Assembly: GCF_004364585.1 (NCBI RefSeq)
Contig: NZ_SOAN01000003.1
Coordinates: 1-64,000, forward strand
Direction of reading: 5' to 3'
DNA length: 64,000 nucleotides
Origin: Nesterenkonia aurantiaca
GTDB taxonomy: Bacteria; Actinomycetota; Actinomycetes; Actinomycetales; Micrococcaceae
Shown: positions 1 to 64,000 of the stretch, piece by piece
How the letters are laid out: every line of letters begins with the position of its first letter
Position numbering within the stretch: the stretch's first letter is position 1
The notes under the pieces: model-generated
Told to the model about the DNA's origin: nothing
What the model saw: only the letters and a program-made list of their open reading frames with translations
The model's database searches: none
Made by a program: the position numbers and the translations under genes

Positions 1-192
1 ATCTCCGCCTTCGCGACCGTCGGGCTCACCAGTGGGCTCACCGAGGACCTCCCGCCCGAGGGGCTCTACGTGCTCGCGGCGCTGATGTTCGCCGGACGAG
101 TCGGGATCATCACCTTCGCCGCCTCGCTGACCGTGCGCCAGCGCAGCCGGGTCCGGTACCGCTACCCCGAAGCACGCCCCATGATCGGCTGA
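1..192 (+). CDS. TrkH/KtrB-type potassium transporter, C-terminal fragment
   Basis: This is the last 63 residues of a TrkH/KtrB-family potassium-translocating subunit; the rest lies left of the window. The visible part starts inside the fourth pore loop (SAFATVGLTSGL, the filter-type motif) and continues through a last membrane helix with AGRVGIITFA, the conserved end of the family. It closely resembles the C-terminus of the complete trkH on the opposite strand at 1007-2368, so it is a second paralogue. It runs convergently toward trkA with a 123-base gap. Family assignment is firm; ion preference cannot be judged from this fragment. Confidence 0.85.
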   Translation: MSAFATVGLTSGLTEDLPPEGLYVLAALMFAGRVGIITFAASLTVRQRSRVRYRYPEARPMIG

Positions 193-315
193 CCCCCAGC
201 TGTCTCCCCCCCGGGAGTAGGTTTCCCTCTAAACCAACAGTCTTCTGTGAGGAGCTCAGAGTTCGACGGTTGTTGTGGGTCGAGGACGTGTTCCTGTGTT
301 GGTTGGGGAGGGTCT

Positions 316-1041
316 TCAGCGCAGACGTTTGAACCCCTCTGCTGCTCGGGCAGGCCCAGAGACGAGGATGATGTCCTCAGCGCCAAGCACCGTCTGTGGG
401 GTCGCGGGCTGCCACTTCTCATTGAGGCGCTTGACCGCGGTGATGCTCACCCCATGGAGAGTCCGAACATCAATCTCACCGAGAGGCCGGCCGAGGATCT
501 TCTGGTGAGGGGTCGTCTTCGCGATCGCGAAGTCCTCATCAATCAAGATGTAGTCCTCCAAGCTTCCTCTGACCATATGTGCGACCCGTCGGCCCATGTC
601 ATGCTCAGGGAAGATGATGTGGGGGACCCCGAGCTGTTCAAGAATCGCCCGGTGAGCCTCACTGACCGCTTTGGCCCATAGTTCCTTGATCTCGAACTGG
701 AGCATCAGAGAAGTCGCGAGGATGCTGGATTCCAGATTCGAAGCGATCGAGACCACCACATGATCAAACTCATCCACCGAGAGCTGCCGCATCGCGTCTT
801 CGCTTCGCACATCGGCGGCGACTACGTGGGTGAGCTTGCCGTTGAGTGATTGCACCACCGCTTCATCGATATCGATTCCGAGCACGTCTGTTCCGTGAGC
901 CATCAGCTCCAGGGCAAGGGCTCTGCCGAAGCGTCCCAAGCCGATGACCGCCACAGCATCCGGGCGCGCAACATCAGAGGGGTCAGTGCCGCCGAAGAGT
1001 TTGAAATTAGCCAATGATCGGCCTTTCCTTAGGAAGTTCAT
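316..1041 (-). CDS. trkA: Trk/Ktr potassium uptake regulatory protein TrkA
   Basis: A cytosolic RCK/KTN regulator of about 241 residues that would gate the membrane subunit encoded just upstream. The N-terminal Rossmann fold shows the nucleotide loop GLGRFGRALA followed by an acidic strand end (GID), and the C-terminal third resembles a TrkA-C domain. I chose the ATG at 1041 (MNFLRKGRSL), preceded by a GGGAG motif, over a longer reading starting at 1080. This start overlaps the 3' end of trkH by about 35 bases, implying co-transcription and translational coupling. Function as the KtrA-like partner is inferred from family and adjacency. Confidence 0.9.
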   Translation of the reverse strand: MNFLRKGRSLANFKLFGGTDPSDVARPDAVAVIGLGRFGRALALELMAHGTDVLGIDIDEAVVQSLNGKLTHVVAADVRSEDAMRQLSVDEFDHVVVSIASNLESSILATSLMLQFEIKELWAKAVSEAHRAILEQLGVPHIIFPEHDMGRRVAHMVRGSLEDYILIDEDFAIAKTTPHQKILGRPLGEIDVRTLHGVSITAVKRLNEKWQPATPQTVLGAEDIILVSGPARAAEGFKRLR

Positions 1042-2368
1042 ACTTGGTTCGCCGCTCCCGCAGTGCCAAAGCGGAAGCAAACGTGATGGGACCGATCCGG
1101 CCGATGAACATCAACATCACCAAGAGAAGCCGTCCCAGGACCGGAAGATCCGCGGTGATCCCGGTCGATAGCCCGACCGTGGAGAACGCCGAGACTGTCT
1201 CGAAGAGGACCTGATCGAGAGGAAGACCAGAGATGTGCATCAGCACCCCGGTCACCACGGTGATCAGAGCCAGCGCCAGCAAGACCACGGCGATAGCTTG
1301 ACGGTGCACGGAACGAGAGAGCCTTTTGCCGAAGATGTTCACCGCGGCGTCTCCGCGGAGTTCAGTGATCAAGATGAACAGCAACACTGCGAATGTCGTG
1401 ACCTTGATACCTCCCGCCGTTCCCGCCGGTGCCCCGCCGATCAGCATCAACACATCGATCCCCAGCCATGTCGTCGGTTCCATCGCGGAGATATCGACAC
1501 TGTTGAACCCGGCAGTGCGAGTCTGCACCGACTGAAAGAATCCCGCCAAGAGCTTCTCAGACCAATGCAGCGGCCCTAAGGTCCGGGGGTTCGACCATTC
1601 CAACACAGTGATCAGTGCTGTACCTAGCACCAGTAGCAGCGTGGTCGCCCACACCACTATCCGGGTGTGCATCGACCATAATCTGGGGGTCCGGAAATGT
1701 CGCCGCAGCTGGATGATCACAGGGAAACCCAGACCACCCAAGATGATCGCTGCCGCCATGGAAAGACAGACCACCGGGTCAGCGACGAATCCCATCATCG
1801 AGTCACTGAAGAGGGAGAAGCCTGCATTATTGAAAGCCGAAACGGAATGGAAGACCCCTTGCCACAGTGCTTCGCCAAAACCCATCTGATAGCTCAGGTA
1901 GAACCGCAGCACCAACACCACGGCTAAGACCCCCTCGATGCTCAACGAGATCTTCACGATCCCCAGGATCAAGGATCGAAGATCAGCCAGGCCCAGACTC
2001 TTAGCTTCGGTGGCAGCGACCAGTTTTGACCTCAGCGAGAGACGCCCCAGGACGATCAGACCGATCACGGTGGCAAACGTCATGACCCCGAAACCACCCA
2101 GTTGGATGAGCACCAGTATCACCGCTTGCCCCAGTGGGGACCAGTGAGTCGCCGTGTCGACTACGACAAGGCCAGTCACGCACAGCGCCGAGGTGGCGGT
2201 GAAGAGTGCGTGTATGAAATCAGTCTGTTCCCCCGGGGCCGTGGCAGCCGGTAACAAAAGCAATCCCGTTCCCACAGCAGCGGTGAGAAGGAAACCTAGA
2301 AAGATGAGCTGCACCGGGCGTACTCGGCGAAGCATCGCCCGCTGACCAGCGGGATTCGAGTGATTCAC
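1007..2368 (-). CDS. trkH: Trk/Ktr potassium transporter membrane subunit TrkH
   Basis: A 453-residue membrane channel subunit of a K+ uptake system. Four pore-loop repeats are visible, each with the filter-like glycine: ATSALCVTGLV, SAFNNAGFSLF, QTRTAGFNSVD and SAFSTVGLSTG. Their presence identifies the KtrB/TrkH fold of four M1-P-M2 units. It is the first gene of a two-gene operon with trkA. The start is GTG at 2368. A TATGCT hexamer lies 8 bases upstream of it with no clear Shine-Dalgarno sequence, so the transcript may be leaderless. Confidence 0.92.
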   Translation of the reverse strand: MNHSNPAGQRAMLRRVRPVQLIFLGFLLTAAVGTGLLLLPAATAPGEQTDFIHALFTATSALCVTGLVVVDTATHWSPLGQAVILVLIQLGGFGVMTFATVIGLIVLGRLSLRSKLVAATEAKSLGLADLRSLILGIVKISLSIEGVLAVVLVLRFYLSYQMGFGEALWQGVFHSVSAFNNAGFSLFSDSMMGFVADPVVCLSMAAAIILGGLGFPVIIQLRRHFRTPRLWSMHTRIVVWATTLLLVLGTALITVLEWSNPRTLGPLHWSEKLLAGFFQSVQTRTAGFNSVDISAMEPTTWLGIDVLMLIGGAPAGTAGGIKVTTFAVLLFILITELRGDAAVNIFGKRLSRSVHRQAIAVVLLALALITVVTGVLMHISGLPLDQVLFETVSAFSTVGLSTGITADLPVLGRLLLVMLMFIGRIGPITFASALALRERRTKYELPKERPIIG

Positions 2369-2720
2369 AAGCCGAGAGCATAGACCTACCCACGGGCCGC
2401 TTCAATCCTGCGACACCTCGGCATCACCGCGGACTCCCATATTCCGCGGGACACCGGTGGTGGATGGAGCAATCGTCTTTCGAAGCGCCATGACGATCCA
2501 CGGATCGATGCGCCCCTCAGAGGCACGGCGATTCAGTCTGTCCTTGGGGCCTTCGGTCAATCTGGTGACGGTGTCGCTGCCGCAACACCGCGGCGACGAC
2601 GTTCCAGCGCCCGCTAGACCATCGGCTTACGGGCGTTCTTCACTCGCCATCTCATGCGGAGATGTCTCCTAACTCACGACGAGCACAGAAGGCGAGTTCA
2701 GGTGGTGAGTGCCAGGGTTG
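2369..2720. other. Intergenic region upstream of trkH
   Basis: About 350 bases separate the lipoprotein gene from trkH, both on the minus strand. I see no convincing gene here; the short ORFs have no recognisable protein character. A possible -10 element for trkH (TATGCT on the minus strand, 2377-2382) is the only site I can support. I looked for a c-di-AMP-type riboswitch, which precedes some ktr operons, and saw no obvious conserved core. Confidence 0.4.
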
Positions 2721-3206
2721 CTAGAGGCGCTGGCTGAGGTCCACGACGTCGCGGACACCTACGGGGTTCTCGAGCTCCACATCGATGGCTCCCAGGACGG
2801 CCTCCTCTGTGCACTCGTTCACCCCCTCACGCGTGCCGGTGATCACGGCGACGGCCACTTCGTCCTGGGTCTCCTCCACCCTGTACTGCAAGCCGTGACA
2901 ATCGAAGTTGCCCATGACAACGAAGAACCGTGAGACCTCGTCGTCGACTTCCTCGTAGTCTCCCCACTCCACATAGTGCCGGGAGAAAAGTGCTTCCACA
3001 GGTTCCTGCACGTCGCCACGAGGCCAATCATCTTCCGGCGTTTGTTGTGCGCTCTGCTGGTAAGCCTCTGCCCAGTCGATGTCGTCGTGGGTCGGGGAGG
3101 TAGAAGGCTGAGGCGTCGGCTCTTCACTGCCGCACGCAGTGATCAACAAGCCACCTGCCGCAGCGACCGCGATCATTGCGCTGTGCCGGGTCCGTGACGC
3201 ACTCAT
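2721..3206 (-). CDS. Putative lipoprotein, unknown function
   Basis: A 161-residue secreted lipoprotein. A basic N-terminus and hydrophobic stretch lead to the lipobox LITAC, with the lipidated cysteine at residue 25, followed by a Pro/Ser/Thr-rich acidic linker. The mature part is acidic and carries two cysteines (NFDCHG, NECTEE) that could pair. No known domain was recognised. It stands alone between the trkH upstream region and the divergent DUF2975 gene. Export and lipidation are well supported; the role is unknown. Confidence 0.75.
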   Translation of the reverse strand: MSASRTRHSAMIAVAAAGGLLITACGSEEPTPQPSTSPTHDDIDWAEAYQQSAQQTPEDDWPRGDVQEPVEALFSRHYVEWGDYEEVDDEVSRFFVVMGNFDCHGLQYRVEETQDEVAVAVITGTREGVNECTEEAVLGAIDVELENPVGVRDVVDLSQRL

Positions 3207-3298
3207 CTCTTCACCCTAGCGGGGCGAACCGGAAGTCCGCACGATCTCCCCGGAACCAGAAATCGCAACCAGGATGCCGCCAACGTTAGATCCAGCAT

Positions 3299-3332
3299 AT
3301 TGACTAACAATAGTAATCACCTGATAATCAAT
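3299..3332 (+). promoter_or_regulatory. Promoter with dyad symmetry for the DUF2975/HTH pair
   Basis: A strong sigma70-type promoter is visible: TTGACT at 3300-3305, a 17-base spacer and GATAAT at 3323-3328. The ATG at 3335 follows the -10 by only 6 bases, so the mRNA should be leaderless. The two promoter elements sit in an interrupted inverted repeat, ATTGACTAAC (3299-3308) and GATAATCAAT (3323-3332), matching at 8 of 10 positions. A dimeric repressor bound here would block RNA polymerase. The small HTH protein encoded at 3811 is the obvious candidate for autoregulation. Confidence 0.7.
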
Positions 3333-3334
3333 AC

Positions 3335-3811
3335 ATGTCTACTGTGTACTCGACCGGGCTCCGAGTTGCCCTGAGCCTTCTGATGTTGGGAAGTCTCATC
3401 GTCCAGGTGGCGATCCCTGTGAATGCAAGAAGCGCCGGCGAGGTGTTTCCTGAGATCGAGCCGCTGACGGCGCCCTACGCGACTCTCGCGATCGCCGCCA
3501 TCGTGGGAGTGCAGGTCGGGTTGGTCGCTACGTGGCGACTGGCGTCGATGGTGTCGAAGGATCGAATCTTTGATGCGTCGGCGTTGAAATGGGTGGATGT
3601 CATCCTCGTCGCGCTGATCATCACCACCGGATTGGCCGCAGCGGTTTTCGTGCACCTGATATTCATCGTCCAGGTCGGTGGGCCTCCAGCCCTCGTAGGG
3701 CTGGGTGGCGCCGTGACACTGGGGCTCTCGCTCTTGCTGCTTCTGGCAGTCATGCGTGGCCTGTTGGTCCAGGCGATCGACTACAGAAGCGAACTGGCAG
3801 GGGTCGTCTGA
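3335..3811 (+). CDS. DUF2975 family membrane protein
   Basis: A 158-residue integral membrane protein with four predicted helices (around residues 8-28, 48-66, 88-115 and 122-142) and short polar loops. Length and helix layout match the DUF2975 family, which typically sits next to a small YozG-like HTH regulator, as here. The stop codon overlaps the start of that regulator by one base (TGATG), so the two are translationally coupled. Molecular function is unknown. A membrane sensor that controls the regulator is plausible from the pairing but is only inference. Confidence 0.8.
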   Translation: MSTVYSTGLRVALSLLMLGSLIVQVAIPVNARSAGEVFPEIEPLTAPYATLAIAAIVGVQVGLVATWRLASMVSKDRIFDASALKWVDVILVALIITTGLAAAVFVHLIFIVQVGGPPALVGLGGAVTLGLSLLLLLAVMRGLLVQAIDYRSELAGVV

Positions 3812-4038
3812 TGGCCATCAGGGTTGCCATCGATGTCATGCTCGCTGAACGCCAGATGTCGGTGGGCGAGTTGGCCGAGAAGGTCGGAATCACTCCGGCC
3901 AACATTTCGATACTGAAGAACAATCATGCACGGGCCATCAGGTTCTCCACCTTGGAAGCACTCTGCCAAGCTCTCGACTGTGAACCCGGGGACCTGCTGC
4001 GTCGGGAGAACCGCGACCCCACCGCCGAAGACGCATGA
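3811..4038 (+). CDS. Small XRE/Cro-type HTH regulator (YozG-like)
   Basis: A 75-residue DNA-binding protein that is little more than one Cro/CI helix-turn-helix. The HTH spans roughly residues 17-45 (MSVGELAEKVGITPANISIL), followed by FSTLEALCQALDCEPGDLL, the typical end of the YozG-like family. It begins one base inside the stop of the preceding DUF2975 gene. The dyad across the promoter at 3299-3332 is its likely operator. No effector domain is present, so regulation probably depends on its membrane partner. Confidence 0.85.
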   Translation: MAIRVAIDVMLAERQMSVGELAEKVGITPANISILKNNHARAIRFSTLEALCQALDCEPGDLLRRENRDPTAEDA

Positions 4039-4143
4039 AGAACATCTTCGGTGAGGGGTAAGGGCTCTCATGACGAGTCTCCGGCGGATGCACCAGAGAA
4101 CCTTGCTCCTGCCAGGGAGCAGCACTAGGGGAAGGGTCCACGC

Positions 4144-4618
4144 GTGACCACGTCGGAGTTCCTCGGCATCCGAATCACTCTCGGAGCGTTGGCTTTAGGA
4201 GCCCTCATCACGCAACTCCTCGTGGTCCCATTTGTCGCCGCGGGGCTTGCCGAGGACTACCCGCAGGTGGCACATCTGGGATTCCCTTATCTGGCTGCCG
4301 TGACGGTGGCAATCCTGGGATTCGAGGCTGCACTGCTGGCCGGCTGGGTGCTGCTCACGGGGGCCGTGGCGGAAGAACGGTTCGGCGGGCCGCGTGCGGC
4401 GGTGGGCGAACGGCATGACGGTGTCGCTGGGCATCATGGCGCTGTTACTGGCAGGAGTGTTCTTCCATGCGGGGTGGGAGGAGAATGTCGGCGGTCCGCT
4501 CATGTTGTTCGGGCTGCTCGCCTGTCTCGCCGCACTCGCCGCGGCGCTGATACTCAGAAGCTGGGCATTGCGTTCTCTCCCGACGACTATCCGCGAACCT
4601 GTCTCGCAAGCCACGTGA
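4144..4618 (+). pseudogene. Second DUF2975 gene, frameshifted
   Basis: The GTG at 4144, preceded by GGGGAAGGG, starts a DUF2975-like protein that reads well to about 4385 (MTTSEFLGIR to LTGAVAEERFGG). It then turns into a polar, unrelated sequence. From about 4390 the +1 frame resumes the family pattern (RRWANGMTVSLGIMALLLAG onward) and ends at 4618. Removing one G from the run near 4386-4390 gives a continuous protein that aligns along its length with the neighbour at 3335. No HTH partner follows it. Either a true pseudogene or an assembly error. Confidence 0.75.
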
Positions 4619-4767
4619 TCAACACTGCCACCTGGGGCATATAGCGCCCCCGCCGCTTACGGTCGCGATCCACAGTCAGCAATCGAGCGGACCGGCCTGA
4701 CGTGGGGGAGTGTCCGGTGAGCGATTGGCTCGCAGGCTGACGCAGGGTCTGCTTCTGGCGGTGCATA

Positions 4768-4817
4768 GTCCACTTGACACAGCCGAGGATGTAAAAGAAG
4801 CTGTACGTCAAGTGAAC
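4768..4817 (+). promoter_or_regulatory. Interrupted inverted repeat upstream of the second membrane/HTH pair
   Basis: Two 11-base arms, GTCCACTTGAC (4768-4778) and GTCAAGTGAAC (4807-4817), are inverted repeats matching at 10 of 11 positions with 28 bases between them. The left arm includes TTGACA (4774-4779), a perfect -35 hexamer, but no good -10 sits at the usual distance. The site lies 22 bases before the GTG of the gene at 4840. It may be an operator for the HTH protein encoded at 5309. Confidence 0.5.
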
Positions 4818-4839
4818 TGTTCATTTAGGGGGACTCAAA

Positions 4840-5307
4840 GTGACCATCGAGCAACCACCCACGACGTGGGGCCGCACCAGATTCGGGACCGGCCGCACAC
4901 CGGCGATGGCAATCGCGGTTCCTCTCGGGATCCTCATCGGGATAGCTGGAGGTCTGCTCGCTGTGGTCTTCGGTGTCGCTGGCGCGCAACCCCTCGTGGG
5001 CTTCCTGAGCTTCGCCGCCTTTCTCACATTTCCTGGCGTAGCTTTGGTCTTCGCTGTCGTCGTCGACCGCGAAACCCTCAAAGGAGCAGCCCAGCATCCT
5101 GACGACTCGGTCGAATCCGGGTGGTACGACAGAGCCACCTCGGGCACTTTTCACGACATCATCGTCGTCCTCGGAGTCACCTCCCTCGTCCTTGCCTTCA
5201 TCCCTCGCGACTTCCAGGTTGACCTGAAACTTGTCCTCCCAGCGGTGCTCGCACTCTGTTTCGTTTCTACCGGCATCCGATACCTGCTGCTGCGACGGAA
5301 AGGGTGA
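4840..5307 (+). CDS. Membrane protein paired with an HTH regulator
   Basis: A 155-residue protein with four predicted membrane helices (about residues 23-45, 51-74, 102-122 and 128-148) and a polar loop between helices 2 and 3. It does not obviously belong to DUF2975, but genomic layout mirrors the pair at 3335-4038: a membrane protein followed at once by a small HTH gene. The start is GTG at 4840 behind a GGGGG-type ribosome site. The next gene begins 1 base after the stop. Function is unknown. Confidence 0.7.
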   Translation: MTIEQPPTTWGRTRFGTGRTPAMAIAVPLGILIGIAGGLLAVVFGVAGAQPLVGFLSFAAFLTFPGVALVFAVVVDRETLKGAAQHPDDSVESGWYDRATSGTFHDIIVVLGVTSLVLAFIPRDFQVDLKLVLPAVLALCFVSTGIRYLLLRRKG

Positions 5308-5308
5308 C

Positions 5309-5509
5309 GTGAAGAACCTGGTCCACGAATCACGACGACGCCTGGCGTGGTCTCAGCAGAAACTTGCCGATGAACTCGGGGTCTCGCGCCAGACGATCAT
5401 CTCAATCGAGCGCGGGCGCTTCGATCCATCTCTGCCCTTGGCATTTCGAATTGCAGCTGTCTTCGACTGCACCATCGAAGATATTTTCCTTCCCGAGGAT
5501 CAGTCGTGA
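5309..5509 (+). CDS. Small XRE-type HTH regulator
   Basis: A 66-residue HTH protein of the compact YozG/AnsR-like type. The motif SQQKLADELGVSRQTIISIE is a clear helix-turn-helix, followed by PSLPLAFRIAAVFDCTIEDI, the usual C-terminal signature. The GTG start at 5309 lies one base after the stop of the membrane protein, with GAAAGGG upstream. It probably represses its own operon through the inverted repeat at 4768-4817. Its stop overlaps the next small ORF. Confidence 0.85.
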   Translation: MKNLVHESRRRLAWSQQKLADELGVSRQTIISIERGRFDPSLPLAFRIAAVFDCTIEDIFLPEDQS

Positions 5510-5730
5510 CAAGGCCCGTCTCGGGTGCCTTCACTTACAGATGGCGTACTCCTGGAATGGGTTTGGCAACAAGACTTCAGCGGTACCTGGGACTCGAGTC
5601 GATGCCGGTCCACGAGCAGTACCAGAGGGCCGAGCGTGGTGCGCAGCTCACCTGCACCAGGTGTGGAGCATTCGTGGCACACGAGAATCAGGCCGTGCAC
5701 ACTCGACGGCATCGCGAGGGTGGAATCTAG
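5506..5730 (+). CDS. Small putative zinc-finger protein
   Basis: An ORF of 74 codons whose GTG start overlaps the stop of the HTH gene (GTGA), suggesting coupled translation. Near the C-terminus it shows CTRCGAFVAHENQAVHTRRH, a C-x2-C then spaced histidines arrangement. This resembles small actinobacterial proteins with a CxxCGALV core and an H-x2-3-H tail. The first 17 residues are less convincing, and the ATG at 5557 is an alternative start. Function is unknown; zinc binding is inferred from residue spacing only. Confidence 0.5.
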   Translation: MTRPVSGAFTYRWRTPGMGLATRLQRYLGLESMPVHEQYQRAERGAQLTCTRCGAFVAHENQAVHTRRHREGGI

Positions 5731-5785
5731 CTCTGACCTGCCACATCACTGGAGTCCGCGAGAGGCGGTCCCGTAGAGGTCCCTC

Positions 5786-6304
5786 ATGCCCGACCTGACG
5801 ACTGATCGTCTCCTGCTGCGCGACTTCATCTCCGCGGACGTCCCGGGTGTCCACGCTTACGCCGCTGATGCGGAGGTGTGTCGCTATATGGACTGGGGTC
5901 CGAACACGCTGGAGCAGACTCGTGTGTTCATCGAGGACACGATGGCCGCCGCTTCACGCTCCGCGCGCGAGTCCTTCACCTGGGCAGTCACCGCTGGGGG
6001 AGAGGTCCTGGGGGCTTGCTCGGTCACGATCACAAGTGCCGAGCACCATCGTGGAGAGCTGGGCTACGTGTTGGCCCGCCGATTCTGGGGTCAGGGGTAC
6101 GCCACCGAGGCCGCGGACGCCGTGCTGGGCTTCGCGCACGAAGAACTGGGACTGCAGCGGGTAGAGGCGACGTGCCGGCCGGGCAACATCGCGTCGCAGC
6201 GAGTCCTGAGACGGATCGGAATGCAGCAAGAAGCCCTCTTGCGCTCACATATGCTCATCCGTGGACGACGGGAAGACTCCCTGTTGTTCGTGAGGGTGGA
6301 CTGA
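5786..6304 (+). CDS. GNAT acetyltransferase (RimJ/RimL-like)
   Basis: A 172-residue acetyltransferase of the RimJ/RimL branch, which moves an acetyl group from acetyl-CoA to an amine, often a protein N-terminus or a small toxic amine. The N-terminal TDRLLLRDF, the strand GELGYVLARRFWGQGYATEA containing the acetyl-CoA binding loop (R-x2-GxG-like), and the late NIASQRVLRRIGM are family hallmarks. It stands as a single gene. The substrate cannot be predicted. Confidence 0.85.
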   Translation: MPDLTTDRLLLRDFISADVPGVHAYAADAEVCRYMDWGPNTLEQTRVFIEDTMAAASRSARESFTWAVTAGGEVLGACSVTITSAEHHRGELGYVLARRFWGQGYATEAADAVLGFAHEELGLQRVEATCRPGNIASQRVLRRIGMQQEALLRSHMLIRGRREDSLLFVRVD

Positions 6305-6359
6305 TTCCGCGCGAGATTCCCGGCCTCCGAGCTCGGGACTGTTAACAGGAGGCGCTGAT

Positions 6360-6566
6360 ATGCGGGCCGGACTATTTGTACTGATCTTCGCCCTACTGGT
6401 GACGGGCGCGATGTTCACGGGCTCGGACAATCTGGCCTTTGTGCTCTACTTCAGCGCGGCCCTGGCCGCCATCGCGGCCACAGTCATGACGGCGAGCGGA
6501 CGTGGGGCACTGCGTCGGATTCGGCGCAATCTCACACAGGGATGGTCTGGGCGCAATCCCGAGTAG
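6360..6566 (+). CDS. Small membrane protein, unknown function
   Basis: A 68-residue protein with two predicted membrane helices (residues 3-18 and 24-43) and a basic tail (RGALRRIRRN). A near-perfect AGGAGG sits 7 bases before the ATG, which is the main reason to believe it is expressed. No family recognised. It is followed by the 3' end of the convergent HPr gene. Confidence 0.6.
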   Translation: MRAGLFVLIFALLVTGAMFTGSDNLAFVLYFSAALAAIAATVMTASGRGALRRIRRNLTQGWSGRNPE

Positions 6567-6641
6567 CCGCAGAACGCTTCACTTCAGCGTGAGCAGGGGG
6601 CCGGCCGCCTCGCCCCGTCCGGGTAATCGTCGAGTGGAGTT

Positions 6642-6908
6642 TCACTGCGAGGCCTCCAGCAGCTGGACCAGCGTCTCCAGGGCCTGTTCGGCACCTGCTC
6701 CGGTGGCGCGCAGCACCACCCGGTCGCCCTGCGCGACGTCCAGGCTCATAACGCCCAGCAGGCTGTCCGCCTGCACGGAAAGCTCGGGCGCGGCCGCCTT
6801 CGCGATCTCGACCGGGACCGGCTGCTCTGCCGCCGCATACGCGAAAGCCGCGGCAGGCCGGGCGTGGAGCCCGGCCGCCGCGGCGATCACCGCAGTGCGT
6901 TCAATCAT
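6642..6908 (-). CDS. ptsH: HPr phosphocarrier protein
   Basis: An 88-residue HPr, the phosphocarrier that passes phosphate from enzyme I to EIIA of the PTS. The active-site histidine is H15 in GLHARPA, and the regulatory-serine region QADSLLGVMSLDV is present, with the serine near residue 49. It is the last gene of the fructose operon and its start overlaps the end of fruA by 4 bases, so it is probably induced with fructose uptake. No enzyme I gene is in the window. Confidence 0.93.
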   Translation of the reverse strand: MIERTAVIAAAAGLHARPAAAFAYAAAEQPVPVEIAKAAAPELSVQADSLLGVMSLDVAQGDRVVLRATGAGAEQALETLVQLLEASQ

Positions 6909-8965
6909 GCAGCAGAGGTTACACCCTTACGTGCCCAGCGCTTCAGGGCGATCACGGAGAACGCCGTGACCAGGGAGCCCACCAGCACGGCCACCAGGAA
7001 GAGCCAGAAGTTCTCGATGGCGAACGGCACGAAGATGCCGCCGTGGGGGGCGTAGGAGGTGATGCCGAAAGCCATGGTCATCGCACCGGTGACGGCGCCA
7101 CCGATCATGGATGCCGGGAGTACGCGCAGCGGGTCGGCTGCGGCGAAGGGGATGGCGCCTTCGGAGATGAATGCCGCACCCAGGAGCACGGCGGTCTTGC
7201 CGTTCTCCCGCTCGGCCGGGCTGAACAGGCGAGAGTCGATGAAGGTCGCGAACGCCATGCCCAGCGGGGGCACCATGCCGGCGGCCATGACCGTGGCCAT
7301 GATCATCAGCGGTCCGGTGTTGCCATCAGCGACGGCTGCCGAGAGCCCTGCCACAGCGAAGGAGTAGGCCACCTTGTTGACCGGTCCACCGAGGTCGAAG
7401 CACATCATCAGACCCAGGATGATGCCCAGCAGGATCGCGGCGGAGCCGGTCATGCCGTTGAGCCAGCCCTCCAGGGCTGCGGTCAGCGCGGCGATCGGGC
7501 CGCCGAGCACCAGGAGCATGAGTCCACCGGCGACAAGGGTCGCCAGCAGCGGGATGATCACCACGGGCATCAGCCCGGCCAGCCAGCGCGGCACGCTGAG
7601 CTTGCGGAACCACAGGGCCACCGCACCGGCGAGGACACCGCCGACGATGCCGCCGATGAAGCCGGCGTCCATGGTCAGCGCGATCGCACCGGCGGTGAAG
7701 CCGGGGGCGATGCCGGGACGATCAGCCATGCCGAACGCGATGTAACCGGCCAGGGCGGGGACCAGGAAGCCCATCGCCGCTCCACCGAGGGTGAAGAAGA
7801 CCGCGCCCAGATACCCACCGAGGGCGCCGAAGCCGAGGAACTCCTCCGGCAGCTGATCAGGGGTGGGAAGGTTCCACAGCGAGTTCCCCAGGGCCACGTC
7901 GTTGGCGACCTCGGTGATGTTGTAGCCGCCGAGCAGGAAGCCCAGCGCGATCAGCAGACCACCCGCGGCGACGAACGGGATCATGTAGCTGACACCGGTC
8001 ATCAGGACCCGCTGGGTCGCGCGGCCGAAGCCTTCACGTTCCCCGCTGGCAGCGGAGCTACCGTCGGAGTCCCCGGATCCGCCCGAGGCGACGACGGCGG
8101 CGTTCGGGTCCTTCGCCGCGGCGAGGGCCTCGGCGATCATCTTGGCCGGCTCATCGATGCCGCGCTTGACCCGCGAGGCGATGACGGGCTTGCCGGCGAA
8201 GCGGTGGCGATCGCGGACGTCGACGTCGGTGGCGAAGATGACGGCGTCGGCGGCGGCGATGGTGTCGGCACCGAGCGGTGTTGCACCCGATGAGCCCTGG
8301 GTCTCCACGTGGAGCTCCACGCCGGCTTCCTTCGCGGCCTTCTTCAGCGAGTCTGCTGCCATATAGGTGTGAGCGATGCCGGTGGGGCATGCGGTCACAG
8401 CGACGAGGCGACCGACCGTCGTCGCGGTCTGGCCTGCACCCTGTGCGGTGCCGGCGGTGGACGCCGCAGCGCCGCTGGAGGCCCCGCGGCCCCCGGCGTT
8501 GGCGGTGACCGGTGCCGGCTGGACCGCCTCGGCAACCAGGTCGACCACGCGCTGTTCGGAGTCGGCGCTGCGCAGATCAGCGAGGAACTCCTCGTTGATC
8601 AGCGAGGACGCCAGGGCGGAGAGGATCTTCAGATGCGCCTGGTCCGCGCCGTCGGGGGCGGCGATCATGAAGACCAGGTCCGCCGGGCCGTCGGTGGAGC
8701 CGAAGTCCACCGGCTGGGCCAGCCGGGCGAACGCCAGCGTGGCCTCGGTGACGGCACCGGTGCGGCAGTGCGGGATGGCGATCCCGCCGGGCATGCCGGT
8801 CTCGGAGGTCTCCTCGCGCGCCCAGACATCGGCGGCGAGTTCTGACACGGCGGCGCTGCGTCCGGCGGAGCCGACGAGTGCGGCGAGGGCATCGATGACC
8901 TCGCGCTTGCTGCCGACGGTGAGCCTGTCCAGGCTCACCAGGTCCGGCGTGATGATCGTGTTCAT
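6905..8965 (-). CDS. fruA: PTS fructose transporter subunit IIABC
   Basis: A 686-residue membrane permease that takes up fructose and phosphorylates it to fructose-1-phosphate. Domain order is IIA (about 1-150, phospho-His66 in GIAIPHCRTG), a Gly/Ala/Thr-rich linker, IIB (about 186-285, phospho-Cys193 in AVTACPTGIAHTYMA), a second Gly/Ser linker, and the multi-helix IIC domain (about 315-680). All three domains are complete. It overlaps fruK and ptsH by 4 bases each. The partner kinase gene next door supports fructose as substrate. Confidence 0.95.
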   Translation of the reverse strand: MNTIITPDLVSLDRLTVGSKREVIDALAALVGSAGRSAAVSELAADVWAREETSETGMPGGIAIPHCRTGAVTEATLAFARLAQPVDFGSTDGPADLVFMIAAPDGADQAHLKILSALASSLINEEFLADLRSADSEQRVVDLVAEAVQPAPVTANAGGRGASSGAAASTAGTAQGAGQTATTVGRLVAVTACPTGIAHTYMAADSLKKAAKEAGVELHVETQGSSGATPLGADTIAAADAVIFATDVDVRDRHRFAGKPVIASRVKRGIDEPAKMIAEALAAAKDPNAAVVASGGSGDSDGSSAASGEREGFGRATQRVLMTGVSYMIPFVAAGGLLIALGFLLGGYNITEVANDVALGNSLWNLPTPDQLPEEFLGFGALGGYLGAVFFTLGGAAMGFLVPALAGYIAFGMADRPGIAPGFTAGAIALTMDAGFIGGIVGGVLAGAVALWFRKLSVPRWLAGLMPVVIIPLLATLVAGGLMLLVLGGPIAALTAALEGWLNGMTGSAAILLGIILGLMMCFDLGGPVNKVAYSFAVAGLSAAVADGNTGPLMIMATVMAAGMVPPLGMAFATFIDSRLFSPAERENGKTAVLLGAAFISEGAIPFAAADPLRVLPASMIGGAVTGAMTMAFGITSYAPHGGIFVPFAIENFWLFLVAVLVGSLVTAFSVIALKRWARKGVTSAA

Positions 8966-10017
8966 GATGTCTCCACATTCACGGTAGTGGTCATTCTCGG
9001 GTTGAGGATGAGGTGTTCGGTGCTGATCTCTTCGGTGCTGAGGTCCTGCGGTGTCGGCATGATGGAGCCGGGCAGTTCTGCCGCGGCTCGTCCCATGGCC
9101 ATGGCGTGCTTGAGTGAATCGGTCTCTGAGGCTCCGGACTGGGCGGCGGCGATGAAGCCCGCGAGCGAGGCATCACCGGCCCCCACGGTGGAACGCGGCA
9201 CGATCGCCGGTCCCCAGGCGCGCAGCGCGGTGGGCGCGTCGACGCTCGGCGTGGTCTCCAGGTGGGGGATGAGCACGGCACCATGGGCGCCCAGGGTGAC
9301 CAGGGCGGCGCGTGCTCCGTGGTGCTGGAGCTCGGTGGCGAGCTGCACGGCACGGGCGGGGTCGGTCTCGAGTGCATCGGCCAGTCGCTGAGCAGTGTCA
9401 AGGTCGGTGGAGATCGAGCCGGTGAAGGCAGCATGGAGCTCGAGCAGCTCCTCGGCATTGGGCTTGATCAGGTCCGGCCCGGCAGGCAGCGCGGCGGCCA
9501 TCGGCTCCCCGGAGGTGTCCAGCGCGATCTTCGGCGCCTGATCCCCGAAGCTCCTGCGCAGCGCGGTGATCGCCTGGGCGTAGAAGTCCACCGGGACTCC
9601 GGGCGGAAGCGACCCCGCCAGCGCCACCCAGGAGGCGCCCTCGGAGGCCTGAAGCAGCAGCTCCAGCAGCGAGCTGGTGAGCGCGGCGTCGAACGTCGGT
9701 CCCGGCTCGTTGATCTTGGTGGTGATCCCCTGCGGGTCGGTGATCGCGGTGTTGGTGCGCAGCGGCGCGCCCAGCGGCAGCGCCCGAGCGGAAACGCCGA
9801 GCTCCTGCAGGGCAAGCAGCACCGGATCTCCGGGGTCTCCGGGGAGCACTGCCAGCGAGGGGGTGCCGGCGGCGGTGAGCGCTCGGGAGATGTTGACCCC
9901 CTTGCCGCCGGGGTCGGTGGTGTGACTGATCGCGCGCTGCACAGCCCCCGGACGCAGCGGGGCGTCGAGCTCGAGGGTCTTGTCAAGGCTCGGATTGGGC
10001 GTGAAGGTGACGATCAT
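8962..10017 (-). CDS. fruK: 1-phosphofructokinase
   Basis: A 351-residue PfkB-family sugar kinase converting fructose-1-phosphate plus ATP to fructose-1,6-bisphosphate. The N-terminal TPNPSLDKT, the GGKGVN substrate-binding motif and the C-terminal TVGAGDASLAGF with catalytic aspartate are all present. It is slightly longer than the usual 310 residues, the extra lying in the middle of the C-terminal half. It overlaps the regulator upstream and fruA downstream by 4 bases, so the pathway is translated as one coupled unit. Confidence 0.95.
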   Translation of the reverse strand: MIVTFTPNPSLDKTLELDAPLRPGAVQRAISHTTDPGGKGVNISRALTAAGTPSLAVLPGDPGDPVLLALQELGVSARALPLGAPLRTNTAITDPQGITTKINEPGPTFDAALTSSLLELLLQASEGASWVALAGSLPPGVPVDFYAQAITALRRSFGDQAPKIALDTSGEPMAAALPAGPDLIKPNAEELLELHAAFTGSISTDLDTAQRLADALETDPARAVQLATELQHHGARAALVTLGAHGAVLIPHLETTPSVDAPTALRAWGPAIVPRSTVGAGDASLAGFIAAAQSGASETDSLKHAMAMGRAAAELPGSIMPTPQDLSTEEISTEHLILNPRMTTTVNVETS

Positions 10018-10811
10018 GAGGTGACCGCCACGATGACTCGGACATCGGCGGCGTCCAGCGCGTGGGCCAGCTCGGACTGCGGTGCGGCATCGGTGATCAG
10101 CACATCGATCTCCTCCAGGGTTGCGAACTGTACAAGGGTGCGTTGGCCGAGCTTGCTGGAATCAGCCAGCAGGACGACCTGGCGGGCGGCGTGGACCAGG
10201 CCGGACTTCACTGCGGCCTCAGCGGTATCGGGAGTGGACAGGCCGAAGCCGGCGTCGACCCCGTTGGTGCCGATGAACGCGACGTCAGCCTGACGGTGCG
10301 CCAAGGTGGCCACGGCCTGCGCGCCCACCACGGCGCCGGTGATCCCTCGGACCTTCCCGCCGAGCACCTCCACGTCCAGGGAGCTGATCTCGGCCAGCTT
10401 CTGGGCGATCGGGACCGAGCTGGTGGTGACGAACCGGGTGTGCTGCTGCTGCTCCTCGGCGCCGAGCAGCTCGGCGAGCGCCTCGGTGGTGGTGCCGGCG
10501 TCGAGCAGCACAGAGGCATCGGGGGAGGAGGGCACGAAGCTCATCGCCTCACGGGCGATCGCGCGCTTCTGCGCGGAGTGCTCGCTCTGCCGCTGGCGCA
10601 GCGAGGTCTCCCGCCGGGACGGGGCAGAACTCACGACGGCGCCGCCGTGGACGCGCTGCAGCGAGCCGGCCGTCTCGAGCTGGTCCAGGTCGCGGCGGAC
10701 GGTCTCCTTGGTCACCTTCAGGTCGCGGGCGATCTCTTGGACCGTGATCGTGCCGGTGCGGCGCAATCGGTCCAGGATCCGCTCGTGCCGTTCGGGGGCA
10801 AGCAGTGTCAT
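10014..10811 (-). CDS. DeoR-family regulator of the fructose operon
   Basis: A 265-residue DeoR-type repressor. The N-terminal winged HTH is clear (RLRRTGTITVQEIARDLKV, then TVRRDLDQLE), and the C-terminal sensor domain has LLDAGTTTEALAELL, the sugar-phosphate pocket signature. It heads the operon and overlaps fruK by 4 bases. By analogy with other fru operons the effector would be fructose-1-phosphate, and it should repress its own promoter. The ATG at 10811 has a GGAG ribosome site. Confidence 0.92.
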   Translation of the reverse strand: MTLLAPERHERILDRLRRTGTITVQEIARDLKVTKETVRRDLDQLETAGSLQRVHGGAVVSSAPSRRETSLRQRQSEHSAQKRAIAREAMSFVPSSPDASVLLDAGTTTEALAELLGAEEQQQHTRFVTTSSVPIAQKLAEISSLDVEVLGGKVRGITGAVVGAQAVATLAHRQADVAFIGTNGVDAGFGLSTPDTAEAAVKSGLVHAARQVVLLADSSKLGQRTLVQFATLEEIDVLITDAAPQSELAHALDAADVRVIVAVTS

Positions 10812-10857
10812 TCAGAGCTCCATTTCAGTGACCCAGACCACTTTCGTGTGGGTTTAG

Positions 10858-10890
10858 ACACACTTTATCTGTGTTTGCCTGTGTATGCAA
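10858..10890 (-). promoter_or_regulatory. fru operon promoter and candidate operator
   Basis: On the minus strand TTGCAT (10885-10890), a 17-base spacer and TAAAGT (10862-10867) form a plausible promoter. The inverted repeat ACACA-N7-TGTGT (10858-10874) covers the -10, and a further GTGTG/CACAC pair lies just downstream. Such repeated TGTGT elements are a reasonable DeoR-type operator. The fruR-like product is the expected ligand. Confidence 0.5.
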
Positions 10891-11044
10891 CAGGTTTCGT
10901 CCTGCTCACCGCCGGCTCGAGGCACGCGCGGTGCCGCGAGCTCAGGACGGCCGGGCGCTCGCTGATTCGAACTGCGGCGAAACAGTGATCTGAATATGAA
11001 AATAATCCCTACAGAAATGCTGAAACTGCCCGTAAGCTCGTGGT

Positions 11045-12109
11045 ATGTCACATGCACACGAAGCCTCCAGCAGCCGCGTCCCAGGCGTGCTGGTCGGTAT
11101 CGACGGGTCGGCGGGCAGCGAGCGCGCCTTCAAGGTGGGACTGATGATCGCTCGGCAGCGCGAATGGCCGCTGCGTCTTATCGGAACATTCATCCGACCA
11201 GTCGTGACCGACGACTACTATGTCCGCCAGCTGGACCAGTACCGCTCCGAGGCCGCGAGCTCCGTGCAGGACCTCCTTGACAGCTACTCCGCCCGTGCGG
11301 TCGAGGCTGGAGTCGAGGTCACGACCCGCACCGCGGAGGGCGACGCCGGCGCCACCCTGGTGGATGAGAGCAGTGACGCCCGCATCGCCGTGGTCGGCAA
11401 ACGCGGCCGCAACCGGTTCGCCGGCCGGTTCCTCGGCAGCGTCTCCGCGAAGCTGACCGCACACGCGCACTGCCCCACACTGGTGGTGCCGGAACGCTGG
11501 GAGTCCGGTTCCGAGACCGAGCTGCTGGCGCAGCATCAGGACCGCCCAGACGCCGAGGCGGCCCATGAGGAGCCGGTGACGCTGATGGAGGAGTCGGGCG
11601 CCCGAGAACATTCGCGCCGGTCCTTCGCGAACGTCACCGACGCGCTCAACTTTGACTCCGAGATCGTGGTCGGCGTCGACGTCGGCGATCGCGCCGCTGA
11701 TGTGGTGCACCTGGCCGCTGAGGCTGCGGAGCTCGTCGACAGTCCGCTCACCCTGGTCTCCGCGGCACCGTTGAACGCGCAGGGCCACTGGTATCCCAAC
11801 ACCGTGGAGCACAACCTCGAGCTGCCCAATCTGCGCCGGCGCTACACCGATCACCTGGAAGCGCTGACCCAGGAGGTGGCGGCGAAGTCCGCCGGGGTGC
11901 CGGTGCGCTGGCAGTTCTTCGACGGCTCACCCGCCGGGGTGCTCTCTGAGGCCTCGCGCACCGCCGCGCTGCTGGTGATCGGCACCCGGGGTCACGGCGG
12001 ATTCGCCGGGCTTCTGCTGGGATCGGTCAGTCAGGCCGTGCTGAACCGGGCCGTCAGCCCGGTGCTGGTGATTCCCACGCACAAGCCGCACCGGCTGCGC
12101 AGGCACTGA
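11045..12109 (+). CDS. Tandem universal stress protein
   Basis: A 354-residue cytosolic protein made of two UspA domains (about 14-155 and 198-350). Both carry the ATP-binding signature G-x2-G-x9-G-S: GKRGRNRFAGRFLGSVSAKL in the first and GTRGHGGFAGLLLGSVSQAV in the second. Both domains are therefore probably nucleotide-binding. No Shine-Dalgarno sequence precedes the ATG, but TAAGCT lies 6 bases upstream (11033-11038), suggesting a leaderless mRNA. A second tandem Usp is at 48119-49153. Confidence 0.92.
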   Translation: MSHAHEASSSRVPGVLVGIDGSAGSERAFKVGLMIARQREWPLRLIGTFIRPVVTDDYYVRQLDQYRSEAASSVQDLLDSYSARAVEAGVEVTTRTAEGDAGATLVDESSDARIAVVGKRGRNRFAGRFLGSVSAKLTAHAHCPTLVVPERWESGSETELLAQHQDRPDAEAAHEEPVTLMEESGAREHSRRSFANVTDALNFDSEIVVGVDVGDRAADVVHLAAEAAELVDSPLTLVSAAPLNAQGHWYPNTVEHNLELPNLRRRYTDHLEALTQEVAAKSAGVPVRWQFFDGSPAGVLSEASRTAALLVIGTRGHGGFAGLLLGSVSQAVLNRAVSPVLVIPTHKPHRLRRH

Positions 12110-12119
12110 CCCGCTGCGT

Positions 12120-13121
12120 TCAAACGGTCCCTGGTCGGTCGGAAAGCACCAGGGACCCGGAGACGCGGCTGGCCCGCAGGTCCTCCAGAGCGGTCGGAAG
12201 CGCATCGAAGCGGTAGACCGTCACCTCGGCCGCTATGCCGAGGTGTTGAGCCAGTCTCAGGAACTCGATGCCGTCGGTGCGGGTGTTTGCGGTGACCGTC
12301 CGGAGATCCCGTTCATAGAAGAGGGTCTGTTGATAGGGCATCTGCGGGATGTCGCTCATATGGATGCCAGCGATCGTCACGGTGCCGCCCCGGGCTGTGG
12401 CCCGCAACGCTGCCGGGACCAGCTCTCCAGCGGGGGCGAAGATGATCGCGGCGTCCAAAGGGCCCGGAGGTTCCGCGAAGGCATCGCTGACGAAGTCCAC
12501 GCCGAGCTGCCGGGCGAGCCTGCGGTTGGTCTGCCCGCGCGTCATGACGCAGACCTGCGCACCGAAAGCCATCGCCAGCTGCGCGGTCAGATGCCCGCTG
12601 GAGCCGAATCCGTAGAGGCCCAGCCGGCCGCCCGGGGGAAGCCTGCTCCGCATGAACGCTCGGTAGCCGATGATCCCCGCGCAGAGCAACGGAGCGGTCC
12701 GGACCGGATCGGCCTCCGGCCCCAGGGGATAGGTGTAGCTTGCCGGGACGGTGGCGTAATCGGCGAAGCCTCCATCGGCGTCCCACCCGGTATAGAGCGA
12801 ATCGGGACAGAGATTCTCCCGGCCGGTCCTGCACCAGGCGCAGAGCCCGCAGGTGCGGCGAAGCCAGGCCGCGCCGACCCGGTCGCCGAGCTCGATCCGC
12901 CGCACCGCCGCGCCGCGCGCCTCCACGATCCCGACGATCTGATGACCGGGAACCACATCTGCCCGACGTGGCGGAAGCTCATGATCGATCACGTGCAGAT
13001 CGGTCCGGCAGACCCCGCAGGCCTCCACGCGCAGCAGCACCTCATCCGGCTCAGGGGTGGGCACCGGCATCTCGGCTCGTTCCAGGGTGGTGCTGATCGA
13101 GCTGCTCCGCCAGGCCTTCAT
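12120..13121 (-). CDS. Zinc-dependent alcohol dehydrogenase
   Basis: A 333-residue medium-chain alcohol dehydrogenase oxidising alcohols with NAD(P)+. Catalytic zinc ligands lie in ACGVCRTDLH and PGHQIVG; the structural zinc cysteines are in the RTCGLCAWCRTGRENLC segment; the coenzyme fold shows GLYGFGSSGHL. I used the ATG at 13121 (MKAWRSSS). A longer reading would run into the upstream DUF4389 gene, which ends only 7 bases before this ATG. The substrate is unknown; the AdhA-like subgroup is my best guess. Confidence 0.88.
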   Translation of the reverse strand: MKAWRSSSISTTLERAEMPVPTPEPDEVLLRVEACGVCRTDLHVIDHELPPRRADVVPGHQIVGIVEARGAAVRRIELGDRVGAAWLRRTCGLCAWCRTGRENLCPDSLYTGWDADGGFADYATVPASYTYPLGPEADPVRTAPLLCAGIIGYRAFMRSRLPPGGRLGLYGFGSSGHLTAQLAMAFGAQVCVMTRGQTNRRLARQLGVDFVSDAFAEPPGPLDAAIIFAPAGELVPAALRATARGGTVTIAGIHMSDIPQMPYQQTLFYERDLRTVTANTRTDGIEFLRLAQHLGIAAEVTVYRFDALPTALEDLRASRVSGSLVLSDRPGTV

Positions 13122-13128
13122 GGTGTGC

Positions 13129-14328
13129 CTACACCCAGTCGGTCCAGGTGGCCGGGGCGGACCGGGTGCGGTCCGGAGCGGCGCCCGGGTTGGGGTGAGG
13201 ATCCGGTCCTGGTTCCACCGGCCCCTGATCGAGCCGGAAGGGCGGGTACTCATCACGCATCAGCAGCACATAGGCGGCGACCCGGTTGCCCCAGCGGTTC
13301 AGGCCCATCACGAAGTCGAAGATCCCCCGCGGGTAGCGCCGGGTGAAGAGCAGGATGATGACGGTGATCAGCAGCAACAGGCCCAGCAGTGAGAAGCCGC
13401 CGCCAGAACCGGTGGTCTGTCCGGTGCCGCTGCCCGTCTTCTCCCAGCTGCTCTGCCAGCCGGTGCCTGAGGGAGTGGTGAAGATCCCGATCAGCAACAG
13501 GTGAGGGATCGCGAACAGCCAGGACTTCACCAGCACCATCCAGTGCGAGAGCCGCTCGGGATAGGCGATGCTCAGGTCTGCTGGATAGTCCGCAGAGGCC
13601 AGGGTGAAGGGAGGATACCGATCCGTTGCCAGCGCCGAATAGCCGTAGAAGCCCACGCGCCAGGACCAGCGCAGGACTCCCACGTTGAAGCAGAACCAGG
13701 CGCGGGGGTACCTTCCGGTGAAGAGGATGACCAGCCCCGCCGCAAGGGTGGTCACGAACGCGGTGAGCCAGAGCAGGGCCAGCACGATGTAGTGCGGGAT
13801 CGCCAGCAGCCACTTCACCAGCCACAGGGCCCGGGATGGTGCATCGAGGTGCCCGGTGAGCCGGACCGGATAGACCGAGCTTCGCTGGGCAGTGTCGACA
13901 CTGCCCGCACTGACACCACCTGCACCGGGGCTGTCCAGACCGGCGGTACCGCCGCCGCCTGCTGGGGCGGTGCGTTGCGGGTCGATGTCACGGCCGAGTC
14001 CGGCCGCGCCGAAGAGCAGGGCGACGACGCCGACCACGAGGGCCGCCGCGCCGATGATCAGCAGCGTGGGGATGGTGTCCTGGAGCTGTTCCCACCACTG
14101 CGTGGCCTGCTGCGCGTCCCACTCGGTCATGTAGTCGACTCGGTAGTACGGCCAAAACTTCCATTCGCCCGGCTCTGGGATCAGACTCGCCAGCGCCGCC
14201 GTGAGCAGCAGGGTGCTGCCAGCGCCATGCAAGAGTGCGCCGACGATCAGCAGGGCCCATTGACCCGGTCTTGTCTTGGGGGGAGCGGGTGCGTCTTCGG
14301 ATGGCCTCGGTGAAGGTGCTTCTGCCAT
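13129..14328 (-). CDS. DUF4389-type membrane protein
   Basis: A 399-residue membrane protein. After a proline-rich cytosolic start come two helices, a Gly-rich linker and then two similar units, each with YPVRL- or YPERL-like strands followed by hydrophobic helices and RYPR motifs (FTGRYPRAWFCF and FTRRYPRGIFDF). This duplication is characteristic of DUF4389 proteins. The tail is Pro-rich. It sits 7 bases before the alcohol dehydrogenase and probably shares its transcript. Function is unknown. Confidence 0.75.
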   Translation of the reverse strand: MAEAPSPRPSEDAPAPPKTRPGQWALLIVGALLHGAGSTLLLTAALASLIPEPGEWKFWPYYRVDYMTEWDAQQATQWWEQLQDTIPTLLIIGAAALVVGVVALLFGAAGLGRDIDPQRTAPAGGGGTAGLDSPGAGGVSAGSVDTAQRSSVYPVRLTGHLDAPSRALWLVKWLLAIPHYIVLALLWLTAFVTTLAAGLVILFTGRYPRAWFCFNVGVLRWSWRVGFYGYSALATDRYPPFTLASADYPADLSIAYPERLSHWMVLVKSWLFAIPHLLLIGIFTTPSGTGWQSSWEKTGSGTGQTTGSGGGFSLLGLLLLITVIILLFTRRYPRGIFDFVMGLNRWGNRVAAYVLLMRDEYPPFRLDQGPVEPGPDPHPNPGAAPDRTRSAPATWTDWV

Positions 14329-14407
14329 GACGAGCTCCCTCGGCTGGATCTCCCAATGGACCTGTTCTCAGGATAGGACTGGGTAAACCCCACGGGAACC
14401 CTTGGAG

Positions 14408-15181
14408 TCAGGCCAATGTCGGCTCGATGTGATCCGCCCCGGAGCGCGAGGCGAGCGCGCCTCGTTCCGCTAGCTCTTTGATGTTGCACAGCATCTCTTT
14501 GCTCATCACGAAACTGATCGGTTCGATCAGGTGGCGTGAGCCGAAGATCTGCTCCGGAAAGGAACGAGCCTTGGCGTAGCGGAGACGTTCGATCAGGCGT
14601 GTGCCGCCCTCGGGCCTCGGCCTCAGATGCAGGGACCAGACGCCAGCCACCGCCGCAACCGAACCGCCGGTGCGGGAGCCGGGGTCTTCTGAGCCGGCAT
14701 GCGCTGAGCCGGGACCCACCGCGTCGGTGGTCTCTGCGTCAGCGGCCCGGAAGTCCGCGACCAGCACCAGGTCGGCGGCGATCTCGGCTCGTGCCACGCG
14801 CATCGCCATCTGAGGTGCCAGTCGAACCTCTCCGGCGGCGACGACGTCCTGGTGCTCCGGGAGGACCCGGTCGACGTTGCGGATCTGGCACCCGAGGAGG
14901 TTCTCCAACCGTTCGAAGCTGTAGAACCCGCCGCGGCCCTGTCCCAGCTGAGCCAACCAGGGCCAGATCTGCTCCGGAGACGCTGCGACGGTCACGGCAT
15001 GGGTGGCGGTCCAGGCCGGATCCGGGATCAGCTCATTTCCTGGCCAGTCGGCCTCGACCTCGGAACAAACAGCTCCCCAACCCATCCTGCGACGGCGCAG
15101 CAGCGGCCCGGTCACCAGGTGGCCCAGGATGCGCACACCGGCCAGGCCATTGGCCAGCCACCCCCGTCCTGGTGCAGTCAT
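14408..15181 (-). CDS. SRPBCC-fold protein
   Basis: A 257-residue protein with a START/SRPBCC-like pattern: WTATHAVTVAASPEQIWPWLAQLGQGRGGFYSF, split here by position around residues 57-90, is the usual first strand and helix, and GTRLIERLRYAK is the late strand. A low-complexity Ala/Gly/Ser insert lies around residues 150-170. The fold binds hydrophobic ligands, but no specific ligand can be named. The ATG has GAGG 8 bases upstream. It is a monocistronic unit next to tRNA-Arg. Confidence 0.7.
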   Translation of the reverse strand: MTAPGRGWLANGLAGVRILGHLVTGPLLRRRRMGWGAVCSEVEADWPGNELIPDPAWTATHAVTVAASPEQIWPWLAQLGQGRGGFYSFERLENLLGCQIRNVDRVLPEHQDVVAAGEVRLAPQMAMRVARAEIAADLVLVADFRAADAETTDAVGPGSAHAGSEDPGSRTGGSVAAVAGVWSLHLRPRPEGGTRLIERLRYAKARSFPEQIFGSRHLIEPISFVMSKEMLCNIKELAERGALASRSGADHIEPTLA

Positions 15182-15258
15182 GGCGAAGCCTCATTCCCGC
15201 AAAGAGGTGTTCAACGCTGATCGGTCTGGGCTGAGACTAGCCAGCCGAGCCTTGAGCC

Positions 15259-15294
15259 TCAAGGTCTCGGCTCCAAGGTCGGACCTCCAAGGTC
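15259..15294. repeat. Three phased CAAGGTC repeats
   Basis: CAAGGTC occurs three times at exact 14-base intervals (starting 15260, 15274 and 15288), each preceded by C or CTC. A short palindrome, CCTTGAG-C-CTCAAGG, overlaps the first copy. It lies between the SRPBCC gene and the tRNA-Arg terminator. Significance is unknown; it may be only decayed DNA. Confidence 0.4.
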
Positions 15295-15308
15295 TGGGAA
15301 CACACAAG

Positions 15309-15342
15309 AACACCCCCTGAATCTTGCGATTCAGGGGGTGTT
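15309..15342 (-). terminator. Intrinsic terminator of tRNA-Arg
   Basis: A perfect 15-base-pair stem (15309-15323 with 15328-15342) closed by a 4-base loop. Read on the minus strand it follows the tRNA by 13 bases and runs into TTCTTGTG, a short U-rich tract. This is a convincing rho-independent terminator. Confidence 0.85.
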
Positions 15343-15355
15343 CCATGAAGGTCTT

Positions 15356-15432
<77 letters not shown>

Positions 15433-15480
15433 ATATTTACTTTTTCACTGCCTGACCGCCAAGCGATCGCGACCTAGAAG

Positions 15481-15509
15481 ACTATACACGCACACCGGAG
15501 GGCCGACAA
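15481..15509 (-). promoter_or_regulatory. Promoter of tRNA-Arg
   Basis: On the minus strand TTGTCG (15504-15509), a spacer of exactly 17 bases and TATAGT (15481-15486) form a good sigma70-type promoter. It would start transcription about 40 bases before the mature tRNA 5' end. Confidence 0.65.
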
Positions 15510-15761
15510 ATCCTTCGCGGCGCACCGGGTGTGACCGGGACGCCGCGCGGAGGTGGACCGCGCCGTCGTCGTTTACAGCCCTGTCATCTGGGAACGCTAC
15601 AGTGGTATGTAGCTGGTCCCCATCGGTGCTGACGGGGATGCAGGGATGTGTGCGTACAGTGCTGTGCGCACCGGGACATGATCGGCGTCCCACGTCCTTG
15701 GGTCCTGGTCTCACCAACCAGGAGGGGGTCAGAACGAACCTGTACCCAATGGAGGGAAACA
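15510..15761. other. Upstream region of pckG
   Basis: About 250 bases before the PEP carboxykinase gene without a supported gene; the overlapping minus-strand ORF (15445-15762) looks random. It must hold the pckG promoter and leader, but I cannot pick a clear -35/-10 pair. A TTTACA (15572-15577) and TACAGT (15598-15603) are spaced too widely to be sure. The ribosome site GGAGGG directly precedes the ATG at 15762. Confidence 0.35.
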
Positions 15762-17636
15762 ATGGTCAACACCGTTGCAACGGCGCCCGGTGCGAGTGGA
15801 TCGAATGGATCAGGGACCAGGGATCCTGCGATCACGGCCGAGGCTCCCACGACACATGCCCCGCTGCTGAACTTCGTCCAGGAGATCGCAGCCCTGACTC
15901 AGCCCGACCGGATCCACTGGGTGGACGGATCCGAGAGCGAGCACCGCACACTCACCGACGAACTGGTCGAATCCGGAACATTCACACGGCTCACCAGCCC
16001 AGACTTCCCCAACTCCTTCGCCGCGTTCTCCGATCCCGCCGATGTGGCTAGGGTGGAGTCCCGCACCTTCATCTGCTCGGAGAACGAGCGCGATGCCGGC
16101 TTCACGAACAACTGGGTCGAGCCCGCGCAGATGCGCGAGACCCTGCGCGGCGTCTTTGACGGGGCGATGCGCGGGCGCACCATGTACGTGATCCCTTTCG
16201 TGATGGGTCATCTCGACGCCGAGGACCCCAAGTTCGGCGTGGAGATCACCGACTCCGCCTACGTGGTCACCAGCATGCGGATCATGGCACGGATCGGCAC
16301 CGATGTGCTGCGCAAGATCGAGGAGCTGGACGCGTTCTTCGTCCCGGCGGTCCACTCCGTGGGCGCACCCTTGGAGCCGGGCCAGCAGGACGTCCCCTGG
16401 CCGTGCAACGAGGAGAAGTACATCGTGCACTACCCGGAGACCCGAGAGATCTGGTCCTACGGCTCCGGCTACGGCGGCAACGCGCTGCTGGGCAAGAAGT
16501 GCTACGCGCTGCGCATCGCCTCGGTCATGGCCCGGGACGAGGGCTGGCTCGCCGAGCACATGCTCATCCTCAAGCTCACCAGCCCCGCCAACCGCAGCTA
16601 CTTCATCTCCGGTGCCTTCCCCTCGGCCTGCGGCAAGACCAACCTGGCGTTGATCGACCCCACCCTTCAGGGGTGGAAGGCTGAGACCCTGGGGGATGAC
16701 ATCACCTGGATCCGGCCGGGTCACGACGGCGAGCTCCGGGTGGTCAACCCGGAGTCCGGTTACTTCGGGGTCGCCCCGGGCACCGGCTGGCACACCAACG
16801 CCAACGCGATGCGTGCCATCGCCAAGGGCAACTCGGTGTTCACCAACTGCGCGCTCACCGACGACGGCGGCGTCTGGTGGGAGGGCATGACCGAAGAGAC
16901 CCCGACCCATCTGACCGACTGGCGCGGTGAGGACTGGACGCCGGACTCAGAACAGCCGGCCGCCCACCCTAACGCCCGGTTCTGCACCCCTATCGATCAG
17001 ACCGACATGCTCGCCCCGGAGTACTCCGAGCCCAACGGGGTCAAGCTGGACGCGATCCTCTTCGGCGGACGGCGCAAGACCACGGTCCCGCTGGTCACCC
17101 AGGCCCGGGACTGGAACCACGGGATCTTCTTCGGCGCCACGCTCTCCTCGGAGACCACCGCGGCGGCAGAGGGCGCGGTGGGCAATGTGCGGCGGGACCC
17201 GATGGCGATGCTGCCGTTCATCGGCTACGACGCCGGGGATTACCTCAGGCACTGGGTGGAGGTCTCCGGGCAGGCGGACCAGTCCAAGCTGCCCGAGATC
17301 TTCCTGGTGAACTGGTTCCGCAGGGGGCGCGACGGGAAGATCTCCTGGCCCGGGTTCTCCGAGAACTCGCGCGTGCTCAAGTGGGTCACCGAACGCCTCG
17401 AAGGAGGCGGCAAGGCGGTGGAGACCCCGATCGGCTTCACCCCCACGATGGACGGCCTGGACCTGACCGGGCTGGAGATCACCCCGGAGGCGCTGGAGGA
17501 CTCGATCACCGTGGACCGCCAGGAGTGGCTCACCGAGCTCGACGGAATCGACGAGTGGTTCGCTCAGTTCGGCGACTCGCTGCCGGAGTCCATCGCGGCC
17601 CAGAGCGAAGAGCTGCGCCGTCGTCTGACGCCCTGA
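15762..17636 (+). CDS. pckG: Phosphoenolpyruvate carboxykinase (GTP)
   Basis: A 624-residue cytosolic enzyme converting oxaloacetate plus GTP to PEP and CO2, the first committed step of gluconeogenesis. The P-loop segment [12 protein letters not shown] holds the reactive cysteine and nucleotide lysine; [12 protein letters not shown] and the [17 protein letters not shown] segment are GTP-class signatures. I chose ATG 15762 because GGAGGG sits just upstream and the length then matches the family. It is monocistronic and convergent with the ureohydrolase gene across a long hairpin. Confidence 0.97.
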
Positions 17637-17659
17637 GCGCAGCTGCCGGCCCCGAGCGC

Positions 17660-17725
17660 CTGAGCGGGTCCGGCCGCTGAGCGGGTCCGGTCCGCGCGCT
17701 CAGCGCGCCGGCCGGACCCGCTCAG
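17660..17725. terminator. Long hairpin between convergent pckG and ureohydrolase genes
   Basis: The 16-base segment CTGAGCGGGTCCGGCC (17660-17675) is perfectly complementary to 17710-17725, which lies inside the last codons of the minus-strand ureohydrolase gene. A second copy of the first 14 bases follows at 17677-17690, so two alternative stems can form. There is no U-tract. It probably acts as a bidirectional terminator. Confidence 0.5.
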
Positions 17726-18698
17726 CGCCCATGGCGGAGATCAGCTCGTAGAGCACGTGCGCGGCCGCGATCCCGGTCAGCTGCGCGTGGTCATAGGCGG
17801 GGGCGACCTCGACGACGTCCACGCCGACGATCTGCTGATCGCTCAGGGCACGGATGATCCGCAGCAGCTCGCGGCTGGTCAGCCCACCGGCCTCCGGGGT
17901 GCCGGTGCCGGGGGCGTGGGCCGGGTCCAGCACGTCGATGTCCACCGAGATGTAGACCGGCTTCCCGGCCAGGCGCTGCTTGAGCCGGGTGATCGCTGCG
18001 GGGACCCCGTGTTCCTCGATGTACTCGCTGCTGGTGATCTGGAACCCGAGCTGCGCGTCGTCGGTGAGATCGCCCTTGCCGTAGAGCGGTCCGCGGATTC
18101 CCAGATGCGCGCTCGCGGTGAGATCGATGAACCCGTCCTCCGAGGCTCGTCGGAACGGGGTGCCATGGGTGAGCGGAACCCCGAAATAGGTGTCCCAGGT
18201 GTCCAGATGCGCATCCGCATGCAGCACCGCCACCGGGCCGTGCTGCTCGGCCGCGGCGCGCAGCAGCGGATAGGCGATCGTATGGTCGCCGCCGATCACC
18301 GCGAGCCTGCCCGCGCGGGTCAGCAGCTCCTTCGCTCCCTGATAGACCTGCTCCATCGCCTGGTCCAGATCGAAGGGGTTCGCGACGATGTCCCCGGCGT
18401 CGGCCACCTGCTGCACCGCGAAGGGTGAGATGTCCTGGGCGGGGTTGTACGGGCGCAGCAGCCGGGAGGACTCGCGCACATGCGCGGGCCCGAACCTTGC
18501 GCCGGGCCGGTAGCTCACCCCGGAGTCGAAGGGCACCCCGGCCACCGCGATGTCAGCGGTGCCCACCGTCTCCAGAAGCGGCAGCAGCGCGAAGCTGGCG
18601 GGGCCGGCGAAGCGCGGCGTGCGGGAGCTGTCCCGGGGTCCCACCGGTGTCTGGGGTGGGTCCTGCGGGTGTTCTGCGGAGGCGTCGTGGGGGCTCAT
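17700..18698 (-). CDS. Ureohydrolase (agmatinase / guanidinobutyrase family)
   Basis: A 332-residue binuclear manganese enzyme that hydrolyses a guanidino group to urea plus amine. Metal ligands are in [14 protein letters not shown] and [19 protein letters not shown], the full arginase-superfamily set. Automated calls would say agmatinase. The nearby DavB-like oxygenase and amidase make 4-guanidinobutyrate (yielding GABA and urea) a better guess. I used ATG 18698; ATG 18707 and GTG 18728 are alternatives. It lies 39 bases after the BCCT gene on the same strand, so they are probably one operon. Confidence 0.85.
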
Positions 18699-18737
18699 AC
18701 GCCTCATTGTTGCGCAGAACTCGTCCACATCGCGGGA

Positions 18738-20351
18738 TCAGCTCACGGTGTGCGGCTCGGCGTCGACCGTTCGGCGGGGCTCGGCGCGCCGGACGAACCG
18801 GGCGTCCCGGCGCAGCTCCTTGACCAGCGAGATCCCGAGCAGGGTGGCGATGATGGTGAATGGCACCGCGGAGAGCAGCGCGGTCTGCTGCAGCGCCTGC
18901 AGGCCGCCGGCGATCAACAGGACGATGGCGCAGAGCCCGGTGAGCAGGCCCCAGACGCCCAGCATGGGTCGGCTCGGGTACATCGAGCCGCGCGAGGAGA
19001 GCACGCTGAGCACGAAGGTGTTCGAGTCGGCGCTGGAGACGAAGAACAGCACCACCATAGCCACGGTGAGCACCGAGGTGATGGCCGCGAGTGGCAGTGC
19101 ATCGAGCAGCGCGAAGAAGGTCACGTTGGTGTCCTCCAAGGTGGCCTCGCCGATGCTGTTGCCGGAGAACATATCGAGATGGATCGCGGAGCCGCCGAAG
19201 ATCGTGAACCAGAGGCTGAAGACCAGGGTCGGTACGCCGAGCACCGCGACCACGAACTCCCGGATGGTGCGCCCCTTGGAGATCTTCGCCAGGAAGATGC
19301 CGACGAAGGCGCCCCAGCTCAGCCACCATGCCATCATGAAGTAGGTCCACCACTGCATCCACTGCAGGTCCTCCGGGGTGCCCGGGGTCAGCAGCGCGAC
19401 CATCGGGAACTCCGCGAGGAACTGTCCCATGGAACGGAAGTACAGGTTGCTGATGAAGCTGGTCGGGCCCACCGCCAGCACGAACACGCCCAGCGCCGCG
19501 GCGGCGAGCATGGTGGCCTTGCTGATCCATTTGATGCCGCGGGTGACCCCGGACATCGCGGAGAGGGTGAAGACCACGGTGATCCCCCCGATGATGATGA
19601 CCTGCACGAACAGATCCGAGGGGATCCCGGTGAGGCTGTTGACCCCCTCGGCGATCTGCGCCGCGCCGAGTCCCAGCGAGGTGGTGGTGCCGAAGAGCGT
19701 GGCGATGATGGTGAAGATGTCGATGAGCTGGCCCGCCCAGCCGTCCATGCTCTTGCCCAGCACCGGGCGCAGCATCGGGGAGATCAGTCCGGTGTTGTGC
19801 CGCCTGTGGGTGGAGTAGGCGATGGCCAGCCCGAAGACGCCGAACAGCGCCCAGGCATTGGGGCCCCAGTTGAAGTAGGAGAACTGCATCGCGCGCACCG
19901 CGGCGTCCAGGGTCTCAGGCTCTGCGAGGCCGTGCGGTGGCACCATGAAGTGGCTCATCGGTTCGGCCGCGCCGTAGCTGATCAGCCCGATGCCCATCAC
20001 GGTGCCGCAGATCATCGCGATCCAGGACCAGTTGCTGAACTCCGGGCGGTCATGATCCTCGCCCAGCCGGATCTTGCCGAACCTGCTCAGTCCGAGATAG
20101 ACCATCAGCGCGATGCAGCCCGCTGTGACCACCAGGTAGGCCCAGCCGATGTTCTGCGAGGACCAGGTCGACGCCGCCGTCATCACCAGGTTCAGATTCT
20201 CCGGCGCGAGCGCCGCCCAGAGCACGAAGCTCAGCAGCGCCGCCATCGAGATGATGAAGACACCGCTGGGGCGCGAGCGGCCCGGGGTCCGGCTCACGCC
20301 GTTTCGTTCGGCGTCTGGCACCGTTCGGGGTGCCTTGTCCTGGCTGTTCAT
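18738..20351 (-). CDS. BCCT family transporter
   Basis: A 537-residue, roughly 12-helix secondary transporter of the betaine/carnitine/choline family. The family signature is visible as the WWTYFMMAWWLSWG segment, with FVSSADSNTFVLSV and FSYFNWGPNAWALF as further conserved blocks. Substrates usually carry a positive charge; given the linked ureohydrolase, arginine or 4-guanidinobutyrate is possible but unproven. The ATG at 20351 was chosen because the longer reading adds a cysteine-rich stretch unlike the family. Start is uncertain. Confidence 0.88.
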   Translation of the reverse strand: MNSQDKAPRTVPDAERNGVSRTPGRSRPSGVFIISMAALLSFVLWAALAPENLNLVMTAASTWSSQNIGWAYLVVTAGCIALMVYLGLSRFGKIRLGEDHDRPEFSNWSWIAMICGTVMGIGLISYGAAEPMSHFMVPPHGLAEPETLDAAVRAMQFSYFNWGPNAWALFGVFGLAIAYSTHRRHNTGLISPMLRPVLGKSMDGWAGQLIDIFTIIATLFGTTTSLGLGAAQIAEGVNSLTGIPSDLFVQVIIIGGITVVFTLSAMSGVTRGIKWISKATMLAAAALGVFVLAVGPTSFISNLYFRSMGQFLAEFPMVALLTPGTPEDLQWMQWWTYFMMAWWLSWGAFVGIFLAKISKGRTIREFVVAVLGVPTLVFSLWFTIFGGSAIHLDMFSGNSIGEATLEDTNVTFFALLDALPLAAITSVLTVAMVVLFFVSSADSNTFVLSVLSSRGSMYPSRPMLGVWGLLTGLCAIVLLIAGGLQALQQTALLSAVPFTIIATLLGISLVKELRRDARFVRRAEPRRTVDAEPHTVS

Positions 20352-20616
20352 CTGTGTCACGCGTCCTTGGCTCAGCGAACAGAGCCAACAGCCCGCCGCG
20401 ACGAATGCACAGGCGGCCGCCAGAACATCGGGGACAAGCATACGCAACCTCTCCCGCCCAGCTGCACCGGAACTCCCAGCGGGCCCGGGGCTCGGCGAGA
20501 CATTCCGGGTCCGGGGCCCTGGTCAGTCCCACTGGAGTGCCCTAGGTTATGATCCACACGTGAGACACGTCACTCCACCTGGTGGGCGGTCTCGGAACAA
20601 GGTGGGAGATGCAGCC

Positions 20617-22236
20617 ATGAGCGATCAGTCCGGAGACGCGACGCCCGATCAGGCCCGACGCGAAGGCATCATCGACACCGGAGGCCCCACACGCCCACCG
20701 GCGAAGACCTGGGCCTTCCGAGCGCTTGGGATCGGGCTGGCCATCCTGGTCTGGGCGCTGCTCGGCGCCGCCGACATGTCCGCCGACGCGCGCCTGGTGG
20801 CCGGGGTCGCGGTGCTGATGGCCGTGTGGTGGATGACCGAATCGATGCCGCTCTCGGTCACCTCGCTGCTGCCGATCGTGCTCTTCCCGGTGCTCACCGC
20901 GCTGGAGGTCGCCGAGGTCACCGCGCCCTACGCGAACCCGATCGTGTTCCTCTTCCTCGGCGGCTTCCTGATCGCCATCGCGATGCAGAAATGGAACCTG
21001 CACCGCCGGATCGCGCTGCTGACGCTGCAACGGGTCGGCACGCACCCCCGGCAGATCATCCTCGGGATGATGATCGCCACCGCGTTCCTGTCCATGTGGG
21101 TCTCCAACACCGCGACCACCCTGATGATGCTGCCCATCGGCCTGAGCGTGCTGACCCTGGTGGTGGAGAACAGCCGCAACACCGGCACCCAGGCCGAGAG
21201 CGCCTCCCTGACCGAGGAGATCCGGTCGGGCAAGGCGATCAGCGACGTCATCGAGGACCGTGAGGTGCGGATCTTCGGCGTCGCCCTGGTGCTGGCGATC
21301 GCCTGGGCCGCCACCATCGGCGGGCTCGGCACCCTGCTGGGCTCCCCGCCCAATGCCATCGTGGCCGGCTACATCAGTGAGGAGCTCGGTGAGACCGTCG
21401 GGTTCGCCCAGTGGATGATCCTCGGGGTGCCGATCGTGGTCGTGTTCATCGGACTCTCCTGGCTGCTGATCACCCGGGTGATGTTCCGATTCCAGCTCGC
21501 GGAGATCCCCGGCGGCAAGAAGCTGATCAATGACGAGGTCTCCGCCCTGGGGCCGATGAGCCAGGGAGAGAAGGTCGTGCTCGGCGTATTCGTCCTCGCC
21601 GCCTTCTGCTGGATCGTGCCCGGAGTGCTCTCCGGCGTCGGTGACATCGGTGAACAGCTGCCCTGGCTGGAGCTCTTCGACGACACCGTGATCGCCATCG
21701 GCGCAGGCGTGCTGCTCTTCCTGATCCCCGGTGACAAGCGCGGCAACATGACCCTGCAGTGGAAGGACGCCGAGGAAGGTCTTCCCTGGGGTGTGCTGCT
21801 GCTCTTCGGCGGCGGCCTCTCACTCGCCGCGGCCGTGGCCAGCACCGGTCTCGATGCCTGGTTCGGTGAACAGGTCAGCGGCCTCGGCGCGCTGCCGATC
21901 GTGCTGCTGCTGGCCGTGGTGGTCACCATCGTGCTGCTGCTGACCGAGATCACCAGCAACACCGCCACCGCAGCCACCTTCATCCCGATCCTCGGCGGCG
22001 TGGCGGTGGGCATCGGGGTGGACCCGGTCACACTGCTGATCCCGGCTGCCCTGGCCGCGACCTGCGCGTTCATGCTCCCGGTGGGCACCCCTCCGAATGC
22101 CATCGTCTACGCCACCGGCTATGTGAAGATCACCGAGATGGTGCGCGGCGGTGTCGTGCTCAACGTCGTCGGGATCATCCTGATCACGATCTTCACCGTG
22201 CTCCTGGGACCGATAGCCTTCGGCATGGTGTTCTGA
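20617..22236 (+). CDS. DASS (SLC13) family sodium-coupled anion transporter
   Basis: A 539-residue inner-membrane symporter for dicarboxylates, related anions or sulfate. Both halves of the inverted repeat carry the SNT motif (WVSNTATTLMMLPI and ITSNTATAATFIPI) and the paired GSPPNAI / GTPPNAIVYATG loops that bind sodium and substrate carboxylate. The ATG at 20617 follows GGTGGGAG. It is transcribed divergently from the BCCT gene, 265 bases away, and is followed 90 bases later by the amidase. Uptake of a C4-C5 acid linked to amino-acid catabolism is a guess. Confidence 0.9.
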   Translation: MSDQSGDATPDQARREGIIDTGGPTRPPAKTWAFRALGIGLAILVWALLGAADMSADARLVAGVAVLMAVWWMTESMPLSVTSLLPIVLFPVLTALEVAEVTAPYANPIVFLFLGGFLIAIAMQKWNLHRRIALLTLQRVGTHPRQIILGMMIATAFLSMWVSNTATTLMMLPIGLSVLTLVVENSRNTGTQAESASLTEEIRSGKAISDVIEDREVRIFGVALVLAIAWAATIGGLGTLLGSPPNAIVAGYISEELGETVGFAQWMILGVPIVVVFIGLSWLLITRVMFRFQLAEIPGGKKLINDEVSALGPMSQGEKVVLGVFVLAAFCWIVPGVLSGVGDIGEQLPWLELFDDTVIAIGAGVLLFLIPGDKRGNMTLQWKDAEEGLPWGVLLLFGGGLSLAAAVASTGLDAWFGEQVSGLGALPIVLLLAVVVTIVLLLTEITSNTATAATFIPILGGVAVGIGVDPVTLLIPAALAATCAFMLPVGTPPNAIVYATGYVKITEMVRGGVVLNVVGIILITIFTVLLGPIAFGMVF

Positions 22237-22326
22237 CCAGCCTGACCCTCAGGAAGAGTGAGGTGCTGACCGGCTGATTCTGAAGGAGTCCGCCCAGCTG
22301 GGCATCGGTCAGGGGATACTGGTCCC

Positions 22327-23118
22327 ATGCGAATCGCGCTGATGCAGCACACCGCCCGTCCGTTGGAGCCGCAGCACAACCTGGACCTGGTCGACGACGC
22401 CGCGGCTCGGGCGAGCGAGCAGGGGGCCCAGCTGCTGCTCACCCCGGAGCTCTTCGGCTTCGGCTACGTCCCGTCTCAGATCCGTGCCCAGGTCAGCGCG
22501 GAACAGGTCGACGCCGCGAGGTCCAGACTGCGCGGTATCGCCCGGGACCGCGGGATCGCGCTGGTGTGGTCGCTTCCCGGCCCTGAGGGGCCCGAGCGGC
22601 GCGGGATCACTGCCGAGCTCGCCGATGAACACGGAGAGGTGCTTGCCAGCTACCAGAAGGTCCAGCTCTACGGACCCGAGGAGAAGGCCGCCTTCGTCCC
22701 GGGCGAGCAGCCGCCGCCGGTGCTCAGCTGGGGCGGACGGCAGCTGAGCCTGCTGGTCTGCTACGACGTGGAGTTCCCCGAGATGGTCCGGGCCGCCGCA
22801 GCCCGCGGCGCCCAGCTGGTGCTGGTGCCCACCGCTCTGGCCGGGGACGAGACCTCGGTCCCGGGGATCCTGCTGCCCGCGCGCGCGGTGGAGAATGGGA
22901 TCACCCTGGCCTATGCCAACCACTGCGGCCCGGAGGGCGGGCTGGTCTTCGACGGGGGCAGCGTCGTCGTCGGCCCGGCAGGGCAGCCGCTGGGGGAGCT
23001 GGGTGTGGAACCGGGTTTGCTGGTCGTGGACCTGCCGGACCAGAGCCAGGACGCAGGTTCCGACAGCGCGGACTACCTTCAGGATCGGCGCGCGGAGCTC
23101 CACCGGAACTGGCTGTAG
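22327..23118 (+). CDS. Carbon-nitrogen hydrolase, DavA-like amidase
   Basis: A 263-residue nitrilase-superfamily amidase. The Glu-Lys-Cys triad is E41 (TPELF), K111 (YQKVQLYG) and C145 (LVCYDVEFPE). Start (MRIAL), length and the ending (YLQDRRAELH) closely resemble 5-aminopentanamidase DavA as I recall it. In a DavB/DavA pair it would hydrolyse the amide made by the oxygenase: 5-aminovaleramide from lysine or 4-guanidinobutyramide from arginine. GATACT lies 6 bases before the ATG, suggesting a leaderless mRNA. It is convergent with the oxygenase gene. Confidence 0.85.
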   Translation: MRIALMQHTARPLEPQHNLDLVDDAAARASEQGAQLLLTPELFGFGYVPSQIRAQVSAEQVDAARSRLRGIARDRGIALVWSLPGPEGPERRGITAELADEHGEVLASYQKVQLYGPEEKAAFVPGEQPPPVLSWGGRQLSLLVCYDVEFPEMVRAAAARGAQLVLVPTALAGDETSVPGILLPARAVENGITLAYANHCGPEGGLVFDGGSVVVGPAGQPLGELGVEPGLLVVDLPDQSQDAGSDSADYLQDRRAELHRNWL

Positions 23119-23201
23119 CGGTCCCAAGCCGGCCACCGATTCCGGCCACCCAGTCGGGCCGCCCAGTCCGGGCGACCAGTCCAACCGTTCAGTCCGGCCG
23201 T

Positions 23202-24920
23202 TCAGTCCAGCCGGATCGGGGCCAGATCCGCCCAGACGTCACCCGGCCCGGGGTTCTGCGCCGCGGCGGACCCGCCCAGGTGGTGCAGCACCCCCCAGAC
23301 CGCGTTCAGCGCGGTGGTCACCGCGCCGTCGGCCCAACCGGCGGTGAAGGAGATGTCGTCGCCGGCGAGGAACACCCCGCGCTGGTGCTCCGGCAGCTGC
23401 TCCTGGACGAAGTGCCCGAAGAGCCGCTCCTGGTAGCGGTAGTGCCCGGGCAGGTTGTTCTTGAAGGCGCCCATGAAATTTGGGTCGGCCTCCCAGGAGA
23501 CCGTGATCGGCTCACCGACCATATGCGCCCCGATGTCCACCCCGGGGTAGATCTTCGCCAGTGAATGCAGCATCAGCCGGGTCCGCTCGGAGGCGTCCAG
23601 CGGGAGCCACTTCAGGGCGTCGTCGTTCCAGGTATAGCTGAGCAGGATCGCGGCAGGCCGGTCCGGGCCCTCATCCAGCAGGTAGGTGGCGCGGGGGAGC
23701 CGGTCGGTCAGCGTCATGGACATCACCGGGCGCCCGGTCTCCGGGTCGATGTCGCGCCAGAAGGGCCGGTCCACCATCACAAAGGTCTTGGAGGAGAGCA
23801 TGTAGTGGCTCTTCTCGATCGCGGTCCACATCGAGGGAGCGAAGAGATTCTCATCGGTGTCGATCCGCGCCGAAAGCAGCCAGGACTGGCAGGTCACCAC
23901 CGCGGCGGCGAACTCCTGGGTGCGGCCCCATTTCTCGGTGACCCGCACCCCGCCGCCGGGCAGCGCCGGGTTGCTGCCACGATGGATCCCGGAGACCGCA
24001 CCTCGAGGGGCCCCGCCATGCAGAGATTCCAGCGAGGTTCCAGGGGACCAGTGGGCAAGCTGCTCGGGGCGGTGCTTCCACAGCTGGACCGGCAGCCGCT
24101 GGGCACCCCCGTCGATGCTGCGGTGGTGATCATCGGCGCCGGTGAACACCACGCGCAGCACCTCGAGGATCGAATTCGTGAAGTCGGTGTCCCAGCCCCC
24201 GCTGCCGAAGCCGACCTGTCCGAAGGCCTCCAGGTGCTCGAAGCTCAGATCCTGGAACGCCTGGCTGGAGGAGAGGAAGCCGTAGAAGGACTCATCGTCG
24301 AAGCGCTCCACCAGCTGGTTCCACAGCCGCTTCAGCGTATGAACATCGCGGGCGCAGATCGCCTGCTGCACCGCCTCCAGCTCGGCCTCCTCGGTGAGCG
24401 CGCGCTGCCAGGCCTGGGCCACCTCGGCGAAGAACGGCGGAAGGTGGCTGGCATCTTCGGCGTAGAACGCCTGACCCTTGAGCTCGATCACCGTGGAGGG
24501 GGCCGCCCCGGTGAGCGGATTCGGGAACTCCCGGGTCGGCAGATCCAGCAGATCCACGTAGTGATAGAACGCCTTGCCCGAGGTGGGGAAGCGCATCCCG
24601 CCCAGATCGGCCACCACCTCCGGGGCCGCGGCGAAGGACTGGGTCTTCAGTCGGCCGCCGATCTCCCCGGCCTCGAAGATCACCGGTTTGCACCCCAGCT
24701 TCATCAGCTCATAGGCGGCGACGACGCCGGCGAGCCCTGCCCCGATCACGGCCACCTCCGTGCCCTGGGCCTGTTCGGGGAGGCTGCCCAGCCCTGCCGG
24801 GTGCTCCAGGTAGTGGTCGTAGCTGAACGGGAAGTCGGGGTTGAGCATGGTCAGCGTGGGCTCCCCGGGGGCGGCGTCCGCCGGGTCCGGGGTCTCGGGC
24901 AGCGGGCTGGAGACTGTCAT
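23202..24920 (-). CDS. FAD-dependent L-lysine/L-arginine 2-monooxygenase family (DavB-like)
   Basis: A 572-residue flavoenzyme. The dinucleotide motif is at residues 56-90 (VAVIGAGLAGVVAAYELMKL), with GGRL and DLGGMRFP after it and the FAD-closing GDDISFTAGWADGAV near the end. The N-terminal NPDFPFSYDHYLEHPAGLGS and the whole architecture match DavB, which decarboxylates and oxygenates an amino acid to an amide. Asp246 (GGWDTDF) aligns with the residue reported to bind the lysine side chain; Ala262 replaces the DavB cysteine. TAAGCT lies 6 bases before the ATG. Lysine versus arginine is unresolved. Confidence 0.87.
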   Translation of the reverse strand: MTVSSPLPETPDPADAAPGEPTLTMLNPDFPFSYDHYLEHPAGLGSLPEQAQGTEVAVIGAGLAGVVAAYELMKLGCKPVIFEAGEIGGRLKTQSFAAAPEVVADLGGMRFPTSGKAFYHYVDLLDLPTREFPNPLTGAAPSTVIELKGQAFYAEDASHLPPFFAEVAQAWQRALTEEAELEAVQQAICARDVHTLKRLWNQLVERFDDESFYGFLSSSQAFQDLSFEHLEAFGQVGFGSGGWDTDFTNSILEVLRVVFTGADDHHRSIDGGAQRLPVQLWKHRPEQLAHWSPGTSLESLHGGAPRGAVSGIHRGSNPALPGGGVRVTEKWGRTQEFAAAVVTCQSWLLSARIDTDENLFAPSMWTAIEKSHYMLSSKTFVMVDRPFWRDIDPETGRPVMSMTLTDRLPRATYLLDEGPDRPAAILLSYTWNDDALKWLPLDASERTRLMLHSLAKIYPGVDIGAHMVGEPITVSWEADPNFMGAFKNNLPGHYRYQERLFGHFVQEQLPEHQRGVFLAGDDISFTAGWADGAVTTALNAVWGVLHHLGGSAAAQNPGPGDVWADLAPIRLD

Positions 24921-24981
24921 GGGTTCAGCTTATGGGTGCAGGATGGGGTTCATGTGACCCCGGGCTGGAAGGACCTTCGTC

Positions 24982-25941
24982 ATGGCGCGCTTCATCTCTT
25001 CATCGAATTCTGCGTTCACCGCGACCAGCACCGCCGAGGAGGTGCTGGAGCGGGTCGATCTGCGAGGGAAGTCAGCGGTCGTGACCGGGGCATCCTCAGG
25101 GATCGGGATCGAGACTGCCCGAGCCCTGGCAGGGGCCGGTGCTCATGTGGTGCTCGCGGTCCGTGACGTGCCAGCCGGGCGCCGAGCCGCCGATGACATT
25201 CTCCGCACGCACCCGGCGGCGTCTCTCGACGTCCGGGGCCTGGACCTGGCGGATCTGGACTCGGTAGGTCGTTTCACGAGCGACTTCTCCGGTCCGCTGC
25301 ATCTGCTGATCAACAACGCCGGCATCATGATGACTCCCGAGCTGCGCACCGCGCAGGGCTGGGAGCTTCAGTTCGCCACCAACCACCTGGGCCACTTCGC
25401 GCTCGCGCTGGGGCTGCATCCACGATTGCGCGCGGCCGGGGGCGGCAGGATCGTCTCGGTGAGCTCCAGCGGGCATGGCATGTCAGACATCCGCTATGAG
25501 GATCTCTTCTTCGACCGTGGAGCCTATGACCCCGGGCACGCCTACGGGCAGTCCAAGACTGCCAATGTGCTGTTCGCCGTGGAGGCCACCCGCCGATGGG
25601 CGCCGGAGCGCATCACGGCCAACGCCGTCATGCCCGGTGGGATCTGGACCAACCTGCAGCGCCACTGGGAGCCTCGGGCGCTCGCCGAAGCCAAGTCCTA
25701 TGTCGAGCGCGCCGGTATAGCCATGAAGTCCCCGGCACAGGGGGCCGCGACATCGATCTTCGCCGCAGCCTCGCCCCTGCTCGAGGGGATCGGCGGGCTG
25801 TATCTGGAGGACTGCCAGGAGGCGGAGACGGTCCCGGAGATCGTCAATGGCACACATGGTGTGAGGGACTACGCGCTGGACCCGGAGAGCGCCGCAAGGC
25901 TCTGGGAGGTGTCCCGAGAACTGCTCCGCCAGAACTCTTGA
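24982..25941 (+). CDS. Short-chain dehydrogenase/reductase
   Basis: A 319-residue NAD(P)-dependent oxidoreductase of the SDR superfamily, close to the retinol-dehydrogenase-like branch. TGASSGIG (residues 35-42) binds the coenzyme, NNAG and the catalytic serine strand (SVSSSGHG) follow, and the active site is YGQSK. The ATG has AAGGA upstream. It is divergent from the oxygenase and upstream of the iron-transport genes, with no clear functional tie to either. Substrate unknown. Confidence 0.88.
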   Translation: MARFISSSNSAFTATSTAEEVLERVDLRGKSAVVTGASSGIGIETARALAGAGAHVVLAVRDVPAGRRAADDILRTHPAASLDVRGLDLADLDSVGRFTSDFSGPLHLLINNAGIMMTPELRTAQGWELQFATNHLGHFALALGLHPRLRAAGGGRIVSVSSSGHGMSDIRYEDLFFDRGAYDPGHAYGQSKTANVLFAVEATRRWAPERITANAVMPGGIWTNLQRHWEPRALAEAKSYVERAGIAMKSPAQGAATSIFAAASPLLEGIGGLYLEDCQEAETVPEIVNGTHGVRDYALDPESAARLWEVSRELLRQNS

Positions 25942-25948
25942 CGCAAAG

Positions 25949-25964
25949 TTAGGTGAACCTTCCC
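25949..25964 (+). promoter_or_regulatory. Candidate DtxR/IdeR iron box
   Basis: TTAGGTGAACCTTCCC resembles the left half of the DtxR/IdeR consensus and contains the small palindrome AGGT-GA-ACCT. It lies just upstream of a possible -10 (TAACAT, 25974-25979) and the GTG start of the iron ABC ATPase at 25986. This fits iron-dependent repression of the siderophore importer. Confidence 0.55.
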
Positions 25965-25985
25965 AGAAATTGCTAACATGCAGAT

Positions 25986-26834
25986 GTGCCAATCAATCGA
26001 ACGCCCGCCACGCTGCGGACAGAGTCTGTCTCGGTCTCCTACGGAGCCTCCCCGGTGGTGCACGACGCCAGCGTCGAGCTGCTCCCCGGCGGGGTCACCG
26101 CCCTGATCGGCCCCAATGGCAGCGGCAAGTCCACACTGCTGCGCGGCATCTGCCGACTCGCGCACACCACGGGGCGCGTGACCCTGGACGGCTCAGACAG
26201 TGCGGCGCTCTCGCCCAGGGCCTTCGCCAAGCGGCTCACCATCCTCGCCCAGCAGCGCCCCACCCCCGGCGGGCTGACCGTGTCCGAAGTGGTCGAACTC
26301 GGCCGACATCCCCACCGGAAGCGTTTCAGCCGCACGGACCAGGCCTGCGAGAAGGCCGTGGAACGAGCCATCGCACTGACGGGCCTCGAAGAGCTGCGGC
26401 ATCGTCCGGTTGCGGAGCTCTCCGGCGGACAGCTCCAGCGGGTCTGGCTCGCCACCTGCCTGGCCCAAGAGACCGACGTGCTGCTGCTCGATGAGCCCAC
26501 CACGTTCCTGGATCTCAAGCACCAGATGAGCCTGCTGGATCTGATCCATGATCTCGCCGACACCCACGGGCTGACCATCGGGGTGGTGCTGCACGATCTC
26601 GAGCAGGCCGCCGATATCGCCGACCGCGTCATCCTGGTCTCGGAAGGACGGATCACCGCCACCGGAACCCCCGCCGAGGTGATGACCGCCGAACGGCTCA
26701 GCGCCACCTTCGGAGTGGATATCCAGGTGGCCACGCTTCCTTTCGGCGGACTCGCGGTGCGCGCCCAGCGCTCCGGAAGGCGCCTGAGCGCCCGGGCCGA
26801 GGAGCTTGCAGAACCGGCGCTGCTCTCCGCCTGA
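25986..26834 (+). CDS. Iron-siderophore ABC transporter ATP-binding protein
   Basis: A 282-residue FepC-type ATPase powering siderophore import. Walker A is GPNGSGKST (42-50), Q-loop LAQQ, signature LSGGQLQRVWLA, Walker B VLLLDEPTTFLD and H-loop VVLHDLEQAADIADR. It is first in a three-gene set with binding protein and fused permease. The GTG start follows TAACAT by 6 bases with no Shine-Dalgarno sequence, so a leaderless, iron-repressed transcript is likely. Confidence 0.93.
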   Translation: MPINRTPATLRTESVSVSYGASPVVHDASVELLPGGVTALIGPNGSGKSTLLRGICRLAHTTGRVTLDGSDSAALSPRAFAKRLTILAQQRPTPGGLTVSEVVELGRHPHRKRFSRTDQACEKAVERAIALTGLEELRHRPVAELSGGQLQRVWLATCLAQETDVLLLDEPTTFLDLKHQMSLLDLIHDLADTHGLTIGVVLHDLEQAADIADRVILVSEGRITATGTPAEVMTAERLSATFGVDIQVATLPFGGLAVRAQRSGRRLSARAEELAEPALLSA

Positions 26835-26980
26835 CCCTCTGCGCTATTTCCTCCCGGCCAATCCCTCCCCGCCGCATCCGCGCAGGTCGCGTCCTCGCCA
26901 CACCTTGCCCTGTTTCACCCCTGCCTGACCCACAGTTTCCACACCTTGTTTGACCCTTACCGAAAGGAACTCTCTCCACC

Positions 26981-27985
26981 ATGAACCTCTCTCCCCGCCT
27001 CGGCAGGACGTCTGCGGCCGCCGCCGTCGTCCTGATGGCGCTGACCGCCTGTGGCACCACCGATGTCGAAGACACCGAGGAGGACGCCGCGGCCGCGGAC
27101 TCCGGCCCGGTCACCGTGACCGACTACCGCGGCGAAGAGATCACCCTGGACGCCCCGGCGCAACGCGTGGTCACCCTGGAATGGGCGCAGACGGAGAACG
27201 TCGAGATCCTCGGCGGCAACCAGGTCGGCGTGGCCGATCTTGAGGGCTACGGGATGTGGAACTCCGCAGCGCCGTTGGACGAGGACACCACCGACGTCGG
27301 GCTGCGCACCGAGCCGAGCCTGGAGGCCATCGGACAGGCCGATCCTGACCTGATCCTCGGCGTGGACGTCTCGGTCCCGGAGGGCCTGCTGGAGGATCTC
27401 GAGGAGATCGCTCCAGTGGTGCTGCAGCCCGGGGCGGACGCCTCGGACCCGCTGGGGAATATGGAGGACAACTTCCGGATGACCGCTGAGCTGCTCGGCG
27501 CCGAGGACCGCGCCGACGAGGTCTGGGCCGAGTTCGAGGAGACCCGCGACGCCGGTGCCGAGGCCATCGAGGCCGCCGGGGCAGCCGGCACTCCGTTTGT
27601 GCTGGTCTACCCGACCGTGGAGGGCAACACCGCGACCTTCCGGATGCACGGCCCAGGAGCCCTCGCGCAGACCCTCGGTGAGGAGATCGGCCTGGAATCG
27701 GCCTGGCAGGACGAAGGGGATGAGGCCTTCGCGATCAGCCAGTCCGACATCGAGGGTCTGACCGCGCTCGAGGATGACACGATCCTCTACTGGTGGACCG
27801 CCGAGACCGAGCCCGAGGATCCGTTCTCCGCGCTCGAGGACAACTCGGTCTGGACCTCACTGGGCTTCGTCGAGAATGAGGCCACCCACCCGGTGGAGGA
27901 GATCTGGATCTATGGCGGCCCCGCCTCGGCCGGTCAGTGGATCGACTACCTGGCCGATACCGCAGCCGAGACCGCCGGAGAGTAG
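26981..27985 (+). CDS. Iron-siderophore binding lipoprotein
   Basis: A 334-residue periplasmic-type binding protein anchored by lipid in the membrane. The signal ends at LTAC (Cys24), followed by an acidic linker. The mature protein has the FepB/FhuD-type start VTVTDYRGEEITLDAPAQRV and the first-domain pattern ending in EAIGQADPDLIL. It would deliver a ferric siderophore to the permease that follows. GAAAGGA precedes the ATG and the stop overlaps the permease start by one base. Confidence 0.92.
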   Translation: MNLSPRLGRTSAAAAVVLMALTACGTTDVEDTEEDAAAADSGPVTVTDYRGEEITLDAPAQRVVTLEWAQTENVEILGGNQVGVADLEGYGMWNSAAPLDEDTTDVGLRTEPSLEAIGQADPDLILGVDVSVPEGLLEDLEEIAPVVLQPGADASDPLGNMEDNFRMTAELLGAEDRADEVWAEFEETRDAGAEAIEAAGAAGTPFVLVYPTVEGNTATFRMHGPGALAQTLGEEIGLESAWQDEGDEAFAISQSDIEGLTALEDDTILYWWTAETEPEDPFSALEDNSVWTSLGFVENEATHPVEEIWIYGGPASAGQWIDYLADTAAETAGE

Positions 27986-30111
27986 TGACTGAACTGAAGA
28001 GTGCCGCCGAGGCGCCAAGGACGCTTCCCCGAGGCCCCGCCGGGTCCCCGGCGAAGGCGCGCGCCACCGCCCTGGGTGCGCTGGTCATCGGCGCCGGGCT
28101 GCTGGGGCTGCTCTCGATGATCCACCTGACCCAGGGGACCTCGGCCACCTCTCCCTGGGACCTGCTGGCGGCACTCTTCAGCTCCGACGACGGCGCCTCC
28201 GCTGCCCAGCTGCGCGCACTCGCGCTGGATTCGCGGCTGCCACGACTGGTGGGAGGGCTCGTGGTGGGCGCCGCACTCGGCATCGCCGGGTGCGCGCTGC
28301 AGGCGATGACGCGGAATCCGCTGGCCTCCCCGGACACTCTGGCGGTCAACGCGGGGGCGCATCTGGCGCTCACAGCGGCCGCAGCTTTCGGGATCTCGCT
28401 GCCGCTGCTGAGCTCCGCGGCGCTGGCCTTCCTCGGCGGAGGCGTGGCGGCCGGCGTCGTGCTGCTGCTCGCCGGGTTCTCCGAACATGCCCCGATCCGG
28501 CTGGTGCTCGCCGGGACCGTGGTGGCCATGGGGCTGGCCTCGGTGACCGCGGCGCTGCTGATGCTCTACGCCCAGTCCACCCAGGGGCTGTTCCTCTGGG
28601 GCGCCGGCACGTTGAACCTGGCCGGGCTCTCCGGGCTGCTGCCGCTGCTGCCGGTGGTGATCGCCGCGACCATCGGACTGGTGCTGCTCGCGCGCAGCAC
28701 CGATGTGCTCTCCCTGGGTGCAGACGCCGCGCAGTCCATGGGCGTCAATGTGGCGCTCCTGCGCGCGGGCCTGCTGCTCTGCGCGGTGGCGCTCTCGGCG
28801 GCCGCGGTGACCATGGTGGGCCCGCTGGGCTTCGTGGGCCTCTGTGCCCCGGCGATCGTGCGGCTTCTCGCGACGCGGGTCAGCCGGCTGGGCCGCTTCA
28901 CCTGGGCATTGAGCGCCTCCGCTCTGCTGGGTGCGCTCATCGTGATCGGCGCCGACGTCGCGGTCCGCGCCCTGGTCTTCGCCGTGGCCGGTCCGAACCT
29001 GGCCGTGGCCATCCCCACCGGCGTGGTCACCTCGCTGGTGGGTGCGGTGTTCCTGGTGGTCCTGGCGCTGCGGATGCGCAGCGCCGGCGGCAATCAGGAG
29101 ATCTCCACGATGCCGCTGCCCCATGGGATCACCCTGAGCCGCCGGGTCACGCTCACGATCGGCGCCGCGGTGCTGCTGATGGTGCTCGCCGGGGTCGGCA
29201 TGCTGCTGGGGGACTGGTGGCTGCGCCTCGGTGACGTCCAGCTGTGGCTCTCCGGGGAGGCCGCTCGTGCCATCGAGGTCACCCTAGACTTCCGCAGTCC
29301 CCGCGTCGCTGCAGCCGTGTTGGCCGGTGCGGTGCTCGCGATCGCCGGCGCGCTGGTGCAGACCGTGACCCGGAACCCGCTGGCGGACCCTGGCATCCTC
29401 GGCGTGGCCGCCTCCGGAGGCGCCGGCGCGGTGGTCGCGCTGATCCTGTTCAACACCTCCGCCTGGACCATGTCTGCCGGAGCGGCGGTGGGCGCGGTGC
29501 TCGCCGGGCTGGTGGTCTTCCTGCTCGCGGGGTCCCGAGGGAGCTCCCCGGAGAAGGTGGTGCTGGTCGGAATCGGAGTCATGACCGCCGCGCAGGCGAT
29601 CACTCAGCTGCTGATCTCCTCCACGAACCCCTATAACCAGGCGATGGCGATCTCGTTCCTGGGCGGCTCCACCTTTGGGACCACCTGGAGCGATCTCACC
29701 CCGATCCTGCTGATGCTGCTGCTCTCCATCCCGGTGCTGATCTTTCTGCGCCGGGAGCTGGATCTGATCAGCATCGATGACCTGACCCCGCGGATCCTCG
29801 GGGTGCGACTCTCCGGTGTGCGCGCCACCGCGCTGATCATCGCGGTGCTGCTCTCTGCGGTGGCAGTGGTCGGCGTGGGCGTGATCAGCTTCGTGGGCCT
29901 GGCCGCCCCACATATGGCGCGGATGCTGGTGGGCCGGGAGCACCGCTGGTTCCTGCCGGTTGCCGCAATGTTGGGCGCGGTGCTGGTCTCAGTCTCGGAC
30001 ACCTTCGGGCGCACCGTGATCGCCCCGGACCAGCTGCCCGCCGGACTGGTGGTCGCGGTGCTGGGCCCGCCGTACCTGCTGTGGCTGCTGAAGCGCTCCA
30101 CTCGGAGTTGA
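27985..30111 (+). CDS. Fused iron-siderophore permease (two FecCD domains)
   Basis: A 708-residue membrane protein with two complete FecCD units in one chain (about 28-360 and 385-705), like FhuB. Each half has the conserved block after the second helix: GCALQAMTRNPLASPDTLAV and GALVQTVTRNPLADPGILGV. Each also has an ATPase-coupling region (GFVGLCAPAIVRLL and SFVGLAAPHMARML). The fusion supplies both permease halves, so no partner gene is needed. Its GTG start lies in TAGTG, sharing one base with the binding-protein stop. Confidence 0.93.
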   Translation: MTELKSAAEAPRTLPRGPAGSPAKARATALGALVIGAGLLGLLSMIHLTQGTSATSPWDLLAALFSSDDGASAAQLRALALDSRLPRLVGGLVVGAALGIAGCALQAMTRNPLASPDTLAVNAGAHLALTAAAAFGISLPLLSSAALAFLGGGVAAGVVLLLAGFSEHAPIRLVLAGTVVAMGLASVTAALLMLYAQSTQGLFLWGAGTLNLAGLSGLLPLLPVVIAATIGLVLLARSTDVLSLGADAAQSMGVNVALLRAGLLLCAVALSAAAVTMVGPLGFVGLCAPAIVRLLATRVSRLGRFTWALSASALLGALIVIGADVAVRALVFAVAGPNLAVAIPTGVVTSLVGAVFLVVLALRMRSAGGNQEISTMPLPHGITLSRRVTLTIGAAVLLMVLAGVGMLLGDWWLRLGDVQLWLSGEAARAIEVTLDFRSPRVAAAVLAGAVLAIAGALVQTVTRNPLADPGILGVAASGGAGAVVALILFNTSAWTMSAGAAVGAVLAGLVVFLLAGSRGSSPEKVVLVGIGVMTAAQAITQLLISSTNPYNQAMAISFLGGSTFGTTWSDLTPILLMLLLSIPVLIFLRRELDLISIDDLTPRILGVRLSGVRATALIIAVLLSAVAVVGVGVISFVGLAAPHMARMLVGREHRWFLPVAAMLGAVLVSVSDTFGRTVIAPDQLPAGLVVAVLGPPYLLWLLKRSTRS

Positions 30112-30180
30112 CTGAGCTGCTTCACCCGCAGCTGAGCCCGGCAGCAGGTGCCGAGCTCAGCTGATGGTCGTGCGATCAGA

Positions 30181-31584
30181 TCAGCTCTGCGTGACCAGTT
30201 CCAGGACCTCGTCGCGCACGGCTTCCATCTGCTCGGAGCTGTGCGCCTCCCCGTTGAACCGCAGGAACGGTTCGGTGTTGGAGGGGCGCAGGTTGAACCA
30301 CCAGGTGCCATCGACGGCCCGGACGGTGAGTCCGTCCATGTGCGAGATCTCCGCGTCACGGTCGGTGAAGGCCGCCTCGACCCGCTCGGCGGCACCGGCC
30401 TTGTCCTCGACCTCGGAGTTGATCTCTCCGGAGGCCGAGTAGGGGTTGAACTCCGCGGCCAGCTCGCTCAAGGGCCGCTCCTGGCCACCCAGGGAGGCGA
30501 GCACGTGCATGGCGGCGAGCATGCCGGTGTCGGCGTTGAAGAACTCGCGGAAGTAATAGTGCGCGGAGTGCTCACCGCCGAAGATCGCCTGCTCCTCGGC
30601 CATGACGGCCTTGATGTAGGAGTGGCCCACGCGGGTCTCCACGGCGCGACCGCCGGCCTGTTCCACGACCTCGGGCACCGCGCGGGAAGTGATCAGGTTA
30701 TGGATGACGACGGGGGTCTCTTCACCCTCGGCCTGGGCGCGGGTGATCTCGCGTCGGGCCACCAGGGCGGTCACCGCGGAGGGAGAGACGGGCTCGCCCA
30801 GCTCATCGATCACGAAGCAGCGGTCCGCGTCGCCGTCGAAGGCCAGACCGATGTCAGCGCCGGTATCGCGGACCTTGGCCTGCAGGTCGCGCAGGTTCTC
30901 CGACTCCAGCGGATTGGCCGGGTGGTTGGGGAAGCTGCCGTCGAGCTCGAAGAACAGCGGGGTGATCTCCAGCGGCAGTGCTGCCAGCAGGTCATCGCCG
31001 AGCACCGCGCCGGTGGTCAGCCCGGACATGCCGTTGGCGGCGTCGACGACGACCTTCAGCGGCCTGATCCCGGAGAGGTCCACCAGGGAGCGCAGGTACT
31101 CGGAGTACTGGGCCAGGATGTTGATCAGCTTCACCGAGCCGGGCTCGTCGACGGCGGGGATCTCCTCGGCGTCGAGGTAGGCCTGGGCGGCGTCGCGGAT
31201 CTCTTCGAGCCCGGTCTCGGCGGAGAGTGGCACTGCTCCGGCCTTGGTCATCTTCATCCCGTTGTACTGCGCCGGGTTATGACTCGCGGTGAAGACCACG
31301 CCGGGGGCCTCCATGGTGCCTGAGGCGAAGTAGAGCATGTCCGTGGAGACCAGCCCCAATTGCGTCACATTCGCTCCGCGGGAATTGGCCCCCTGGGTGA
31401 AGGCCGCGGCGAAGTCAGCGGAGGAGGCCCGCATGTCACCGCCGACCAGCACGGTCTGTCCGGCGAGTCCGAGGACGTCGACGAAGGCGGCACCCACGGC
31501 TCGCACGGACTCTTCGGTGATGGTCTCGTCCACAAGTCCGCGGACGTCATATGCCTTGAATGAGGCTGAAAGATCAATAGTCAC
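30181..31584 (-). CDS. manB: Phosphomannomutase/phosphoglucomutase
   Basis: A 467-residue alpha-D-phosphohexomutase that interconverts sugar 6- and 1-phosphates, feeding GDP-mannose or UDP-glucose synthesis. The phosphoserine is S101 in TASHNP, the metal loop is DGDADR, the sugar loop GGEHSAHYYF and the phosphate loop RPSNTEPFLR. I chose GTG 31584 (VTIDLSASFKAYDVRG), because the upstream extension is unlike the family. GATAAT lies only 4 bases before this GTG on the minus strand. Mannose versus glucose specificity is not determinable here. Confidence 0.92.
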   Translation of the reverse strand: MTIDLSASFKAYDVRGLVDETITEESVRAVGAAFVDVLGLAGQTVLVGGDMRASSADFAAAFTQGANSRGANVTQLGLVSTDMLYFASGTMEAPGVVFTASHNPAQYNGMKMTKAGAVPLSAETGLEEIRDAAQAYLDAEEIPAVDEPGSVKLINILAQYSEYLRSLVDLSGIRPLKVVVDAANGMSGLTTGAVLGDDLLAALPLEITPLFFELDGSFPNHPANPLESENLRDLQAKVRDTGADIGLAFDGDADRCFVIDELGEPVSPSAVTALVARREITRAQAEGEETPVVIHNLITSRAVPEVVEQAGGRAVETRVGHSYIKAVMAEEQAIFGGEHSAHYYFREFFNADTGMLAAMHVLASLGGQERPLSELAAEFNPYSASGEINSEVEDKAGAAERVEAAFTDRDAEISHMDGLTVRAVDGTWWFNLRPSNTEPFLRFNGEAHSSEQMEAVRDEVLELVTQS

Positions 31585-31651
31585 GTGGATTATCGTACGT
31601 GAGCAGGGTTCATCTAGCCCGCGCCCAGGAGAACCGACGTAGACTAGCAGT

Positions 31652-32554
31652 GTGGAAATACTGGTGGTCCTTGCAATCGGCGTCGTGCTGTTCCTGGGTA
31701 TTCGCATGCTCATGCAGCGGCAGGCCCAGAAGCTCAACGATGGCATCAAGGTGGCTGTGACCCCGGAGAACGCGCGCAAAGCGGCGCTGGCGCTCTCGGA
31801 CGAGCAACACCGCGAGCTCTACCGCGCCATCGGCGCAGAGGATGGCCGGCGTGCGCTGGCGATCTTCAAGCAGTCCACCGGCGCGCCGGTCAAAGACTGC
31901 ATCATCGCGGTCCAGGCGTTGCATGCCTACCCCCAGCAGGCGCCCTCAGAGCTGCGCGTCGAAGACGAGATGACCGGCTCCGACGGCGGCGCGAGCGCCA
32001 ACCCTGCGGAGCGCCGCGATCGCCCCGCAGCCGAGGATGAGGTCCTCGACGGGGAGCTGGTGGAGGACGCCATCGATGGAGTCCGCGAGGACGCAGACTC
32101 CTCCGAGCGTGACGCGTCCACCCAGGATCCAGCCAAGCCCATCGGCGAGGCCGATCCGCATACCGGCGAGATCCTCGGCGAGAACTCCCAGCAGATCCCG
32201 AACGTCCCCGGTGGCGACAAGCCCCACCGCGACGCCGACGCCCCTCACGACGTGGATGCCCGGGCCAAGCGACTGATGCAAGAGTCCGGGTTCAATCCCG
32301 AGGACGAGCTGACCATCCCGGAGGACTGGGATACCGAGGAAGAAGAGATGGCCGGCTTCCACCTCGAGGTCCAGCGCGGGGAGGAGAAGATCACGCTCTC
32401 CCACGACGATCTCGAGCCTTGGGTCCACGATCAGCTCTACGCGTTGCTGCGCGATGACCGGGTGGACCAGGCGGCAGAGCTGCTCTCGGCGCACTCCCCG
32501 CTGACCAAAGAGGAAGCCCGCAAGTTCCTCGTGGTCTTCAAGAACCAGACCTGA
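31652..32554 (+). CDS. Hypothetical membrane-anchored protein with L7/L12-like segments
   Basis: A 300-residue protein with one N-terminal membrane helix (residues 2-20), a short helical domain, a long acidic disordered centre (about 100-200) and a second helical domain. Both helical parts, RRALAIFKQSTGAPVKDCII and the segment DQAAELLSAHSPLTKEEARK, resemble the helix-loop-helix of the ribosomal L7/L12 C-terminal domain. No named family recognised. The GTG start has TAGACT 6 bases upstream, suggesting a leaderless mRNA. It is divergent from manB. Confidence 0.65.
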   Translation: MEILVVLAIGVVLFLGIRMLMQRQAQKLNDGIKVAVTPENARKAALALSDEQHRELYRAIGAEDGRRALAIFKQSTGAPVKDCIIAVQALHAYPQQAPSELRVEDEMTGSDGGASANPAERRDRPAAEDEVLDGELVEDAIDGVREDADSSERDASTQDPAKPIGEADPHTGEILGENSQQIPNVPGGDKPHRDADAPHDVDARAKRLMQESGFNPEDELTIPEDWDTEEEEMAGFHLEVQRGEEKITLSHDDLEPWVHDQLYALLRDDRVDQAAELLSAHSPLTKEEARKFLVVFKNQT

Positions 32555-32671
32555 TCTCAGGCGGTTCCTGCCCGATCAGCTCGTTTGGTTAAAAGTTTCG
32601 GAAAGATTCCACACCTGATTTGTGAATCCCTATAGGCTCGAGTGAATTCTCGCGTACGAAGGGGTATTCGA

Positions 32672-34033
32672 ATGGTTCCGAAGACTTGGCATGAAGCCCG
32701 CCTGATTCCCACCTCTGGCATCGGCAGTCCGATCGAGCAGGAACGACGAGCTACTTCCGCCCTGCTTGCAGTCATCAGCGCTGTCGACGAGTTCGGCCGT
32801 GCATTGTTGAAGCCCTGTGGCGCTCCTGCCGGCCACGTCGAGACCTACGTGGAAGTCCCCTTTGACCTCGGGAAGAAGTCCCTGCGCCCGGATGGGGTGA
32901 TACGAGTGTCCCGGGGCAAGCGAGAATGGACCGCACTCGTCGAGGTGAAGACCTCGTCCAACCACCTCGAAGTGGAGCAGGTCGAGAACTACCTCGACCT
33001 GGCCAAGGACAACGGCTACGACGCCGTCATCACCATCTCCAACGAGATTCCGCCCGTGATGGGAAGCCACCCGCTGGTGCTCGACAAGCGCAAGGTCAAG
33101 AGCGTGCCGGTGTACCACTTTTCATGGGTGCGGATTGTCTCCATCGCCTTGATGCAGAAAGAAGTTCACGGAGTCCAAGACCCGGATCAAGCCTGGATTC
33201 TCGGTGAGCTCATTCGGTACTTGGAACATGATAATTCTGGAGCGCTGGCGTTCACTGACATGGGTTCGTCGTGGACCAAGGTTCGGGAAGACGCGAGAAA
33301 AGGTGTGCTGCGCAAGACTGATCCTGACGTGGTGGATGTGGCCACGAAGTTTGATGCGCTCATTCGGTACACCTGTCTCAGGCTGGGGCAGAAGTTGGGC
33401 ACAGAGGTCTTCCCGCAGCTTCCCCGGCGACAGTTGCAGAACCCCAAGGAGCGGACGGCAGAACTCGTCGAAGAGCTGGTGGCGGACAGTTGCCTGGCCG
33501 CGAAGATTCGCATCCCGGACACGGTGGCCGACCTCGAGGTGAAATGTGATCTTCGAGGTCAACAGATTCACATCTCGGTGACCGTGCCCGCTTCAGGTCA
33601 CGCGCGCAGTGAGACCCGAGTGCGGTGGCTCATGCGGCAGCTCTCCGATGACCTGGAGAACGTCGTTATCGAGGCGAGTGGTCGAGGTCGAAAACTGGCC
33701 GCTCCCATCAGTGAGATTCGTGCGGATGAGAAGGTGTTGGCCCCGGAAACCGACAAAGAGATCAGCCGCTTCAAGATCACGCATATCTACCCAATGGGTG
33801 TCGCAAAGTCCACACGGGCGAAGTCATCGTTCATCGATTCCGTGGGTACCTCGATTGATGACTTCTACGGACGAGTGCTTCAACGGTTGAAGCCGTGGAC
33901 GCCGCCGGCACCGAAGCTCCGCGCCAAGCCAGAAGAGCGGATGCAGGATGACCAGTACGCCTCCACGGACCTCTCCTCGATGGATTCCAGCGAACCCGTG
34001 ACGGCATCAGTGGCGCCCGCGACGGAGACCTGA
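32672..34033 (+). CDS. PD-(D/E)XK nuclease-like protein, unknown role
   Basis: A 453-residue protein whose N-terminal third looks like a PD-(D/E)XK fold: LRPDGVIRV followed by ALVEVKT gives the D...ExK metal-binding set, with a helix rich in Gln/Glu after it (VEQVENYLDLAK). The rest is unfamiliar; residues 270-400 seem to form a second mixed domain and the tail is Ser/Thr-rich. ATG 32672 has GAAGGGG upstream; GTG 32642 is an alternative. Base composition looks less GC-rich than its neighbours. Possibly an acquired stress or defence gene. Confidence 0.6.
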   Translation: MVPKTWHEARLIPTSGIGSPIEQERRATSALLAVISAVDEFGRALLKPCGAPAGHVETYVEVPFDLGKKSLRPDGVIRVSRGKREWTALVEVKTSSNHLEVEQVENYLDLAKDNGYDAVITISNEIPPVMGSHPLVLDKRKVKSVPVYHFSWVRIVSIALMQKEVHGVQDPDQAWILGELIRYLEHDNSGALAFTDMGSSWTKVREDARKGVLRKTDPDVVDVATKFDALIRYTCLRLGQKLGTEVFPQLPRRQLQNPKERTAELVEELVADSCLAAKIRIPDTVADLEVKCDLRGQQIHISVTVPASGHARSETRVRWLMRQLSDDLENVVIEASGRGRKLAAPISEIRADEKVLAPETDKEISRFKITHIYPMGVAKSTRAKSSFIDSVGTSIDDFYGRVLQRLKPWTPPAPKLRAKPEERMQDDQYASTDLSSMDSSEPVTASVAPATET

Positions 34034-34034
34034 C

Positions 34035-34844
34035 GTGCCTGAGGGAGATACCGTGTTCCGGCAGGCGGCCGCGCTGCACGCCGCCCTCGCCGGCAAGGTG
34101 CTGACGGCCAGCGACTTCCGGGTTCCGAAGCATGCCACGGCCGATCTCTCCGGCCGGACCGTGGAGCAGGTGATCGCCCGGGGCAAGCACCTGGTGATGC
34201 GGTTCGGTGATCTCACGGTGCACTCCCACCTGAAGATGGAGGGGACCTGGCACGTCTATCTCCGCGACGCTGCGGGCGCGCGACCTCGTTGGCGTCGTCC
34301 GGCCCATACGGCGCGCTGTGTGCTGCGCACCCAGGACCAGGAAGCTGTGGGCTTTTCACTGGGAGAGCTGAACATCCTCTCCGCGGCCGAGGAGCAGGAG
34401 AAGCTCGCCCACCTGGGCCCTGATCTCCTCGGACCGGACTGGGATCCCGCCGAGGCGACCCGTCGGCTGCTGTCGGTGCCACAACGCAGCATCGGAGTGG
34501 CCCTGCTGGATCAGAGCAACCTGGCCGGCGTGGGCAACGTCTTCCGCAGCGAGATCTGTTTCCTGGCAGGGATCCTGCCCAGTCGTCCCGTGGCGGAGGT
34601 GGCGAACCTCGCGCGGGTGATCGAGCTCAGCGAGAAGCTGCTGACGGTGAATCGGCTGCGGATCCGGCGATGCACCACCGCCAACCCCACCTCGGGGCCG
34701 CCGTATTGGGTCTACGGGCGCGGCGGCAAGCCCTGCATGCGCTGTGGGACCCGGTTGCGCAAGAGTGAGCTCGGCGAGGCCGAGCTGCGCAAAGCCGCCG
34801 TGGAAGATCGCGTGATCTACTTCTGCCCGTCCTGCCAGAGGTGA
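34035..34844 (+). CDS. Fpg/Nei family DNA glycosylase (endonuclease VIII-like)
   Basis: A 269-residue base-excision repair enzyme that removes oxidised bases and cleaves the strand. It starts PEGDTV, giving the catalytic Pro2 and Glu3; the lysine lies in LTVHSHLKMEG; the helix-two-turn-helix is LLDQSNLAGVGNVFRSEI; the C-terminal zinc finger is CMRCGTRL...FCPSC. PEGD and the overall pattern favour actinobacterial Nei over Fpg. It begins one base after the nuclease-like gene, so the two are co-transcribed. Confidence 0.92.
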   Translation: MPEGDTVFRQAAALHAALAGKVLTASDFRVPKHATADLSGRTVEQVIARGKHLVMRFGDLTVHSHLKMEGTWHVYLRDAAGARPRWRRPAHTARCVLRTQDQEAVGFSLGELNILSAAEEQEKLAHLGPDLLGPDWDPAEATRRLLSVPQRSIGVALLDQSNLAGVGNVFRSEICFLAGILPSRPVAEVANLARVIELSEKLLTVNRLRIRRCTTANPTSGPPYWVYGRGGKPCMRCGTRLRKSELGEAELRKAAVEDRVIYFCPSCQR

Positions 34845-34849
34845 TCGCG

Positions 34850-34869
34850 CTGGGACCCGCGTGTCCCAG
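34850..34869. terminator. Hairpin between convergent nei and tetR
   Basis: CTGGGAC (34850-34856) pairs with GTCCCAG (34863-34869) around a 6-base loop, starting 6 bases after the nei stop. It lacks a U-tract, like many high-GC actinobacterial terminators. Confidence 0.4.
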
Positions 34870-34903
34870 AACGCCGGCTCCCTAGAACCCGACAGCCCCA
34901 GAT

Positions 34904-35509
34904 TCAGGACTGCGCGGAATCGGCATTCGGCACAGTCGCGAACGCGATGTCCAGAGCTTCGAGCATCTCGATATCACCCTCGTGCTCGGCCCAGTGCGAG
35001 AACGCGGTGTCGAAGCAGGTCAGCGCGGTGTAGACCAGCACCCGCGCGCGCAGATCGCGCCAGGCCGCCTGCCCCTGAATCGCCGGGGCCAGCGTCGGGA
35101 TCAAGGACTGAGCCAGGTTCATCTGTTGTTCGAGGTGTCCGGCGCGCAGCGAGTCACTGGTGTTGACCACGCGCAGCAGTCGGGACCAGCGGCCGCGCTC
35201 GGTGCGGATGTTCTCCGCGACGTGGCGCAGCGTCTGGTGCAGCGATTCCCAGGGGCCCAGTCGGGTGAGGTGGTCCTGAAGCAGCGCGGGCAGGTCGCCG
35301 CTGGTCGGCGGCAGGTCCCCGAAGAGCACCTCCTCCTTGGTGCCGAAGTAGCGATAGAAGGTCCGCGGTGAGATGCCCGCGGTGGAGGCGATGTCATCGA
35401 CGGGAGTCTCGTCGTAGCCGCGCTCCTCGAAGAGTCGCAGGGCGACATCCGCCAGCTCTCCGCGCAGGGCCCCGCGCGCCCGCTCCCTGATACCGATCGA
35501 TTCACCCAT
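34904..35509 (-). CDS. TetR-family regulator
   Basis: A 201-residue repressor. The N-terminal HTH (VDDIASTAGISPRTFYRYFG, residues about 37-56) is typical TetR; the C-terminal two thirds is a variable ligand domain. It is divergent from the MFS drug-type exporter, the classic arrangement for local repression, and a perfect palindrome lies between them. TAGACT sits 6 bases upstream of the ATG on the minus strand, so its mRNA is probably leaderless. The ligand is unknown but probably an MFS substrate. Confidence 0.9.
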   Translation of the reverse strand: MGESIGIRERARGALRGELADVALRLFEERGYDETPVDDIASTAGISPRTFYRYFGTKEEVLFGDLPPTSGDLPALLQDHLTRLGPWESLHQTLRHVAENIRTERGRWSRLLRVVNTSDSLRAGHLEQQMNLAQSLIPTLAPAIQGQAAWRDLRARVLVYTALTCFDTAFSHWAEHEGDIEMLEALDIAFATVPNADSAQS

Positions 35510-35532
35510 GTGTCCAGTCTAACTGTCGGTTC

Positions 35533-35547
35533 TGGCAGACTCTGCCA
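35533..35547. promoter_or_regulatory. TetR operator candidate
   Basis: TGGCAGA-C-TCTGCCA is a perfect 15-base palindrome in the tetR/MFS divergent region. It lies upstream of TAGACT of tetR (35516-35521, minus) and ends 9 bases before TATAGT (35557-35562), a likely -10 of the MFS gene. One dimer here could block both promoters. Confidence 0.75.
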
Positions 35548-35629
35548 CGATAGTCATATAGTGTCTCTGCGTGGGGCTTCCCCTCTCCGCGCCGGTCCCT
35601 CGCGTGGTTTTCTTCCAAGGAGTTCAACA

Positions 35630-37090
35630 GTGTCTCTCAGCACAGCGGCCGAAACGCGGCCAGAAGTGATCGATCCTCGAGGCATGCGAGTCATCTGGCT
35701 GCTGCTGATCTCTGCATTCGTCGCAATCCTCAACGAAACAACCATGGGGATCGCGATCCCGCAGCTCAACGTGGAGCTGGGGATCGATCCCTCGCTGGGG
35801 CAGTGGCTGACCAGCGCGTTCATGCTGACCATGGCGGTCGTCATCCCGGTCACCGGCCTGGTCCTGCAGCGATTCAGCACCCGCGGCGTCTACCTGACGG
35901 CGATGACCCTGTTCACCCTTGGGACGCTGATATGCCTCCTCGCCCCCGGATTCAGCGTGCTGCTGCTGGGACGGATCGTGCAGGCCTCAGGCACCGCGAT
36001 CATGATGCCGCTGCTGATGACCACCGTGATGAACGTGGTTCCCGAGCACTCTCGCGGCCGGATCATGGGCCGGGCCGGCATCGTGATGGCGCTGGCCCCC
36101 GCCATCGGTCCCACCGTCTCGGGTCTGATCCTAGACTCGTTGAACTGGCGCTGGATCTTCGGGCTGATTCTGCCCATTGCAGTGATCGCGCTGCTGATCG
36201 GCGCGAAGTGGATGCTGAACCTGGGGGAGTCGCAGTACAAGCGCATCGACGTGGCCTCGGTCATTCTCTCCGCCCTGGGCTTCGGCGGCGCGGTCTTCGC
36301 GCTGAGCCAGCTCGGCAGCGCACACGGCACCGAGTCCGCAGACACCCCGACCAGCGTGATTGCGCTGATGCTCGTCGCCGCCGTGGTGTCCCTCGCGCTG
36401 TTCGTGTGGCGCCAGCTTCGGCTGCAGCGCCGCGAGCAGGCGCTGCTGGACCTGCGGGTGTTCCGCTCGGTGAACTTCACGATGGCGGTCGTGGTGATGA
36501 CGATCCTCGCGCTGGCGATGTTCGGCAGCCTCACGCTGCTGCCGCTCTACCTGCAGAACGTTGTCGGCCTCTCGGCCACCCAGGCGGGACTGATCGTTCT
36601 GCCGGGCTCCGTGGTGATGGGCATCCTGGGCCCCATCGTGGGACGCATCTACGACGCCCGCGGCCCACGGCCGCTGCTGATTCCGGGCACCATGCTGGTC
36701 TCGGCCGGGCTCTGGTCCTACAGCCTGGTGGGTGAGAACACCCCGGTCGCGCTGCTGGCCAGCATCCAGATCGCGATGTCCATCGGCCTGGCGATGTCCT
36801 TCACCCCGCTGTTCTCAGCCTCGCTGAGCTCGCTGCGGCCCAGCCTGTACTCCCACGGCTCCGCGGTGCTGAACACTCTGCAACAGGTGGGTGGCGCCGT
36901 CGGCGTGGCATTGCTGATCACCACGATGTCCCGAGTCGCGGCTCAGGAATCGGGCTCGCTCGGGGAGATCGCGGCGCAGGCCTCCGGTGCGCAGTCGGCG
37001 TTCATGATCGCCGGGATCGTGTCGCTGGCGGCCGTGGTCGGTGCGTTCTTCGTGCGGTCTCCGTCGCGTATCGCGCAGCAGCAGCGCTGA
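35630..37090 (+). CDS. MFS multidrug exporter (DHA2/EmrB-type)
   Basis: A 486-residue proton-coupled exporter with about 14 predicted helices, typical of the DHA2 family. The first helix has FVAILNETTMGIAIPQL, with the family acidic/Asn positions, and LGQWLTSAFMLTMAVVIPVTG is the second. Motif-C-like GPTVSG follows in helix 5. GTG 35630, with AAGGAG 7 bases upstream, starts MSLSTAAETR. It is under the divergent TetR. The drug spectrum cannot be inferred. Confidence 0.9.
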   Translation: MSLSTAAETRPEVIDPRGMRVIWLLLISAFVAILNETTMGIAIPQLNVELGIDPSLGQWLTSAFMLTMAVVIPVTGLVLQRFSTRGVYLTAMTLFTLGTLICLLAPGFSVLLLGRIVQASGTAIMMPLLMTTVMNVVPEHSRGRIMGRAGIVMALAPAIGPTVSGLILDSLNWRWIFGLILPIAVIALLIGAKWMLNLGESQYKRIDVASVILSALGFGGAVFALSQLGSAHGTESADTPTSVIALMLVAAVVSLALFVWRQLRLQRREQALLDLRVFRSVNFTMAVVVMTILALAMFGSLTLLPLYLQNVVGLSATQAGLIVLPGSVVMGILGPIVGRIYDARGPRPLLIPGTMLVSAGLWSYSLVGENTPVALLASIQIAMSIGLAMSFTPLFSASLSSLRPSLYSHGSAVLNTLQQVGGAVGVALLITTMSRVAAQESGSLGEIAAQASGAQSAFMIAGIVSLAAVVGAFFVRSPSRIAQQQR

Positions 37091-37109
37091 TACAGGCAGG
37101 GCGTCACGG

Positions 37110-37313
37110 TCAGCGTTTATCCAGCGCCTTCTCATGGTGCGCGGCCTCGGCGCCGGTCTTCTCGGACTCCACCAGGTAGACCGGGTCCTCCGCGGAGGCC
37201 CGGAAGGTCTGCCCCTGGAACTCCAGGTCCTTGCTGTGCTTGCTCGTCACGGTCCCGTGGGTCTTGCCCTGCGGGGTGTTCCAGGAGACCTTATCGCCCT
37301 TGCTGAATGCCAT
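37110..37313 (-). CDS. DUF2945 (hypervirulence-associated TUDOR-like) protein
   Basis: A 67-residue basic protein: MAFSKGDKVSWNTPQGKTHG followed by a VTSKHSKDLEFQG segment. This is the whole DUF2945 domain, an SH3/TUDOR-like barrel common in actinobacteria and rhizobia. I took ATG 37313, since the upstream extension is Pro-rich and unlike the family. It lies just after the gene at 37345-37668 on the same strand, 31 bases apart. Its biological role is not established. Confidence 0.8.
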   Translation of the reverse strand: MAFSKGDKVSWNTPQGKTHGTVTSKHSKDLEFQGQTFRASAEDPVYLVESEKTGAEAAHHEKALDKR

Positions 37314-37344
37314 GGTGGTGCCTGCTCTCTGCTGCGGTGGAGGA

Positions 37345-37668
37345 TCAGTCGGCGTCGTCGAACTTCTCCCGGTTGGCCCAGGTCTCACCGGGGTCCCCAC
37401 CCCAGGCGTCCCAGGCGACCCGGCCGGGGCTGGGGTAGCCGTCCTGTCCGTGGTGGAAGCCCTCGGCTTCGCGGTCCACGGTATGCCGGGCGAAGTACTG
37501 GCGCATCTTGTGGATGTGCTCCAGCGGCACCTCGGAGCGCTCGGCGAGCTCTTCGGCCCGGTGGCGTCCGGTGTCGGTGAAGCCCTTGCCGGCCTTGCCC
37601 TCGTCGATCCAGCTCAGGGCGCGCTGGGCGGCGTGCGCGACGTCCTGCGGGGGAGTGTGGCCGGTCAT
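37345..37668 (-). CDS. Small conserved protein of unknown function
   Basis: A 107-residue soluble protein with a good AGGAGG ribosome site. The centre predicts helical (HRAEELAERSEVPLEHIHKM), and the C-terminal half contains RHTVDREAEGF, then GYPSPGRVAWDAWGGDPG. That last motif also occurs, from memory, next to phage portal or head proteins and in stand-alone actinobacterial proteins. Paired with a DUF2945 gene and lacking any phage genes here, it is more likely a host stress-type protein. Function unknown. Confidence 0.65.
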   Translation of the reverse strand: MTGHTPPQDVAHAAQRALSWIDEGKAGKGFTDTGRHRAEELAERSEVPLEHIHKMRQYFARHTVDREAEGFHHGQDGYPSPGRVAWDAWGGDPGETWANREKFDDAD

Positions 37669-37769
37669 GGGGAACCTCCTGGGTAGGGTCTGTTCTGGTG
37701 TCACTGTACTGGTCTGGCGAACCTGCTCAACAACCTCCGGGTGCCCTGCCCCGAGAGCAGGTTCCCCGG

Positions 37770-39011
37770 TCAGGCGCTGCCAGGCCGACGGCGGCGGCTG
37801 ACCAGGATCACGGCCAGCAGCGTGGAGAGCAGGTAGACCACTCCGACCGCCATCCAGCCCAGCGTGAAGCCGCCGCCGGAGCTGATCAGCAGACCCATGC
37901 CCAGCGGGCCGATCGCGAACCCGGCGAACATCCCGGCGGTGACCACCCCGGAAGAGGAGGCCATCTTCGCCGAGGGGATGCTGCGCAGCAGCACGCTCAT
38001 CAGCACCACCGAGACCCCGAGCGCCGAGGCGCCGTGGAGCACCACCGCGGTCCAGAGCAGCGCAGCCCAGCCGGTGGCGTCGGCGCCGAGGAAGGCGCCC
38101 ACGCCGGCCAACGCGGTCAGCGCCAGGATCAGCAGAAGCAGCGGCCCGGAGGTGCCTCGGGCCATCACCCGAGCCCAGCCGATCCGAGCGGTCACCCCGA
38201 CCACGCCGGCGACGGCGGCCGTGGCGCCGCCGAGGATCAGTGAGAAATCGAGCTCGCGGACCGCGAAGAGCGGCAGATAGACGTTGGTGGCCTGCACGCC
38301 GATCCCGTTGAGGCAGCCGAACGCGGCCAGCGCCCAGACGGCGGCCGAGTGCCCGCGGGGTGCGGCGGGGGACTCTGCGGAGGCGTCGGAGCTGCCGGAG
38401 GTCGAACCCTCTGAGCTTGGCCTGGCCTCGCGGGTGGGGTGCAGCAGCGGGACGGTGCGCAGAATGCGCCAGGTGAGGAGCAGCAGCAGCAGCGGCAGCA
38501 GGGCCGTGAGCAGGGCTGTGCCGCGCCAGCCGACCAGCACCGCGAGCAGCGGAAAGCTCAGGCTGGCCACCAGCTGGCTGACCTGGACTCCGGACTGCTT
38601 GACCCCGACCCAGCCGATGCGCTTGCTCGCCGGGACCCGTTCGAGCAGGATCCGGTTGGTGACCCCGTTGGTGAAGGACTGGGCGACACCGGAGAGGCCG
38701 GCGGCGATGAGGAGCACCAGATATCCGCCGGGGACCCCGGCGAGGCCCAGGGCAAGGGCGGCGATCAGAAAGACAGCTGTCATGAGCGTGAGATCGGAGC
38801 GCCGATCGGCGAGTCGGCCCAACGTGGCGTTGCCGACCGCGGCGCAGGCGAAACAGACGGTGGCCAGCAGTCCGAACTGCGCCTCGCTGATCCCGAGGTC
38901 GGTGATGATCGCTTCGCTGGTGGCGCTGAGCCCGTAGAGCAGCAGCGGGCCTGCAGCCACGGCGCCGAGCAGGATGCTCAGCAGTCCAGGCCCCGCCGAT
39001 TCCTTGCGCAT
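37770..39011 (-). CDS. MFS transporter
   Basis: A 413-residue, 12-helix major facilitator. Motif A appears after helix 2 as LGRLADRRSDLTL. The mid-loop (about 190-215) is Ser/Glu-rich. Residues such as GVKQSGVQVSQLVASL in helix 5 are common in sugar-phosphate/cyanate-like MFS subgroups. I chose ATG 39011 because CGGAGGTG precedes it; the longer reading would run through tRNA-Ser. Substrate and direction unknown. Confidence 0.87.
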   Translation of the reverse strand: MRKESAGPGLLSILLGAVAAGPLLLYGLSATSEAIITDLGISEAQFGLLATVCFACAAVGNATLGRLADRRSDLTLMTAVFLIAALALGLAGVPGGYLVLLIAAGLSGVAQSFTNGVTNRILLERVPASKRIGWVGVKQSGVQVSQLVASLSFPLLAVLVGWRGTALLTALLPLLLLLLTWRILRTVPLLHPTREARPSSEGSTSGSSDASAESPAAPRGHSAAVWALAAFGCLNGIGVQATNVYLPLFAVRELDFSLILGGATAAVAGVVGVTARIGWARVMARGTSGPLLLLILALTALAGVGAFLGADATGWAALLWTAVVLHGASALGVSVVLMSVLLRSIPSAKMASSSGVVTAGMFAGFAIGPLGMGLLISSGGGFTLGWMAVGVVYLLSTLLAVILVSRRRRPGSA

Positions 39012-39098
39012 CCACACCTCCGCTTCACCACCGGTGTCCGCGTGGTCGGGGCGGAAGAAGACCGTTCTGAACTGCTGCAGCCACCCGCCACAGTGACC

Positions 39099-39130
39099 GA
39101 TGTGGGGCCCCGGCTGCGGGACCCCACATC
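39099..39130 (-). terminator. Hairpin downstream of tRNA-Ser
   Basis: GATGTGGGG (39099-39107) pairs with CCCCACATC (39122-39130) around a GC-rich loop. It starts 9 bases beyond the tRNA 3' end in the direction of transcription and has no U-run. Probably the tRNA-Ser terminator. Confidence 0.5.
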
Positions 39131-39138
39131 TCATAGAG

Positions 39139-39226
39139 CGGAGCGCGTGGGATTCGAACCCACGGTGCGGGGTTGCCGCACACTGGTTTTCAAGACCAGC
39201 TCCTTCGGCCGCTCGGACAGCGCTCC
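39139..39226 (-). tRNA. tRNA-Ser (anticodon TGA)
   Basis: An 88-nt class II tRNA on the minus strand. The acceptor stem is GGAGCGC/GCGCTCC with discriminator G; the anticodon loop CTTGAAA gives TGA, decoding UCN serine codons. The long variable arm (GTGCGGCAACCCCGCAC) and the T-arm GGTTCGAATC are intact. The 3' CCA is not encoded. Confidence 0.96.
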
Positions 39227-39283
39227 TGGGCTTTTCAGCCGGCGTGGAGCTCTCCGGTGTTTCGTGGAAAACTCCAGACACAG

Positions 39284-39289
39284 ACTATA
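39284..39289 (-). promoter_or_regulatory. -10 element of the tRNA-Ser promoter
   Basis: TATAGT on the minus strand, about 58 bases before the tRNA 5' end, is a strong -10 match. No good -35 is present at the expected distance. It is identical to the -10 of tRNA-Arg, supporting the call. Confidence 0.5.
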
Positions 39290-39328
39290 CGTGAGTCGCA
39301 GAGACGGATCGAGTTGAGGAGCGCGAGC

Positions 39329-40318
39329 ATGAGAGCAGTGCACTACACCGAGGCCGGAGGACCGGAGGTCATCGCCCTCGCGGACCAGGCAGACCCCACA
39401 CCCGCAGAGGGGCAGGTGCTGATCGAGGTCGCCGCCGCAGGACTGAACCGTGCCGATGTGATGCAGCGCCTCGGGGCGTATCCGCCGCCGATGGGCGCCT
39501 CGGAGATTCCCGGGCTGGAAGTCTCAGGCCGAGTCCTCGCGGCAGGTCCCGGTGCGGACGTGGCCGTGCAGGAGCTGATCGGCAAGGAGGTCGTGGCGCT
39601 GCTGGCCGGAGGTGGCTACGCCGAGAAGGTGGTCGTCGATGCCCGCCACGTGCTGCCGATCCCGGCAGGGGTCAGCCTGACCGATGCCGCCGGTCTCATC
39701 GAGGTGGCGGCCACCGTGCATTCGAATCTGCGCGGGGAGGCTCAGGTGCAGCCCGGGGACAGCGTGTTGGTCCATGGCGGCACCGGAGGCATCGGATCCT
39801 TCGCGCTGCAGTACCTGCACGGGCTCGGGGCCAAGGTGCTGACCACGGTCGGTTCCGCGCAGAAGGCGAGCCTCGCCGTTGAACTCGGGGCAGATCACGT
39901 GATCAACTACCGCGAGGAGGACCTCGGTGGGCGGGTCCAGGAGCTCACCGAGGGTCGCGGGGTGGATGTGATCTTCGACGTCGTCGGGGCGAAGTACCTC
40001 GAGACGAACCTGCGCTCACTGGCCACCGCCGGGCGGCTGGTGATCATCGGGCTGCAGGGCGGGCGCACCGCCGAGCTGGACCTGGGCCTGATGTTGGCCA
40101 AGCGGCTGCGCATCATCGCCACCACGCTGCGCGCCCGCGAGGCCGAAGCCAAGGCCGAGATCGTCCAAGCCGTGGGGGAGGAGATCTGGCCGCTGATCGA
40201 ATCCGGGCAGATCACGATCCAGACGGACAAGACCTTCCCGCTGGAACAGGCCGCCGCGGCGCATGAGTACTTCGACTCCGGCACCCACACCGGCAAGATC
40301 CTGCTCACCATGAAGTGA
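39329..40318 (+). CDS. NAD(P)H-dependent quinone oxidoreductase
   Basis: A 329-residue zinc-free medium-chain reductase of the QOR type, reducing quinones with NADPH. AGLNRADVMQRLGAYPPP and the GTGGIGSFALQYLHGLG segment with the coenzyme loop are typical, and no zinc-binding cysteines occur. PIG3-like members share the same start (MRAVHYTEAGGPEV). The ATG at 39329 has GAGGAG upstream. Monocistronic; likely detoxification. Confidence 0.9.
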   Translation: MRAVHYTEAGGPEVIALADQADPTPAEGQVLIEVAAAGLNRADVMQRLGAYPPPMGASEIPGLEVSGRVLAAGPGADVAVQELIGKEVVALLAGGGYAEKVVVDARHVLPIPAGVSLTDAAGLIEVAATVHSNLRGEAQVQPGDSVLVHGGTGGIGSFALQYLHGLGAKVLTTVGSAQKASLAVELGADHVINYREEDLGGRVQELTEGRGVDVIFDVVGAKYLETNLRSLATAGRLVIIGLQGGRTAELDLGLMLAKRLRIIATTLRAREAEAKAEIVQAVGEEIWPLIESGQITIQTDKTFPLEQAAAAHEYFDSGTHTGKILLTMK

Positions 40319-40328
40319 CCCCCCTGCG

Positions 40329-40398
40329 TTGAGGGGCGGAATCTCCGAGTAGTTGGGGCGGTTTTCGGGCCCAACAAGTCGGAGAATCCGCCCCTCAA
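40329..40398. repeat. 70-nt two-tier palindrome
   Basis: Arms of 20 bases, TTGAGGGGCGGAATCTCCGA (40329-40348) and 40379-40398, are complementary at 19 of 20 positions. Inside the 30-nt loop a second inverted repeat, GTTGGG (40352-40357) and CCCAAC (40370-40375), can pair too. No U-tract follows on either strand. It lies in the gap after the quinone reductase. Such size and symmetry suggest a dispersed REP-like element or a structured RNA rather than a simple terminator. Confidence 0.75.
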
Positions 40399-40437
40399 GA
40401 TAGGGGGAGGGCGCGATTCGATAGACTTTTGCGCATC

Positions 40438-40866
40438 ATGATGAAGCTCTTTCCCCGCCGCCGCCGCGCCCGTCGCCTCGACAAAGAGCTGGGCAAGGGA
40501 CTGTGGCGTCAGGCCCATGACCGCTACGTCCGGGGTCTGGACCGGTATCACCAGGTCATCGACGGGGTGGCCGACGATGCGACCTACAGCCAGCTGGTGC
40601 TGATCGGCGACGAGCTGGCCGAGGCGCTGGACACCGTCTACGAGCTCTGCCGGAAGGCGCAGGTCAGCCACTTCAGCGATGGCCTCCAGGTGCCCGGCGG
40701 AGCCACCAAGCTGCATTCCTCGCTCTCCCGGGCGGCCAATCACCTGGCCACCACCGCCGAAGCCGCCGCAATGGTGCGGCTGGGCCACGGGGAGCTGGTG
40801 GCGGTGCGCCGCCGGGCCGACCAGGTCAGGGAGGCGCTCCGGGACGCCGCAGACGCGGCGGTCTGA
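40438..40866 (+). CDS. Hypothetical protein
   Basis: A 142-residue, largely helical cytosolic protein with a strongly basic N-terminus (KLFPRRRRARRL) and a C-terminal half rich in Ala/Arg helices (LSRAANHLATTAEAAAMVRL). No family recognised. TAGACT at 40422-40427 is a probable -10. The start could be either ATG 40438 or ATG 40441, with little or no leader. Coding character is good throughout, and it is convergent with the Nudix gene. Confidence 0.6.
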   Translation: MMKLFPRRRRARRLDKELGKGLWRQAHDRYVRGLDRYHQVIDGVADDATYSQLVLIGDELAEALDTVYELCRKAQVSHFSDGLQVPGGATKLHSSLSRAANHLATTAEAAAMVRLGHGELVAVRRRADQVREALRDAADAAV

Positions 40867-40903
40867 GCGGGAGGTCGGATCAGCCGCGGGTCAGTGCGGT
40901 GGG

Positions 40904-41350
40904 TCAGTGCGAGGCGCTGCTCAGCAGTCCCGCGAAGCGGCGGCCGACGTCGACCAGCGAGACCCGGTGCAGACCGTCGATCTCCGCGTGGCTGAACCAG
41001 CGCACGGCGTCGGTGGATCCGTCCGGCTCCACGGTCAGGGAGCCGCCGGTGACCCGCGCCCGGTAGATGATGCGCAGATTCTGCAGCGCGGTCCCGCGTT
41101 CGCTCTCATGGATCCGACGATTCCCCGGGATGATGAAGTTATCGATGCCCAGCAGCTCCTGGACCTCGGCCTCGTAGCCTGATTCCTCGAAGACCTCTCG
41201 GACGACGCCGTCGGCCGGGTCCTCACCCGGGTCCAGCCCGCCACCGGGAAGAGTCCAGCCCTTGGCGGTGCCGCTGACATGCCAATGCGGCAGCAGCATC
41301 CGCCCATCGTGGTCCGTGATGACGGCATAGGCAGCTACTCGAAGGTCCAT
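40904..41350 (-). CDS. Nudix hydrolase
   Basis: A 148-residue pyrophosphohydrolase acting on a nucleoside diphosphate linked to another group. The Nudix box fits GX5EX7REUXEEXGU at residues 37-59 (G37, E43, R51-E52, E55-E56, G58). TACAGT lies 6 bases upstream of the ATG on the minus strand, indicating a leaderless mRNA. Substrate unknown; it stands alone. Confidence 0.9.
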   Translation of the reverse strand: MDLRVAAYAVITDHDGRMLLPHWHVSGTAKGWTLPGGGLDPGEDPADGVVREVFEESGYEAEVQELLGIDNFIIPGNRRIHESERGTALQNLRIIYRARVTGGSLTVEPDGSTDAVRWFSHAEIDGLHRVSLVDVGRRFAGLLSSASH

Positions 41351-41418
41351 CTTGGCACTGTAACACCGGGCGATGTCCGCCCGCGGGGCTAGGCTGAGCC
41401 CGACTGAGAGGCAGGCAG

Positions 41419-42081
41419 ATGCGACCGATTCAAGGCCCCAAACTCCGTTCGTTCCGAGGGGGTGACCTAGAGGCAGGCAGCGTCGAGGCGTTGGAGCGCA
41501 CCGGGCAGGCGGACCGCATCCGCTTAGAGGATGCGGACCTCTCCGGGATGGATCTCTCCGGCGGCAGACTCACCGAATGCCTGCTGCGATCCGTGGCGCT
41601 CGCCGACACAGACTTCTCCGCGGCCTCGGTGTTGGAATCGAGCTGGGAGCGGGTGAACGCCCCACATCTGAAGGCCCCCCGATCCACCTGGCGGGACGTC
41701 TCGGTAGAGGGCAGCCGCTTCGGGGTCGCAGAACTCTACGATGCCGGGATCAGCGGGCTGGTGCTGCGCGGCTGCAAGCTGGACCTGGTGAATCTGCGCA
41801 ATGCTGTCCTGGCGGATGTCTTGTTCGAACACTGCACCATCGCTGAGCTGGACATCTCCGGCGCCCGCGCCACTCGGGTGAAGTTCTCCGACTGCACCGT
41901 GGGTACGCTGGAGGTGCGAGACGCCCGACTGAAAGACGTCGACCTGCGCGGCGCCGCGCTGAGTCGGATCGTCGGGCTCGCCGGACTCAAGGGAGCGGTG
42001 ATCAGTGAGGAACAGCTGGTGGAGCTGGCCCCCTCACTGGCGGATCACCTGGGCCTGGTGGTGTCCGACGCGCCCCGCTGA
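41419..42081 (+). CDS. Pentapeptide-repeat protein
   Basis: A 220-residue protein built mostly of degenerate A(D/N)LXX repeats from about residue 35 to 180 (for example LEDADLSGMDLSGGRLTECL), which fold as a right-handed quadrilateral beta-helix. Some members protect DNA gyrase by mimicking DNA, but that cannot be concluded here. The C-terminal 35 residues are helical and outside the repeat. GAGAGGCAGG lies upstream of the ATG. Confidence 0.85.
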   Translation: MRPIQGPKLRSFRGGDLEAGSVEALERTGQADRIRLEDADLSGMDLSGGRLTECLLRSVALADTDFSAASVLESSWERVNAPHLKAPRSTWRDVSVEGSRFGVAELYDAGISGLVLRGCKLDLVNLRNAVLADVLFEHCTIAELDISGARATRVKFSDCTVGTLEVRDARLKDVDLRGAALSRIVGLAGLKGAVISEEQLVELAPSLADHLGLVVSDAPR

Positions 42082-42098
42082 CCCTCACGCCGCAGGCC

Positions 42099-43226
42099 TC
42101 AGGTGCCAGTGACAGCCCTGGCCGTGGCCTTGGCGAAGGGGCCCACCCCGACCAGGGTGGCCGACGCCGTGCCGGTCCAGTCCCCATAGCCCAGGAGGTA
42201 GAGCCGCGGGTCACCGATGACCTGGGTCTTGGAGGGTCCGCCGACCGGAACGTGGCCGTGGGCATCCCGCAGTCCAAGCGGCTGAAGGTGATGCAGCGCT
42301 GGGCGGAACCCGGTGCACCAGATGATGACGTCGGCATCCTGAGCGTCACCGTTCTCCCAGGCCACTCCGGAGGGGGTCAGGCGGTTGAACATCGGGCTGG
42401 CGCGCAGGGCGCCGCGGTCGCGCGCCTCGCGCACCGAGGGGATCATCACGATGTCGCCGAGTCCGGCCACCCCTGCGTGTTCCCGGCCCTGTTCCAGCGC
42501 CCGGATGCGGGCTGTGGCGGCGGCGAAGAGCGCCCGACCGTCGACGTCGTCGGGGAGAAACCTCGGCGGCCGGCTGCAGACCCACGTCGTCTCCGCCACG
42601 CTGGACACCTCGGCCAGTATCTGGGCGGCGGAGTTGCCTCCGCCGACGACGATCACTCGCCGGCCCTCGAAGTCCCGGGGGTGCACATAGTCCGCAGCGT
42701 GCAGCTGCCTCCCGGAGAAGCCCCGCATTCCGGGGTAGACCGGCCAGAAGGGCCGTTCCCAGGTCCCAGTCGTGGAGATCACGGTCTGCGCCGTCATCGA
42801 GAGATTCTCCCCGGTCAGGACCAACCGTCCCTGGGGGTCCTGGTCCTGGGTCCGCACTGCGGTGACCCGCCGGGGACGGAAGACCTTGAGGTCGTAGCGC
42901 TGCTCGTATCGGGTGAGGTAGTCCACGACGTGGGCGCGTGGCGGGTATCCGTGCTCGGACTCGTCCCAGGACGGCATCATCCACCCGGGCAGAGAGGAGG
43001 ACGAGGACGGCGAGAACGTGCGCAGCCCTTCCCACATGCGGGGCCAGGCGCCACCGGGGCTCTCGGCGGCATCGAGGATCGCGAAGTCTTCACCTGGTGT
43101 GAGGCCGGCTCGGCGGAGATAGAAACCCGTGGCGAGCCCGGACTGGCCCCCACCGATGATCGCGATCGGCACATGTGCGGGTGGTTCGGAGGTGGTGTCA
43201 GGGGATGGTTCAACCTGGTCAGTCAC
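42099..43226 (-). CDS. ArsO-like flavin-containing monooxygenase
   Basis: A 375-residue FAD/NADPH monooxygenase. FAD binding is at IAIIGGGQSGLATGFYL and NADPH binding at RVIVVGGGNSAAQILAEV; TTGTWERPFWPVYPG between them is characteristic of the ArsO group linked to arsenic operons. I chose GTG 43226 (CGGAG upstream); ATG 43253 would add nine residues. It is divergent from another ars-type flavoprotein across an ArsR-like operator. Reaction on an arsenical is inference from family and position. Confidence 0.8.
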   Translation of the reverse strand: MTDQVEPSPDTTSEPPAHVPIAIIGGGQSGLATGFYLRRAGLTPGEDFAILDAAESPGGAWPRMWEGLRTFSPSSSSSLPGWMMPSWDESEHGYPPRAHVVDYLTRYEQRYDLKVFRPRRVTAVRTQDQDPQGRLVLTGENLSMTAQTVISTTGTWERPFWPVYPGMRGFSGRQLHAADYVHPRDFEGRRVIVVGGGNSAAQILAEVSSVAETTWVCSRPPRFLPDDVDGRALFAAATARIRALEQGREHAGVAGLGDIVMIPSVREARDRGALRASPMFNRLTPSGVAWENGDAQDADVIIWCTGFRPALHHLQPLGLRDAHGHVPVGGPSKTQVIGDPRLYLLGYGDWTGTASATLVGVGPFAKATARAVTGT

Positions 43227-43264
43227 TGGGCTCCGTTCTGGGTCACGCCCCATTCTGTCCAATA

Positions 43265-43282
43265 CATTGACAGTTGTCGATG
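43265..43282. promoter_or_regulatory. ArsR-like operator
   Basis: CATTGACAGTTGTCGATG is an 18-base imperfect palindrome (14 of 18 positions symmetric) in the middle of the divergent flavoprotein promoters. TTGACA/TGTCGA-type dyads with CAT/ATG ends are typical of ArsR-family sites as I recall them. A further CATCAATG half-site lies near 43311-43318. No arsR gene is in the window, so any regulator would act in trans. Confidence 0.55.
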
Positions 43283-43334
43283 CGTGACCGAGAGTGGGTG
43301 TATCGAGGTTCATCAATGTAAGGAGCAGTGAACC

Positions 43335-44663
43335 ATGAATGGTCTCCCCGTCGTAGTCATCGGTGCCGGCCCCCAGGGGATGGCGGCCGCAGCCCACCTG
43401 CTCGAGCATGGCCTCGAACCGCTGGTGCTGGAATCCGGATCGAACCCAGCTGCCGCCGTGTCCGAATGGGGACATGTGCGCTTGTTCTCGGCATGGCCCG
43501 AGCTGATCGATCAGGCCTCGGCGCGACTGCTCGGGCCCACTGGATGGACCGCACCCCAGGCGGGATACCCCACCGGAGCCGAATGGGTGCAGGACTATCT
43601 CTCCCCGTTGGCAGAGGCGCTGGGTGACCGTGTCCGCTGCGACGCGCGGGTCACGGCGGTCTCGCGCAAGGGCCGAGACCGTCTGGTCGACGCGGACCGG
43701 GCGGGCCAGCCGTTCACCGTGCACATCATCGACTCCGCCGGTGTGGAGTCCCGCGTACAGGCGCGTGCGGTCATCGACGCATCCGGGAACTGGCGGGTCC
43801 CGAACCCGGCGGGCGCAGATGGTGTGCCCGCCCTGGGCGAACGCGCGGCCGCAGACCTGATCCGCTACCAGGTGCCTGATCGGGCGGAGCCCGCCCGGTA
43901 CGCCGGTAAGCATGTGGTGGTCATCGGTTCCGGGGACTCCGCCTTCAATGCTCTCCACGAGCTGACCCAGATCGCCGAGAAGCATCCCGGCACCCGAATC
44001 ACCTGGGCGATCCGCCGAGTCGTCAGCGAGGGAACCTTCGGAGGAGGCGCAGCCGATGAGCTCCCGCAGCGCGGCGCCCTGGGCCAGCGCGCACAGCGGG
44101 CGGTGGAATCCGGTGCCGTGCAGCTGGTCACCGGCTTCCGGACCGCCGAGGTTCGACGCAGCGGCGAACAGGTGGTGCTGATCGATGAGGATGGCCGGGA
44201 ACTGCCCGCTGCAGACGCGGTGGTGGCGCTCACCGGCTTCCGGCCGGACCTGTCCTTCCTCGCCGAGATGCGTCTCGATCTCGATCCGATTCTGGAGGCG
44301 CCGCGTCGTGTGGCGGCGGAGATCGACCCCAACGTGCACTCCTGTGGATCCGTGCAGGCCACCGGGGCCGCCGATCTGGCCCAGCCGGAATCGGATCTGT
44401 ACCTCGTGGGTATGAAGTCCTATGGCCGAGCCCCGACCTTCCTGGCCCTCACCGGCTACGAGCAGGTGCGCAGCGTGGTCGCCGAGCTTGCCGGGGACCA
44501 CGCTGCCGCGGCCCGGGTCGAGCTGGAGCTGCCCGACACCGGCGTCTGCGGCGGCGCAGGCGATTTCGACGCCCCTGAGAGCAGCGGTGGAGGCTGCTGC
44601 ACTCCGGCGCCCGCCAAGGAGCCGCAGCTCATCTCGATCGGCCGAACCGCTGCCGGCACCTGA
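43335..44663 (+). CDS. FAD-dependent oxidoreductase of the arsenic-resistance type
   Basis: A 442-residue flavoprotein with an FAD motif (VVVIGAGPQGMAAAAHLLEH, residues 6-25) and an NAD(P) motif (HVVVIGSGDSAFNALHEL, about 194-211). The C-terminus carries cysteines (TGVCGGAGDF and SGGGCCTP), a feature of a flavoprotein family repeatedly found in actinobacterial ars operons. The vicinal CysCys could bind As(III). AAGGAG precedes the ATG. Ars function is inferred from family resemblance, the operator and the ArsO-like neighbour. Confidence 0.75.
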   Translation: MNGLPVVVIGAGPQGMAAAAHLLEHGLEPLVLESGSNPAAAVSEWGHVRLFSAWPELIDQASARLLGPTGWTAPQAGYPTGAEWVQDYLSPLAEALGDRVRCDARVTAVSRKGRDRLVDADRAGQPFTVHIIDSAGVESRVQARAVIDASGNWRVPNPAGADGVPALGERAAADLIRYQVPDRAEPARYAGKHVVVIGSGDSAFNALHELTQIAEKHPGTRITWAIRRVVSEGTFGGGAADELPQRGALGQRAQRAVESGAVQLVTGFRTAEVRRSGEQVVLIDEDGRELPAADAVVALTGFRPDLSFLAEMRLDLDPILEAPRRVAAEIDPNVHSCGSVQATGAADLAQPESDLYLVGMKSYGRAPTFLALTGYEQVRSVVAELAGDHAAAARVELELPDTGVCGGAGDFDAPESSGGGCCTPAPAKEPQLISIGRTAAGT

Positions 44664-44666
44664 GCT

Positions 44667-45263
44667 TCAGGCGCGGCGGGCCAGGGACGGGTAGTCGATC
44701 ACCAGGCCATGGGAGTCTACGGTCAGGTCAGCGCTGAAGTCGCCGCGCAGGCTGCTATACCTGACGAGCCTGCGCTCACCTTCCCACTGCGAGGCGTAGA
44801 CCTGCTCACTGCGCAGCACGCGCAACGACGGCATCTCCACCCACGCGGTGGCCAGCTGTGTTGCGGGCACGTCCCGGTCCAGGAGTCCGAGCCGGCGGAT
44901 CGGCATCGTGTTGGTGACCGGACACAGGCCGAGATCACAGTCGATCGCGTCGTCCAGGGTCGCCGGCTCGTCCAGACCGGGTGGCGGCAGCTTGGTGTCG
45001 CCCTGTGCCCCAGCTTCGGCAGACCACCGACCTGACTCTGATCGGGTGAGCTCCAACCAGCGGGACCAGCCGAACCCGCGTGTGCTCACGCGCAGCGCCT
45101 GCGTCATCCACCCGCTGGCGACGTCGAGCTCCCAGGCCGAGCTGAAATGTCGGGTCTGGGTGCTGCCGATGGCGTGCATGGAGGACTCGCTCAGTTCGAT
45201 GCATGCGTGGTCGGAGCGGTCAGGGTCGTCGAGGCCGGACCAGGAGAGCAGATGACTCGTCAT
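44667..45263 (-). CDS. Putative glycolipid-binding protein (PF06475-like)
   Basis: A 198-residue protein resembling the putative glycolipid-binding family: LDDAIDCDLGLCPVTNTMPI in the middle and RYSSLRGDFSADLTVDSHGL with LVIDYPSLARRA at the end are typical. I took ATG 45263 (MTSHLLSWSGL); the extension to 45374 is unlike the family. GAGACT lies 6 bases upstream. It is convergent with the flavoprotein, whose stop is 3 bases away. Biological role is not known. Confidence 0.75.
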   Translation of the reverse strand: MTSHLLSWSGLDDPDRSDHACIELSESSMHAIGSTQTRHFSSAWELDVASGWMTQALRVSTRGFGWSRWLELTRSESGRWSAEAGAQGDTKLPPPGLDEPATLDDAIDCDLGLCPVTNTMPIRRLGLLDRDVPATQLATAWVEMPSLRVLRSEQVYASQWEGERRLVRYSSLRGDFSADLTVDSHGLVIDYPSLARRA

Positions 45264-45396
45264 GGGATCAGTCTCGTCTCGCCGAGGCTCCGCGACAAGG
45301 TGCGCGCACCGAGGAGCTTCGGGTCCGGCATCGCCGATCAGGCTCGGCATGGTCGAATAGGTCATGCCAGCCATTCAACGAGCCGGAGGAGAGCAG

Positions 45397-47037
45397 ATGA
45401 TCACCGTCGCAGAACAGGTCGGCACCTACCTCGCCCGCCTCGGTGTCGGCCACGCCTTCGGCGTCGTGGGCAGCGGAAACTTCATCGTGACCAATGCCCT
45501 GCGCGCAGCGAGAGTGCCCTTCATCGCCTCCAGGCACGAGGGCGGCGCGGCGACCATGGCGGATGCCTACTCTCGGATGAGTGGGGAGGTCAGCGTGCTG
45601 AGCCTGCACCAGGGGTGCGGCCTGACCAACGCCGGCACCGGAATCACCGAAGCCGCGAAGTCCCGCACCCCGATGATCGTGCTGGCCGCGGAGAGTGCGG
45701 CTCACCAGGTCCATTCCAACTTCGCCATGGACCAGACAGGCTTCGCCCGCGCGCTCTCGGCACAGCCGGAACGCGTCCACTCCGCGGCATCTGCGCTCAC
45801 AGACACCTTCAGGGCCTATCGCACGGCAGTCCGGGACCGCCGCACCGTGGTGTTGAATCTTCCTCTGGACGTCCAGGCCGCGGAGGCTCTCGGAGAGATC
45901 CCGCAGCTCGGCGTCGAGCCGCGACCCGAGATCACGCCGTCCCAGGGCGAGCTCGAGCCACTGATCGAGGCGTTGGCTCGCAGCGAGCGGCCGGTGTTCC
46001 TGGCGGGGCGTGGTGGGCGCGGAGCGAAGCATGAAATCGCAGCGCTGGCGCAGGCGACCGGGGCCCTGCTGGCGACCAGCGCCGTGGCGAAGGGACTGTT
46101 CCACAGCAACGACTTCGACCTGGGCATCTCCGGCGGCTTCTCCTCGCCCCTGAGCGCAGAGCTGATCAGCGACGCCGACCTGGTCGTGGCCTTCGGCTGC
46201 GGCCTGAACATGTGGACCACCCGCCACGGCAGGCTCATCGGTCCCGACACCGTGGTCGCCCAGGTCGACGTCGAGGATTCCGCACTCGGTGCCCATCGCG
46301 GCGTCGACCTCCCGATCCTCGGCGGTTCACGCGGCGTCGCCCAGGCACTCCTGGGGGCTTTCGATGGCCGGGAGCGCACCGGCTACCGCACACCTGGGGT
46401 GCAAGAGCGCATTGCGACCCAGTCGCGCTGGGACCAGACCCCGACCGAGGACCTGGGCACTCCCGGAGAGAACATCGATCCGCGTGAGCTCTCCAAGGAG
46501 ATCAACCGGATCCTTCCGGCCGAGCGGATCGTCAGTGTCGACTCCGGCAACTTCATGGGTTACCCCAGCCAGTACTTCGACGTGCCCGATGAGTTCGGCT
46601 TCTGCTTCACCCAGGCGTTCCAATCGATCGGGCTGGGCCTGTACACCGCCATCGGGTCGGCCCTGGCGCAGCCCCGTCGGATGCCGGTGCTGGGAACCGG
46701 TGACGGCGGGTTCCTGATGGCCGTTCAGGAACTGGAGACCGCGGTGCGCCTGGAGCTGCCCTTGGTCGTGGTGGTCTACAACGACGCCGCCTACTCGGCC
46801 GAAGTCCACCACTTCGGTGAGGGGCATGACCTGGCAACGGTGAGGTTCCCCGACACGGATATCGCCGCGATCGCTCGAGGATTCGGTGCCGACGGCATCA
46901 CCGTGCGCTCCACCGAGGACCTTGCACCGCTGCGGGAATGGGTCGGGTCAGACCCCAGGCGTCCCCTGGTGATCGATGCGAAGGTCGCCGACGACGGAGG
47001 CTCCTGGTGGCTGGCGGAGGCTTTCAAGGGGCACTGA
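45397..47037 (+). CDS. Thiamine-diphosphate-dependent enzyme (acetolactate synthase-like)
   Basis: A 546-residue ThDP enzyme of the acetolactate synthase/benzoylformate decarboxylase superfamily. The catalytic glutamate is E48 in SRHEGGAATMADAYSR, and the diphosphate/Mg motif runs from GDGGFLM to VVYNDAAYS. Domains are the usual Pyr, central and PP order. ATG 45397 is preceded by GGAGGAG. It is followed 50 bases later by a cyclase-family hydrolase, so they are co-transcribed. Not a biosynthetic ALS, as no small subunit follows. A 2-ketoacid decarboxylase is most likely. Confidence 0.85.
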   Translation: MITVAEQVGTYLARLGVGHAFGVVGSGNFIVTNALRAARVPFIASRHEGGAATMADAYSRMSGEVSVLSLHQGCGLTNAGTGITEAAKSRTPMIVLAAESAAHQVHSNFAMDQTGFARALSAQPERVHSAASALTDTFRAYRTAVRDRRTVVLNLPLDVQAAEALGEIPQLGVEPRPEITPSQGELEPLIEALARSERPVFLAGRGGRGAKHEIAALAQATGALLATSAVAKGLFHSNDFDLGISGGFSSPLSAELISDADLVVAFGCGLNMWTTRHGRLIGPDTVVAQVDVEDSALGAHRGVDLPILGGSRGVAQALLGAFDGRERTGYRTPGVQERIATQSRWDQTPTEDLGTPGENIDPRELSKEINRILPAERIVSVDSGNFMGYPSQYFDVPDEFGFCFTQAFQSIGLGLYTAIGSALAQPRRMPVLGTGDGGFLMAVQELETAVRLELPLVVVVYNDAAYSAEVHHFGEGHDLATVRFPDTDIAAIARGFGADGITVRSTEDLAPLREWVGSDPRRPLVIDAKVADDGGSWWLAEAFKGH

Positions 47038-47087
47038 AACTCCGATAGCCTCAGCTGAGATCCATCTCGAGAAGAGGGTGTCACCAC

Positions 47088-47867
47088 ATGACCGCAGTGA
47101 ATGCATTGCTCGCCGGCCTGGCCGACAGCTCCGTGCGCATCGTCGATCTCACGAATCCGCTGTCCGCCTCAACACCGACCTTGAAGCTGCCCGAGCCCTT
47201 CGCCAACCTGATCGATTTCAGCCTGGACAAGGTCTCGGAGTATGACGAACCGGGGCCGTTCTGGAAGCACCACAACATCCACACCGGTGAGCACGTCGGT
47301 ACCCACATCGATGCTCCGGTGCACTGGGTATCAGGCCGAGAGGGCCATGACGTGGCCTCCATCCCGCCCGAGCGACTCATCGGCCCGGCCGCGGTGCTGG
47401 ATGTCAGGGAGCAGGTGGAAAAGGATCCTGACTTCCTGCTGCAGATCGAGGACATCCGTGCCTGGGAGACCGCGAACGGTCCCTTGCCCGAGAACGGCTG
47501 GCTGCTCCTGCGCACCGGATGGGACCGGTTCTCCCAGGACCAGGAGTCGTTCCTCAACGCCGACGACACCGGCTCACACACCCCCGGCATCTCGGCAGAG
47601 GCGGCCCTGTGGATCGCGGAGCAGACCTCGCTCTCGGGCATCGGGGTGGAGACGGTTGGGATCGACGCCGGCCGCGGCGCCGAACTGGACCCGCCGTTCC
47701 CGGTGCACTATCACCTGCTGGGCAATGACAAGTACGGGATCACCTCGCTGCAGAACTTGGACAAGCTCCCCAGCGTGGGGGCGATGCTGGTGGTGGCTCC
47801 GCTGCCCATCGTGGATGGGACCGCGAGCCCGTCCCGGGTCTACGCGCTGGTCCAGGACCCGGCCTAG
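47088..47867 (+). CDS. Cyclase-family metal-dependent hydrolase (isatin hydrolase-like)
   Basis: A 259-residue metal hydrolase of the kynurenine formamidase/isatin hydrolase fold. The metal motif HxGTHxDxPxH is complete as HVGTHIDAPVH (69-79). Trp59 and Trp80 sit where, from recall, isatin hydrolase holds its substrate, and LKLPEPFANLIDFSL and the GIGVETVGIDAG segment also look like that subgroup. GAGGGTG precedes the ATG. With the ThDP enzyme it could convert isatin to isatinate and then anthranilate. That is inference. Confidence 0.8.
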   Translation: MTAVNALLAGLADSSVRIVDLTNPLSASTPTLKLPEPFANLIDFSLDKVSEYDEPGPFWKHHNIHTGEHVGTHIDAPVHWVSGREGHDVASIPPERLIGPAAVLDVREQVEKDPDFLLQIEDIRAWETANGPLPENGWLLLRTGWDRFSQDQESFLNADDTGSHTPGISAEAALWIAEQTSLSGIGVETVGIDAGRGAELDPPFPVHYHLLGNDKYGITSLQNLDKLPSVGAMLVVAPLPIVDGTASPSRVYALVQDPA

Positions 47868-47932
47868 CTGCGGCTGGCCCGGTCTGAGAACCCGGCTGCT
47901 CCTGCGGTGCCGCTCTGGTGTCCTGAGACGAG

Positions 47933-47972
47933 AAAAACCCTCCACCCTGAATATGCATCCAGATCAGAGGGT
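47933..47972 (-). terminator. Terminator of tRNA-Thr
   Basis: Read on the minus strand, ACCCTC and GAGGGT (47967-47972 with 47937-47942) close a loop containing a second stem, CTGGAT/ATTCAG, and are followed directly by five T residues. This lies 8 bases beyond the tRNA 3' end and is a good rho-independent terminator. Confidence 0.7.
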
Positions 47973-47979
47973 CAATCGG

Positions 47980-48052
47980 AGCCGCCTGCCGGAATCGAAC
48001 CGGCGACCTATTCATTACGAGTGAATCGCTCTACCGACTGAGCTAAGGCGGC
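47980..48052 (-). tRNA. tRNA-Thr (anticodon CGT)
   Basis: A 73-nt tRNA on the minus strand. The acceptor stem is GCCGCCT/AGGCGGC with discriminator T; the D-arm has AGCTCAGTCGGTAGAGC; the anticodon loop CTCGTAA gives CGT for ACG threonine codons; the T-arm contains GGTTCGATTC. CCA is not encoded. Confidence 0.96.
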
Positions 48053-48082
48053 GTGGCACCGCGGTGGGGCGCACGAGGGTCT

Positions 48083-48111
48083 ACTTTACTGTGGCACCCC
48101 ACCGCGGTCAA
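48083..48111 (-). promoter_or_regulatory. Promoter of tRNA-Thr within an inverted repeat
   Basis: On the minus strand TTGACC (48106-48111), exactly 17 bases and TAAAGT (48083-48088) make a strong promoter 30 bases before the tRNA. Perfect 12-base inverted repeats, ACCGCGGTGGGG (48058-48069) and its complement (48097-48108), flank the -10, and the upstream arm touches the -35. Confidence 0.7.
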
Positions 48112-48118
48112 AGCTCGC

Positions 48119-49153
48119 TCAGTCGTGGGCGGGGACCACCATCACCGGGGTCGTCGCGTGGTGCAGCAGCTCCCGGGAGACCGAGCCAAGCAGCGCACTG
48201 CGCATGCCTCCGTAGCCCCGGGTGCCGACCACGGTCAGCTGTGCCCGGCCGCTCATCTCTTGGAGCACGTTGACCGGGAAGCCCTCCTCCACGGTCCCGA
48301 TGACCGAGAGCTCCGGGAACTGTGCCTGGATCCACCCGACCTCCACGTCGAGCTCCTTGTTCAAGTCATCCACCCGGGTCTGGACCATCGCCTGCTCGCG
48401 GGCCGCGAGCTCCGGGTACCACATCGCGGCCGTGGTCAGCGGTGGCAGGGCCATCACCAGATGCAGCCGGGTGCCGTGGCTGATGGCGGTCCTGGCGCCC
48501 TCCACAGCGGCTCGCCGGGAGTGCGGGGAGGCGTCGATGCCGACCACCACAGGCCGGGTGTCGGCGGTGCTGATCGCCTCTGCGCCCTCGCCCACGCTGG
48601 CCTCATCGGTGTGCGGGACCACCACGGTGGGGGAGTGCGCGTGGCCTGGCAGGGCCGCGGCCACCGATCCCAGGATCCGCCCGGTGAACCCGCCGCGGCC
48701 GCGGCTTCCGACCACGCACAGCTCCGCGGAGCCTGAGAGGTGGACCATCACCCCGGCTGCATCACCGTGCTCCAGCCGGTAGGTGACCTGTCCGGGGTGT
48801 CCGGCCAGTCGTTCCCTCGCCACGTTCAGCGTCTTCTCGGTCGCCTGCCGGGCCAGAGTCTGGCCGCCGGCGTCCGGAAAGCTCTCGAGGTACCCGCTCA
48901 CCGCCGGGGGAATGGTGAAGGAGCTCACCACGGTCAGCGGGAGGCCGCGGAAGTGCGCCTCCCGTGCCGCCCAGCGCAGGGCCGAGGTGGCGTTGGGTGA
49001 ACCGTCGAACCCGACCAGGACCCCGAGCGGGCGCGGGGCCCGGGCCTGTTCATCGGCCGCCGTCGGCTCCGCCGCGAGGGTGGTGTGAGCATCGTGCTTC
49101 GGGGTGGAGTCGGGTGAGGTCGCTTCGGGGGCGAGTGGAGCTTCTGAGTTCAT
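48119..49153 (-). CDS. Tandem universal stress protein
   Basis: A 344-residue protein with a disordered Ala/Pro/Glu-rich N-terminus (1-40) and two UspA domains (about 43-185 and 198-340). Both ATP-binding signatures are present: GSRGRGGFTGRILGSVAAAL and GTRGYGGMRSALLGSVSREL. It is the second two-domain Usp in the window, clearly diverged from the one at 11045. Monocistronic; the ATG has AGGA 9 bases upstream. Expression in stress or hypoxia is the family expectation. Confidence 0.92.
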   Translation of the reverse strand: MNSEAPLAPEATSPDSTPKHDAHTTLAAEPTAADEQARAPRPLGVLVGFDGSPNATSALRWAAREAHFRGLPLTVVSSFTIPPAVSGYLESFPDAGGQTLARQATEKTLNVARERLAGHPGQVTYRLEHGDAAGVMVHLSGSAELCVVGSRGRGGFTGRILGSVAAALPGHAHSPTVVVPHTDEASVGEGAEAISTADTRPVVVGIDASPHSRRAAVEGARTAISHGTRLHLVMALPPLTTAAMWYPELAAREQAMVQTRVDDLNKELDVEVGWIQAQFPELSVIGTVEEGFPVNVLQEMSGRAQLTVVGTRGYGGMRSALLGSVSRELLHHATTPVMVVPAHD

Positions 49154-49272
49154 GGCAGCGTCCTAACGCAGATCAGCTGAATATGGCCGATGATTCAGAA
49201 CTGCCGCGTGGACGTCGTCGTCACCGGTACTGAAGAGTCTACAAGGCGATTTCTACAAGCGGTAGAAAAAGT

Positions 49273-50856
49273 TCAGCAGTCCGTCCGGCCTTCGGTGAGC
49301 TCCCCGCCGATCAGGTACCGGTCCACGGCCTCATCCACACAGCCGTTGCCCGCCCGGTAGGCGAGGTGTCCCTCGCCCTCGCGGATGATCAACGAGGACT
49401 GCGGCACCTGTTCGTGCATGTTCTCCGCCCATTCCACCGGGGTGGCCGGGTCACCGGTGGTGCCGATCATCAGCAGCTCGTCCACCTCGCCGAGGTCCGG
49501 GTTCCAGGGCTCGGACACGTTCTCCGCGGGCCATTCTCCGCAGATGACCGCGCGGTGCCCGAGGTAGGGCCCGAAGGTGGGCGCCTGCTCGGAGACCTCC
49601 TCGAACTCGGCGTCGATCTGCTCCTGGTCCTGCGGCATCGGGTAGTCCAGGCACATCACGGCGTTGAAGGCGAAGCTGTTGATCCACTCGTAGCTGCCGT
49701 CGGGGCTCCGGCCGGCCTGCAGGTCCGCGAAGTACTGGAACATGGTGAAGTCCTCCTGGCCCAGGGCCACGGACATCGCCTCAGAGAGCACCGGCCAGGC
49801 CTCGCGGCTGTACATCGGGGTGATGAATCCGCTCACCAGGGTGGAGACGTTGACGGTGCGCCCGTCCGCGCCCTGTACCGGGGTCTCCGCGACGCCGGCG
49901 AAGAGCTCCTGCACACCCTCGATGACCTCCTCCACGGTGTCACCCGCGGGGCAGGTCTCCTGCTCGATGCACCACTGCGCGTAGTTCTCCAGCGCCACCT
50001 CGAAGCCGAGCGCCTGACCCTTGTTCAGCTCATGGGCATCGATCGAGACATCGAGCATCCCATCCAGGACGAAGCGCCCGACCCGGTCGCCGTAGTGCTC
50101 GGCATAGGTCATGCCCAGCTTGGTGCCGTAGGAGAAGCCCAGATAGTTCAGCTCATCCTGATCCAACACGGCCCGGATCACGTCCATGTCCCGGACCGCC
50201 GAGAGGGAGTCCACGTGCCCGAGCAGGGCGCCGCTCTCGGACTCGCACTGGGCGGCCAGCTCGGCCGCCGACTCGCGGGCCTCGGCATAGGAGGACGCAT
50301 CGTCGAGCTGCTCCTCGGAGACCTGTTCCCGGTACTCGTCCATCTCGGCGTCGTCCAGGCAGGTCACCGGTGCCGACCGGTGCACCCCGCGCGGGTCGAA
50401 GCCGATGATGTTGTAGTGCTCGATGAGCTCCTCGCTGAACGCGACCGAGAGCGAGTCCGCCACGGCGTCATAGCCGGAGGAGCCGGGTCCGCCGGGGTTG
50501 GTGAGCAGATGCTCGGCGTCGTCCCCGCCGGTCTGGGAGCTGATGATCCGGATCTCCAGGTCCTCCTGCGCCCCCGGCTCGGCCCAGTCCATCGGCACCG
50601 TGACATCTGCGCACATCATGGTCTCCTCGCAGGAGGTCCACTCGATGTCCTGGTCGTAGTACGCGGTGTAGTCCTCGGCCGCGCTGGGGAGCTCCTCTGC
50701 GGGCACCGAGGTGGCGGTGATCGGCTGCGCCTGCGCCTCCGCCGCGCCGGAGTCGGACTCCTCACCTGAGTTCACGCAACCCGAGAGCAGCAGCGCGGCC
50801 GCGGCGGTGAGGCCGACCAGCCGCAGCCCGCGAGGAGAGAGCACATTCTCAGGCAC
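49273..50856 (-). CDS. Secreted alpha/beta-hydrolase, tripeptidyl aminopeptidase-like lipoprotein
   Basis: A 527-residue extracellular lipoprotein peptidase of the S33/SlpD type that trims peptides from the N-terminus. The lipobox is LLSGC (Cys27). The nucleophile is in GFSYGTKLG, the oxyanion loop is TNPGGPGSSG, and the TAP-like C-terminal domain supplies Asp in TTGDPATP and His in GEGHLAY. Several cysteines suggest disulfides. It overlaps holB by 8 bases, with GGGAGG before the GTG, so it ends the tmk-holB operon. Confidence 0.9.
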   Translation of the reverse strand: MPENVLSPRGLRLVGLTAAAALLLSGCVNSGEESDSGAAEAQAQPITATSVPAEELPSAAEDYTAYYDQDIEWTSCEETMMCADVTVPMDWAEPGAQEDLEIRIISSQTGGDDAEHLLTNPGGPGSSGYDAVADSLSVAFSEELIEHYNIIGFDPRGVHRSAPVTCLDDAEMDEYREQVSEEQLDDASSYAEARESAAELAAQCESESGALLGHVDSLSAVRDMDVIRAVLDQDELNYLGFSYGTKLGMTYAEHYGDRVGRFVLDGMLDVSIDAHELNKGQALGFEVALENYAQWCIEQETCPAGDTVEEVIEGVQELFAGVAETPVQGADGRTVNVSTLVSGFITPMYSREAWPVLSEAMSVALGQEDFTMFQYFADLQAGRSPDGSYEWINSFAFNAVMCLDYPMPQDQEQIDAEFEEVSEQAPTFGPYLGHRAVICGEWPAENVSEPWNPDLGEVDELLMIGTTGDPATPVEWAENMHEQVPQSSLIIREGEGHLAYRAGNGCVDEAVDRYLIGGELTEGRTDC

Positions 50857-52006
50857 GGGACCTCCCGGGTAGGAACTGCATCATCAGGGCCTCCATGGCC
50901 AGGAGCGGGGGCACATTCTGGGTGATCCGGACCCGGGCGGCGTTGATCGCGTCGAGCCCGGCGAGGGTCTGCTCGGCGCTGAGCGACTCCGCATAGCGTT
51001 GCAGCTCCTCACGCAGGTGTTCATTGATCAGCTCCGCACCGGTGCCCAGCTTCAGGCTCAGCACATCCCGGAACACCGCGGTGAGATCGATCAGTGCGCG
51101 ATCCAGGGAGTCCGCGACGGCGCGCTTGGCCCGCCGGGTGTTCTCCTCCTCCAGCTTCTTGAACTGGCTGCGCAGCTTGGGCGGGATCTTCTCTTCGGCG
51201 TCGAGACCCAGCGACCGACGCAGCGAGGCCTGCTCGGCCTCCAGCCGCGCCGCGGCGGTGCTGGCAGCATCCGCCTGTGTCATCTCCACCAGCGAGCCCG
51301 CAGCCTTGATAGCGGCCGAGGACGAGGTCAGCCGCAGCGGCAGCGTGACCACCTGCTCACGACGACGACGCGCCTCCGGGTCCCGCGCCAACCGGCGCGC
51401 CACCCCGATGTGGTTCTGCGAGACCCGGGCGGCGAAATGCGCCTGCTCCTCGTTGAGGCCGTCCCGGGTGCTCAGCAGCTGGGCCACCGCAGCGGTGGGC
51501 GGGATCCTCAGGCTCACCAGCCGGCAGCGCGAACGGATGGTGACCAGCACGTCGGCCGGGCTCGGCGCGCAGAGCACCCAGAGCGTATGCGGCGGCGGCT
51601 CCTCGATGGCCTTGAGCAGCACATTGGTGGCGCGTTCGGTCATCCGGTCCGCGTCCTCGACCACGATCACCCGCCAGCGAGCGCCCTGCGGCTTCTCCTG
51701 CGCAGTGGTGATCAGCGCACGCACATCCTCGATCTTGTAGGTCACGTTCTCGGTGGAGACCAACTTGACCGAGGGGTGGCTCTGCGCGGCGACCAGCCGG
51801 CAGGACCGGCACTCGCCACAGCCGCGGGCCGCCGGCTCCGGCTGCTCACAGTTCAGCGCCGCCGCGAAGGCGCGCGCGGCGTTGGAGCGCCCCGAGCCCG
51901 GGGGACCGGTGAACAGCCAGGCATGGGCAGGGGTGCCGGATCCGGCCGCGCGACGCAGCTGTTCGACCACGGCGTCCTGCCCGACCAGCTCGGTGTAGAC
52001 GCTCAT
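50849..52006 (-). CDS. holB: DNA polymerase III delta-prime subunit
   Basis: A 385-residue AAA+ clamp-loader subunit. The P-loop reads GPPGSGRS, with Arg instead of the catalytic Lys, as expected for the non-hydrolysing delta-prime. A zinc module follows (CGECRSC region, about residues 62-70), then VEDADRMTERATNVLLKAIEEP, the sensor and SRC region (TIRSRCRLV). It overlaps tmk by 4 bases and the peptidase by 8. Gene order tmk-holB is widely conserved. Confidence 0.93.
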   Translation of the reverse strand: MSVYTELVGQDAVVEQLRRAAGSGTPAHAWLFTGPPGSGRSNAARAFAAALNCEQPEPAARGCGECRSCRLVAAQSHPSVKLVSTENVTYKIEDVRALITTAQEKPQGARWRVIVVEDADRMTERATNVLLKAIEEPPPHTLWVLCAPSPADVLVTIRSRCRLVSLRIPPTAAVAQLLSTRDGLNEEQAHFAARVSQNHIGVARRLARDPEARRRREQVVTLPLRLTSSSAAIKAAGSLVEMTQADAASTAAARLEAEQASLRRSLGLDAEEKIPPKLRSQFKKLEEENTRRAKRAVADSLDRALIDLTAVFRDVLSLKLGTGAELINEHLREELQRYAESLSAEQTLAGLDAINAARVRITQNVPPLLAMEALMMQFLPGRSRA

Positions 52007-52656
52007 GAGTTCAGCAGCTCCTGACCCAGCAGCTCCTGGACTCGGGCCCGGATCTGGGTGTGCAGCTCCTGTGCGGGGCCGGAGGCCTCAAGCACCAGAT
52101 AGCGACCGGGGGCAGCCTCGGCGCGGGTGAGGAAGGCATGGCGGAGCCGGTCATGAAAGGCGTCCTCGGCGGATTCGATCCGATCCGAGCGCCCCGCACG
52201 GCCTTCCCGGCGAGCTCGGGCGGCGGCCGGGTCCAGGTCCAGCAGCACGGTCAGGTCGGGCTGCAGTCCTCCGGTGGCGAAGCCGTTGATCGCCGCCACC
52301 GCCTCGGTCCCGAGCTCGCGGCCCTCACCCTGGTAGGCGACCGAGGAGTCCACGTAGCGGTCGCAGAGCACGAAGCGCCCGGCCTCCAGCGCCGGCTCGA
52401 TCCGCTGGACCACGTGGGCGGCGCGTGAGGCGGCGAAGAGCAGCGCCTCGGTGCGCGGATCGATCTCGCCCTGATCGTGCTCCAGCACCAGCGAACGGAT
52501 GCGCTCGCCGATCGCGGTGCCGCCGGGCTCGCGGGTCCGCTCATAGGGCACCGCCTGCTCCTGGAACCAGGACTCGAGCAGGTCCAGCTGGGTGGTCTTG
52601 CCGGCGCCGTCGCCGCCTTCGAAGGCGACGAATCCTCCGCGTCTGAGATGGGTCAC
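52003..52656 (-). CDS. tmk: Thymidylate kinase
   Basis: A 217-residue kinase phosphorylating dTMP to dTDP. P-loop EGGDGAGKTT (residues 13-22), the DRY motif in LCDRYVDSSVAYQGEG, and a lid rich in Arg (ARARREGRAGRSDRIE) are present. The GTG at 52656 follows TAGGCT by 6 bases on the minus strand, so the tmk-holB-peptidase mRNA is probably leaderless. Confidence 0.95.
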   Translation of the reverse strand: MTHLRRGGFVAFEGGDGAGKTTQLDLLESWFQEQAVPYERTREPGGTAIGERIRSLVLEHDQGEIDPRTEALLFAASRAAHVVQRIEPALEAGRFVLCDRYVDSSVAYQGEGRELGTEAVAAINGFATGGLQPDLTVLLDLDPAAARARREGRAGRSDRIESAEDAFHDRLRHAFLTRAEAAPGRYLVLEASGPAQELHTQIRARVQELLGQELLNS

Positions 52657-52784
52657 ACGTCCAGCCTACCCAGCCCCAGGGACACGGAGGTGACACGCAG
52701 TTCTCACGCGCAGCCCGCACCACCGGGCGTCCACCACCGTGCGCGCCACCCGGGCCGTCACCGGCGCTGGGGTACCGTAACGGT

Positions 52785-54146
52785 GTGAACCAGCATGAAC
52801 GCACCTTCGTGGTCAACGCGGGCCGCGGCCCTCATGGACCGAACCAGCCCGTCAACATGCCCGTGGACTTCACCTCCACGTACTCCTACCGGCCCGGCGT
52901 GCACGCCGCGCAGGACTACGCCCGGGAGGGGATGCCCTCCTGGGAGCCGCTGGAAGAGCTGCTGGCGCAGCTCGAGGCCGGCACCCGCACGACCTCGCAG
53001 TCCCAAGGGCTGGTCACCACCGCCGAGGAGCACCCGGTCCAGGTGCTGCCCGGCCTGCTGTTCTCCTCCGGGATGGCGGCCATCTCCGCCGTGGTGCAGC
53101 TGCTTCCCCTCGGAGGCCACCTGATCATGCCGCGACACAGCTATATGGGCTTCTCCGCGCTGGCCCAGCAGATGGCAGACCAGGGTCTGCTCACGCTGCA
53201 CCGGGTGGACATCGCCGACACCGAGCAGGTCACCAGCACGCTGCACGACGTCTCCACCCTGGCCAGCGCCCAGGACGACATGGTGATGCTCTGGGTCGAA
53301 TCCCCGACCAACCCGATGCTGGAGATCGCCGACCTCCCCGCGGTGCTGACCGCCGCGAAGAAGCGCGGGGTGCTCACCGCGGTGGACAACACCTTCGCGA
53401 CTCCGCTGCGCCAGCGCCCACTGAAGCACGGGGCCGATGTGGTGGTCCACTCGGTCACCAAGTTCCTCTCCGGGCACTCGGATTTGATCATGGGCGTCGC
53501 GATCACCGGCGACCCGGAGATCCACGCCCGGCTGCACCAGCACCGCACCCTGCACGGCGCGATCCCCGGCCCCATGGAGGTCTTCCTCGCGCTGCGCGGC
53601 GTGCGCACCCTCGCGGTGCGCCTCGACGCCTCGGAGTCCAGCGCGGGTGAGCTGGCCCGCCGGCTGGATGAGCTCAGCCAGGACGCCGGACTGCCGCTGC
53701 GCAAGGTCAACTACCCGGGACTCGCGGCACACCCGCAGCACCAGCGCGCCGCCGAGCAGCTCGGCGGCTTCGGCGCGATCCTGACCATGGAGCTCGACGC
53801 CGACCAGCCCGATCCCGCCGAGGAAGCCAGAACTGCCGACCAGCCCGGTCCCGCCGGAGATCTCGGCCCCGCCGGCGCACCGGAGACTGGGCGGCGGATC
53901 TCCAATCAGCGCAGCGAGGCCGAGGTGGCCGACGCCGTGCTCAGCGCGCTCACGCTCTGGACCCCGGCCACCAGCCTGGGCGGCGTGGAGTCCCTGGCCG
54001 AGCGCCGTCGTCGTCATCCCGGTGAGCCCTCCTCGGTCCCTGACGGGCTGATCCGCCTCTCGGTGGGCATCGAAGATGTGGAGGATCTCTTCGCAGATCT
54101 GCTCAACGCGTTGCGCACCGCCGCAACCGGGGAGCCCATCCGATAA
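52785..54146 (+). CDS. PLP-dependent trans-sulfuration enzyme (cystathionine gamma-synthase-like)
   Basis: A 453-residue Cys/Met-metabolism PLP enzyme. The Schiff-base lysine is in VVHSVTKFLSGHSD, phosphate and ring contacts are in SSGMAAI and WVESPTNPMLEIAD, and VDNTFATP provides the ring Asp. It differs from typical 390-residue members by a segment of about 40 residues rich in Pro/Ala/Asp near residues 340-375, probably a surface loop. TACCGT lies 6 bases before the GTG. Synthase versus lyase cannot be decided. Confidence 0.88.
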   Translation: MNQHERTFVVNAGRGPHGPNQPVNMPVDFTSTYSYRPGVHAAQDYAREGMPSWEPLEELLAQLEAGTRTTSQSQGLVTTAEEHPVQVLPGLLFSSGMAAISAVVQLLPLGGHLIMPRHSYMGFSALAQQMADQGLLTLHRVDIADTEQVTSTLHDVSTLASAQDDMVMLWVESPTNPMLEIADLPAVLTAAKKRGVLTAVDNTFATPLRQRPLKHGADVVVHSVTKFLSGHSDLIMGVAITGDPEIHARLHQHRTLHGAIPGPMEVFLALRGVRTLAVRLDASESSAGELARRLDELSQDAGLPLRKVNYPGLAAHPQHQRAAEQLGGFGAILTMELDADQPDPAEEARTADQPGPAGDLGPAGAPETGRRISNQRSEAEVADAVLSALTLWTPATSLGGVESLAERRRRHPGEPSSVPDGLIRLSVGIEDVEDLFADLLNALRTAATGEPIR

Positions 54147-54155
54147 CATCGGGGT

Positions 54156-54467
54156 ATGCAGTCTCCCCTCTCTGATATCTGGATCTTCGTCCTGCAGACC
54201 GAAGCCTGGATGCACCTGGCCTTCGCCCTGGTCTGCCTCGGCCTGGCCATCGTCGCGCTGGTCAAGTGCATCCCGAAGAACGCGCAGCGCTTCGACATCG
54301 CCTTCAAGCGGACCAAGGGGTTCTGGCTGGGTATGACCGGCGGTGCCGTGGTCCTCGCGCTGCTCGGCGCTGCCGGAGCCGGTCCCTTCGGCCTGATCTT
54401 CCCGGTGGCCGCGGCCTGCATGGCGATGGTCTACCTGACCGACGTCAACCCCGAAGTCTCCGACTGA
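54156..54467 (+). CDS. DUF2516 family membrane protein
   Basis: A 103-residue membrane protein with three predicted helices (about 16-38, 56-75, 78-93). KRTKGFWLGMTGGA and the YLTDVNPEV ending are typical of the actinobacterial DUF2516 family. TAACAT lies exactly 6 bases before the ATG, so the mRNA is probably leaderless, even though the PLP-enzyme stop is only 9 bases upstream. Function unknown. Confidence 0.85.
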   Translation: MQSPLSDIWIFVLQTEAWMHLAFALVCLGLAIVALVKCIPKNAQRFDIAFKRTKGFWLGMTGGAVVLALLGAAGAGPFGLIFPVAAACMAMVYLTDVNPEVSD

Positions 54468-54580
54468 CGTGTTCCGTTCGACCTGAACCGGTCGTCCTGA
54501 ACCGGTCGTCCTGACCGGGACCGCTGACCGCACCCCCGCGCCGATTTCCATGTTCGACTCCGAAAGGGAGACACACTCCT

Positions 54581-55327
54581 ATGGCCTATGACCTGATCCT
54601 GCTCCGCCACGGGCAGAGCGACTGGAACGAGAAGAACCTCTTCACCGGCTGGGTGGATGTGCCGCTGACCGCGCTGGGCCGTGAAGAGGCCGCGCGCGGC
54701 GGAGAGCTGCTCAAGGAGCACCAGCTGCTGCCCGACGTGGTGCATACCTCGCTGCTGCAGCGCGCCATCACCACCTCACACCTGGCGCTGGAGACCGCGG
54801 ACCGGCTCTGGATTCCAGTGAAGCGAGACTGGCGGCTCAACGAGCGCCACTACGGCGCGCTCCAGGGCAAGGACAAGGCCGAGACGCTGGCGCAGTACGG
54901 CGAGGAGCAGTTCATGCTGTGGCGCCGCTCTTATGACACCCCGCCGCCGGAGATCGCCGCCGACGACGAGTTCTCCCAGCTGGGGGATCCGCGCTACGCC
55001 GATCTCGGTGACGCCGCGCCGCGCACCGAGTGCCTCAAGGACGTCGTGGACCGGATGATGCCCTACTGGGAGTCCGCCGTGATCCCGGATCTGCGCGAGA
55101 ACAAGACCGTGCTGCTCGCAGCCCACGGCAACTCGCTGCGCGCGCTGGTGAAGTACCTCGACGGCATCTCCGACGAGGACATCGCCGGGCTGAACATCCC
55201 CACCGGGATCCCGCTGCACTACCGGCTGGACGAGGATCTGAAGCCGCTGAACCCCGGCGGCACCTACCTCGACCCCGAGGCCGCGAAGGACGCGATCCAC
55301 GCCGTAGCGAACCAGGGCAAGAAGTAG
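54581..55327 (+). CDS. gpmA: 2,3-bisphosphoglycerate-dependent phosphoglycerate mutase
   Basis: A 248-residue glycolytic enzyme interconverting 3- and 2-phosphoglycerate. The phosphohistidine is H10 in [17 protein letters not shown], and ERHYGALQG and [17 protein letters not shown] complete the active site. Length is standard. GAAAGGGAG precedes the ATG. The order gpm, phoU (opposite strand), senX3, regX3 is the mycobacterial-type arrangement. Confidence 0.96.
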
Positions 55328-55353
55328 CGGGCAGGAAACAGCCTGCACAGCAG

Positions 55354-55393
55354 AAGATCCCCTCAGACATCGAAAGATGTCTGAGGGGATCTT
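55354..55393. terminator. Bidirectional terminator between gpmA and phoU
   Basis: A perfect 18-base-pair stem (55354-55371 with 55376-55393) capped by a GAAA tetraloop lies between the two convergent genes. A short T-run follows on the plus strand (TTT) and TTCT on the minus strand. It should stop transcription from both sides. Confidence 0.85.
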
Positions 55394-55400
55394 TCGTGGT

Positions 55401-56054
55401 TCACCGTTCGCGGGAGTCCCAGGCGCCGGTGACCAGGTAGTCCACCTTGTTCGCCACCGAGACCCCATGGTCTCCAAAGCGTTCGAAGAACCGGCTCACC
55501 AAGGTGGAGTCCACGCTGGTGGCGGCGCTCTGCTGCCAGTCCTCGGCGGCCACGGTGGTGAACACCGAGGCGTGCAGATCATTGAGCTGTTCGTTGAGTG
55601 CATGGATCTCCGCGACCAGGTGCAGCTCGCGGGTCTCCAACAGCGTGATCAGCCGCGAGGAGATCTGCGTGGAGAGCTTCGCCATCTTCTCAAAGACCGG
55701 GTGCAGCGCGTCCGGGGCCACCCGGTCCGGGTAGCGCATCCGGGCGAGCTGGGCGATGTGCCGCGCGAGATCGCCCATGCGCTCCAGCGAGGTGCTCATC
55801 CGCAGCGCCCCGACGATCATGCGCAGGTCCGAGGCCACCGGGCCCTGCAGCGCGAGCAGCTCGATGGCCTTCTCGTCGAGCTCCACCTGCAGCCGGTCGA
55901 TCTGCGCGTCGGCGGCGATGACCTCCTCCGCCAGCTGGAGATCGGTGGTGTCGAAGGCGGTGTAGGCCTTCTCCATCGCGGTGTGGACCAATGTTGTGAT
56001 CTGGATCAGCTGCTCACCAAGGTTGATGAGGTCTGCCTGAAAGAGCTTTCGCAC
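55401..56054 (-). CDS. phoU: Phosphate signalling protein PhoU
   Basis: A 217-residue cytosolic protein of two three-helix bundles that damps the histidine kinase when phosphate is plentiful. Metal-binding patterns of both bundles are visible: EVIAADAQIDRLQVELDEKA in the first and RFFERFGDHGVSVANKVDYL in the second. GTG 56054 (VRKLFQADLINL) matches the family start; the longer reading adds an unrelated 22 residues. It is divergent from senX3 across a PHO-box-like site. Confidence 0.92.
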   Translation of the reverse strand: MRKLFQADLINLGEQLIQITTLVHTAMEKAYTAFDTTDLQLAEEVIAADAQIDRLQVELDEKAIELLALQGPVASDLRMIVGALRMSTSLERMGDLARHIAQLARMRYPDRVAPDALHPVFEKMAKLSTQISSRLITLLETRELHLVAEIHALNEQLNDLHASVFTTVAAEDWQQSAATSVDSTLVSRFFERFGDHGVSVANKVDYLVTGAWDSRER

Positions 56055-56141
56055 GTCTTCGCGTTCCTTTCCCGCCGTGGAGTATCCCGACAGTGAATCC
56101 TTGCCGGTGCAGATGAACACCAGCGAAGTCAGCAGTCGACG

Positions 56142-56163
56142 CGCAGGTGAACGCTGGTTGAAC
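56142..56163 (-). promoter_or_regulatory. PHO-box-like direct repeat
   Basis: On the minus strand GTTCAACCAGC and GTTCACCTGCG are adjacent 11-base direct repeats. The second matches the actinobacterial PhoP/RegX3 unit G(G/T)TCAYYYR(G/C)G at every position and the first at 9 of 11. A third unit, GTTCATCTGCA (56108-56118), matches at 10 of 11 and lies about three periods further on. It sits between phoU and senX3, the expected place for autoregulation. Confidence 0.65.
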
Positions 56164-56224
56164 CCTGGGAGCCGTTGTCGCCATTTGGCCCCGCCCGCCC
56201 GGCGCCGGGCCTAAGCTGTAGGAC

Positions 56225-57490
56225 GTGGATCCCCTGCTCATCGCCGCACTCTCCGGCGTCGTCGGCCTGGCACTGGGCGTCGTCGGCATGTATGCCTTCC
56301 GTGTCAGTGAGAAGCAGCGCGGCGCCGGCATCGACGTGGACGAACCTTTGATGCCCGCCGGTGCCACCGAGGTGCTCGCCTCGCTGGGCCTGGCGTACAT
56401 CGTCGTGGACACCGTGGACGGGGTGGTGCGCGCGAATCCCGCCGCCTACGCCTTCGGCCTGGTCCGCGGGCATACCGTGGTCCACCAGCAGCTGCTGAAC
56501 CTCACCGCCCGGGTCCGCGGCGACGGGGTGATCATCGACCAGGAGCATGAGCTGGCGCGCGGCCTGCAGGGGGAGACCTCCCTGGTGGTGCACCTGCGCG
56601 TGGCACCGCTGGGCGACGAGTACATCCTGGTCCTCGCCGATGACCGCACCGAGTTCTCCCGGATCGAGGCGGTGCGCAACGACTTCGTCGCCAACGTCTC
56701 CCACGAGCTGAAGACCCCGGTCGGGGCGATCTCGTTGCTGGCCGAGACCATCGAAGACGCTGCCGACGACGACGTCGCGGTCCGCCGGTTCACCCAGCGC
56801 CTGCACAAGGAGTCCCGCCGGCTCGCGGCGCTGGTCCAGGACATCATCGAGCTCTCCCGGGTCCAGGGCAAGAACGTGGTCCACGCCGGACGGCCGGTGG
56901 ACCTCGAAGACGTCATCGCCGACGCCGCGGACCGCTCCCGGCTGCCGGCGGAGTCCAAGAACATCGAGCTCAAGATCGGCGGCACGCTGCCGCACCGGGT
57001 CCACGGCGACGCCGATCAGCTCGCGATGGCCTTCCGGAACCTGATCGACAACGCGGTGCGCTATTCCCCGGAGTCCACCCGGGTCGGCATCGGGCTCTCC
57101 AGTCGCGACGGGATCGCCCAGGTCACCGTCACCGATCAGGGGATCGGCATCGCGAAGGAGGACCAGGAGCGGATCTTCGAGCGCTTCTACCGGGTCGACG
57201 CCGCGCGGTCCCGGCAGACCGGCGGCACCGGCCTGGGCCTGAGCATCGTCAAGCACGTGATCACCAACCACGGGGGCGAAGTGGCGCTGTGGTCCCAGCA
57301 GGGGAGGGGCTCCACGTTCACCGTGCGGCTGCCCGAGCTGGATGAAAGCCTCGACACCCTAGAAGGGCTCGGCCGCGGCGCGGCAGGGCTCGCCGAAGCA
57401 TCCGATCGCACCGCCCCATATGGTCCTGCATCGCGTCACAGTGCAGCGAATCCGGCCCCCACACGGGCCGGCGAAGGAGGAAACGCGTGA
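56225..57490 (+). CDS. senX3: Sensor histidine kinase SenX3
   Basis: A 421-residue phosphate-responsive kinase. One N-terminal membrane helix (about 3-25) is followed by a PAS-like domain (50-145), the dimerisation helix with phospho-His160 in FVANVSHELKTPVGAI, and the ATPase with N-box NLIDNAVRYSPE, G1 DQGIGI, F-box ERFYRVD and G2 GGTGLGLSIV. The tail after 385 is disordered. TAAGCT lies 7 bases before the GTG. It overlaps regX3 by 4 bases. Confidence 0.93.
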   Translation: MDPLLIAALSGVVGLALGVVGMYAFRVSEKQRGAGIDVDEPLMPAGATEVLASLGLAYIVVDTVDGVVRANPAAYAFGLVRGHTVVHQQLLNLTARVRGDGVIIDQEHELARGLQGETSLVVHLRVAPLGDEYILVLADDRTEFSRIEAVRNDFVANVSHELKTPVGAISLLAETIEDAADDDVAVRRFTQRLHKESRRLAALVQDIIELSRVQGKNVVHAGRPVDLEDVIADAADRSRLPAESKNIELKIGGTLPHRVHGDADQLAMAFRNLIDNAVRYSPESTRVGIGLSSRDGIAQVTVTDQGIGIAKEDQERIFERFYRVDAARSRQTGGTGLGLSIVKHVITNHGGEVALWSQQGRGSTFTVRLPELDESLDTLEGLGRGAAGLAEASDRTAPYGPASRHSAANPAPTRAGEGGNA

Positions 57491-58167
57491 CCAGAATTCT
57501 GCTCGTGGAGGATGAGCCCTCATTCTCGGAAGCCCTGTCCTACACCCTGGAGAAGGAGGGCTACGACGTCGTCGTCGCCGAGAATGGCTTCGACGCGGTC
57601 GAGATCTTCACCCGCGAGGGGGCCGACCTGGTCCTGCTGGATCTGATGCTGCCCGGCCAGTCCGGCACCGAGGTGTGCCGCCAGATCCGGCTGCAGTCCA
57701 ATGTTCCGGTGATCATGCTCACCGCGAAGGACTCCGAGATCGACAAGGTCGTGGGTCTGGAGCTCGGGGCCGATGACTACGTCACCAAGCCCTATTCCTC
57801 CCGCGAGCTGCTCGCCCGGGTCCGTGCGGTGCTGCGCCGCCGGGTCGAGACTGAGATCGACGACGGCTCGATGGTCACCGCGGGACCGGTCAGCATGGAC
57901 ATCGAACGCCACACCGTGGAGGTCCAGGGCGCCGCGCTGAGCCTGCCGCTGAAGGAGTTCGAGCTGCTCGAGATGCTGCTGCGCAACGCCGGACGGGTGC
58001 TCACCCGCGGCCAGCTCATCGACCGGGTCTGGGGCTCGGACTACGTCGGTGACACCAAGACCCTCGACGTCCACGTCAAGCGGCTCCGGGCCAAGATCGA
58101 ACCCGACCCGTCCCGGCCGGAGTTCCTGATCACCGTGCGCGGGCTGGGCTACAAGTTTGAGTCCTGA
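57487..58167 (+). CDS. regX3: Response regulator RegX3
   Basis: A 226-residue OmpR-family regulator. The receiver has the acidic pair in LLVEDEP, phospho-acceptor D52 in LLDLMLPG, Thr/Ser in IMLTAKDS and the Lys of TKPY; the winged-helix domain ends in the [12 protein letters not shown] segment and TVRGLGYKF. Its start overlaps the senX3 stop (GTGA). It likely binds the PHO-box-like repeats at 56142. Confidence 0.94.
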
Positions 58168-58223
58168 ACCGGGTCGGTAGACTGGTCCAGGTCCCCAAGC
58201 GTCGTCCCCTCACAGGAGTGTGC

Positions 58224-59915
58224 ATGAGCATCGTCAGCGATTCCGCAGCGCAGAACAACACCGCGGCTGCACCCTCACCCACCTCCGGAGGCCCATCGCG
58301 CCAGCCGATCCGACGCGCTCTGATCTCGGTCTATGACAAGACCGGGCTCGAGGACCTCGCCGCAGGGCTGCACGCCGCCGGCGTCGAGATCGTCTCCACC
58401 GGCTCCACCGCCAAGCGCATCGCCGCCGCGGGCGTCCCGGTGATCGAGGTCTCCGAGGTCACCGGCTTCGCCGAATGCCTCGACGGCCGGGTCAAGACCC
58501 TGCACCCGAGGGTGCACGCCGGGATCCTGGCCGACCGCCGCCGCGAAGACCACCGCGCGCAGCTCCAGGAGCTCCAGATCGAGCCCTTCGACCTGGTCGT
58601 GGTGAACCTCTACCCCTTCGCCGACACCGTCGCCTCCGGCGCCGCCGAGGACCAGATCGTCGAACAGATCGACATCGGCGGTCCCTCCATGGTCCGCGCC
58701 GCCGCCAAGAACCACGCCTCCGTCGCAGTGGTGGTGGACCCGCTGCGCTACCACGACGTCGTCACCGCAGCCGGTGCCGGCGGCTTCAGCCTCGCCGCCC
58801 GGCAGCGCCTGGCAGCCCTGGCCTTCGCGCACACCGCCGCCTACGACACCGCGGTGGCGCGCTGGACCTCCCAGCAGTTCGACGACGACTTCGACGCCGC
58901 CTCGGTGCCCGCCTCGCCGCTGAGCCGCACCGAGAAGAAGTTGAACTTCCCGCCCTACGCCGGGCTCGCGCTGCAGCGCCTGGACACGCTGCGCTACGGC
59001 GAGAACGCCCACCAGCCCGCCGCGCTCTATGCCGACTCCAGCGCCGGACCGGGCCTGGCGCAGGCCAAGACCCTGCACGGGAAGGCGATGAGCTACAACA
59101 ACTATGTCGACGCCGACGCGGCGGTGCGCACGGCCTTCGACTTCGCCCAGCCCGCCGTGGCGATCATCAAGCACGCCAACCCCTGCGGCGTGGCCGTGGG
59201 CGCCACCGTGGCCGAGGCCCACCGCAGCGCTCACGCCTGCGACCCGCTCTCGGCCTTCGGCGGCGTGATCGCCGCCAACCGCACCATCACCGCCGAGATG
59301 GCCAAGACCGTCTCGGAGATCTTCACCGAGGTCGTCGTCGCTCCGGCCTTCGAGGAGGAGGCGCTGGCGATCCTGACCAAGAAGAAGAACATCCGGCTGC
59401 TGCGCCTGCCCGAGGGTCACCGGCGCGATCGGGTGGAATATAAGCAGATCTCCGGGGGCATGCTGCTGCAGGCCTCGGACGCCGTGGACGCCGAGGGTGA
59501 CACCACCTCCGGCTGGAAGCTGGTCTCGGGCGAGGCCGCCGAGCCTGAGATGCTCGCCGATCTCGACTTCGCCTGGCGTGCGATCCGCTCGGTGAAGTCC
59601 AACGCGATCCTGCTGGCGAAGAACCAGGCCACCGTCGGGATCGGCATGGGCCAGGTGAACCGGCTGGACTCCTGCCGACTCGCCGTCCAGCGGGCGAACA
59701 CGCTCGCCGGTGACGGTGTGGAGCGCGCCCGCGGATCCGTCGCGGCCTCCGACGCGTTCTTCCCGTTCGCCGACGGGCTGCAGAGCCTGATCACCGCGGG
59801 CGTGCGCGCCGTCGTGCAGCCCGGCGGGTCCCAGCGCGACGAGGAGGTCATCTCGGCAGCCCGCGACGCCGGCCTGACCATGTACCTCACCGGGACCCGA
59901 CACTTCTTCCACTGA
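58224..59915 (+). CDS. purH: Bifunctional AICAR transformylase/IMP cyclohydrolase
   Basis: A 563-residue purine-synthesis enzyme performing the last two steps to IMP. The N-terminal cyclohydrolase (about 30-220) has [10 protein letters not shown] and GGRVKTLHP-like [12 protein letters not shown]; the C-terminal transformylase carries the Lys-His pair in [11 protein letters not shown] and ends in [10 protein letters not shown]. About 30 residues of disordered N-terminus are extra. ATG 58224 has AGGAG 5 bases upstream. It lies 56 bases after regX3. Confidence 0.96.
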
Positions 59916-59945
59916 TCTGCTGATCCACCGATCTGCTGATCCACC
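59914..59945. repeat. 16-bp tandem duplication at the end of purH
   Basis: GATCTGCTGATCCACC occurs twice in direct succession (59914-59929, 59930-59945), beginning within the purH stop codon. A degenerate third unit with a small hairpin, CGATCC-AC-GGATCG, follows. Probably a slippage duplication in non-coding DNA. Confidence 0.6.
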
Positions 59946-60062
59946 GATCCACGGATCGACCACCACCACCGTTGATCTGATCCGCAGCCGCGGAGCACCA
60001 CGCCGTCGGCCCCGGACCTGATCGCCCTATGCCTGCTCGGCACCCTCGAAAGGGTGGAACCT

Positions 60063-61397
60063 GTGAACGAACTGCTAGACGAGCTGGAAGACATGATCCG
60101 CGACGAGCGCCTCACGGAGCTGCGCCGCGCACTGGACGAGCTCAACGTCGGTGACGTCGTGGACTTCCTGGAACGCCTGGGCGTGAAGGACCGTGCGGTG
60201 GTCTTCCGGCTGCTCTCCAAGGGTGTCGCGGTGGAGGCGTTCGACCTGCTGGACCAGTCGCTGCAGGGTGAGATCATCGAAGGCCTCAAGGACGCCGAGG
60301 TCGCGCACTACTTCGAGTCGCTGGACCCCGACGACCGGGTCCGGCTGATGGATGAGATGCCGGCCTCGGTGGCCCGGAGGATGATGCGTCACCTGGATCC
60401 CCGGGAGCGCAGCCTGACCAGCATCGTGCTCGGCTACCCCAGCGGTACGATCGGTCGCCAGATGAGCCCGGAGTTCGTCGCGATCCCGGAGCACTGGACC
60501 GTCGCGGAGGCGATGGAGAAGGTCAGCAAGGCCGGGGAGGACGCCGAGACGCTCTATACCCTGCCCGTGGTGGACGCGGGACGGCTGCTCAAGGGCGTGG
60601 TCTCGCTGCGCGACCTGGTCAGCAGCAGCGGGGAGGTGCTCGTCGTGGACCTGATGCGCGAGGCGGATTCGGTGGACGCCGATCACGACGCCGAGGACGC
60701 GGCCCGCATGTGCGCGGACCGCAAGCACCTGGCCGTGCCGGTCACCGACTCCGAGCACCGGGTGGTCGGCATCTTCACGGTCGACGACGCGCTGGACATC
60801 CTGGAGCGCGCCGAATCGGAGGACGCCGCCCGCCACGGTGGCTCCGAGCCGCTGAACCGGCCCTACCTCTCGACTCCGGTGCTGCAGATCATGCGCTCGC
60901 GCGTGGTGTGGCTGCTGGTGCTGGCCCTGGGGGCCGCGCTGACCGTGCAGGTGCTCGACGTCTTCGAGGAGACCATCGAGGCGATGGTGGTGCTCAGCCT
61001 GTTCGTTCCGCTGCTGATCGGCACCGGAGGCAACACCGGAAACCAGGCCGCGACCACGGTCGTGCGCGCGCTGGCGCTGGGCGACGTGGGCACCCGCGAC
61101 GTGTTCAAGGTGCTCTGGCGCGAGGTCCGCGTCGGCATGACGCTCGGCGCCACCCTCGGCGTGCTGGGCTTCCTGGTCGCCGGCCTGTTCTACGGCTGGG
61201 ACATCGGCATGGTGATCGGACTGACCCTGCTCTCGATCTGCACCCTCGCCGCATCGGTGGGCGGACTGATGCCGCTGCTGGGCAAGAAGCTCGGCGCAGA
61301 CCCGGCGGTCTTCGCCAACCCGTTCATCTCCACCTTCGTGGACGCCACCGGGCTCATCGTGTACTTCATGATCGCCCGCGCCGTGCTGGGAATCTGA
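60063..61397 (+). CDS. mgtE: Magnesium transporter MgtE
   Basis: A 444-residue dimeric Mg2+ channel. Order: helical N domain (about 1-120, with VVDFLERLGVKDRAVVFRLL), two CBS domains (about 130-255), the plug helix and five membrane helices (from 275). The signature LIGTGGNTGNQAATTVVRAL forms part of the pore. GTG 60063 was chosen over GTG 60054 because the GAAAGG ribosome site is better spaced. Gating by cytosolic Mg2+ on the N/CBS domains is expected. Confidence 0.94.
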   Translation: MNELLDELEDMIRDERLTELRRALDELNVGDVVDFLERLGVKDRAVVFRLLSKGVAVEAFDLLDQSLQGEIIEGLKDAEVAHYFESLDPDDRVRLMDEMPASVARRMMRHLDPRERSLTSIVLGYPSGTIGRQMSPEFVAIPEHWTVAEAMEKVSKAGEDAETLYTLPVVDAGRLLKGVVSLRDLVSSSGEVLVVDLMREADSVDADHDAEDAARMCADRKHLAVPVTDSEHRVVGIFTVDDALDILERAESEDAARHGGSEPLNRPYLSTPVLQIMRSRVVWLLVLALGAALTVQVLDVFEETIEAMVVLSLFVPLLIGTGGNTGNQAATTVVRALALGDVGTRDVFKVLWREVRVGMTLGATLGVLGFLVAGLFYGWDIGMVIGLTLLSICTLAASVGGLMPLLGKKLGADPAVFANPFISTFVDATGLIVYFMIARAVLGI

Positions 61398-61436
61398 GTG
61401 CCCAGGCCGGCAGGGCCATCTGGGGTAGATTTGTGA

Positions 61437-63698
<2,262 letters not shown>

Positions 63699-63699
63699 G

Positions 63700-64000
63700 A
63701 TGACCCGGCTCCACGTCAGGCCCGAGGCCGATGCCGCGCTGCGCGAGGGACTGCGAGAGCAGGGCGCCGAGCTGGTCGGGGAGGATGAACAGCCCGAGGG
63801 CATCATCGTCACCGGCATGTTCAAGACGCTGAACCTGGCCGAGGTGCTCGAGGCCAATCCGCAGGTGCGCTGGGTGCAGCTGCCCAGCGCCGGCATCGAG
63901 CTCTACGCGGAGGTCCTCGCTCGGTTCCCGGAACTGACCTGGACCTCCGCGAAGGGCTCCTATGCCAAACCGGTGGGGGAGCACGCGCTGGCGCTGACCC
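63700..64000 (+). CDS. D-isomer specific 2-hydroxyacid dehydrogenase, N-terminal part
   Basis: The first 100 residues of a protein that runs off the right edge; ATG 63700 lies one base after the icd stop. The pattern GIIVTGMFKTLNLAEVLE, NPQVRWVQLPSAGIELY and GSYAKPVGEHALALT is that of the substrate-binding domain of NAD-dependent 2-hydroxyacid dehydrogenases, ending at the hinge helix before the coenzyme domain. Substrate not predictable from this part. Confidence 0.8.
   Translation, partial: MTRLHVRPEADAALREGLREQGAELVGEDEQPEGIIVTGMFKTLNLAEVLEANPQVRWVQLPSAGIELYAEVLARFPELTWTSAKGSYAKPVGEHALALT

Follow-up and report, generated by a model that had tools for sequence, protein, structure and literature searches.

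Introduction

The biochemistry of the arginine oxygenase route was established long ago, and a comparable pathway acts on lysine, DavB-DavA-DavT, of which DavT is a further member. The DavBA portion of the lysine pathway is outlined as an oxygenase plus an amidase (PMC12930585). The locus described here likewise combines an oxygenase with an amidase, whereas the lysine pathway has no ureohydrolase step. In marginolactone-producing Streptomyces, genes have been reported for the first steps, an arginine monooxygenase and a 4-guanidinobutyramide hydrolase (PMC5082578, PMC4737276). Compared by description, the first two predicted steps from arginine are the same in both systems; in Streptomyces, a CoA ligase then channels the acid into use as a polyketide starter, whereas the ureohydrolase of our locus points to catabolism. 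An initial annotation of this DNA had called the genes of the pathway poorly assigned, which needs amending for the first steps in view of these Streptomyces genes and otherwise stands. We found no description of the catabolic genes of the arginine oxygenase route as one set in the open-licence papers searched. The pathway is already known; here, comparison across many actinobacteria links its genes with one another.

Results

Gene content of the locus and proposed pathway

The window, the whole 64,000-nucleotide stretch of Nesterenkonia aurantiaca DNA that was analyzed, carries five open reading frames within positions 17700-24920, divided between both strands, and all five that had been annotated there were confirmed in position and strand. 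They are listed below with the divergent neighbour.

17700..18728, minus strand: URE1, ureohydrolase, predicted 4-guanidinobutyrase (Pfam Arginase, 302.6 bits)
18738..20447, minus strand: BCCT-family transporter (Pfam BCCT, PF02028, 552.6 bits)
20617..22236, plus strand: DASS-family anion symporter (Pfam Na_sulph_symp, 256.4 bits; NCBIfam TIGR00785 above cut-off)
22327..23118, plus strand: NIT, nitrilase-fold amidase, predicted 4-guanidinobutyramide hydrolase (CN_hydrolase, PF00795, 108.7 bits)
23202..24920, minus strand: MOX, FAD amino-acid 2-monooxygenase, predicted arginine 2-monooxygenase (Pfam Amino_oxidase, 149.8 bits)
24982..25941, plus strand: short-chain dehydrogenase, divergent neighbour (Pfam adh_short)

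Candidate starts are GTG 18728 and ATG 18707 or 18698 for URE1, and 20447, 20441 or 20351 for the BCCT gene. The open frame of the DASS gene begins at 20149, within the BCCT gene on the opposite strand, and because of this overlap ATG 20617 is the likelier start. Of the 80 named loci, four show the short-chain dehydrogenase linked to MOX, and it is not thought to be part of the pathway.

We consider it probable that the locus encodes an arginine 2-monooxygenase route to GABA. MOX, which as an arginine 2-monooxygenase we take to be EC 1.13.12.1, would use FAD and O2 to convert L-arginine to 4-guanidinobutyramide with loss of CO2; NIT would hydrolyse this amide to 4-guanidinobutyrate and ammonia, and URE1 would split 4-guanidinobutyrate into GABA and urea, with each substrate and the direction of flux predicted. 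GABA would then pass to succinate via GabT and succinate-semialdehyde dehydrogenase (SSADH), both encoded elsewhere in the genome, where two GabT genes scored over the cut-off and each has an SSADH homologue beside it. The initial annotation had preferred arginine to lysine and proposed this same series of intermediates, and that choice is favoured by co-occurrence and close linkage as well as by phylogeny and the residues at the sites, with arginine appearing the better fit on sequence grounds. The set of MOX, amidase, ureohydrolase and permease amounts to a testable arginine-to-GABA pathway for many actinobacteria.

Co-occurrence and linkage of MOX, NIT and URE

We surveyed 297 genomes of the window's order, 30 with MOX and 267 without. 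A strong URE match (E <= 1e-100; 7 genomes with a weaker best match were scored as URE-negative) was present in 26/30 MOX genomes vs. 53/267 genomes without MOX (p = 4e-13), and NIT in 25/30 vs. 9/267 (p = 4e-24), with neither p value corrected for kinship; four MOX genomes had no strong URE and five had no NIT. In 16 of the 30 MOX genomes, URE and MOX were no more than 10 kb apart, and in 13 of those the distance was 35–141 bp; NIT was likewise within 10 kb of it in 16/30, and all three genes were found together within 10 kb in seven, the window included. Among the 80 named loci, URE was found in only nine.

Several arrangements were observed. A Tsukamurella plasmid carries speB, a permease, the amidase and MOX consecutively, Nesterenkonia GX14115 has a NIT-URE-MOX cluster, Auritidibacter has NIT and URE-MOX clusters, and the Kocuria palustris cluster reads GabT-NIT-PucR-APC-MOX-URE. 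A further locus (L185) combines amidase-MOX-URE with two SSADH homologues and GabT, and in Nesterenkonia LB17 (L033) no URE was found within the stretch examined. MOX, NIT and URE are a conserved set, occurring in tight clusters of separate lineages. Co-occurrence, which had been suggested as a check on all five genes, was thus borne out for these three and not for the two transporters (BCCT, 4/30 MOX genomes vs. 17/267; DASS, 3/80 named loci).

The oxygenase groups apart from the crystallised Pseudomonas enzyme

MOX matched the L-amino acid oxidase/monooxygenase of Pseudomonas sp. AIU 813 (PDB 3we0, 5yb6-5yb8) with 758.5 bits across residues 16-570 in the case of 3we0, a family similarity of nearly full length. 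Equivalents of the 3we0 residues Arg102, Trp235, Asp238, Tyr416, Trp418, Phe473 and Trp516, which include the aromatic cage, are retained, and the MOX residues at or near the substrate site are D246, A262, H266 and G528. In a tree of 44 chosen loci, the window and two solved chains, the window enzyme fell outside the 11-row clade of 3we0, so that the earlier label of a DavB-like FAD oxygenase holds at the level of the family and not for the narrower clade around this Pseudomonas structure.

The two clades also differ at substrate-contacting positions, with His266 and Gly528 in the window MOX where the 3we0 clade has Gln258 and Ala515. Compared with the AIU 813 enzyme, the changes are Gln258 to His, Ala515 to Gly and Cys254 to Ala. 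In 3we0 numbering, His at 258 and Gly at 515 were found in 34/34 rows of the window's and Streptomyces/Tsukamurella groups, as was Ala at 254, while the 3we0 clade had Gln258 in 11/11 rows and Ala515 in 10/11; the charge-binding Asp238 was common to all 45 rows compared. These group counts exclude the tryptophan monooxygenase and genome G201 (L189), which displays a mixed pattern (Gln258, Gly515, Ala254). The exception within the 3we0 clade, G448, has Gly515 and a ureohydrolase of 44% identity 1.4 kb away. For a further residue alignment, matches under 500 aa and duplicates were dropped; the window is perhaps present in it twice (as WIN_MOX and L001), and two incomplete rows show a gap at 515. 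Position 254 lies behind the cage, and the study of the Pseudomonas enzyme attributes pocket width to two substitutions jointly (PMC5832979). The His258/Gly515 pattern offers a simple candidate rule for distinguishing arginine-type oxygenases.

Membership of the 3we0 family and the retained Asp238 would also suit a lysine or ornithine pathway of the DavB-DavA type, in which the product of MOX would be an omega-amino amide that NIT converts to the omega-amino acid, with URE1 as an unrelated neighbour. Consistent with this, the amidase adjoins MOX with no ureohydrolase seen in 6/7 alphaproteobacterial plasmid loci, and in a genome of the same genus (G071) the amidase adjoins MOX while a ureohydrolase is absent genome-wide at E <= 1e-30, so the pair alone is no proof of arginine. 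However, those rows belong to the separate clade with Gln258 and Ala515, whereas the window has His and Gly, and in the window's group URE is both associated with and closely linked to MOX, which leaves a lysine or ornithine pathway unlikely. The Pseudomonas enzyme, the single assayed member of its clade, takes Lys, Orn and Arg (PMC5832979), and for this reason the specificity of the window MOX may be broad. The monooxygenase kcat/Km values reported for the Pseudomonas enzyme, determined at differing pH, are 200 (Orn), 74 (Lys) and 24 (Arg) (PMC5832979).

The amidase is near-identical to a crystallised protein

NIT has the CN_hydrolase fold with the triad E41-K111-C145, as correctly read in the initial annotation. 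It is near-identical to the nitrilase-fold "aliphatic amidase" 5jqn (4 differences/263 residues in the alignment, with the first 103 residues counted separately), which belongs with 3hkx, 4izs and others; 5jqn, 3hkx and 4izs are presumably of Nesterenkonia origin, and we take the Nesterenkonia AN1 amidase to be the same protein as NIT. Beyond Nesterenkonia, matches to NIT frequently share just 35–50% identity. While the 5jqn type is described for short-chain amides, we propose a role in the arginine pathway for NIT, the natural substrate of which may be 4-guanidinobutyramide.

The AN1 amidase was reported to be active on short-chain amides (PMC3968332), as would be expected if NIT served nitrogen scavenging as a general amidase for short-chain aliphatic amides and sat beside MOX by chance. 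We regard this as decidedly unlikely given the concentration of NIT in MOX genomes and its linkage to MOX in 67/80 named loci, 11/11 Streptomyces-like MOX genomes and 7/8 plasmid loci examined. The arginine route, for its part, would give a candidate natural substrate to an amidase that has been crystallised repeatedly and is so far known mainly via crystal structures.

The ureohydrolase resembles guanidinobutyrases

The best solved relatives of URE1 were guanidinobutyrase 3nio (GbuA of Pseudomonas aeruginosa, 234.9 bits), 3nip and 1gq6, followed by the "agmatinase" 4dz4 (214.4 bits). URE1 shares the metal ligands with GbuA (H149, D172, H174, D176 and D263 in URE1), and its R92 aligns with GbuA R72, the capping arginine of guanidinobutyrase. 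Arg occupied this column in 45/45 actinobacterial URE rows, compared with Ala in the two agmatinase-named chains, E. coli agmatinase and the putative agmatinase 4dz4. Unlike GbuA, URE1 has Tyr at position 161, as in guanidinopropionase, rather than Met, and the two are distant in the tree, which held 50 rows once 23 duplicates and the matches shorter than 250 aa had been removed; loci were obtained for 30 of the URE matches. Met161 of GbuA was tried as a marker and rejected as uninformative.

A capping-loop Trp or Glu facing the amine has been proposed for agmatinases (PMC8125230), and URE1 has Arg at that column instead. This Arg is not essential, as a human variant with Gly at the capping position is reported still to hydrolyse guanidinobutyrate (PMC9772407). 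Counting against a guanidinobutyrase, URE1 passes the cut-off of the NCBIfam agmatinase model TIGR01230 (231.4 vs. 174.3); it falls below that of PRK02190 (292.3 vs. 302). It is nevertheless very improbable that URE1 is a true agmatinase of agmatine catabolism unrelated to MOX and NIT, a view that the TIGR01230 score and the strong URE in genomes without MOX favour and that is opposed by the capping-column Arg, the guanidino-acid hydrolases as best solved relatives, the short URE-MOX gaps in 13/30 MOX genomes, and the lack in the genome of an arginine decarboxylase from three families (PF02784 matches one gene, LysA; PF01276 and PF01862 match none).

The set of MOX, amidase, ureohydrolase and permease suggests that "agmatinase"-named ureohydrolases adjoining these oxygenases are guanidinobutyrases. 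A second URE (69% identity) adjoins an aldehyde dehydrogenase in the window's genome, so the main enzyme is not necessarily URE1.

The transporters lie outside the conserved set

The initial annotation had counted two transporters as members of the locus; both lie outside the conserved set and are linked only in close kin. BCCT was tied to MOX in 5/80 named loci, all Nesterenkonia, and DASS in three, Nesterenkonia only, and on these grounds we rejected a single five-gene unit. DASS is probably not part of the pathway. BCCT at >=50% identity showed no enrichment in MOX genomes (p = 0.25), and lay within 10 kb of MOX in 1/30 genomes of the order, the window itself. The usual transporter partner of the MOX set is an APC permease, which has no close relative in the window's genome (best 25% identity).

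The BCCT family is known for quaternary ammonium solutes. The domain in the window is full length (PF02028 profile 1-485 of 485), and the gene lies directly upstream of URE1, with a 9 bp gap if URE1 starts at 18728, its first possible start. BCCT may import a pathway substrate. From this gap and the missing APC relative, we tentatively suggest, as a doubtful possibility, that in this Nesterenkonia lineage BCCT took the place of the APC permease as importer of arginine or 4-guanidinobutyrate, and that its gene is coupled to the downstream guanidinobutyrase.

BCCT and URE genes co-occurred in 18/79 vs. 3/218 genomes, but BCCT (>=50%) lay within 10 kb of URE in the window's genome (G000) only, and we rejected the idea of a widespread BCCT-URE module. 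The window's genome holds four further BCCT matches. In five genomes (f19) with URE at 68–76% identity and no MOX, no BCCT was found in the stretch examined. An NCS1-type permease adjoins URE in one of these (L173), and two others (L174 and L175) carry a ThDP-enzyme homologue of 32–33% identity.

Identification of a three-enzyme core

Reading-frame analysis and a Pfam domain search of the window (C3:1-64000; genome size, 2.95 Mb) recovered all five genes that the initial annotation had placed at this locus:

17700-18728, minus strand: ureohydrolase (URE1)
18738-20447, minus strand: BCCT transporter gene
ending at 22236, plus strand: DASS anion symporter gene
22327-23118, plus strand: nitrilase-fold amidase (NIT)
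23202-24920, minus strand: flavin amino-acid 2-monooxygenase (MOX)

Sequence similarity places the genome in Nesterenkonia. By MOX, the closest named locus was that of Nesterenkonia sp. E16_10 (98% identity), and NIT differed from PDB 5jqn at 4 of 263 aligned residues.

We searched 297 genomes of the order with MOX, URE (the window ureohydrolase), NIT and BCCT, and detected MOX in 30 (E <= 1e-40), NIT in 34 (E <= 1e-30) and URE in 86 (E <= 1e-30); URE associations were counted on the 79 genomes with a match of about 1e-100 or better. The proposed co-occurrence was borne out for the core enzymes: strong URE matches were present in 26/30 genomes with MOX versus 53/267 without it (p = 4e-13), and NIT in 25/30 versus 9/267 (p = 4e-24), both p-values ignoring kinship. 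Strong URE was absent from four of the 30 MOX genomes and a NIT match from five. MOX lay within 10 kb of URE in 16/30 MOX genomes, at 35–141 bp in 13 of those 16, and within 10 kb of NIT in 16/30; all three were close together in seven of the 30, the window counted. All nine MOX genomes from other genera of the window's family encoded URE, within 10 kb of MOX in 0/9.

We conclude that the three-enzyme core (MOX, NIT and URE) is real, and that it most likely represents an arginine 2-monooxygenase catabolic set. This pathway is already known; what our analysis adds is the gene grouping, the residue pattern described below and a proposed role for the crystallised amidase. Our literature search, which covered open-licence papers, turned up no publication that sets out these catabolic genes as a group.

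Gene linkage in other lineages

Several lineages hold compact sets of these pathway genes. We observed the orders NIT-URE-MOX in Nesterenkonia GX14115, GabT-NIT-PucR-APC-MOX-URE in Kocuria palustris and MOX-URE in Nesterenkonia sp. F, NIT and URE-MOX in Auritidibacter, and NIT-APC plus URE-MOX in both f14 stretches (L180 and L181). On a Tsukamurella plasmid, speB, an amino acid permease, a carbon-nitrogen hydrolase and MOX share a single strand, the speB, permease and hydrolase genes overlapping by four bases. At locus L185, the genes after amidase and MOX encode URE, a ThDP enzyme, two succinate-semialdehyde dehydrogenase (SSADH) homologues (each below its profile cut-off) and a GABA transaminase (above its own). 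The ThDP enzyme is closest to 5-guanidino-2-oxopentanoate decarboxylase (341.5 bits, below the cut-off of 500), and could salvage 2-ketoarginine made by an oxidase side reaction, there and at L186. Its gene overlaps the ureohydrolase gene at both loci (L185:10366-12102 and L186:15619-17370).

Among the best 80 of 257 named MOX loci, mostly from Arthrobacter and its kin, NIT was found at 67, an APC permease at 67, a PucR-type regulator at 66, URE at 9, BCCT at 5 and DASS at 3; the 63 of these with full flanks gave 58, 56, 56, 7, 5 and 3, respectively. In the 11 presumably Streptomyces-like MOX genomes (f21), NIT adjoined MOX in all 11, with an APC permease in 5/11 and URE within the opened stretch in 0/11. 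Amidase adjoined MOX at six of seven alphaproteobacterial plasmid loci, and no ureohydrolase was annotated there or found by tblastn of the stretches. NIT homologues in other families are often just 35–50% identical, and therefore some may have other functions. Pseudoclavibacter helvolus and three congeners carry APC, PucR and MOX, with NIT and URE absent within 10 kb; this species was previously named Brevibacterium helvolum, an organism used in studies of the arginine oxygenase route. At its locus (L038; MOX, 76% identity), two successive frames after MOX appeared glutaminase-like by eye.

In Nesterenkonia sp. LB17 (L033), PEP carboxykinase directly follows BCCT with no ureohydrolase gene between them, while MOX, NIT and DASS are retained. 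At L188 (G143:C4:426000-443000), the MOX match is split in two, next to a ureohydrolase match that spans the full length; either the gene is disrupted or the sequence contains an error. An Acidobacteria MAG contig (L053) bears an Arthrobacter-like cluster (MOX, 69%) and is possibly misbinned.

Arginine versus lysine as the substrate

The MOX tree contained an 11-row clade (support 100/100) around 3we0, the solved Pseudomonas AIU 813 enzyme, with seven alphaproteobacterial rows and genomes G448, G500 and G071, the last from the window's own genus. The window's MOX fell in a 27-row group (90/92), actinobacterial except for one Acidobacteria MAG, and a third group (99/91) comprised Streptomyces-like rows, Tsukamurella and G073. 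Of the ten 3we0-clade rows with DNA, only G448 had a ureohydrolase near MOX, none being found in the opened stretches of the other nine. This exception (L240, G448:C57:21000-38000) is a 44% ureohydrolase, 1.4 kb away on the opposite strand. G071 had no ureohydrolase in its whole genome at E <= 1e-30, and its locus is a natural contrast to the window within one genus; there (L187, G071:C8:71000-88000), the oxygenase is flanked by an amidase and a GABA transaminase scoring above cut-off.

We compared substrate-site residues by 3we0 numbering. According to PMC5832979, positions 258 and 515 contact the bound substrate, and position 254, behind the aromatic cage, decides the oxidase/monooxygenase ratio. 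All 34 rows of the window's and third groups had His258, Gly515 and Ala254, whereas the 3we0 clade had Gln258 (11/11) and Ala515 (10/11); over 132 MOX rows, position 258 was His in 120 and Gln in 12. In the tree, the 3we0 clade pairs with the window's group to the exclusion of the third group. The His/Gly pattern common to the window's and third groups may therefore be an ancestral state and not a recent gain; the branch at the root is long. PMC5832979 also ties the wider pocket of tryptophan/phenylalanine enzymes to Ala515->Gly together with Trp235->Phe. The window's MOX retains Trp at the 235 equivalent, and we infer that Gly515 by itself would make space for the guanidinium group. Asp238, the ligand of the side-chain charge, was conserved in 45/45 rows of the three groups. 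As the Pseudomonas enzyme accepts ornithine, lysine and arginine, with arginine lowest in its kcat/Km table (PMC5832979), the window's MOX may also have broad substrate use.

The closest solved chains to URE1 were guanidinobutyrase, guanidinopropionase and proclavaminate amidinohydrolase; a putative agmatinase followed closely (234.9 to 214.4 bits). The midpoint-rooted URE tree, which has long branches, placed 45 actinobacterial rows with the first three enzymes and two agmatinase-named chains apart. PMC9772407 suggests that R72 of the guanidinobutyrase GbuA extends to the carboxylate in the adjoining subunit; this column was Arg in 45/45 actinobacterial rows and guanidinopropionase, His in proclavaminate amidinohydrolase and Ala in both agmatinase-named chains. 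The capping Arg is a hint and not proof, because a human Gly variant still hydrolyses guanidinobutyrate (PMC9772407). For E. coli agmatinase, PMC8125230 proposes that Trp68 of the same loop meets the amine. Counting against a guanidinobutyrase, URE1 scores above the cut-off of the NCBI agmatinase model. In the window's genome (99% complete), the arginine decarboxylase families PF01276 and PF01862 gave no match, and the single PF02784 gene is LysA.

Transporters, onward steps and neighbouring features

The initial annotation's candidate arginine (or lysine) 2-monooxygenase locus with two transporters was supported for its enzymes; DASS, at 3 of the best 80 of 257 named loci, gained no support as a pathway gene. 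Nor did BCCT (at least 50% identity) follow MOX, occurring in 4/30 MOX genomes versus 17/267 others (p = 0.25, ignoring kinship). It was present in 18/79 genomes with a strong URE match versus 3/218 others, the two being neighbours only in the window's genome among the 297. BCCT adjoins URE at four of the five Nesterenkonia loci carrying it (best 80 of 257 named loci), and in the window it ends 9 bp before the first possible URE1 start. Since the APC permease typical of named loci has no close relative in this genome (best, 25%) and BCCT lies beside URE, BCCT may be its replacement. A function in osmolyte transport is equally probable, and the genome holds four further BCCT matches.

The genome encodes two GABA transaminases above cut-off, both adjoining an SSADH homologue, and one such pair lies ~7 kb from a second ureohydrolase, URE2 (69% identity to URE1). 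Next to URE2 are genes for an aldehyde dehydrogenase and for NCS1-like permeases, each scoring below its NCBIfam cut-off. It is possible that this region forms a separate guanidino-acid to succinate locus, and the final pathway step may be divided between URE1 and URE2. Besides the aldehyde dehydrogenase, which is SSADH-like, and the NCS1-like permeases, the URE2 stretches (L172, G000:C2:268000-282000, and L241) contain a second CN hydrolase.

Elsewhere in the window, consecutive ABC-ATPase-like, binding-protein-like and 724-aa permease-like frames at 25986-30111, read by eye, resemble a set for iron-siderophore uptake in which the permease is of double length. G+C content was 0.595–0.62 over positions 1-6000, versus at least 0.64 across most of the remaining window, with one further dip to 0.607 at 32001-34000.
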